Assembly (NCBI GenBank): GCA_016935635.1
Contig: JAFGQP010000252.1
Span: forward strand, 1 to 32,199
Direction of reading: 5' to 3'
DNA: 32,199 bases
From: Sedimentisphaerales bacterium
GTDB lineage: Bacteria; Planctomycetota; Phycisphaerae; Sedimentisphaerales; Anaerohalosphaeraceae
A program made the position numbers and the translations under genes. The notes under the pieces were generated by a model, which searched no databases, was not told where the DNA came from, and saw only the letters and a program-made list of their open reading frames with translations. This document shows, piece by piece, positions 1-32,199 of this stretch (position 1 is the first letter of the stretch; every line of letters begins with the position of its first letter).

Positions 1-514
1 CATGATTGTTAATCGCATAGGCACGTCCGAAGTGACCTCCCAGGGTGCCCAGCGAAATCATTGCATTATTCTGCCATAGAAAGGGGGCGGTTTCATTGAC
101 TGTCGCGGTCTGTGAGCTGCCTGCAACCTGGTCGGATTCATTCAGGGCAAAAGGCATTGAACCGCTTCCGCCCAGCGTCCCCAGCCGGATAACTTGTGTG
201 CCATTCCACAGAAATCCGGCGGAATTGTCGTCACTGCCGACGATACGGCCGGCATTGTTAACGTCATGGTAGAGATATTCAAAACCGCACAGCATCGGCA
301 GTTCGGTCAGGGTTCCATCCTGCCACAGATATGGGGCAGCGGGCATTCCATTGGCCGGACCCGTAATCTGGTTCAGGTCGTTTAAGCCCGCCGGACCGAT
401 GACCATGCCGTTTGGCGGATAGGATGGCAAGAGGATATCGTAATTGGGGGCGGCTGCGGACGGAACAGTCAGACAGCCTGTCAATAGGATAAACAATCCA
501 TAGTTTGTTTTCAT
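1..514 (-). CDS. HAF-repeat-type secreted protein, N-terminal part, runs off left edge (not in the supplied ORF track)
   Basis: Manual reverse translation from ATG at 514: MKTNYGLFILLTGCLTVPSAAAPNYDILLPSYPPNGMVIGPAGLNDLNQITGPANG...RLGTLGGSGSMPFALNESDQVAGSSQT...ISLGTLGGHFGRAYAINNH, open to the edge. It has a signal peptide and repeated LGTLGG...A(L/I)N motifs typical of HAF repeats. A G-rich RBS-like tract (agaaggggg) lies upstream. Confidence 0.8.
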   Translation of the reverse strand, partial: MKTNYGLFILLTGCLTVPSAAAPNYDILLPSYPPNGMVIGPAGLNDLNQITGPANGMPAAPYLWQDGTLTELPMLCGFEYLYHDVNNAGRIVGSDDNSAGFLWNGTQVIRLGTLGGSGSMPFALNESDQVAGSSQTATVNETAPFLWQNNAMISLGTLGGHFGRAYAINNH

Positions 515-539
515 ACACGCCCCCTTCTCTTTTTGTATT

Positions 540-3500
540 TTAAACAGGAACATTCACTTCGCTATTGATCTGCTGCTGAGATTGAATCGCCGAAGCCGGT
601 GTTTTGGACTGGCATTCTGAAAAATAATCTTTGCGGGTAATCCAGGACAGCAGATCCGGATTATTCTGCACGATCCGACGGTGATGGATTTTACCATTCT
701 GATAGGCTTCCCAGACAGCCGATACCACGGGATTGGGCAGTTTGCCGGCGTTGCGAATCTCGGTAAATGAATCAGAAATTCCCTGATTGAACATGCGGGT
801 ACAGAAAAATTCCACCGTAAGATGATCCTTGGGGATACAATGATATACAACTGCTTTTGGCTGATAGATGGTTTTATAGCCCTTCTGTTTGATAGCACGG
901 GACAGGCCGGTTTCGCCATCGCCGCGAAGATGAATCAGTTCTTTGGGCATGGAATCCGGGCGGAATCCGTCGCAGGCGAATAAGACCTCTTTACGAATGG
1001 AGAAATTGCCGCCCCAAACGTAAATTGGATCTACTTCTCGTATCTGTTCTCCCATGTCAATCAATCCCAGTTGACCTACACAGTAACCAAAATTGCCAAC
1101 AGGTTTTACGAATTCTTTAAGCCAATCCGGGGGAGTCTGTTCGTATTCAGGCAGAATTTTACCGCCGACCAGGACCACACCGGTCGTCTCGAAGGTTTCG
1201 ACGACCGACCGAAGCCATAACGGGTCCACCTTGACATCGTCATCCAGATAACAGACATACTGGCCCCTGGCCTCTAATGCACCCCGATGGCGGCCGTTAT
1301 GCAGGCCGGGATTGGGTTCAAATACATACCGCAACTGCGGCAGCGATGTCTGCTGATAGGATTCTGCCACCTGACGCGTGGTATCTGTGGAGCCGTTGTC
1401 AACAATGATAATTTCATACGGCCAGCCGGGATTCTGGAGCGACAACAGAGAATTGAGCACTCGATCCACGGAAGCAGCACGATTGCGCGTAGGGATCACG
1501 ACAGACAAGCGGGGCATATCCGACGAAGGGGCCACGGACTGGATAGCCATTTGAGATGTCCTTTCCAAATAAAAGAGCAAATCGCAATAAATGACCTGGC
1601 CGGGGAAGACCTTGCGAATCTCGCCCAGATTGGTGTAATGAATAATTTTAGAGGTATGATCGGGATTAATCTGTCTGAGGATTCGATCACGGAATGCCTG
1701 GGGGGAATAATGGCGGGAGAAGGGAGCCTTGTATTGGTCATCCCGCCACACCTTCAGGGCGCCATCGTCAAACCGAATTTGACTCTGATCGCAAAGAGAG
1801 CTGGTGATATTATGATAAATAGAATCGACATAGAGCGGAGTAATCACCACCCTGCCTCCGGGCTTCAAGACACGCTGGCTTTCCTGAATAAAGCGGATGT
1901 CAGCGTCACCTTGAAAACACTCGAAGGCACATTGCAAGGACATTCCCTGAATCGACCGGTCGGCAAGCTGGGTATTGCCGGCATCGGCACCGATCTGGAT
2001 TCCATGAATGCCTTTGGGATATGCAATGTCCAGCTTATATGCGTTGATTCCCCGCTTGCGAAGGATTTCAGCGAAATTGCTGGCAGAGCCGGCGACATCG
2101 ATATAATTATCCCCCGGTTTGAGCCTGAGCAGTGCAGCGGACAAATAATGTTCAAGACATTTTTCTATGCAGACATTGCCCATTTTTTGATAGCGGTCGG
2201 TCAATTCCCGGAAGTCTTCCATCCATCGCATGAAATCAGCAACATCAATGGTCTTGTCTTCTATCGGTACATGGAGCGACCTGAATTGGGCAACTAATTG
2301 TTTGACATCCCGATGCTGTTTATGAAAGCTTTGCCGCGTTTGGTCACCCTCTGATACTGCTGTTTTGGGAGTGTTCATCGTTTGTACCGCAGTGCTTATC
2401 GCTGACGGATTCTGACTATTAGCCTTTGCTCGTATTACGTTTTTTGCTTGTTCTATTTCATCGCGAATCAACTGAAGGTCTTTCACGAGGATATCTCGTT
2501 TGGATTGGGGTAGTTTCTGAGCCTGCTTATACAAATCATACTGCATTTTCACCGCAGATTTGACCCTGGGAGCCAGCTTCATCAATTCCTGACGGATAGA
2601 TACAGGAAGCTGCGGGGTTGCAATTGGAATTTTATCACCTTTTTTGCGATCTGTGTTAATATCCTGCAGGAAATATTTGTTTTTCTGACAGATTTCAAAC
2701 AACTCCGTTCCTTCGAAGGGTTTGGGCTCGAAGAAATGAACATCACTGATTCCAGGATATTGTAATGCAAAGTCAAATGAGTTAAAGACATGCTCTACCG
2801 TCTCGCCGGGCAGACCGAGGATAAAGAATGCCACAACATCAACTCCCTGCCGCTGAAGGCCATCCATGCATCTGCGAATATCATCGAGCGTTTCTCCTTT
2901 TTTAATCAGCTTCAGGATATCATCATTGGCACTTTCAATGCCAATTGCGACATATTCCAGAGCATAGTCTTTCATCGCTGCAATCAGTTCTTCATCATAA
3001 TCGTTGGCGCGCATACCGTCCGAACTGATCCCAATTTTCAAATCAAGCCCTTTCAGTTCCCGGCAGAATTGGATAATCCTGTCCCGGGACATAAAAAAAT
3101 TACTATCAGCAAAATTGAACCTCCTATAGCCGTGATCATACCAATAGCGAACCTCCTCAACCATCCTGGCTACGCTGTTAGCCCGCCATTTGCGTCCCAT
3201 CGACTTGTGGGCTCCGCAGAAAATACAGGAAAACGGACAGCCGCGAGACGAAATAAGCACCATCCTGGAACCATAATGACTTATATTCATTTTGGCATAG
3301 CGAGGAAACGGCAGATTATCCAGATTTTCAATTAATTTTCGTGGGGGTGTCAGGTATTTCTGCCCATCACGTCGAAAGGCTATCCCCGTAATTTGGTCCA
3401 AAGGTTTGCCGCTGAGCATATCCAGCATAAAAGGCTCACCTTCATGAAAGACGACCACATCCGCTTCAGGACATTCATCCAATACTGCCTCTTTGATATA

Positions 3501-4736
3501 GGATGCGTGCGGTCCACCAACAATGATCGGAATATCACTTCGAAGCTGTTTGATTCGGCGAATCAGAGCATAATGGCTTTCATAGTCCAGCGACATAAGA
3601 GAAAATCCTATATGGCTGGGAGCAAAAGCGGAAATTTTCTGATGCAAAACCTGCTCAGATTCAACCTGTAAATCACATATTTCATACTCAGCACCGACCT
3701 GTTCCATTATCTGGGCCAGATACCCGATTCCAACCGGCAAGCTCGGATTGGGATACGGTGTTGAAGGATATACAGGCCGGACCAAAAGCGGCCGAAAACT
3801 GAAACGAGAAGATGCCTGGGCGGTCTTTATCACAGCGCGTTCTGTTGTTTCCGGCGCCTGATCGATGATGTATTTACCTGCGATCTGATAAATGATTTTC
3901 AAATCCGACTCGGTCAGATCTTCTTTCCAGGCACCATTTTTGCCTTTGCGGAAGAAACCCTCGGGTTCTTTGGAAACCGGTCCAAATTTATTTTCAAACT
4001 CACCGAATACGGGAATGGGAGTACCGCCGGATGTGGCCGACTTATCGATACGATTGGCATCAATGGCTGCTTTGATCTGTTCGGTACTATAATCCAATTT
4101 CAAAAACTTAAATAGCTGAGCCAGCACCTCTTCGGCCAAAGGCGAGTTTAACTGTTCATAGCGTACTTCATAAAAATGGTCGGCACAGACTTGCCTTTTA
4201 AATTGGTTGACCGTCTCAAGATAACGCACCCATGTTTTGGCGGAGGCTTCCACGCTGGACGGCGCCCAGGATTTGCCCCAGCCGCGTGAGGCGGCCACCA
4301 GGGACGCCACCACATCCCGCACATCCCGCAGAATATAAATAAATCTGGCATCCGGCAGCAGTTCTTTGATTTCATTAAGAAACAAGGCATGGCCGGGGGT
4401 CTTTTCCAGAAAATAGTCGGTTTCGGGCAGACTGCCGATCATCGGGGCCAGCAAATCCATCAAGTAGGATTTCAGAATTCGTTTATAGTCGGATTCCTTA
4501 AAATAGGCAGGCAGCCCTACAGGACGTCCTTCCTTTTTACTCATCAGCAGCTTCCACATCCTGAGCTGATGTCCAACGAACATATCGAACACATTGGATT
4601 CCTGGCCGGAATGAATTTTGGGGTGACTCATCAAAAGCCTCTGGAGCCATGTTGTGCCGCTGCGAGGACACCCTACGACAAAGACCAGATTTTTTCCTGT
4701 ATAGTCCAGCATTTCCATTCCGTTTCGCTGCTCCAT
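540..4736 (-). CDS. Four-domain fusion: sulfotransferase (N-term) - B12-binding-type radical SAM - class I SAM methyltransferase-like - GT2 glycosyltransferase (C-term)
   Basis: One uninterrupted 1398-aa ORF. VVGCPRSGTTWLQRLLMSHP (PAPS-loop type); VGIGYLAQIMEQVGAEYEICDLQ...IVGGPHAS (B12-binding-like fold) then SSRGCPFSCIFCGAH (CxxxCxxC); DNYIDVAGSASNFAEIL...VLKPGGRVVITP (methyltransferase-like); LSVVIPTRNRAASVDRVLNSLL...YEIIIVDNGSTD...CYLDDDVKVDP (GT2). Confidence 0.9.
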   Translation of the reverse strand: MEQRNGMEMLDYTGKNLVFVVGCPRSGTTWLQRLLMSHPKIHSGQESNVFDMFVGHQLRMWKLLMSKKEGRPVGLPAYFKESDYKRILKSYLMDLLAPMIGSLPETDYFLEKTPGHALFLNEIKELLPDARFIYILRDVRDVVASLVAASRGWGKSWAPSSVEASAKTWVRYLETVNQFKRQVCADHFYEVRYEQLNSPLAEEVLAQLFKFLKLDYSTEQIKAAIDANRIDKSATSGGTPIPVFGEFENKFGPVSKEPEGFFRKGKNGAWKEDLTESDLKIIYQIAGKYIIDQAPETTERAVIKTAQASSRFSFRPLLVRPVYPSTPYPNPSLPVGIGYLAQIMEQVGAEYEICDLQVESEQVLHQKISAFAPSHIGFSLMSLDYESHYALIRRIKQLRSDIPIIVGGPHASYIKEAVLDECPEADVVVFHEGEPFMLDMLSGKPLDQITGIAFRRDGQKYLTPPRKLIENLDNLPFPRYAKMNISHYGSRMVLISSRGCPFSCIFCGAHKSMGRKWRANSVARMVEEVRYWYDHGYRRFNFADSNFFMSRDRIIQFCRELKGLDLKIGISSDGMRANDYDEELIAAMKDYALEYVAIGIESANDDILKLIKKGETLDDIRRCMDGLQRQGVDVVAFFILGLPGETVEHVFNSFDFALQYPGISDVHFFEPKPFEGTELFEICQKNKYFLQDINTDRKKGDKIPIATPQLPVSIRQELMKLAPRVKSAVKMQYDLYKQAQKLPQSKRDILVKDLQLIRDEIEQAKNVIRAKANSQNPSAISTAVQTMNTPKTAVSEGDQTRQSFHKQHRDVKQLVAQFRSLHVPIEDKTIDVADFMRWMEDFRELTDRYQKMGNVCIEKCLEHYLSAALLRLKPGDNYIDVAGSASNFAEILRKRGINAYKLDIAYPKGIHGIQIGADAGNTQLADRSIQGMSLQCAFECFQGDADIRFIQESQRVLKPGGRVVITPLYVDSIYHNITSSLCDQSQIRFDDGALKVWRDDQYKAPFSRHYSPQAFRDRILRQINPDHTSKIIHYTNLGEIRKVFPGQVIYCDLLFYLERTSQMAIQSVAPSSDMPRLSVVIPTRNRAASVDRVLNSLLSLQNPGWPYEIIIVDNGSTDTTRQVAESYQQTSLPQLRYVFEPNPGLHNGRHRGALEARGQYVCYLDDDVKVDPLWLRSVVETFETTGVVLVGGKILPEYEQTPPDWLKEFVKPVGNFGYCVGQLGLIDMGEQIREVDPIYVWGGNFSIRKEVLFACDGFRPDSMPKELIHLRGDGETGLSRAIKQKGYKTIYQPKAVVYHCIPKDHLTVEFFCTRMFNQGISDSFTEIRNAGKLPNPVVSAVWEAYQNGKIHHRRIVQNNPDLLSWITRKDYFSECQSKTPASAIQSQQQINSEVNVPV

Positions 4737-4747
4737 GATTGAACTTT

Positions 4748-5182
4748 CTAAAACCGCTGTTTTTCCTGGGGGCCCAGGTACGGGCCCTGTTTGACTTCCA
4801 GCAGGACGGTGTCTTTGAGGCAGCGGAAGCCGTGACCGCCGCTGATCAGCAGCAGGACATCGCCCTGCCGCAGCAGACGGGTGCAGATAAACTCTTTGGC
4901 GTCGGTGTAGAAATCCGCTTCCAACATGCCTTTGCGAACCACCAGGACTTCGGAGGTCCCTTGCAGGTGACGCTCCATCGGGACATGGATATGACGGGGA
5001 ATGATCCCCCCTTCCGGATAAACGACAAATCCCACTTGCTGCTTGACATCGTCGCCGGTGACGAATTCCGTCTCGTCGGGCATCTTTTCAGCACGAATGA
5101 TGGTGGCAATTAACTGCCCATCACATTCGATGCTCTCGACGAGTGTATCATTTTGTACAATCAGATGATCTTTCATACCCAA
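4748..5182 (-). CDS. Cupin-domain protein, possibly sugar-related
   Basis: 144 aa; GGIIPRHIHVPMERHLQGTSEVLVVRKGMLEADFYTD...LLRQGDVLLLISGGHGFRCL, a conserved cupin pattern. Operon-like spacing with neighbours. Confidence 0.7.
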   Translation of the reverse strand: MGMKDHLIVQNDTLVESIECDGQLIATIIRAEKMPDETEFVTGDDVKQQVGFVVYPEGGIIPRHIHVPMERHLQGTSEVLVVRKGMLEADFYTDAKEFICTRLLRQGDVLLLISGGHGFRCLKDTVLLEVKQGPYLGPQEKQRF

Positions 5183-5214
5183 TACGAGCCCTGAATGCTG
5201 TGTTACCGCTTTGA

Positions 5215-5538
5215 TTATTTGCCTTTATAGCCGCCGAGGGCATGCAGCCCCTGACGAATCTGCGTCAGTTTATCCGAGACTTCCTGCCGCTGGTCAGAGA
5301 TAATCAGGCAGATATCCTTGTACATCTGCTCGAGGCGGCGTTTGCGTTCGGCGAATTCAGGGCGGTTGAGGACTTTCTGCCGGGTCAGTTCTTCGGCAAT
5401 CGGGGCGGACTGTTCGGCAATGGCACTGGCACCATCGAGGTCATAACTGCGCAGTCTGTCGGCCTGCCGCATCAGGAGATTTTCAAGAAAATCCGCCATC
5501 GCTGCATAATCGGTTGAAGATTGTGTGTTTACGTCCAT
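5215..5538 (-). CDS. Small helical protein, FliT/FlgN-type export-chaperone-like
   Basis: 107 aa, predicted mostly helical/coiled-coil (FLENLLMRQADRLRSYDLDGASAIAEQSAPIAEELTRQ...). Assignment rests on size, helicity and flagellar context only. Confidence 0.4.
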   Translation of the reverse strand: MDVNTQSSTDYAAMADFLENLLMRQADRLRSYDLDGASAIAEQSAPIAEELTRQKVLNRPEFAERKRRLEQMYKDICLIISDQRQEVSDKLTQIRQGLHALGGYKGK

Positions 5539-5556
5539 GTGTATTGTATCCTTTCA

Positions 5557-6180
5557 TCAGGCCGGAATCGGGATGCGATTTTCCGCCTCTTCCAGCAGGT
5601 TTTTGGCATCGGTATTGTTGGGTTCCAGAGCCAATATGTCTTTTAAAATCCGTCGAGCCCTGTCGGGTTGTCTTTCTTTCAGATATAACGTCGCCAGGCA
5701 GAACATCACCGCGGTATCGGCCGGATGGAGATTCAAATAGGTATTGAGGTATTCAATCACGCGGGCAAAGGAGCCCATCTGGCAGGAAACCTGAAACAGC
5801 CCCAGCAGCGCCGTCAGGTTGTCGCCGTCCAGTTCGAGACTTTTCAAATACAAATCGAAGGCATTCTGCCAGTTCTTCTGCTGCTGGGCAATCATGGCCA
5901 GCCCGGCCAGCGCTTTGCTGCATTGGGCATCCAGGCGGAGTGCGACGCGAAAGGCGATTTCGGCATCGGCCAGCTTGCCCTGCTGCAAGGCGATGACACC
6001 CGTGCCCATGTAAGGCCCGGCCTCGTCGGGGGCCAGCATCGCGGCGCGCTCGTAGCAATCCTGAGCCTGGACGTAATCGCCGACCGTGGCGTAACAGTCG
6101 CCCATCTCTTGTACAATGTCGTAATGCTGCGTCCAGCCGTGGTCGGGAACGGCGGTCTGACGGGTCAAGTCCATACACAA
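5557..6180 (-). CDS. TPR-repeat protein
   Basis: 207 aa with tandem TPR units (YVQAQDCYERAAMLAPDEAGPYMGTGVIALQQGKLADAEIAFRVALRLDAQ...). Overlaps the upstream gene by 16 nt. Confidence 0.85.
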   Translation of the reverse strand: MCMDLTRQTAVPDHGWTQHYDIVQEMGDCYATVGDYVQAQDCYERAAMLAPDEAGPYMGTGVIALQQGKLADAEIAFRVALRLDAQCSKALAGLAMIAQQQKNWQNAFDLYLKSLELDGDNLTALLGLFQVSCQMGSFARVIEYLNTYLNLHPADTAVMFCLATLYLKERQPDRARRILKDILALEPNNTDAKNLLEEAENRIPIPA

Positions 6181-7844
6181 GTCTCCACAGGTTGCACAGA
6201 AGCGGTATTTGATTGCGTTTTAGGTATCAGGATATCGGCCGCGGCGGGCAGGTATCCGGTGGATTGTCCATCCAGAATGCCCGCTGCCTGACGATACAGG
6301 CCGGCGGCAATTTGGGGACGGTTATTTTTCTTTTCAGCGCGGGCCTGAATCATCAGGGACGCGACGGTGGGCCGAATCCGGTTGACTTCGGCAATGGTGC
6401 GGGCGGCATGGGCATAGTGTCCTGCCTGAAGCAGCGCGTTGGCCTGACGGGTACGCATCCAGACGGCGTTGCCGTGATGTTCGGCCATGTAATCATAGAC
6501 GCGGGCGGCACGGGTCCACTGGCCGTCCAGTTGGCACATTTCCGCTCCACTGAGCAGATTGTCAAACTGGAAGGGATATTCCTTGAATTCGGGCTTTCGA
6601 ATTGGAATTCCTGCGGCCATGAGGGCCTGCTGCGGGTCGAGGGCCGGATGGCGAGTGATGGCTTTGCGCAAGGTATCGGTATAGATTGCCGCACCAAAAT
6701 GGGTATCGTCGGATTCGACGATCTGGCAGGCCAGATGGGTCTGATGCCCGCTCAGCAGCGGATACAGCGAGCGTTCGACAAACATGGCTTCATCCGGCGG
6801 GATTGAAATACCTGCCGGCAGAAAGACCGTCCAGTCCGCATCCACCTGCTGGAGCATTTTATTGAGGCGTACCGAGAGCGAATCCTCCGGGCGGACTTCC
6901 ACCGGCACAAGATTGGGAACGCAGGACTGGAATCGCTGGCGCTCCTGGGCCGTGAGGGGGACAAAGAGCCGATAGGGATAGAAGCTGTGCGACCAGATAT
7001 CGCGCAGCATCTGTTCCAGCGCCCCATCCAGACGGGAGGCCAGCACGACGATGGCGGAGTCTTCCACACAAGGCCAGGGCTTGGGCGGCCGGGTTGTGCG
7101 GATGGTCAGCAGGTTGCGGATATAATCGTTGACATTCTTACGTCGCTGGACTGAAATTCGGTCGCAATCGCCGACGGGGGCATAATACTCCCCTGTCACA
7201 ATCGGCACGTGGAGAAAATCTGTAAAAAAGCACAATCGGCGGGTCAAGTCCCAGTCGATGAGAACATTGAGCGATTCATTGTACCGCCCGGCCTTATCCA
7301 GCAGGTCGCGTCGATGCATGAGACTGACGTGCAGGGCATGGTTGAACTGGAACATCAGCATGCGGTCAAAATCGCGGCTGATTTCCACATTTTTGGCCAG
7401 CACTCGCCTGCGTCCGTCCGGCAGAACGCGGCAATGGGCCTTGTATAAATCGCCATAGACTACACCATAATCGGGATTCTGCGAAATGGATCGCAATAGA
7501 GTTTCTATGTGATGCGGGAAGAATTTATCGTCGTCACCCAGATAACAGACGTAGTCCCCTTTGGTCCGGGCCAGCGCTTCGTTAAAAGAATACGGCAGGC
7601 CCCGGTTCTGGTCGCGGTCGATGAATGTCAGACGCGAATCGTTAAATTGACTGACCACATCGCGGACGGGCAATCCGCCATCGCGTGTCAGGATGATTTC
7701 AAAATTGGGCCAGGTCTGCCGAAAGATACTGTCCAGCGCTTCGGCCAGGTACGCAGGCCGGTTGTAGGTGCTGATCAGCACCGTAACCAGGGGGCCGCAA
7801 CCGGGAACTCTCGGACGCTGGAATGTCTTTTTATCGGTTATCAC
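6165..7844 (-). CDS. GT2 glycosyltransferase with second GT2-like region and C-terminal TPR
   Basis: 559 aa; PLVTVLISTYNRPAYLAEALDSIFRQTWPNFEIILTRDGG...DYVCYLGDDDKFFPHH; second GT-like region (SAIVVLASRLDGALEQMLRDIW...ADWTVFLPAGISIPPDEAM); C-terminal TPR-like helices. Confidence 0.85.
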   Translation of the reverse strand: MITDKKTFQRPRVPGCGPLVTVLISTYNRPAYLAEALDSIFRQTWPNFEIILTRDGGLPVRDVVSQFNDSRLTFIDRDQNRGLPYSFNEALARTKGDYVCYLGDDDKFFPHHIETLLRSISQNPDYGVVYGDLYKAHCRVLPDGRRRVLAKNVEISRDFDRMLMFQFNHALHVSLMHRRDLLDKAGRYNESLNVLIDWDLTRRLCFFTDFLHVPIVTGEYYAPVGDCDRISVQRRKNVNDYIRNLLTIRTTRPPKPWPCVEDSAIVVLASRLDGALEQMLRDIWSHSFYPYRLFVPLTAQERQRFQSCVPNLVPVEVRPEDSLSVRLNKMLQQVDADWTVFLPAGISIPPDEAMFVERSLYPLLSGHQTHLACQIVESDDTHFGAAIYTDTLRKAITRHPALDPQQALMAAGIPIRKPEFKEYPFQFDNLLSGAEMCQLDGQWTRAARVYDYMAEHHGNAVWMRTRQANALLQAGHYAHAARTIAEVNRIRPTVASLMIQARAEKKNNRPQIAAGLYRQAAGILDGQSTGYLPAAADILIPKTQSNTASVQPVETCVWT

Positions 7845-8587
7845 TTTAGTTTAAAATCCATCGACATAATTACAGACAGAATCACATCGGGTGATAATTC
7901 GGCTGCGGCGACGATACCTGAAAATTCGTTGTCGGAGTCATTCTGATTACTATCATCGACTAAAATCACCGGGATATGCACCGCCACGGCCATGGCGGCA
8001 TAGCCTTTTTCAGTCGTTATCAGCATGTCGCACTGGCTCAACACGGAGGCCGATTCACGGGCCATCAGTTTTCCGGTCAGATTCTTGCCGGTGCTGCATT
8101 CGGTTCGGCGTTCGGCCAGGAGGACAAAGCCTCCGTGAAGCTGCTGGTCGATGGCCTGACAAATCTGGTTCCATTGTCCAAGCCGCTGCTCGGTCAGCAT
8201 CGGCTCCAAGCCCAGTGCCAGACGCGGTCGCTGAATGGAGCCAATTCCGAAACGCTGGGTACGAAGCGTATCAAAGCCGTTCAGATTAATCTGGGGCTGG
8301 TCGTCAGGCACATTGACACCAATCTGCTGAGCCAACGCGGAGACCCGCTTGCGGATGCTCATGGGGCCGGAGGGACTTTCGAGGCGGATGATTTTATGGT
8401 ACTGCCCTGCAGTGACTTCAAGTTCATCATACGCGACGGAAGCAATGGCCGGATGGCCGGTGTATAAATCCGCATGTTCGTGGCAGACGGTCAGACGGCA
8501 TTGCGGGCCGTATTTTTGCGCAATAACCCGCAGGACCGGCTCTGCACACACGGCTTCTGTAATATCGCCCTCAACCACGACAAGCAC
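7841..8587 (-). CDS. GT9 (heptosyltransferase)-like protein, short; start uncertain
   Basis: 248 aa; VLVVVEGDITEAVCAEPVLRVIAQKYGPQCRLTVCHE N-terminus and SVLSQCDMLITTEKGYAAMAVAVHIPVILV C-terminal motif resemble GT9. The frame stays open upstream of the GTG at 8587 toward the end of the preceding gene. ATGA overlap with the downstream gene. Confidence 0.6.
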   Translation of the reverse strand: MLVVVEGDITEAVCAEPVLRVIAQKYGPQCRLTVCHEHADLYTGHPAIASVAYDELEVTAGQYHKIIRLESPSGPMSIRKRVSALAQQIGVNVPDDQPQINLNGFDTLRTQRFGIGSIQRPRLALGLEPMLTEQRLGQWNQICQAIDQQLHGGFVLLAERRTECSTGKNLTGKLMARESASVLSQCDMLITTEKGYAAMAVAVHIPVILVDDSNQNDSDNEFSGIVAAAELSPDVILSVIMSMDFKLK

Positions 8588-8661
8588 CGGACCGTTGATT
8601 TCTTCACGGGCAGACGGCCGGCCATCCGCTGGGGTTGGGTCAGCGGACTCCGTTGTCGAGT

Positions 8662-10416
8662 CTATCGGACAAAAGGGACAGAGAAATTCTCCTGCGGAGT
8701 TTTGGATTGTTCCTGTGCTTCGTTAAGCATATCCCGCAACCGCAGGGATGCCTTGAGGGCATTTTCGGCGATCTCACTAATGCTGCGGCGGTCCGTCTGC
8801 GGCGTTTCGGGCTTTTCGGGCACAAGTGACTGCGGAGCAGCGGGCATTACAGGGGCCGCTGGCGGAGTCCAGGTCTGCTGCGGCTGAGCCGGCATCATCG
8901 GCGGCTGCATCGGCATTGCAGGGGCCTGTGTATATGGCCGCGGAGCCACCGGGGCAGCAGGCATCGCGGGAGCGGCAGCAGCAGGAGTATGACTTGATTC
9001 CGCCGGATGGCTCGTCGCGCGGGACAGTTGAATCTGGCGCTCCAATTTGGATAAGGTTGTATTCAGGGTTTTATAGAAATTACCCTGCGAATAACGGGCT
9101 TCAATCCATTGACGATACTGGCCGGGCTGATACTCGCCATTTTGAATCACCGCACAGAATTCCTCGGCAATCATAAACACATACCGCGAATCCATCCATT
9201 CTTCGGCGCCGGCAAAGCCATGCACCACCGGCTTGACGCCGCAGGCCATAGCCGCCCATACATGGTGTATTCCGGCCGGACTGATGGAGCCATGAACAAA
9301 ATACTGCTTATCACGCAGCCAGCTTTGCAGGTTGGACACGGGACCATCAAAGAAGACCACGCCTTCCAGATTCATCCGCGAGACGGCATTGCGGCAGTAG
9401 CGTTCAATGGCTTTATCCTGAAATTCCCCGGCCAGATACAGACGATAATCCCGGTCGAGATAATTAAGTTTCTGCATACACTGAATCAGGAACATCGGAT
9501 TGTTGCAGGCATTAAAAGGCCCTGCCGCAGCAATACGTTTGCCCCGGCCGCGCTGAGTGAAGGTCCAATCCTGAATATCCAGCGGCTCATCGGTCATCTG
9601 GACATGAGTTTTTTTGTGGATATCGGGTATTTGTTCGGTCAGCATGTCGGCCTGTTCAATGGTTCCACATACCAGCACCTGGTCGATGGTGTTCCAGCAA
9701 ATTGATTTGAGAACCGGGTTATAGACATCCTGGGCCGACAAAATAGCGATTGTCTTCCCTGCGGGCTTGTTCATCGAAAGCTGCCGCAGCATCTGACCCG
9801 CACCAACGATAATACACAAACTTTCACTGGTCTGAGTCAACTGCCTTGGATCCGCTACAGTCAACTGGGTCCTGAAACGCAGGTTCATATAGTCATAGAT
9901 TTGACGGACAGCCGGACCGTCTGTATCTGCGGCCACCGTCACTACTGGACGTTTGGAACGAATGATTTCGAACATCGGGTGCAGAATTTCCTGCTCAGGA
10001 GCCTGTCGGAGCGAACGCAGCAGGCATTCCATGGCTCCGCCTAATGCTTCGCGGTTTAAAAAGACATTGGCTGCCCGATTCAGCACATCCACATTCAGAA
10101 CGCCATGCTGTTCCATGGCATCGAACAGAGCCGCCGCTTCAGCTGGATATCCTTCCTGGAGATAAGTCTCACACAAATTCCATAGAATCTGACCCAATAT
10201 ATCTCCTTCTGCACAGCCGCGAGCCTTCTCCAGCATCTTAATCGCCTCTTGGCCGCGATTCATGCAGAACAAGATCGTTCCAGCGTCGTTCAATGCTTCA
10301 GAGTCATTGGGATTAGTTTGCAGATACGTCCGGATCAATCGTAATGCCTGTTCATGCTGTCCGGCTTCAGCTAACGACATCGCTTGCTGATACATCGGCG
10401 ATTTAGTTTGACTCAT
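8662..10416 (-). CDS. TPR + GT-B (GT4-like) protein with Pro/Ala-rich C-terminal tail
   Basis: 584 aa; N-terminal TPR (AMSLAEAGQHEQALRLIRTYLQTNPNDSEALNDAGTILFCMNRGQEAIKMLEKA), GT-B-like C-terminal half (RIAAAGPFNACNNPMFLIQCMQKL...DYRLYLAGEF...GVVFFDGPVSNLQSWL...AAMACGVKPVVHGF), then a PAP-rich tail. Confidence 0.8.
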   Translation of the reverse strand: MSQTKSPMYQQAMSLAEAGQHEQALRLIRTYLQTNPNDSEALNDAGTILFCMNRGQEAIKMLEKARGCAEGDILGQILWNLCETYLQEGYPAEAAALFDAMEQHGVLNVDVLNRAANVFLNREALGGAMECLLRSLRQAPEQEILHPMFEIIRSKRPVVTVAADTDGPAVRQIYDYMNLRFRTQLTVADPRQLTQTSESLCIIVGAGQMLRQLSMNKPAGKTIAILSAQDVYNPVLKSICWNTIDQVLVCGTIEQADMLTEQIPDIHKKTHVQMTDEPLDIQDWTFTQRGRGKRIAAAGPFNACNNPMFLIQCMQKLNYLDRDYRLYLAGEFQDKAIERYCRNAVSRMNLEGVVFFDGPVSNLQSWLRDKQYFVHGSISPAGIHHVWAAMACGVKPVVHGFAGAEEWMDSRYVFMIAEEFCAVIQNGEYQPGQYRQWIEARYSQGNFYKTLNTTLSKLERQIQLSRATSHPAESSHTPAAAAPAMPAAPVAPRPYTQAPAMPMQPPMMPAQPQQTWTPPAAPVMPAAPQSLVPEKPETPQTDRRSISEIAENALKASLRLRDMLNEAQEQSKTPQENFSVPFVR

Positions 10417-10474
10417 AATTTATCTCCATTTTCAGTCCAGTTTACCAATGACAGACTATGTCGCAAAAATACAG

Positions 10475-10490
10475 TGCAAATCACGTGCCG
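10475..10490 (-). promoter_or_regulatory. Sigma-54 (-24/-12) promoter upstream of the glycosyltransferase/fusion operon
   Basis: Minus-strand CGGCACGTGATTTGCA matches YGGCACG-N4-TTGCW; predicted start gives a leader of about 48 nt before the ATG at 10416. Confidence 0.75.
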
Positions 10491-10674
10491 AAAGGAAAAT
10501 ACCGTGTTTTCAGGGCTTTAAACCCGCATTACTCGCATAGAACATGCAGTTTGTATAAATATCAAACAGGAAATTTTCTCTGAAACTCTGGAAGGCTGAC
10601 TGGTTGTGATCAATTCTCTGCCGACAGAGGCATCTTGGGTATTGCCTGGCAGGAAAAAACCGACTTAATGCGTC

Positions 10675-12120
10675 TTACTTTTCAGAAATGGTAGTTGACT
10701 GACAAGGACGGCACGGATTGGATTCAAAGGAGGCGAACACTTCATTAACCCGGGCAAGTTGCCGCGTCAGCGGATATCGCCGCTCCACAAACTCCCGATA
10801 TTCCAGGGAGTTATAGTCGTTCGACAGGATATGCCGGCAGAATTCATCAGGAGTATTAAACAAATACCGGTCACCGTAGATTTCGCGAGAACCGGGGAAA
10901 TTGTGAATGACAGGGCGAATTCCGCAGGCCATCGCTTCCAGACAGCCCATTCCCTGGCTTTCAATACAACTGGTTACTGCCAGATAATGCTTGTCGGCCA
11001 GCCAGGAACGAACATCGCTCTGCCAGCCGTCAAAAACGATATGGTCCCGCAAACCAAGCTGGTCAATCTGATAATCGATATAATGTTCCATCAGCAGGTC
11101 CGATTGGTCTCCGGCAATAAACAGCCTGTAGTCCGGATCCTTTTGACACAGATGCGCCATGCATTGCAGCAGGAGCATCGGGTTTTTTACCATCCGCAGG
11201 GATGCAACAAATGCAATATTTTTACCCGGTCGTCGAGATGCAAAGTTGACTTTATCCAGGTTAACACCGTTGGGGATGGTTGCGATTGCCACGCGCTGCT
11301 GGATATCGGGCACCCATTTCTGCAGGGCTTTGAGGACAAAACTATTACCCACCGTGATGAGCAAATCCACATTTTCCCAGCGAATCTGCCGGGGCATTGG
11401 CATATAGGCCTCATAACGATGCAGGCGAATGATAGTGCGGCACACTTTGGGCATTGCCGAGCCTAATTGAGCCAAATTGGTGCACCATTCGAACCACGAC
11501 ATATCGCTCCACTGCATCAAGTCGAACATCTGCCTGGTATCGGTACCATCAAAGACACGCACCTGATACCGGATTCGTGCATAGTCCAGGATATCCCTGA
11601 GAAAGGTGTCGCCGTCGGCACCACAGAAAAACGCGATTTTAGCCCGGCGATGACGAACCTGCTCCTGCATTTTGGCCAACACTTCGCTATCCGGCAATCG
11701 CCTTGAGGCGCGGGTCACCGTCTCCATCGACGCGGCCCAGTCCTGCTGCTGAGCAAATCCAGAGACAATCTGCTCGACCAGAGATTCTTCCAGAAGGCCT
11801 TCGGAAGCCAGCGGTTCGAGCATCTGTACCGCACATTCAGGATGACCTGAAACCAGCCAGGTACGAGCCATATCCAAAGGAATCTGCCGGGGGCAATCCG
11901 GAAACTGCCTTGCCCGCTGAAAATGCTCTAATGCTTCATCATAACGATTCATCGCTGATAACAGCACGCCCGCATCCCGCCAGACGGTTCCGGAGGCAGG
12001 ACGCGCCTGAATGGAATGCTGAATCATCCGGAGCGTTTCATCCGTGCGGCCTTCGGCAATCAGCCGGCCGGCCTGGCGAATCAGCGAAGAATCAGAATTG
12101 TGGAATGAGGGTAAATTCAT
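10675..12120 (-). CDS. TPR + GT4 glycosyltransferase
   Basis: 481 aa; TPR N-terminus (RLIAEGRTDETLRMIQHSIQARPASGTVWRDAGVLLSAMNRYDEALEHFQRA) and GT4 core with intact E-x7-E (SCIESQGMGCLEAMACGIRPVIHNFPGSREI). 12 nt downstream of flgL. Confidence 0.85.
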   Translation of the reverse strand: MNLPSFHNSDSSLIRQAGRLIAEGRTDETLRMIQHSIQARPASGTVWRDAGVLLSAMNRYDEALEHFQRARQFPDCPRQIPLDMARTWLVSGHPECAVQMLEPLASEGLLEESLVEQIVSGFAQQQDWAASMETVTRASRRLPDSEVLAKMQEQVRHRRAKIAFFCGADGDTFLRDILDYARIRYQVRVFDGTDTRQMFDLMQWSDMSWFEWCTNLAQLGSAMPKVCRTIIRLHRYEAYMPMPRQIRWENVDLLITVGNSFVLKALQKWVPDIQQRVAIATIPNGVNLDKVNFASRRPGKNIAFVASLRMVKNPMLLLQCMAHLCQKDPDYRLFIAGDQSDLLMEHYIDYQIDQLGLRDHIVFDGWQSDVRSWLADKHYLAVTSCIESQGMGCLEAMACGIRPVIHNFPGSREIYGDRYLFNTPDEFCRHILSNDYNSLEYREFVERRYPLTRQLARVNEVFASFESNPCRPCQSTTISEK

Positions 12121-12132
12121 CGGGTCTGCTGA

Positions 12133-13320
12133 TTATTCCATAAAATCCAGAAATGACATGGAAAACATTTTGGATGCCACCTTCAGCGACATCTGATAAA
12201 GCACTTCATAACGTGCCAGATCGATGGCAACCTGTGAAATATCGGCGTCCTGCATGCGGCTGATGTCCTCTTCGGTGTTGAGCTTCATTTCTTCGATGCT
12301 GTCTCTCAGGGCAGTCAGGGTCTGCACACGACCACCGACAATTGGAAAAGACCGCGTCAGTTTCTGTTCCACCACCTTCATTTCATTGACGACATCGTTG
12401 AGCATCTCTTTCAACTGTGCTTCCGGAATACTCTCTACATTTTTAAGCAGGTCACGGGCACTGATCAGGCTATTGAAGATGTCATAGGTCCCCGACATAC
12501 GAATAGGTTCTGTACCAGCCTGTGTCAAGGTGGTTGTATCCAGATACAAGACCTCGCCGGTCTGTGAATTAACTACCGGCAAATTCGTTTCTGTTCCGGC
12601 GGCATTGACCCAGCTTTGCCCGCCGTCGATGGACAGCTGCCAACTGCCGGCACTGCCCTGCACCTGAAGATAGATATCGCCGCGGGCCGTGCTGGTGCCA
12701 GTGCCGATCTGAATGCCGGTTTGTCCGTAAAATACGGGAGTATCCCGGTTGTCGGGAGAAAACAAAGTCGAACCCACCAGTACCGCCGACATCTCAACCC
12801 CATTGGCCACAGTGACTTTCTTTTCCTCATTGCTTCCCTGATAGTTGACGCGGGTTACTTCGCCCGAAGCATTGCGCTCCATCGTATAGGGAACCGCAGA
12901 ATCTTTGGCGCCGGCGAAAAGGCTTTGTCCCAGCCGCTGGGTATTGGCTAATGAGACCAGTTGCTCCAGAGCATTGTTTAAATCCGCAGCCAGCGTCTGA
13001 CGAAGCTGGTCGCCGGTCGTGCCGGACATGATCGAAGTCAGCGATTCTCTCGCACTGGCCAGTTCACTGCTCATGCTCTGCAGCACTGAAGAGCTTAATT
13101 CCAGCACACTGGTCACTTCATCCAGACTTTCGATGTACTGGGTTTTACTGCGGTTGTCACTTAAGAGTCCAAGAATCTGGTTGGTCAGGCTGGGATTGTC
13201 TGAAACCCGGTTTACATCCTGTCCGGTACCAGCTCTTTCCTGAAGCTGCGCCAGTTTTGATGAATGATAATTGATGGCCCAGCTTGAACTTTTATAAATT
13301 GCATCCAGTGAATAACTCAT
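12133..13320 (-). CDS. flgL: Flagellar hook-associated protein FlgL
   Basis: Flagellin-like N-terminus (NYHSSKLAQLQERAGTGQDVNRVSDNPS) and C-terminal QDADISQVAIDLARYEVLYQMSLKVASKMFSMSFLDFM; follows flgK. Confidence 0.93.
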   Translation of the reverse strand: MSYSLDAIYKSSSWAINYHSSKLAQLQERAGTGQDVNRVSDNPSLTNQILGLLSDNRSKTQYIESLDEVTSVLELSSSVLQSMSSELASARESLTSIMSGTTGDQLRQTLAADLNNALEQLVSLANTQRLGQSLFAGAKDSAVPYTMERNASGEVTRVNYQGSNEEKKVTVANGVEMSAVLVGSTLFSPDNRDTPVFYGQTGIQIGTGTSTARGDIYLQVQGSAGSWQLSIDGGQSWVNAAGTETNLPVVNSQTGEVLYLDTTTLTQAGTEPIRMSGTYDIFNSLISARDLLKNVESIPEAQLKEMLNDVVNEMKVVEQKLTRSFPIVGGRVQTLTALRDSIEEMKLNTEEDISRMQDADISQVAIDLARYEVLYQMSLKVASKMFSMSFLDFME

Positions 13321-13338
13321 GTATTTTCCTGTATGACA

Positions 13339-15366
13339 CTACGAGATTATGGTAATCAGGTTTTTGAGTGAATCCGAGATGGTATTCAGGTATTTCGACA
13401 TCGCCTGAAACAGGCGTTCATAAACCATCATTTGCATCGCCTGGTCGTTGATATCCACTCCGCTGACCTCATCGCGCTGTGATTCCAGGCTCTTTTTGAT
13501 TCCCTGAGCATTATCATACTGCATCTGAGTAAAAGAAATGGAATTACCGACACTGACTGTCATATTGCGGTAATATTCCTTGGTGGAAAATCCTCCCAGA
13601 GCAGAAGATGCCGTATCACCCAACTGGGCAATGGCCACAGCATTGGCATTATCACTTTGTTCCACACTGCGGGACACGGCAATTCGGCTGGCAGAACGAA
13701 CAATGTCATCGGCCAGGGTGATCGTCGAGGCATCATTGCCGGCAAAAAAACAATTCAGTCCCGCCGCAGCCAGAAAACCGGTAGTGTCTGAGTTGGCCAG
13801 CGCATTAATTGTGAATTCATCTCCGTCATTCAGGTAACCGGGACTGACACCATTTGCACTCAGACTGACTTTAATTCCGTTTTCAACCAGCATTTCCGTC
13901 CCGCCCTGATACCCATCGCCGATATTAAGCGAGGCGATCGTGGCGCCGGAACCGTCCTGAATGACCAGATCCATCACGCCGGTACCAATGGCACAGGTCT
14001 GGCCCGGCGGGCTGGTGTTGACGGTGCAGGTATAATCCTGATTGACTGAGCCGGTATAAAGACCGGATATCTGAATTGCCGGCGCCGCCTGATTGGCCGC
14101 TGCGCCTGCCCCGGCCAGCGGATTGGGACTATACCCTGTCGGCTCCAGGGTTACGCCCGGCAGAAAATCAAATTCATAACCTTCATTTGCCACAATCTGG
14201 AGTTTTCCGGTATGCACTCCCGTATTGTCTTCCAGTCCTGGAATCAGGGCAAGATCATCGGCAACCGACTGCAGCGTGCTGCTGGCATCAATGGTTACGG
14301 CATGGCGCGTTACAGAGCCATCCGGAGCGATCACCCGAACATACATGGTCCCCGCATTGACGGGAGGGTCGAATTCGGTCACACTGGACTGCCCCATGGT
14401 CCAGCCGGTCAGGCTGGTGAAAGAACCGTCAGACCCAACACCCTGAACGTGAATTTTATTGGTTTCGGAAACAATCGTCTGGGCCAGAGCGTTCAACTGA
14501 TCCAGGATATCGCTCAACAGGGTATTGTGCAGGGAGAATAATCCGCCTAGGCTGCCTCCGGTTACCGTATCCTGAACCTGTTCGGTGCCGCTGATGGCAA
14601 TCACCATATCATAATGACTCTCATCCTGCTGAAGATAGACCTCAATCGGGGTGGTATTCGATCCAACCACAAGGGGAATATCCGAAAGAACAACATCCAC
14701 CAACCCATATTCTTTTTTGATGACTTCCACTCCTGCCAGCCGGTTCAGGTCGATCACAAGCTTGTCACGCTGATCCATCATATTGCTGGCATCAAAACCG
14801 CGTACCTGCTGGGTGTAAATAATCTTATTCATATTGGCAATCTGGGCAGACAGCTCATTAATTTCCAAAACCGTGGACTGAGCCTCGGTGTAAGTACTGT
14901 CCTGAAGATTATTGACCACGGATGCGACATTACGGAATTGATTGGTCAGCGTCTGTGCCGCTGACACCACGGAGCTTTGCAGGGTAATATCCGTGGGCCG
15001 TAAAGACAAATCATAAAAGGCGTTATAAAAATTGTCCATCGCCGTACTGATACCCGGCGTTGACAGTTCCGCCAGCGCACTTTCAATACTGCGAAGCGAC
15101 TCCATCTGGCGGTTCAACGAGGACATGGATGCGTCCTGCGTGAGAATCTGGTCTTCAATCAGCGTGTTGATTCTACGAACAATGCCGGTAAAATCAACGC
15201 CCTGCCCCAGTAGAAATCCGCCGGTGTAGGATGCATCGGCCGGACGAAGATCAATGTCCTGACGATGATAGCCTTCGGTCGCGGCATTGGCAATATTGTT
15301 GCCGATCACATCCAGCGCCCGCTGAGCCGTCCGTATTCCACTGATTCCTATTTCATATCCAGCCAT
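13339..15366 (-). CDS. flgK: Flagellar hook-associated protein FlgK
   Basis: EIGISGIRTAQRALDVIGNNIANAATEGYHRQDIDLRPA N-terminus; SGVDINDQAMQMMVYERLFQAMSKYLNTISDSLKNLI C-terminus. Confidence 0.96.
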   Translation of the reverse strand: MAGYEIGISGIRTAQRALDVIGNNIANAATEGYHRQDIDLRPADASYTGGFLLGQGVDFTGIVRRINTLIEDQILTQDASMSSLNRQMESLRSIESALAELSTPGISTAMDNFYNAFYDLSLRPTDITLQSSVVSAAQTLTNQFRNVASVVNNLQDSTYTEAQSTVLEINELSAQIANMNKIIYTQQVRGFDASNMMDQRDKLVIDLNRLAGVEVIKKEYGLVDVVLSDIPLVVGSNTTPIEVYLQQDESHYDMVIAISGTEQVQDTVTGGSLGGLFSLHNTLLSDILDQLNALAQTIVSETNKIHVQGVGSDGSFTSLTGWTMGQSSVTEFDPPVNAGTMYVRVIAPDGSVTRHAVTIDASSTLQSVADDLALIPGLEDNTGVHTGKLQIVANEGYEFDFLPGVTLEPTGYSPNPLAGAGAAANQAAPAIQISGLYTGSVNQDYTCTVNTSPPGQTCAIGTGVMDLVIQDGSGATIASLNIGDGYQGGTEMLVENGIKVSLSANGVSPGYLNDGDEFTINALANSDTTGFLAAAGLNCFFAGNDASTITLADDIVRSASRIAVSRSVEQSDNANAVAIAQLGDTASSALGGFSTKEYYRNMTVSVGNSISFTQMQYDNAQGIKKSLESQRDEVSGVDINDQAMQMMVYERLFQAMSKYLNTISDSLKNLITIIS

Positions 15367-15374
15367 AATGTTCC

Positions 15375-15896
15375 CTACATTCGCATACTGATAATCGGCT
15401 GATGGACCTCACGCCGGGTCTGCCCATAAGAGGTATAGGTCAGGGTCTGATTCCGTTTCCCGATAATGCCCTCCAGAATTGTCCGATTCAGGCGTTCACA
15501 TTCCCGTAAAAGCTGTTCGGTGGCACAATGCTCCAGAGATAAGCGGTTCATCAATTCCTTCAGAAGCCGCTGTTTAGGGAGCAAGGCGGTTTTTTGTTCC
15601 GGCATGAGATACTGCCCGACGCGCGTCAGATTTACTTCCTCCGGTCGGCATTCCAGAATACGGGAAAACGCATGGCATATCTGCTGTTGACGGCTATCGG
15701 CCTGCTCACGCTGTGCAGCCGCAAGCGGCAATATCTCCTGCATCTGCCGCAACGCCTGCTCATCCCTACGGATGACCGCAGCGCGCAGCTGATTTAACTG
15801 TTCCAGCATCTGGCGAACAGATTGAGCACGTTCATCCAGAAACGCCATCAGCTCCTCGGCACTCTGACTCAGATTGGATCGCTGGATCTCGGTCAT
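15375..15896 (-). CDS. FlgN-like flagellar chaperone
   Basis: 173-aa helical protein between flgJ and flgK, the usual flgN position (LMAFLDERAQSVRQMLEQLNQLRAAVIRRDEQALRQMQEILPLAAAQREQ). Confidence 0.65.
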   Translation of the reverse strand: MTEIQRSNLSQSAEELMAFLDERAQSVRQMLEQLNQLRAAVIRRDEQALRQMQEILPLAAAQREQADSRQQQICHAFSRILECRPEEVNLTRVGQYLMPEQKTALLPKQRLLKELMNRLSLEHCATEQLLRECERLNRTILEGIIGKRNQTLTYTSYGQTRREVHQPIISMRM

Positions 15897-16264
15897 ACAC
15901 CCTCATTCAGACCTGCCGCCGCATCGGTCGGCAGATTCATCTGCTGCGCTATCTGCTGATAGATAGACTTCCATAATCCCACCCCTCCCTGCTCACTGAC
16001 CAGATCGCTCATCTGCGACCAGTACAGGCTCTGAATTTGCTCGCCGCCAGCATCTTCGGATTCCTCGTCCTCCTCTGTATCCATTTGTTCAATATTCTGC
16101 TGAGCCTGCTTGAACATCTGGTGCAGAAGCACTCCTTCAAATTGTCTGGCAACTTCCTGGAGTTTTTCCCCGGCCGGATTCTGTGATGCCGTCCGCTGGA
16201 TATCCTGCAGGCCGGCAGGCTCAGGCAATTGACCGGGATTCGATATTGCAAATAAATCCATCAT
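15893..16264 (-). CDS. flgJ: Rod-binding protein (FlgJ N-terminal domain only)
   Basis: EVARQFEGVLLHQMFKQAQQNI...LYWSQMSDLVSEQGGVGLWKSIYQQI matches the rod-binding domain; no peptidoglycan hydrolase domain in 123 aa. Confidence 0.85.
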   Translation of the reverse strand: MMDLFAISNPGQLPEPAGLQDIQRTASQNPAGEKLQEVARQFEGVLLHQMFKQAQQNIEQMDTEEDEESEDAGGEQIQSLYWSQMSDLVSEQGGVGLWKSIYQQIAQQMNLPTDAAAGLNEGV

Positions 16265-16276
16265 CTTTATCCTCTT

Positions 16277-17389
16277 TTACATCATTTCCAGCCTGGCTTG
16301 CAATGCCCCGGCCCGCTTTAAGGCATCAAAAATGGCAATCAGGTCACGCGGAGAGGCCCCAATGGAATTCAGCGCCTGGGCCAGTTCCTCGACGGTTACC
16401 GTTTTAGGCAGGGCAATCAGGGCGCCTTCCTTTTCTTCAATCGCCAGCGAGGTCTCATCCACAACAGCCGTTGTGGCCCCTTCCGTAAACGGCGTGGTCG
16501 GCTGCGATACATTTTTCTGCTCTTTGACTTTGACGACGAGGCTGCCCTGGGCAACCGCTGTTTCCTTGATCGTGACATTGCCGCCGACGACAATCGTGCC
16601 GGTGCGCTCATTAATGACAACTACCGCCGGCACATCCACTTCGACATCCGTTTGAACGATACCGTCCAAAAATGTAATTTCCTGTCCGGGTGCCACATCA
16701 TCCGGCACAAAAATACGGACTGAGCCGGGATCTTCGGCAATGGCCATGCCGGGATATTGATCTGATACCGCCTTTCGAATGCGTTCTGCAGTTGTAAAAT
16801 TCGCCTGTCGAAGGCTCAGCACAATACTGCGTTTGCTGCCAATAACCTGCACAAATTCGGACAGTTCAGAGCGTTCCACAATGGCCCCGCTTGGAATACG
16901 CCCGACAGTGGGATGGTTTTTTGAGGCTTTGGTCCCGGTTTTACCTTCCACCGTCCATGAGGACGTTGAAATCGAGGCCACCCGCGCCACCGCATAGACT
17001 TCTCCATCAAGCCCTTTCAATTCCGTCGCCAGCAGCATTCCACCCTGAAGACTTTTGGCGTCGCCCAGCGACGAAATCGTAATATCAATTACCCCCCCTT
17101 CCCGATCCCACGGTCCCAGCTCTGTAGTCACCATAACCAGCGCAATATTCGATGATCGCAGCAAAGCCGGCGTGAAGGTTGTATCTCCTTCGCGTCTGAG
17201 CAGGCTGGTCAAAAGCTGTGCACTGGGAAGGGCGCTGTCGCCGGTACCATTCAATCCAACCACCAGCCCGGTTCCCATCAGCGGGTTTCCGCGAACTCCC
17301 TGAATATCGCAGATATCCCCAATCCGAGCAGCCCGGGCAGCCGGCAGAAAACAGGCTACCAGCAGTAGTAATCGTGCCATCGTTCTCAT
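16277..17389 (-). CDS. flgI: Flagellar P-ring protein FlgI
   Basis: Signal peptide; ARIGDICDIQGVRGNPLMGTGLVVGLNGTGDS...; VVINERTGTIVVGGNVTI. Confidence 0.96.
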   Translation of the reverse strand: MRTMARLLLLVACFLPAARAARIGDICDIQGVRGNPLMGTGLVVGLNGTGDSALPSAQLLTSLLRREGDTTFTPALLRSSNIALVMVTTELGPWDREGGVIDITISSLGDAKSLQGGMLLATELKGLDGEVYAVARVASISTSSWTVEGKTGTKASKNHPTVGRIPSGAIVERSELSEFVQVIGSKRSIVLSLRQANFTTAERIRKAVSDQYPGMAIAEDPGSVRIFVPDDVAPGQEITFLDGIVQTDVEVDVPAVVVINERTGTIVVGGNVTIKETAVAQGSLVVKVKEQKNVSQPTTPFTEGATTAVVDETSLAIEEKEGALIALPKTVTVEELAQALNSIGASPRDLIAIFDALKRAGALQARLEMM

Positions 17390-17412
17390 AAAATCCTCTC
17401 GTACAGCCCTGT

Positions 17413-18042
17413 TTAGAACGGCCAGATGAAGTCCAGAAACTTACCCAGCCAGCCGGGATTATTATAACTTTTCGTGGGGCCTTCACTGAGGGCCACCAGT
17501 GAAAAATCCGCAATCTGTTCGCTGCGAACCGTATTATCATACGAAATATCGCTCGGACGAACCACACCGCTGACCTGAATGGTCTGTTTGTCGCCGCTGA
17601 TATCCCGGGTACGGGTGCCGATGACCACCAGGTTGCCGTTGGGATGAATATCCTGAACCACAACGGTAATACGGTCCTCAATGCTGCGCTCGTCCTTATA
17701 ATCCGCCTTGCCGTTGACAGACTTGCTCGATGATGCACCCAGGGATACATCCGGGATACTCGGAATCACATGTTCGATTTTATTGTCATCTCCATTGATC
17801 AGCAGCGAATTGGACGTACTCTTCTGAAGATCCGTTTTAACTTTATTATCAACCTTATGATCTTCATTGATGACGACGGTCAGCAGATCCCCCACCTGGA
17901 TCGCTTTGTCATCGGCATAGAGAGCCTTGCTGGTGGCGCTTTTTTTGGCCCAGATTGAGCCTGCCTGACAGACCGATGACAGCACCAGAGCTGTACTGAA
18001 CAACAGAATATAGCGTTGACATTTCATACGGATTCCTTTCAT
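17413..18042 (-). CDS. flgH: Flagellar L-ring protein FlgH (start may be 18027)
   Basis: SIWAKKSATSKALYADDKAIQVGDLLTVVINEDHKVDNK...ISGDKQTIQVSGVVRPSDISYDNTVRSEQIADFSL. Confidence 0.93.
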   Translation of the reverse strand: MKGIRMKCQRYILLFSTALVLSSVCQAGSIWAKKSATSKALYADDKAIQVGDLLTVVINEDHKVDNKVKTDLQKSTSNSLLINGDDNKIEHVIPSIPDVSLGASSSKSVNGKADYKDERSIEDRITVVVQDIHPNGNLVVIGTRTRDISGDKQTIQVSGVVRPSDISYDNTVRSEQIADFSLVALSEGPTKSYNNPGWLGKFLDFIWPF

Positions 18043-19034
18043 ATTTGCGGCCTGACGGTTCCGTCCGGCTGAATCGTACAGTAAATAATGCGTTCCTCTG
18101 ATTTTTCACCCCGGCGAACACGAATCAGATCGCCGATTTTTCCTTCATCGAGGGCCTGTCCTGAGGCCGAAACAAACAATGCCCCGCTGTTGATCTGCAC
18201 CAGTACATGCTGATTGCGCCGGATGAGTACCGGGGCCTGCCGCGGGATCAGCCAATCCGGATGGATAACATGCCCCTGGACAATTTTACGCCGAACAACC
18301 AGGCCATAGGGTTCTTTCCAATTCGTTCCCTGCGGCAGAGAAGATTCGGCTTGCTGAATCATAGCATTTTCCGAGGTAATGGTTGCGCCTGCATCAATCG
18401 CCTGCGATGCGACCAGTTGGCGCACTTTATATCGCACAGCAAAGGCAACCTCAGCCTGCGAGACGGTCAGTCCCCGCTGCTGGACCGCGACGGTTACTTT
18501 TTGTGAACCCGCGGTCTGGTAGCGACTCATCTGGCAGGACAGTTTGACCACCGCATTGGGGTCTTCCAGCACAACCCGCGATGGCGGTTTGACAAGAGCA
18601 ATGGAGGACACGGGGATTCCGACCAGTTTTTTATCCAAAAAATCGCGTGCTGCCTGGACAATGCGATCTGGCTCCACCACGGTTTCTTTCCGTTTGACGG
18701 CGGTGATGTCCGTCCCGATAAACTCGATCTTGTCTGCAGGGATTCCGATGCTGGCCAGCCGGCTGAGAATCGTGTAGCGATCCACAAATACCACCTGGCC
18801 TTTAGAGACAAACGTGCCCAGTCCAATCGCGCGGACCTGTTCCAGAAGATCGTCCGGGCCTTCGATTCTGCACGCCAGTCCCAGTGTCACCGACGATTGC
18901 TCGACGATTGTTTCGGGCGGCAGGGTAATTTTGATTTTCCCATTGCCTGGAGCCGCGGTTCCCTGTCCGGCACATAATGCTGCCAGCCCCAGCAAACTGA
19001 TTCCAAACGATAATCGCATTCGATTCATCCTCAT
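18039..19034 (-). CDS. flgA: Flagellar P-ring assembly chaperone FlgA (SAF domain)
   Basis: Signal peptide; VRQLVASQAIDAGATITSENAMIQQAESSLPQG...GLVVRRKIVQGHVIHPDWL...VLVQINSGALFVSASGQALDEGKIGDLIRVR. Confidence 0.9.
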   Translation of the reverse strand: MRMNRMRLSFGISLLGLAALCAGQGTAAPGNGKIKITLPPETIVEQSSVTLGLACRIEGPDDLLEQVRAIGLGTFVSKGQVVFVDRYTILSRLASIGIPADKIEFIGTDITAVKRKETVVEPDRIVQAARDFLDKKLVGIPVSSIALVKPPSRVVLEDPNAVVKLSCQMSRYQTAGSQKVTVAVQQRGLTVSQAEVAFAVRYKVRQLVASQAIDAGATITSENAMIQQAESSLPQGTNWKEPYGLVVRRKIVQGHVIHPDWLIPRQAPVLIRRNQHVLVQINSGALFVSASGQALDEGKIGDLIRVRRGEKSEERIIYCTIQPDGTVRPQI

Positions 19035-19043
19035 CTCCTCGGA

Positions 19044-19826
19044 TTACCTTACCAGTTCAGACAACTGCCGCAGGATATTATCGCCGGTACGAATCGTGCG
19101 AGAATTGATTTCGTAGCCGCGCTGGGCATTGATCAGATTCACCAGTTCGGTTACCATGTGGACGTTGGATTTCTCCAGATATTTAGATAAAATACTGCCA
19201 TAGCCTCCCTCGCCGGCCTTGCCTGCAATCGCCGATCCGCTGGCTTCGGTTTCACGATATAGATTGCCCCCCTCCGCACTCAGGCCGGATGGATTGGCAA
19301 ATCGGTACATTTCCAGCGTACCAATCACCTGGTTGCCCGCCGGAGTTTGAACGCTGACAGTTCCATCACTGGCAATATCCACCATGGTTGCATCCTCCGG
19401 GACCGTAATTCCCGGACTGATCTGATATCCGCTGGCAGTGACAAGCAGGCCATTGGCATCTTTCTGAAATGCTCCATCCCGCGTGTAACGTTCTTCTCCA
19501 TCGGGCATTGTCACCTTGAAAAATCCATCCCCCTGAATAGCAACATCCAGATCATTGCCGGTACTCTCCACATCCCCAACGGTAAAGATACGGGTCGTGG
19601 AAGCCACCCGAACACCGCTGCCGACTTCCAGACCGCTGGGAGCAGTTACACCGGTAGCAACCTCCCGGTCTGATTCCCGCATCTTCAGATACAGTAAATC
19701 CTGGAAGTTGACATGGTTACGCTTAAAACCATTGGTATTGACGTTGGCCAGGTTGTTGGCGATGGTATCAATCATCGTCTGCTGGGCGTCCATTCCCGTG
19801 GCGGCTGTGGAAAAAGCTTTTAGCAT
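19044..19826 (-). CDS. flgG: Flagellar distal rod protein FlgG (start refined to ATG at 19826)
   Basis: MLKAFSTAATGMDAQQTMIDTIANNLANVNTNGFKR...; ELVNLINAQRGYEINSRTIRTGDNILRQLSEL. RBS taggag before the ATG at 19826; the track start at 19856 adds 10 aa. Confidence 0.95.
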   Translation of the reverse strand: MLKAFSTAATGMDAQQTMIDTIANNLANVNTNGFKRNHVNFQDLLYLKMRESDREVATGVTAPSGLEVGSGVRVASTTRIFTVGDVESTGNDLDVAIQGDGFFKVTMPDGEERYTRDGAFQKDANGLLVTASGYQISPGITVPEDATMVDIASDGTVSVQTPAGNQVIGTLEMYRFANPSGLSAEGGNLYRETEASGSAIAGKAGEGGYGSILSKYLEKSNVHMVTELVNLINAQRGYEINSRTIRTGDNILRQLSELVR

Positions 19827-19836
19827 TGTAAATCTC

Positions 19837-20580
19837 CTAACCCTGACTATTGGCAACGCTCATCGCGGCTGAGCCGTTTTCGCGCTGACGTTTCAGGATA
19901 TTGATATGCATTTCATAGACTCGCGACAAGGTCATCATATTGATCATTTCATCCATGACTTTGACATTGGACGCTTCCTGGTATCCCTGCCGCACTTTGA
20001 CCCGCGTTGCAGCCTCCGGATCAGCATCCGTCTTGACTCGATACGCCCCAAGTCCGATTGGTTCGAGATCCTCGGAGCTGTTTTTAAAGTTCACCAGCTT
20101 CAGCGTTCCCACCGACACATCTCCGGCCTGAACCACACCATCCAGGCTGATTTTAATCGTGCTGCCCGAAGCATCCTGGGGAATAATAATTGGACCGTTT
20201 TGCCCGGCAACGAGATTTCCGTTGGTGTCGACAAGCTGGCCCAGCCTGTTAATTTCCAATGAGCCGTTGCGGGTATAAAGCGGGCCCGTGGGGGTCTCCA
20301 GAACCAGAAATCCCTTGCCTTCCAGAGCAACATCCAGGGGACGGTCAGTCCGCAGAATCTGGCCCTGTGAAAAATCAATCGTCTGAAGACTCTGTATTTC
20401 GCTGGCAAAAAGGGATTCTTTGCCCTGATTGGCCAGAATCGAATCCAGCGTCGAGCTGAAACTGCTGACGGTTCGTTTAAATCCCGACGTAGATGCATTG
20501 GCGATATTATTGGATACCGCCATGTATTTTTCCATCAGGGCATTGATCCCGGAACTGATTTGTCCGCTCGGTTCGCTCAT
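19837..20580 (-). CDS. flgF: Flagellar proximal rod protein FlgF-like
   Basis: GINALMEKYMAVSNNIANASTSGFKRTVSSF...RPLDVALEGKGFLVLETPTGPLYTRNGSLEINRLGQLVDTNGN; immediately upstream of flgG. Confidence 0.87.
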   Translation of the reverse strand: MSEPSGQISSGINALMEKYMAVSNNIANASTSGFKRTVSSFSSTLDSILANQGKESLFASEIQSLQTIDFSQGQILRTDRPLDVALEGKGFLVLETPTGPLYTRNGSLEINRLGQLVDTNGNLVAGQNGPIIIPQDASGSTIKISLDGVVQAGDVSVGTLKLVNFKNSSEDLEPIGLGAYRVKTDADPEAATRVKVRQGYQEASNVKVMDEMINMMTLSRVYEMHINILKRQRENGSAAMSVANSQG

Positions 20581-21779
20581 ATCATCTGTTCCTCCGGCTG
20601 CTCTTGAAAATCAAAGATTTCCCTGTCTTCATCCTCTTCATCCGGAAGCGCCCCGGACAGACCGGCAATTGTATTGGTAACACGAACCAGTTCATTGATT
20701 GCTTTTTCGTTCAGACCAATCATCTCAATACCGATGGATCGCCCCAGAGGCGTATCCCGGAATCCTCGAACTTCGGCAATATCCTGAATCCACTTGCCAT
20801 TTTCCAGTTCAAAAATAATGATCATACGATCTCTGAGTTTGACATTCAGGTTGGCTCGAATCCGAAGCCCCGGCCCGGATATTTCGGTAATCGCAGCGTC
20901 ACAAAAATCCAGCTGCGCAGGGTCGGCATTTGACGATTCATATATGACGTCAAATAACGCCACTTTTGCCTTCCGCTGCATGGGAACCCGCTGAAAACGC
21001 CTCCGATTGATGAACCGGATTCGATCTGTATGGTTCAATTCCAGCCCCTGCGGACCACACGAAATCACGATTGATTCAAATTCCCAGGTCATGCTGCCCA
21101 CACGATACTGAACCGCCGCAATTTGTCCCGGGATAGCCTCAATGGCTGTTTTGGGCAGAATTGCCAATTCATACTCGTCATTGCGAATCACTGTGGCCTC
21201 GAATCGCGGACTGCCGGGCTGGGAGGGCTGAGATACCAGAATCGTCTTGCCGACGGAAATCTGGCGACTGCTCAGATTACGTCCCGTCCGGCTGGTCAAT
21301 CCAAATTCAGACATTGATTTCTGAAAGCCCAGTTTTGTCTTTATTCCATACGCCATGACATTCAATCGTTTTCGCTGAACCAGATTGTGACCGGATTCGA
21401 AACTCTCCTGCATCAATCGGGCCAGGCCATCGTCGTAAACCGACGGTTCTGTAAAAATCATATCTTTCTTTTTCAGCCCGGCTCGCTGACTGATGGCCTC
21501 AAGAATTTCACGTTCCTGCTGAGTCAGCCTGCATCGATCCGCCAGATTATTAAAACGTTCTTCCGCCGCAATGCGTTCCTTTTCGAGACGCATACGACGA
21601 ACAGCTGCCAGCAAAATCAGCAGCAGTACAATCAGGGACCATCCCAGCACAATAAACCATTTATTGGTCATAAAGCTCGGAGCCGACTTGGTTTCCAACT
21701 GCCGCATAGCGCTGTAACGCTGCAGCGGAGACAGCGTAAGCACAGAAGTCGCGGCAATCTGGATAATATCAATCAGCAT
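20577..21779 (-). CDS. Membrane-anchored PilZ-domain (YcgR-like) protein
   Basis: TM helix WFIVLGWSLIVLLLILLAAVRR; C-terminal RRRFQRVPM (RxxxR) followed by ITEISGPGLRI ((D/N)xSxxG-like). Confidence 0.75.
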   Translation of the reverse strand: MLIDIIQIAATSVLTLSPLQRYSAMRQLETKSAPSFMTNKWFIVLGWSLIVLLLILLAAVRRMRLEKERIAAEERFNNLADRCRLTQQEREILEAISQRAGLKKKDMIFTEPSVYDDGLARLMQESFESGHNLVQRKRLNVMAYGIKTKLGFQKSMSEFGLTSRTGRNLSSRQISVGKTILVSQPSQPGSPRFEATVIRNDEYELAILPKTAIEAIPGQIAAVQYRVGSMTWEFESIVISCGPQGLELNHTDRIRFINRRRFQRVPMQRKAKVALFDVIYESSNADPAQLDFCDAAITEISGPGLRIRANLNVKLRDRMIIIFELENGKWIQDIAEVRGFRDTPLGRSIGIEMIGLNEKAINELVRVTNTIAGLSGALPDEEDEDREIFDFQEQPEEQMI

Positions 21780-21801
21780 CCGTCTAATGGTCCATATACA
21801 T

Positions 21802-23532
21802 TTACCGAATCAGGTTAGTCAGTTCCTGCAGAACTTCGTTGGCCACACGAATCGTTCGTGAATTGGCCTGGTAGCCGTTCTGAGCCTGCATCAGATTGAC
21901 AAATTCGGTCGCAATATCCACATTGGATTTTTCGAGGCTTTTGCCGGTGATACTTCCTGCACCACCGCTGTTTGCCATGGTTTCAATGGGTTCACCGGAG
22001 TTGGCAGTCGTCAAATAATAGCCATTGCCAACCGCTTCAAGACCGCCGGGATTCTGAAACAGGCCGATCTGCAAAGCCGCGATATTCACTTTCACGCCGT
22101 TGGTAAACGTACCCACCATCATACCACTATTGTCAATGGTCACGCTGGACAGCGTTCCGGCCTCATACCCATCCTGTGTCAGAGCCGCAGCGCTGGACTG
22201 CTGGCTGGCAAACTGCGTCAGGCCGGTAAATTCACCCGAGGTTCCCAGATCCAGAGAAATGGTCTGGGTAAAACTTGGATTGTTGGCAAACTGGACGGAA
22301 AACTCCGCTGTTTCCGTTGACGAATTCAACCCTTTATAAGAGCCGTTGGCATTGAATTCAATGCCCGAAATGCGGCGATTCAGGGCAGAGGACCCATAAA
22401 TATCATAGCCAGACCACGATCCCTCGCGCTCACCATTAACGGACTGAACCACCATATCCCAGGTGTTCGGGTCATCGGTTTTAACAAATGTTCCGGTCAG
22501 CACATATTCCTGCCCCTGGTTATCATAAACCGTGGTCTTGAAGGTCTTGCTGTCATTGCCTCCGATGGTGGCATAATCAAAAAAAGTCGGAATTTCCAGA
22601 CTTTCCGCCCCGGCCGGACTGTAGCTCATTCCCGTCACCTGAGCCTGGCTGTAGCCGGCCGAATTCCCTGTAATCAAGATCTTGCCGTCCGCATTCAGAG
22701 AGGCGGTGCTGTTATCATAGAGAGCCGAAATCTGATCCAGAATGTCCTGCACCGTGGCCCCGCTGCCGGTCGCAGCCCCCGTCCAGGTCACCGCCTGATT
22801 GGTAAAGGCTGTACCATCCTCCTTGACACCGGAAACATAAATCGTACCCGTACTGCCTGCGGCTAACGGACTGCCGCCCCACTGATCAAGATCCGACAGA
22901 TACGAATTGGACGTGGCAACCTGGTCGCCCGAATTTACGGTAAAGGATGTGTTGGAAATCAGCTTATGCGTTGTGGCTGCGGTACTGTCGGGCGAAGAAC
23001 GAAGGTTGCCATTCATGGTAATGGATGCCGTGGGATTGGCTGGCATGGAACTATCCCAGGGAATATGAATGCTTGAATCCCCTGAAGTCTGAAATCCTTC
23101 CGCTTCGCCATACGTACCGGTTCGCTGAACTTTATATCCGGTCGCCGGATCCACCAGCGTATTATCCGCATCCACCGCAAAAGAACCGATACGGGTATAG
23201 ACAGTCTGACGCCCATTATTCAATACAAAATATCCCGCCCCATCGATCGCCACATCCAGATCCTGTCCGGTCGTTACAATATTTCCCTGGCCCATGTCTT
23301 TTTTGATTGCCGAGACATTCACGCCGCTACCCATCTGCTGGGGATTGACGCCGCCAAGAGAACCGGAAGGTCCGCTGGCCTGACGAATAGTCTGACTGAG
23401 AAGCTCTGAAAAAGTAACGGTACTGCCTTTAAAACCAGTCGTGCTGACATTGGCAAGGTTGTTGCCGGTTACATCCAGCATGGCTTGAAATGCCTTCAAT
23501 CCTGATACTCCGGCCGTCATTGCTGAACCCAT
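21802..23532 (-). CDS. flgE: Flagellar hook protein FlgE
   Basis: TAGVSGLKAFQAMLDVTGNNLANVSTTGFKGSTVTFSELLSQT...; KSLEKSNVDIATEFVNLMQAQNGYQANSRTIRVANEVLQELTNLIR; 576 aa. Confidence 0.95.
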   Translation of the reverse strand: MGSAMTAGVSGLKAFQAMLDVTGNNLANVSTTGFKGSTVTFSELLSQTIRQASGPSGSLGGVNPQQMGSGVNVSAIKKDMGQGNIVTTGQDLDVAIDGAGYFVLNNGRQTVYTRIGSFAVDADNTLVDPATGYKVQRTGTYGEAEGFQTSGDSSIHIPWDSSMPANPTASITMNGNLRSSPDSTAATTHKLISNTSFTVNSGDQVATSNSYLSDLDQWGGSPLAAGSTGTIYVSGVKEDGTAFTNQAVTWTGAATGSGATVQDILDQISALYDNSTASLNADGKILITGNSAGYSQAQVTGMSYSPAGAESLEIPTFFDYATIGGNDSKTFKTTVYDNQGQEYVLTGTFVKTDDPNTWDMVVQSVNGEREGSWSGYDIYGSSALNRRISGIEFNANGSYKGLNSSTETAEFSVQFANNPSFTQTISLDLGTSGEFTGLTQFASQQSSAAALTQDGYEAGTLSSVTIDNSGMMVGTFTNGVKVNIAALQIGLFQNPGGLEAVGNGYYLTTANSGEPIETMANSGGAGSITGKSLEKSNVDIATEFVNLMQAQNGYQANSRTIRVANEVLQELTNLIR

Positions 23533-23570
23533 AGTGCTACTCCTTTATATCTTACTGAATTACGCTTTGG

Positions 23571-23981
23571 TTATCCCTGAATACCTTGTATCTGGCTGGT
23601 CTTGATAACATGGGATTGGTTATCACTGGATACTGTCAATACAGGTGTGCCGTCCTGAAAGGTCAGCTTTTTAACCTGTCCTTCCAGCACATCACCTTCG
23701 CTGGTCGTAAAAGAGACCGTTTTCCCTAGTAATGACTTGGCATAATCCAGTTCTGCCATCCACATTGCACCTTCGAATGTCGTATTCATCTTGGTCATGG
23801 TCTCATTGATGGTTGCCAGATTGCTGTTCATGCCCTCGGTCAGCTCCAGTTGTGAAAACTGTGCAAGCTGTGCAGCCATCTGCTGGTTATCCATCGGCTC
23901 CAGGGGATTCTGATACTGGAGTTCAGTCACCAGAAGGGTCATAAAGTCCATTTTCTGTGACGCTGCATCAATCGTACTCAT
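23571..23981 (-). CDS. flgD: Flagellar hook capping protein FlgD (short form)
   Basis: MDFMTLLVTELQYQNPLEPMDNQQMAAQLAQFSQLELTEGMNSNL; upstream of flgE. Confidence 0.93.
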   Translation of the reverse strand: MSTIDAASQKMDFMTLLVTELQYQNPLEPMDNQQMAAQLAQFSQLELTEGMNSNLATINETMTKMNTTFEGAMWMAELDYAKSLLGKTVSFTTSEGDVLEGQVKKLTFQDGTPVLTVSSDNQSHVIKTSQIQGIQG

Positions 23982-24012
23982 AAGAATTCCTTATCTCATT
24001 TGTGTCTCTCAA

Positions 24013-24025
24013 GGCACACTGTGCC
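24013..24025. repeat. Perfect inverted repeat GGCACA-C-TGTGCC at the predicted flgD transcription start
   Basis: Sequence ggcacactgtgcc, 6-bp arms around a 1-nt centre. Confidence 0.7.
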
Positions 24026-24037
24026 GCAGAGAAACTC

Positions 24038-24053
24038 GGCAAGTTCTGTGCCA
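24038..24053 (-). promoter_or_regulatory. Sigma-54 (-24/-12) promoter upstream of flgD
   Basis: Minus-strand TGGCACAGAACTTGCC matches TGGCAC-N5-TTGC; predicted leader about 46 nt before the flgD ATG at 23981. Confidence 0.8.
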
Positions 24054-24254
24054 CAGCTACCCACTAAATCCTTGGAAATCGCTTAAGTCATTTATTTATA
24101 TGGCCTTAAAATTTTATCGCCGAGCGTTTGCTTGACGCAGCCGCGCATAATACTCAACGCCTGTGGATAATTTTTTCCTTTATTCAGGAAAGATTTTCCA
24201 GACCGCAAGCCCCGTTTGGGTCCTATAACTTTTTGTTTTATCTCCACAACGACT

Positions 24255-24272
24255 GATAATTTCAAAATTATC
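24255..24272. repeat. Perfect inverted repeat GATAATTT-CA-AAATTATC in the flgD/regulator intergenic region
   Basis: 8-2-8 palindrome read directly from sequence. Confidence 0.7.
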
Positions 24273-24396
24273 AAAATTTCACTTAAGTTTTTATTGGACT
24301 GTCCGATAAAAAATTAAAGCCGTCAAGGCCTTCCTGCCGACTTAATCCAATACCAATCGTTAATGAAGTTTATAAGAATCAGGTTTACACCAACGA

Positions 24397-25803
24397 GTGC
24401 GTAATATGGAAATAGAGTCGATTCTGGTTGTATCGCGGCAACCTGAGATTCAGCATCTGGCCAGACAGTTCTCGCAGCGGCTTTTCGCCGCCGATGAGCT
24501 GAACGACCTGTCCGACCTGCTTAATCGCTCCGAACCCGAGGTCATTCTCCTCGGTTCGGATATATCCATTGCGCAAATTGCTGCCATGATGTCCATACTT
24601 CAGAACAAGCACATCAATCCCCCCGTCATTGTCATCGGTGATGCATCCTGCGAATCAAGGGCTGCCGATTACCTGTCGCTGGGGATTACCGATTATATGG
24701 ATCGTTCTGAGGGCCCCGAACAACTGAAAGTAATTCTCCTGCGAACAAAGGAGTCCTGTGTATCCGAGACACGCAGCCTGGACTTTTTTACTGAGGACTG
24801 CCCCTCAGCCATTTCCATTGTCGGCCGAAGTCCGGCCATTGCCAAAACACTGAAAATGATTCGACTGGTTGCCGGCAGCGCCTGCAATCCCGTACTGATT
24901 ATCGGTGAAACCGGCACCGGCAAGGAACTGGCAGCCCGGGCTGTCCATGTACTCCGGCATGGCAATCATCAGAAATTCGTAGCCATCAATTGTGCCGCCC
25001 TCACTGCCAATCTGCTGGAAAGTGAATTGTTCGGTCATGTCAAGGGGTCTTTTACCGGCGCCGATCGCGAGAAAACAGGTTTGCTGGAACTAGCCTCCGA
25101 CGGCACCATCTTTCTTGACGAAATCAGTGAAATGCCGCTGGATTTGCAGGCCAAACTGCTGCGGGTCATTCAGGAAAAAAATTTCCGCAAGGTCGGCGGC
25201 GTGCAGGATATCGAATGCAGTGCGACCATTGTCGCTACCAGCAATCGCAATCTGATTCAGGAAGTCCGACAGGGCAAGTTCCGCCAGGATTTATATTATC
25301 GCCTGGCCGTTTGCCCCATCACCCTGACCCCGCTTCGGGCCGAATCCCGACGTGAAGATATCCTGCTGCTGGCCCAGTATTTTATTCAGCAGTCCGCTAT
25401 CTGCCCTCAAAAGAAAGGCAAAATCAAGGGCCTGACCAAACTGGCCGCCGAGATGCTGCTCAAACATCCCTGGCCGGGCAATGTCCGGGAACTTCGTAAC
25501 GTCATCGAAAGAGCTATCCTGCTCGAATCCGGCGAGCGGATCGGCACTCATAATCTGTTTTTTGAGCCGGAACACTTTGATATCGAAGAAATGGCGGTCC
25601 AGGATTGCCAGGCCAGCCCTTTGCGTGATTTTTCGCTGGAAAAAGCAGAAAAAGAACTGGTCCGGCGTGCTTTGGAAGAGGCCGGCTGGCAGAAAACCCG
25701 CGCCGCCTCCCTGCTGGGCATCACCCGCGCCACCCTCTACGCCAAGGTCAAGCAATACAATCTTGAGCAGCCCGGCGAAAAAGTACCTCAGACCATCTCG
25801 TAG
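24397..25803 (+). CDS. Sigma-54-dependent activator (degenerate receiver - AAA+ - Fis HTH), FleQ/FlrC/FlgR-like role
   Basis: Walker A IGETGTGKELAARAVH; GSFTGA loop; Walker B DGTIFLDEISEM; HPWPGNVRELRNVIERA; C-terminal HTH ALEEAGWQKTRAASLLGITRATLYAKVKQY. GTG start at 24397 or ATG at 24406. Confidence 0.93.
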   Translation: MRNMEIESILVVSRQPEIQHLARQFSQRLFAADELNDLSDLLNRSEPEVILLGSDISIAQIAAMMSILQNKHINPPVIVIGDASCESRAADYLSLGITDYMDRSEGPEQLKVILLRTKESCVSETRSLDFFTEDCPSAISIVGRSPAIAKTLKMIRLVAGSACNPVLIIGETGTGKELAARAVHVLRHGNHQKFVAINCAALTANLLESELFGHVKGSFTGADREKTGLLELASDGTIFLDEISEMPLDLQAKLLRVIQEKNFRKVGGVQDIECSATIVATSNRNLIQEVRQGKFRQDLYYRLAVCPITLTPLRAESRREDILLLAQYFIQQSAICPQKKGKIKGLTKLAAEMLLKHPWPGNVRELRNVIERAILLESGERIGTHNLFFEPEHFDIEEMAVQDCQASPLRDFSLEKAEKELVRRALEEAGWQKTRAASLLGITRATLYAKVKQYNLEQPGEKVPQTIS

Positions 25804-25887
25804 CCATATCAAAAACACATCTCTTTTATTAACATAGACTTACACGTATTCTAAAAATATTTCTTTTTTTTATTGCTTTGTGAACAC

Positions 25888-25906
25888 TACATAGATATTC
25901 TATGTA
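25888..25906. promoter_or_regulatory. Candidate PadR operator: TACATAGA-TAT-TCTATGTA
   Basis: Perfect 8-3-8 inverted repeat about 33 nt upstream of the PadR-family gene start. Confidence 0.6.
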
Positions 25907-25939
25907 TAGATGTTATAGGTATTCCTGAGGCAATAAACT

Positions 25940-26281
25940 ATGGAGATTTCAAAAGACTTGATTGCTGCTTCGGCAACCCCCTTGATTCTGTCGATTCTGG
26001 CCGAAGGTGAAAGTTACGGCTACGCCATCATCAAACAGGTTGCCGCCCTGTCCGCCGGCTCCATGCAATGGACCGACGGTATGCTTTACCCCATCCTCCA
26101 CCGCCTGGAAAGCCAGGGCCTGATCGAATCCGAGGTCCGCACCTCCGACACCGGCCGCAAACGAAAATATTATCGCATCAGGCAGGATGGCACCGCTGCC
26201 ATTACCGCCCATCAGGCCCAGTGGCAAACGGTTTATGAAACCTTACGCAAAGTATGGGAGACAAAACTATGTTTCGATTAG
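25940..26281 (+). CDS. PadR-family transcriptional regulator
   Basis: LILSILAEGESYGYAIIKQVAALSAGSMQWTDGMLYPILHRLESQGLIESEVRTSDTGRKRKYYRIRQDG, a typical PadR winged helix. Confidence 0.95.
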   Translation: MEISKDLIAASATPLILSILAEGESYGYAIIKQVAALSAGSMQWTDGMLYPILHRLESQGLIESEVRTSDTGRKRKYYRIRQDGTAAITAHQAQWQTVYETLRKVWETKLCFD

Positions 26282-26958
26282 ACAACGCCATTGAAAACTG
26301 GAAACAGCAGCTTTTGCAGCATCAGACCATGACGGCTGCCGATATGGAGGAACTGCAAATCCACCTGCTGGAAGAAATGGATGCTCTGACGGCAACAGGT
26401 CTCAATCAGGAAGAAGCCTTTCTCATTGCGTCCCGGCGTATGGGCAATCCCAACGAAATTTCCTGTGAGTTTGCCAAAATTAACCATGGCGTCATCTGGA
26501 AAAATCGGTTTTTCTGGATGATTATCGGCATTTTAATCCTGCAGATGTTTTCCTCCTGCGCCAGCTTCCTTGCCCGCGGTGGAGCATTGATTGGCTGTCA
26601 GCTGATCGGATGGAATCCTTTAAATGCAGGGGTGATTTCAGCCGTTATTCAAATCACTGTTCTGATTTGTCTTTTTATTGCTTTTTACATCGCTGTTGTC
26701 CCGTTATCGCTTCTGCGCAAAATCCCCAAAAAAACCCTCATTGGGATTATCATCGTAGCAACCGCCCTGAATTTTCTCCTCAATCATGCTGCCGGCATGG
26801 GATATAATATCCTGATCGCCCGATTCTTCTCCGTGGAACAATTGGGACAATTTGCTCTCGGATGCAGCTACTCAGCCATGGGTTTATCTGTCCTGTGGCC
26901 GGTGGTCTGGCTGGTGCTGCTGCTCTGGCTGCTGCCGGGCAAAAAACGGATTGCGTAA
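26269..26958 (+). CDS. Multipass membrane protein with PadR-associated N-terminal (HAAS/permease-prefix-like) domain
   Basis: N-terminus MFRLDNAIENWKQQLLQHQTMTAADMEELQIHLLEEMDALTATGLNQEEAFLIASRRMGNPNEISCEFAKIN, then several hydrophobic helices. Overlaps the PadR gene by 13 nt (ATG at 26269; track start 26254). Confidence 0.8.
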   Translation: MFRLDNAIENWKQQLLQHQTMTAADMEELQIHLLEEMDALTATGLNQEEAFLIASRRMGNPNEISCEFAKINHGVIWKNRFFWMIIGILILQMFSSCASFLARGGALIGCQLIGWNPLNAGVISAVIQITVLICLFIAFYIAVVPLSLLRKIPKKTLIGIIIVATALNFLLNHAAGMGYNILIARFFSVEQLGQFALGCSYSAMGLSVLWPVVWLVLLLWLLPGKKRIA

Positions 26959-27137
26959 ACAACCGATTCACAAGGATTTACGATAGCAAGCAAACACCTG
27001 CATCGTTACAATTGCTTATTCATCCCGATCACAAGGCACCAGGAGTTTTGTGCATGCGAAGGGGCATTGAATTTTCAAAAATTGGAACAATCCAGGCAGT
27101 AAATAAGTCTCATTTTAAAAAGCTGTATTTTTTGGCC

Positions 27138-27165
27138 TTTACAAAAGTTAATGCTAAAATAATAC
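27138..27165 (+). promoter_or_regulatory. Possible sigma-70 promoter for the small membrane protein
   Basis: TTTACA - 16 nt - TAATAC, then RBS aaggagat before 27202. Confidence 0.35.
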
Positions 27166-27201
27166 TATCATTGAAAACCCCAATAAGGTAAGGAGATAAA
27201 A

Positions 27202-27498
27202 ATGATGCACAGCGATATGTTTCCAATGCATGGCGGACAGGCCGCCCCGGTTTGGGCAGGTTGTTTTGCCATTTTTATTGTTCTTTTTGCACTCAGCATC
27301 AATATTATCTATTTGATTGCTATGTGCAAGATTTTTTCAAAGGCAGGCTATCACTGGGCAATGGGGCTGCTGACGCTGATTCCGGTGGTCCAGTTTTTTA
27401 TCCCCCTGTTCCTGGCATTCGGCGAATGGCCTATTGAAAAACAGCTTAAGGCCTGCCAGCAGCAGCAAACATCACCCGGCCAATCGCCTCCATTTTGA
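27202..27498 (+). CDS. Small integral membrane protein
   Basis: 98 aa with two to three hydrophobic helices (AGCFAIFIVLFALSINIIYLIAMCKIFSKAGYHWAMGLLTLIPVVQFFIPLFLAFGEWP); strong RBS aaggagat. Confidence 0.7.
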   Translation: MMHSDMFPMHGGQAAPVWAGCFAIFIVLFALSINIIYLIAMCKIFSKAGYHWAMGLLTLIPVVQFFIPLFLAFGEWPIEKQLKACQQQQTSPGQSPPF

Positions 27499-27663
27499 GC
27501 TGTTTAGGATACGGGCAATCGCCTTTCTGGAAGGTCTGAATACTGCCATAGGTATTTTTTAAATCAGTACTTATCGAATTTCAACGGAAATACTGAAACA
27601 TAGACCCGGCCGAGGGAGTCTATTCTATAAAGGACATCTGAGATTCCAAATCAAGGAGAGGAT

Positions 27664-28443
27664 ATGATTCGCATCGTGGATGTGTGGCATCATTACGGTA
27701 TTCGGCCGGTACTGAAGAATGTCTCGCTGGACATCAAGACCGGTGAGCTGGTGGCGGTCATGGGCCCAAATGGAATGGGCAAAAGCACTCTGCTGGCATT
27801 GATGGCCGGATTGCTGTGGCCATTGAAAGGCTATGTCGAAATCGACGGCCTGCGGCGACGCAGCAGTATTGACAACGAAATCGCCATCCGCAAGAAGGTG
27901 TTTTACCTGCCGACGGACCCTTTTTTACCGCTGAACACCACCGGGCGGGAATTTATCCTGTCGGTTGGGCGTTTGTATGAGGTAGAAGAACAGCGGTTGA
28001 TGGGCCATGCCGACCAGTTGCTGGAGGTCTTTGACCTGACACGGCAGGCGGACTCGCCAATTCAATTGTACTCCACCGGGCAGCAGAAGAAAATCGGCAT
28101 CTGTGCAGCGCTGATTACCGAGGCGCCGATTCTGATTCTGGATGAGCCGTTTTCCGGTGGGCTGGATTCATCAGCCCTGCTGGCATTAAGCCGAATCCTC
28201 AAGAGCCTGGCCGACCGGGATGATATTAGCGTAGTCATGGCTGTGCCGGTGCCGGAATTGGTAGAGCCGCTGGCCGAGCGGATTGCCGTGGTATCCGACG
28301 GACAGATTGTGGCGTATGACACCTCAGAAGGCCTCCGCAGACAGACCGGCTGTACAGGGCCGCTCAATGAGGTACTGGAGGCCATGCTGCATCCCAATGT
28401 GATACAGCATATCGACAGTTATATACAGAGGAGCCATCGATGA
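27664..28443 (+). CDS. ABC transporter ATP-binding protein
   Basis: Walker A GPNGMGKSTL; signature-like YSTGQQKKIGICAAL; Walker B ILILDEPFSGGLD. Confidence 0.93.
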   Translation: MIRIVDVWHHYGIRPVLKNVSLDIKTGELVAVMGPNGMGKSTLLALMAGLLWPLKGYVEIDGLRRRSSIDNEIAIRKKVFYLPTDPFLPLNTTGREFILSVGRLYEVEEQRLMGHADQLLEVFDLTRQADSPIQLYSTGQQKKIGICAALITEAPILILDEPFSGGLDSSALLALSRILKSLADRDDISVVMAVPVPELVEPLAERIAVVSDGQIVAYDTSEGLRRQTGCTGPLNEVLEAMLHPNVIQHIDSYIQRSHR

Positions 28444-29618
28444 AAACACTGGTGAGATCCTTTCAGCAAGTCATTCATCGCTGGATACTCTGGGCAATGG
28501 CAGTGGATTTGCTTTTCACGGCACTCTTGAGCCCGATCTGTTTTCTTCTGCAGGACTGGGAGATGATCCGCAACATGAATGCCGCCTTTCTGGTCATGTT
28601 CGCTGTCGCATACGGGCTGACACGATGCCTGCTGTTTCATCCTGCTGTCAACTCAAAATACAGACAGTTTCTGGCGCTGACACCCTATAGCAGCCGCCAT
28701 CAACTCCCCAAGGGGCCAATTCTTTTGTATTGGCCTGATGCTGTGATTCTGGGATTGATGACAGCGGCGGCATGGATTTGCCCCCCGGAACACTGTTTTG
28801 TTCCGCTGATCTCATTTTTATTGGCCCACCTTGCTGGTCATTGCTTCTGCATGATCCTCACCAAACAAAAAAAACTGCTGGCGGTACTTCTGACCATACT
28901 TCCGCTGTCAGTCTATCCGCATGAAAATGGTATGATCTCATTCTTTGTGCTTTGCATCGCCTATGGTATTGTCTGGTATGGCACACAGGCCTATCTCAAA
29001 CAATTTCCATGGAATACCAGCTTCTGGAATGATCACTGTATCGCACATTTGAAAGAGAAAGCCTTTACCCAAAAAATTATCCAGTGGCCGTGGTATCAAC
29101 TCAATTTTGATAAAACAGCCTCCTTGAGCTGGAAGACAAAATTAGTAATTTGCGGACTGGTCTTCTGGTGGCTGCATGTTATTGTGTATATGTTCAAGGA
29201 TTGCCATTTCATTGACATGGTTGCTATCTTAGCTGTCCCCATTATTCTCTTTCGTCTCATACCATACGCCAAGGGTTTTATGCCGCCAATCAGTTTGCTG
29301 GGCAGGATATCCACCGGTCGTTTGATAATCCCGGGATATGATAAGATATTTGTCGCCACAATCATTCTGGTATTAACCGTCCTGTTTGTTCCAGAAGTAC
29401 TCCGATCCACAGGACTTCCTCAAACAATCGGTATTGAATTGACTTTCAGTTTGTGCCTGTTTCTGGCCATGGTGCTGCCGCCGTCTTATCAGAGCTGGCG
29501 GCTGACCGGCCATCACCGCATGATTAAAACGCCGGTTCGTCCGCAACGGTCCGGCACAACTGCTCACGATAAAACGGATGAATACCTCATCGATTTGTGG
29601 CATCATTGGTCAACATAA
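28440..29618 (+). CDS. ABC transporter membrane subunit (permease)
   Basis: ATGA overlap with the ATPase gene; multiple hydrophobic segments across 392 aa. Confidence 0.7.
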   Translation: MKTLVRSFQQVIHRWILWAMAVDLLFTALLSPICFLLQDWEMIRNMNAAFLVMFAVAYGLTRCLLFHPAVNSKYRQFLALTPYSSRHQLPKGPILLYWPDAVILGLMTAAAWICPPEHCFVPLISFLLAHLAGHCFCMILTKQKKLLAVLLTILPLSVYPHENGMISFFVLCIAYGIVWYGTQAYLKQFPWNTSFWNDHCIAHLKEKAFTQKIIQWPWYQLNFDKTASLSWKTKLVICGLVFWWLHVIVYMFKDCHFIDMVAILAVPIILFRLIPYAKGFMPPISLLGRISTGRLIIPGYDKIFVATIILVLTVLFVPEVLRSTGLPQTIGIELTFSLCLFLAMVLPPSYQSWRLTGHHRMIKTPVRPQRSGTTAHDKTDEYLIDLWHHWST

Positions 29619-29646
29619 TATCCTGTTGGTACCAGGACATAAGGAG

Positions 29647-29796
29647 ATGTTAAATGCAATGGGTCTTAATATGGATATGTTTGCTGGCAACGGCTATCCA
29701 GGCGGCTGGAATGGTGGTATTACCGCTCTGTTTGACAAGGAGGGCAACGCCCTGCCGGCCATGAAATACTTCAAAGAACCTTCTGCATCAAAATAG
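29647..29796 (+). pseudogene. Remnant resembling the C-terminus of a glycoside hydrolase (GH53-like)
   Basis: MLNAMGLNMDMFAGNGYPGGWNGGITALFDKEGNALPAMKYFKEPSASK resembles the terminal ...ALFDxxGxALPALxxF region of secreted GH53-type enzymes; no catalytic domain or signal peptide upstream. Confidence 0.4.
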
Positions 29797-29807
29797 GTTT
29801 TAGTGTG

Positions 29808-30929
29808 TCAGGGATGAGGCTGTGAGACGGTGGCCTTGATGAGCTTGATTTGGCGCTGGCCGCTGCCCGAGGCGGCAGTTACGGCGATCAGGGTATTGGG
29901 GTCTTCCAGGCCTAACGCATTCCACGAATACTGCCCCGCCGTGTTCTGCTGGAACGGCTTGGGCTGGACAGTCCAGGTCTTGCCGTTATCAATGCTGCTG
30001 ACGATACCCAGTTTGAGGCGGGATTTGTCGTCTTCATCAGTCTGAAACGAAACAAAAATCGAGCCATCAGGGATAGCGACGATATAAGGTGCAACCGCCC
30101 TCCGGCTGCTGTCAGCAGGTGCATAGACCAAACGACGCGGCCCCCAGGTTCTGCCGCCATTGGTGCTGCGAACCGACCACGTACAGAACTGACCGGCACG
30201 TTTGACATTGTGCCCTTCCAGCACAACAAGAATGTCGCCATTGGCTAGCTGTGTCGCCACCGGCATGCCATCGCGTGAGCCGGGATGCCGGGAAATGACC
30301 TGTGGAGAATGCCAGCTTTTGCCGTTGTCGTCGGAACGCTGCATCTCAACGACCTGATCATTTCCGTCCACGTTACCTTCCTGAGCATAAAAGACCAGCA
30401 ACTGGCCTTCGGCTTTGCGGATAATCTGCGGCTCCCAGACGCCATCGGTGTTGCTGATGATGGTGGACAGAGGCTGCCAGCTTGAGCCTCCATCCGTACT
30501 GCGGGAGACCTTAAGCGTCTTGATATCGCCATCGACGATACGGTAGGCACACAGGATTTCCCCGCCGGGCAATTCAATCAATTCGCCGTTGGCGGCATTA
30601 CCGATACCAAAGGAGGCTTGCGAAAGCGATGACCATGTCTTGCCGGCATCGGTGCTTCGGGAAACTCGTACACAGGTATTGGAGGAACCTTCATTGGTAT
30701 CATAGGCACACAGCCAATGGCCGTTGGATAAAATGAGCAGTCTGGGGTACCATGTACCGCCTGAAGATGGGGCGAATACAATCTGCTCGGATGCAGGATT
30801 CCAGTTAAGAGTTACCTCTCTTTTGGACGAAGGGGCCTTCGTTGCTTGAGCCGCCATGACCTGCGGCATCCCCCCGACCCAGAGCAGCAGGCTCAGCGAC
30901 AGGACTGTTTTGAAATGCTTATTCCCCAT
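29808..30929 (-). CDS. Secreted BNR/sialidase-like beta-propeller protein (start refined to ATG at 30929)
   Basis: Signal peptide MGNKHFKTVLSLSLLLWVGGMPQVMA; repeated SxDxGxxW motifs (SRSTDAGKTWSSL, SRSTDGGSSWQPL, QRSDDNGKSWHSP, VRSTNGGRTWGPR, VSSIDNGKTWTVQ). Confidence 0.88.
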   Translation of the reverse strand: MGNKHFKTVLSLSLLLWVGGMPQVMAAQATKAPSSKREVTLNWNPASEQIVFAPSSGGTWYPRLLILSNGHWLCAYDTNEGSSNTCVRVSRSTDAGKTWSSLSQASFGIGNAANGELIELPGGEILCAYRIVDGDIKTLKVSRSTDGGSSWQPLSTIISNTDGVWEPQIIRKAEGQLLVFYAQEGNVDGNDQVVEMQRSDDNGKSWHSPQVISRHPGSRDGMPVATQLANGDILVVLEGHNVKRAGQFCTWSVRSTNGGRTWGPRRLVYAPADSSRRAVAPYIVAIPDGSIFVSFQTDEDDKSRLKLGIVSSIDNGKTWTVQPKPFQQNTAGQYSWNALGLEDPNTLIAVTAASGSGQRQIKLIKATVSQPHP

Positions 30930-30958
30930 AGAAAATTGGCTTCGGTGCCGCAGCCGGA

Positions 30959-32199
30959 TTACAGACCCGCCAGCCACACATCGACAAATCGTTCCAGATC
31001 GGCCAGATTCACCTGGCCGCTGCTATCCAGGTCGGCGCCACCGCATCCTCCTGTCGCCTGGCAATCGGTCATCTGCCAGCGTGCCGCAAGATAACCAAAA
31101 TCTTCATAAGCTACGCCATCGGGACATGCAAAATCTGCCGCAATAGCCCGATTCCAATTGAAATAGGGATACGTGACGCCGTTGGCACAGAGCCTCCAGA
31201 TGTCATTCCCTCCGTTGGCGGATTCGCCGACAAAATCCCAGCCGAAGTCCGTATAGCTTGACCGCGTCTGCATCGCAGGGGTGGTCTTGCCGTAAACATC
31301 GGTTATCGTGCCCGCCCCATCGCCTGTCGCCTGTGCGATCCCGCTGGTATCCACATCCCAGAAACACCGCTGGACGGTGCCGTCGCCATTTTCACCAATC
31401 ACCCCGCCGATATAGGTCTGCCAGACAGAATCTTCGGACGGCACACTGGAGGAAGCAGTCACATTTCCTGTCGCATAACAGGCCGACACCTGTCCCAATT
31501 CCGTCGCCACGACTACACCGCGATTTCTGCCAACCACACCACCGCAGGCCGCCCAAGCAGAAGAGGATACAGGCGACATCACATTGGAAGAAGCATCAGA
31601 GTTCCCCAGAGCATAACAATTATCAATCATGCCGGTGTTATCCGCGGCGATACCCCCCGCAGAAGACCAGCAGTTGATTTCATTATTACCAGTCACCGAC
31701 GCATCGGATTCGGCGAAACCTGTCGCATAACTGCGCGTAATCATTCCCTTGCGATTATATCCGACCAGCCCGCCCGCAGAAGACCATGCCGCCGAAGCCC
31801 CCGAGCCAATCAGGCAGCGGGAAATCACACCCCCTTCAGCATAACACCTGTCGATCGTACCGGATTCATTCAGTGCCGCCAGCCCGCCGGCAAAGGCCGA
31901 ATCGCTGGTCGAATCAGCCTGCACCGCACCCGTCGCATAGGAACGAACAATCGTGCCGTGATCATTGATCGCCGCAAGTCCGCCGGCATTGGCAGTGTAT
32001 CCGCTGACTGTTACCGAACCGGAAGCATAACAATCAGAGATATCTCCGTAGTTGGTTGCAGCCAGTCCCCCTGCCTGCGACCTGGAAACATGTGAAGTAC
32101 TGACCGCTGCCGTGCAAAAGCAATGGGACAGGGTTCCTTCATTGACACCAACCAGCCCCCCCGTGGCATTGGCGCCGCTCACCGTACCGCTTGCGGAAC
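30959..32199 (-). CDS. GLUG-repeat secreted protein with C-terminal dockerin-like domain, runs off right edge
   Basis: Repeated CYAxGxV...xAGGLxxxNxGxIxxSYATG units; C-terminus FACPDGVAYEDFGYLAARWQ...DLDSSGQVNLADLERFVDVWLAGL. The frame stays open to the window edge (SASGTVSGANATGG), so the start at 32182 is not the true one. Confidence 0.88.
   Translation of the reverse strand, partial: SASGTVSGANATGGLVGVNEGTLSHCFCTAAVSTSHVSRSQAGGLAATNYGDISDCYASGSVTVSGYTANAGGLAAINDHGTIVRSYATGAVQADSTSDSAFAGGLAALNESGTIDRCYAEGGVISRCLIGSGASAAWSSAGGLVGYNRKGMITRSYATGFAESDASVTGNNEINCWSSAGGIAADNTGMIDNCYALGNSDASSNVMSPVSSSAWAACGGVVGRNRGVVVATELGQVSACYATGNVTASSSVPSEDSVWQTYIGGVIGENGDGTVQRCFWDVDTSGIAQATGDGAGTITDVYGKTTPAMQTRSSYTDFGWDFVGESANGGNDIWRLCANGVTYPYFNWNRAIAADFACPDGVAYEDFGYLAARWQMTDCQATGGCGGADLDSSGQVNLADLERFVDVWLAGL

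Follow-up and report, generated by a model that had tools for sequence, protein, structure and literature searches.

The closest described counterparts of this locus are the viosamine flagellin islands of P. syringae and P. aeruginosa, in which a DegT-type aminotransferase (VioA), a methyltransferase (VioM), and a transferase (VioT, 1173 aa) decorate flagellin, with loss of vioM stripping one methyl group from each glycan (PMC3927599). Large transferases and methyltransferases are known from flagellin glycosylation islands. The island described here has the same combination of a DegT aminotransferase, a methyltransferase, and a very large transferase, but the viosamine island, unlike it, has no radical SAM enzyme or sulfotransferase among its seven listed ORFs (PMC3927599). 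The sulfated flagellins of Halobacterium are a precedent for a sulfated glycan on a flagellin-type filament, though theirs is an archaeal N-glycan on an unrelated filament (PMC2952790). Searches of the literature on flagellin glycosylation together with radical SAM enzymes or sulfotransferases returned nothing relevant, and the terms ‘fusion’, ‘fused’, and ‘sulfotransferase’ were absent from two papers comparing flagellin islands.

The window, the whole 32,199-nucleotide stretch analyzed, is an entire contig (C231) from the genome of an uncultured Sedimentisphaerales bacterium (381 contigs; 87.6% complete) and contains no Ns. On its minus strand is a single 1398-aa ORF, the reverse complement of 540–4736 reading as 1398 codons and one terminal stop (Table 1). 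The first-pass annotation had placed an unbroken ORF at exactly these positions, naming no strand, and had assigned it four enzyme modules; Pfam matches and motifs bear out all four, and each motif it named was recovered (CPRSGTTW, RDVRDVVAS, CPFSCIFC, DVAGSASN at residue 880, and LDDD at residue 1164). Four of the Pfam domains scored far above cut-off and the methyltransferase barely above it. A plus-strand reading of the same interval was rejected, the frame being riddled with stops, as was a chance ORF, because the fully open frame carries five domain matches in sequence free of Ns. The gene is unusually long, joins glycosyltransferase, radical SAM, methyltransferase-like, and sulfotransferase units, and probably attaches and decorates a sugar.

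Table 1. Features of the fused gene and its surroundings (positions in the window; aa, residues of the fused ORF).
Feature	Position	Strand	Basis
Start of next gene, repeat-rich secreted protein, running off the contig	2..553	-	Colinear with its G002 counterpart
Single 1398-aa ORF (P0001): sulfotransferase, B12-binding/radical SAM, linker, methyltransferase-like, GT2	540..4736	-	Translation, Pfam
GT2 glycosyltransferase, aa 1063-1398	543..1550	-	Pfam; DDD and RGDGET motifs; same-genus copy
Methyltransferase-like domain, aa 800-1062, motif I DVAGSAS	1551..2339	-	Pfam, alignment, structure model
Linker, aa 741-800, joining the radical SAM module to the methyltransferase	2337..2516	-	Sequence
Radical SAM core, aa 495-656	2769..3254	-	Pfam (96.8 bits); alignment; structure model
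B12-binding fold, aa 333-434, without DxHxxG motif	3435..3740	-	Pfam (70.7 bits); alignment
Sulfotransferase domain, aa 18-284	3885..4685	-	Pfam Sulfotransfer_3 and Sulfotransfer_1, phmmer to TPST1
Cupin gene, weakly WbuC-like, conserved in the island	4748..5176	-	42-44% to cupins in L009, L039, L040
TPR protein, GT2+TPR, unassigned gene, two TPR+GT4 proteins	5557..12120	-	Pfam
Flagellar block: flgL, flgK, FlgN, rod-binding, flgI, flgH, flgA, flgG/F, PilZ protein, flgE, FlgD	12133..23981	-	Pfam (FlgN, rod-binding, PilZ, FlgD), cross-genome matches, other names read off translations

We consider it fairly probable that the ORF encodes a fused glycan-tailoring enzyme and occupies a slot of variable content in a flagellar glycosylation island; its substrate, the reactions of its two methyl/radical domains, the order in which the modules act, and activity of all four are predicted. 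Under this reading, the likeliest role of the C-terminal GT2 would be to add a sugar, from its nucleotide-activated form, to flagellin or to a glycan linked to it; an amino-deoxy sugar supplied by the island's own DegT aminotransferase is a plausible candidate. O- or N-methylation of this sugar would fall to the methyltransferase-like domain, C-methylation or deoxygenation to the cobalamin radical SAM domain, and the N-terminal sulfotransferase would cap it with sulfate. If so, the joining of radical SAM and sulfotransferase units to a glycosyltransferase would add C-methyl or deoxy sugars and sulfate, none of which were found in the bacterial flagellin-glycosylation literature searched.

A B12-binding domain followed by a core with CxxxCxxC (C500/C504/C507, CPFSCIFC; invariant in 4/4 aligned sequences) gives the module the layout of a cobalamin-dependent radical SAM enzyme, and the top fold matches of the structure model (pLDDT 76) were mostly cobalamin radical SAM enzymes. 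Both fold and CxxxCxxC are common to MgmA, TsrM, CysS, TokK, OxsB, and the related AprD4, though the module here, unlike these, is embedded in a larger chain. AprD4, which acts on the amino-sugar paromamine, was the best solved relative by sequence (1.6e-22) and ranked fourth by fold, as would be expected if the module were an AprD4-like sugar dehydratase or deoxygenase with no methylase role and the enzyme made a deoxy sugar. Such a restricted role is somewhat unlikely, as most of the other leading fold matches were cobalamin methylases (MgmA, TsrM, CysS, TokK) and the NCBIfam matches were scattered over many functions, all far under cut-off (best score, 153 against a cut-off of 578), with no assignment to a named functional subfamily (e.g., HpnJ, ApyD, BchE).

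An unlikely alternative is that the ORF is genuine while some of its domains are inactive: a sulfotransferase with no donor and/or a non-catalytic methyltransferase-like scaffold would leave, in effect, a GT2 with a single functional tailoring domain. For the sulfotransferase (Sulfotransfer_3 at aa 18–217, 117.5 bits against a cut-off of 27; Sulfotransfer_1, 63.5 bits), donor supply is what favors this reading: in the source genome, 87.6% complete, neither a Sat-family ATP-sulfurylase nor an intact APS kinase for PAPS synthesis was found, and PAPS supply is unproven because the only APS-kinase-like sequence is a partial domain without a P-loop (TGPADQSGEN). CysD/CysN-type sulfate activation genes are present, however, and the seemingly missing kinase may sit in the unassembled 12% of the genome. 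The domain itself has intact 5' and 3' phosphosulfate-binding loops (CPRSGTTW and RDVRDVVAS) and matches human TPST1 (phmmer, 1.4e-11), E46 and K112 aligning with its conserved Glu and Lys as candidate catalytic residues. These loops and residues are held in common with the tyrosylprotein sulfotransferases TPST1/2, though identity is low and the domain here is fused to glycan enzymes.

The methyltransferase-like domain (Methyltransf_11 at aa 885–965, 22.5 bits against a cut-off of 21.2; 27.2 bits when scanned alone) has DVAGSAS in place of the canonical motif I, GxGxG, a deviation that would also suit a scaffold. All eight aligned members have a non-canonical motif I (DVA or DIA followed by atypical loops) and share many other invariant residues, and three of the eight relatives sit inside fused ORFs, which argues for a selected function. 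As all eight share this departure, the odd motif is better read as a family trait than as a sign of enzyme decay, with SAM binding putative. The structure model (pLDDT 82) matched class I methyltransferases (Foldseek E about 1e-6 to 1e-5), with TM-scores of only 0.3–0.5, and a search of solved structures with the methyltransferase profile gave just two insignificant matches. The family has only weak generic Pfam matches, and one standalone member scanned against NCBIfam had none. A plasmid or viral origin for it was discarded, there being no match in plasmids or viral contigs.

The cupin gene (WbuC match below cut-off) lies directly upstream of the fused gene, its stop 11 nt ahead of the fused-gene ATG, and the remaining glycosyltransferase block fills the interval up to flgL. 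With its glycosyltransferase and sugar genes (540–12120) adjoining flgL through FlgD, the window has the layout of a flagellin glycosylation island, flagellin being the predicted carrier of the glycan. Related islands occur in other lineages as rows of separate genes. One (L040, genome G327) encodes a radical SAM enzyme (37%), GT2 (43%), the methyltransferase (MT, 42%), a cupin (42%), the DegT aminotransferase, and a second methyltransferase (MT25); its radical SAM gene is the closest relative of the window module among 392 genomes of the phylum. Another, in Pontiellaceae (L009), lies downstream of flgK/flgL and encodes GT2 (42%), cupin (44%), MT (59%), DegT, and MT25. The GT2, DVAG-type methyltransferase, cupin, DegT, and MT25 families are the same as here, though each module is its own gene and the fetched stretches have no sulfotransferase homologous to that of the window. 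In a third genome (G107), the island shares a contig with flgE–flgL, within about 30 kb, and the same methyltransferase is fused differently (MptE-like + Methyltransf_24 + MT), the MptE-like domain belonging to a family that includes the flagellin-glycosylation (Maf) proteins.

This recurrence beside or near flgK/flgL in the source genome, Pontiellaceae, and G107, together with the Maf link, makes it quite unlikely that the acceptor is instead an exopolysaccharide, lipopolysaccharide, or other surface glycan, with the flagellar neighborhood incidental. That possibility draws on the GT2 scores against exopolysaccharide transferases, though these are far beneath their cut-offs, and on methyltransferase relatives with no flagellar neighbors in the fetched stretches of L010, where the gene adjoins an NDP-sugar epimerase-like gene and DegT, L038, and L042; as the latter two indicate, the family is, judged by gene neighborhoods, not exclusively flagellar. 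The DVAGSAS methyltransferase family is well suited as a marker by which to locate such islands. The first-pass annotation had envisaged one protein that adds, methylates, and sulfates one sugar on a flagellar or surface glycan. Its modules and its flagellar link stand, the island following the flagellar operon here and lying near hook genes in two other lineages, while joint action on one sugar is putative, given kinship to the AprD4 dehydratase as well as to methylases, the atypical SAM loop, and the lack of an intact APS kinase. That these families tend to be encoded as stand-alone proteins in glycan clusters, as it expected, agrees with L040 and L009, and the domain order, unfamiliar to it, was not repeated elsewhere: no second copy of the exact fusion was found in the 392 genomes of the phylum or in 59 relatives.

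Among those 392 genomes, the methyltransferase matched in six (the source genome included), while sulfotransferase and radical SAM relatives were confined to ORFs of ≤480 aa and ≤719 aa, respectively. Because the exact order was not found elsewhere, yet different fusions of the same methyltransferase occur (G002, G107), the domain order is probably one lineage-specific arrangement. The GT2 module (aa 1078–1250, 106.9 bits against a cut-off of 23.3; LDDD at 1164, RGDGET at 1271) abuts the methyltransferase almost without a linker, and an in-frame ATG at codon 1063 has a modest Shine-Dalgarno-like sequence (−5.6 kcal/mol) matching the strength of real starts nearby. Despite this, and despite a fusion known as one copy from a metagenome-type assembly, an assembly or sequence artefact, or a GT2 made separately from the internal start, is very unlikely, since the 1398 codons have no stop or Ns, an artefactual join would require three accidents that all kept the frame, the outer breakpoints coincide with gene or domain ends, a long methyltransferase ORF heads toward the same GT2 in a same-genus genome (G002), and G107 has another fusion.

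The same-genus genome bears on the preferred reading of a fused tailoring enzyme in a variable slot. One of its contigs (G002:C106) is colinear with 4750–19393 of the window at 88.4% nucleotide identity and diverges where the cupin gene ends, and another (G002:C316) is colinear with 1–1496 (L031 6730–8206, aligned at 76% nucleotide identity), including a GT2 78% identical to that of the window (blastp). The genes between cupin and GT2 differ from those of the window and include another ORF rich in methyltransferase domains (unassigned + Methyltransf_24 + MT + Methyltransf_23), which runs toward the same GT2. A different set of sugar genes in the same place in a sister species suggests that the flagellar sugar coat is remodeled by swapping modules and, as slot content differs while both flanks stay colinear, the variation probably serves diversification of the surface (flagellar) glycan. 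More speculatively, and rather doubtful as a whole, the slot may be a modular assembly line, its tailoring domains recombined into long polypeptides ending in the same GT2 and rewriting the flagellar glycan, sulfate and radical SAM chemistry included, between one species and the next, with phages that bind the flagellum as one possible selective pressure. Whether domain exchange generates flagellar glycan diversity can be tested directly on these paired loci, whose flanks are colinear. In the source genome, DegT and MT25, 94% and 91% identical to those that follow GT2 in G002, sit on a short contig ending inside DegT. Within the fused ORF, the linker has the lowest GC (0.439) among the segments measured.

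Translation of both strands recovered the gene at 540–4736 as a single uninterrupted open frame of 1398 aa, as claimed in the first-pass annotation, and placed it on the minus strand. The window, which spans all of contig C231, has 0 Ns. The four enzyme modules that had been read from the sequence were recognised by Pfam matches and motifs. The source genome is a 3.8 Mb assembly, 87.6% complete. GC content by segment was 0.44–0.51 within the fused gene, except for a 20-codon junction at 0.55, and was higher in the cupin and TPR genes (0.53–0.57). Further, codon 1063, at the methyltransferase/GT2 junction, is an ATG preceded by a Shine-Dalgarno-like stretch (-5.6 kcal/mol) similar to those of several adjoining genes, and a separate GT2 product might be made from it besides the fused form.

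Domain layout of the fused protein
Feature	Position	Strand	Basis
Sulfotransferase	aa 18-284	(-)	Pfam + motifs
B12-binding fold	aa 333-434	(-)	Pfam
Radical SAM core	aa 495-656, C500/C504/C507	(-)	Pfam + motifs
Linker	between radical SAM core and methyltransferase-like domain	(-)	
Methyltransferase-like domain	about aa 800-1062	(-)	Pfam + motifs
GT2	aa 1063-1398	(-)	Pfam + motifs

By sequence comparison, the fused gene represents one form of a slot that varies within a flagellar glycosylation island. Upstream of it lie genes for a cupin, a TPR protein, a GT2+TPR protein, an unassigned product, and two TPR+GT4 proteins, followed by flgL, flgK, FlgN, a rod-binding protein, and the remaining flagellar operon up to FlgD. 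A sigma-54-dependent regulator divergent from this operon (24397–25803) is likely a flagellar regulator. Next to a BNR/sialidase-like repeat protein (29808–30977), a secreted protein (30959–32182) combines repeats with a dockerin-like C-terminus. In a same-genus genome (G002), contig C106 is colinear with window positions 4750–19393 (88.4% nucleotide identity), the match ending within a few bases of the cupin gene end and giving way to a phosphatase-like gene and the contig end. Contig C316 is colinear with positions 1–1496 (76%) up to the N-terminus of a GT2 78% identical to that of the window. Sugar genes lie on this side, together with an ORF of 927 aa that comprises an unassigned N-terminal part, Methyltransf_24, the window's methyltransferase family (49%), and Methyltransf_23; its frame is lost at an assembly gap of 2 Ns, ahead of the GT2. 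We infer that the two contigs are the sides of one slot, a reading that rests on the window layout because they are separate contigs.

The sulfotransferase–radical SAM–methyltransferase–GT2 order, of which the first-pass annotation knew no description, was found nowhere else, with no second copy among 392 genomes of the phylum and 59 relatives. That the slot is variable, and that the same parts occur unfused or otherwise fused in other genomes, is information beyond that annotation. G327 carries six separate genes (L040) in the order radical SAM (37% identity to the window module; the closest relative among the 392 genomes), GT2 (43%), methyltransferase (42%), cupin (42%), DegT aminotransferase, and a second methyltransferase, MT25. 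In a Pontiellaceae genome (L009), flgK and flgL, with a gene between them whose translation reads as sigma-54-factor-like, are followed by GT2, cupin, methyltransferase (59%), DegT, and MT25. G107, in which the island shares a contig with flgE–flgL (L039, L073), encodes a third fusion (MptE-like, Methyltransf_24, and methyltransferase; 890 aa). In the genome from which the window comes, DegT and MT25 lie on a 4.1-kb contig, C269, which ends inside DegT; because they match the genes after the G002 GT2 (94% and 91% identity), C269 probably continues the window contig, C231.

Pfam gave the methyltransferase-like domain a weak match (22.5 bits within the whole chain; 27.2 for the domain alone), and its model (pLDDT 82) matched class I methyltransferases (Foldseek E-values between about 1e-6 and 1e-5; TM-scores low), in favour of the fold proposed earlier. 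Seven relatives align at 38–57% identity to the window's domain, and because DVA/DIA and then a non-canonical loop replace the DxGxG motif I in 8/8 aligned sequences, the atypical motif, also noted earlier, is a conserved family trait rather than decay, with SAM binding only putative. A DVAG-type methyltransferase in another genome (G075, L038 9093–11220) is directly followed by a rhomboid-protease-domain gene, with no flagellar neighbours in the fetched stretch.

C500/C504/C507 are invariant across four aligned radical SAM sequences, and the alignment showed no DxHxxG motif in the B12 fold. The predicted model of this part (pLDDT 76) best matched MgmA, OxsB, AprD4, TsrM, CysS, and TokK, and the top solved relative by sequence was AprD4, a sugar diol dehydratase. 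No NCBIfam functional model came near its cut-off, so the domain may be either a methylase or a dehydratase. The GT2 has LDDD and RGDGET motifs.

In the sulfotransferase domain both PAPS loops are present, and residues E46 and K112 align with a Glu and a Lys of human TPST1. The genome encodes CysD/CysN-type sulfate activation, and the CysN protein ends in an APS-kinase-like domain that has TGPADQSGEN at the expected P-loop position; no further APS kinase or Sat was found in the 87.6%-complete assembly, which lowers the likelihood of sulfation without refuting it because the assembly is incomplete. This CysN-type protein is encoded on contig C120 of the window's genome (L080 1297–3204), and its C-terminal domain, having no P-loop, may be a non-catalytic remnant.

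Overall, a flagellar glycan-tailoring enzyme is the most economical reading. The GT2 would transfer a sugar that the DegT pathway of the island provides, the remaining domains would modify it, and fusion would couple transfer and modification, with order and acceptor inferred. The earlier proposal that one protein may add, methylate, and sulfate a sugar, plausibly on a flagellar or surface glycan, is reasonable as a general guess, with PAPS supply, given TGPADQSGEN, the apparent weak point. A search of the literature, with subscription papers largely outside it, found no paper that links flagellin glycosylation to radical SAM enzymes or sulfotransferases, an absence that is weak evidence. The flagellin of P. 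syringae is decorated by a viosamine island that includes an aminotransferase, a methyltransferase, and a transferase of 1173 aa; deletion of the methyltransferase costs each glycan one methyl (PMC3927599); haloarchaeal flagellins bear sulfated glycans (PMC2952790).

Long glycosyltransferase fusions seem common in such loci. Giant glycosyltransferase ORFs of 1814, 1190, 1362, and 1140 aa (L074 6039–19500 and L071 5074–8496) share contigs with the G107 and G327 islands, and C316, which bears the G002 island end, includes an open frame of 2657 aa (about 9205–14823, L079 region) in which GT2 matches at least four times, at separate places.
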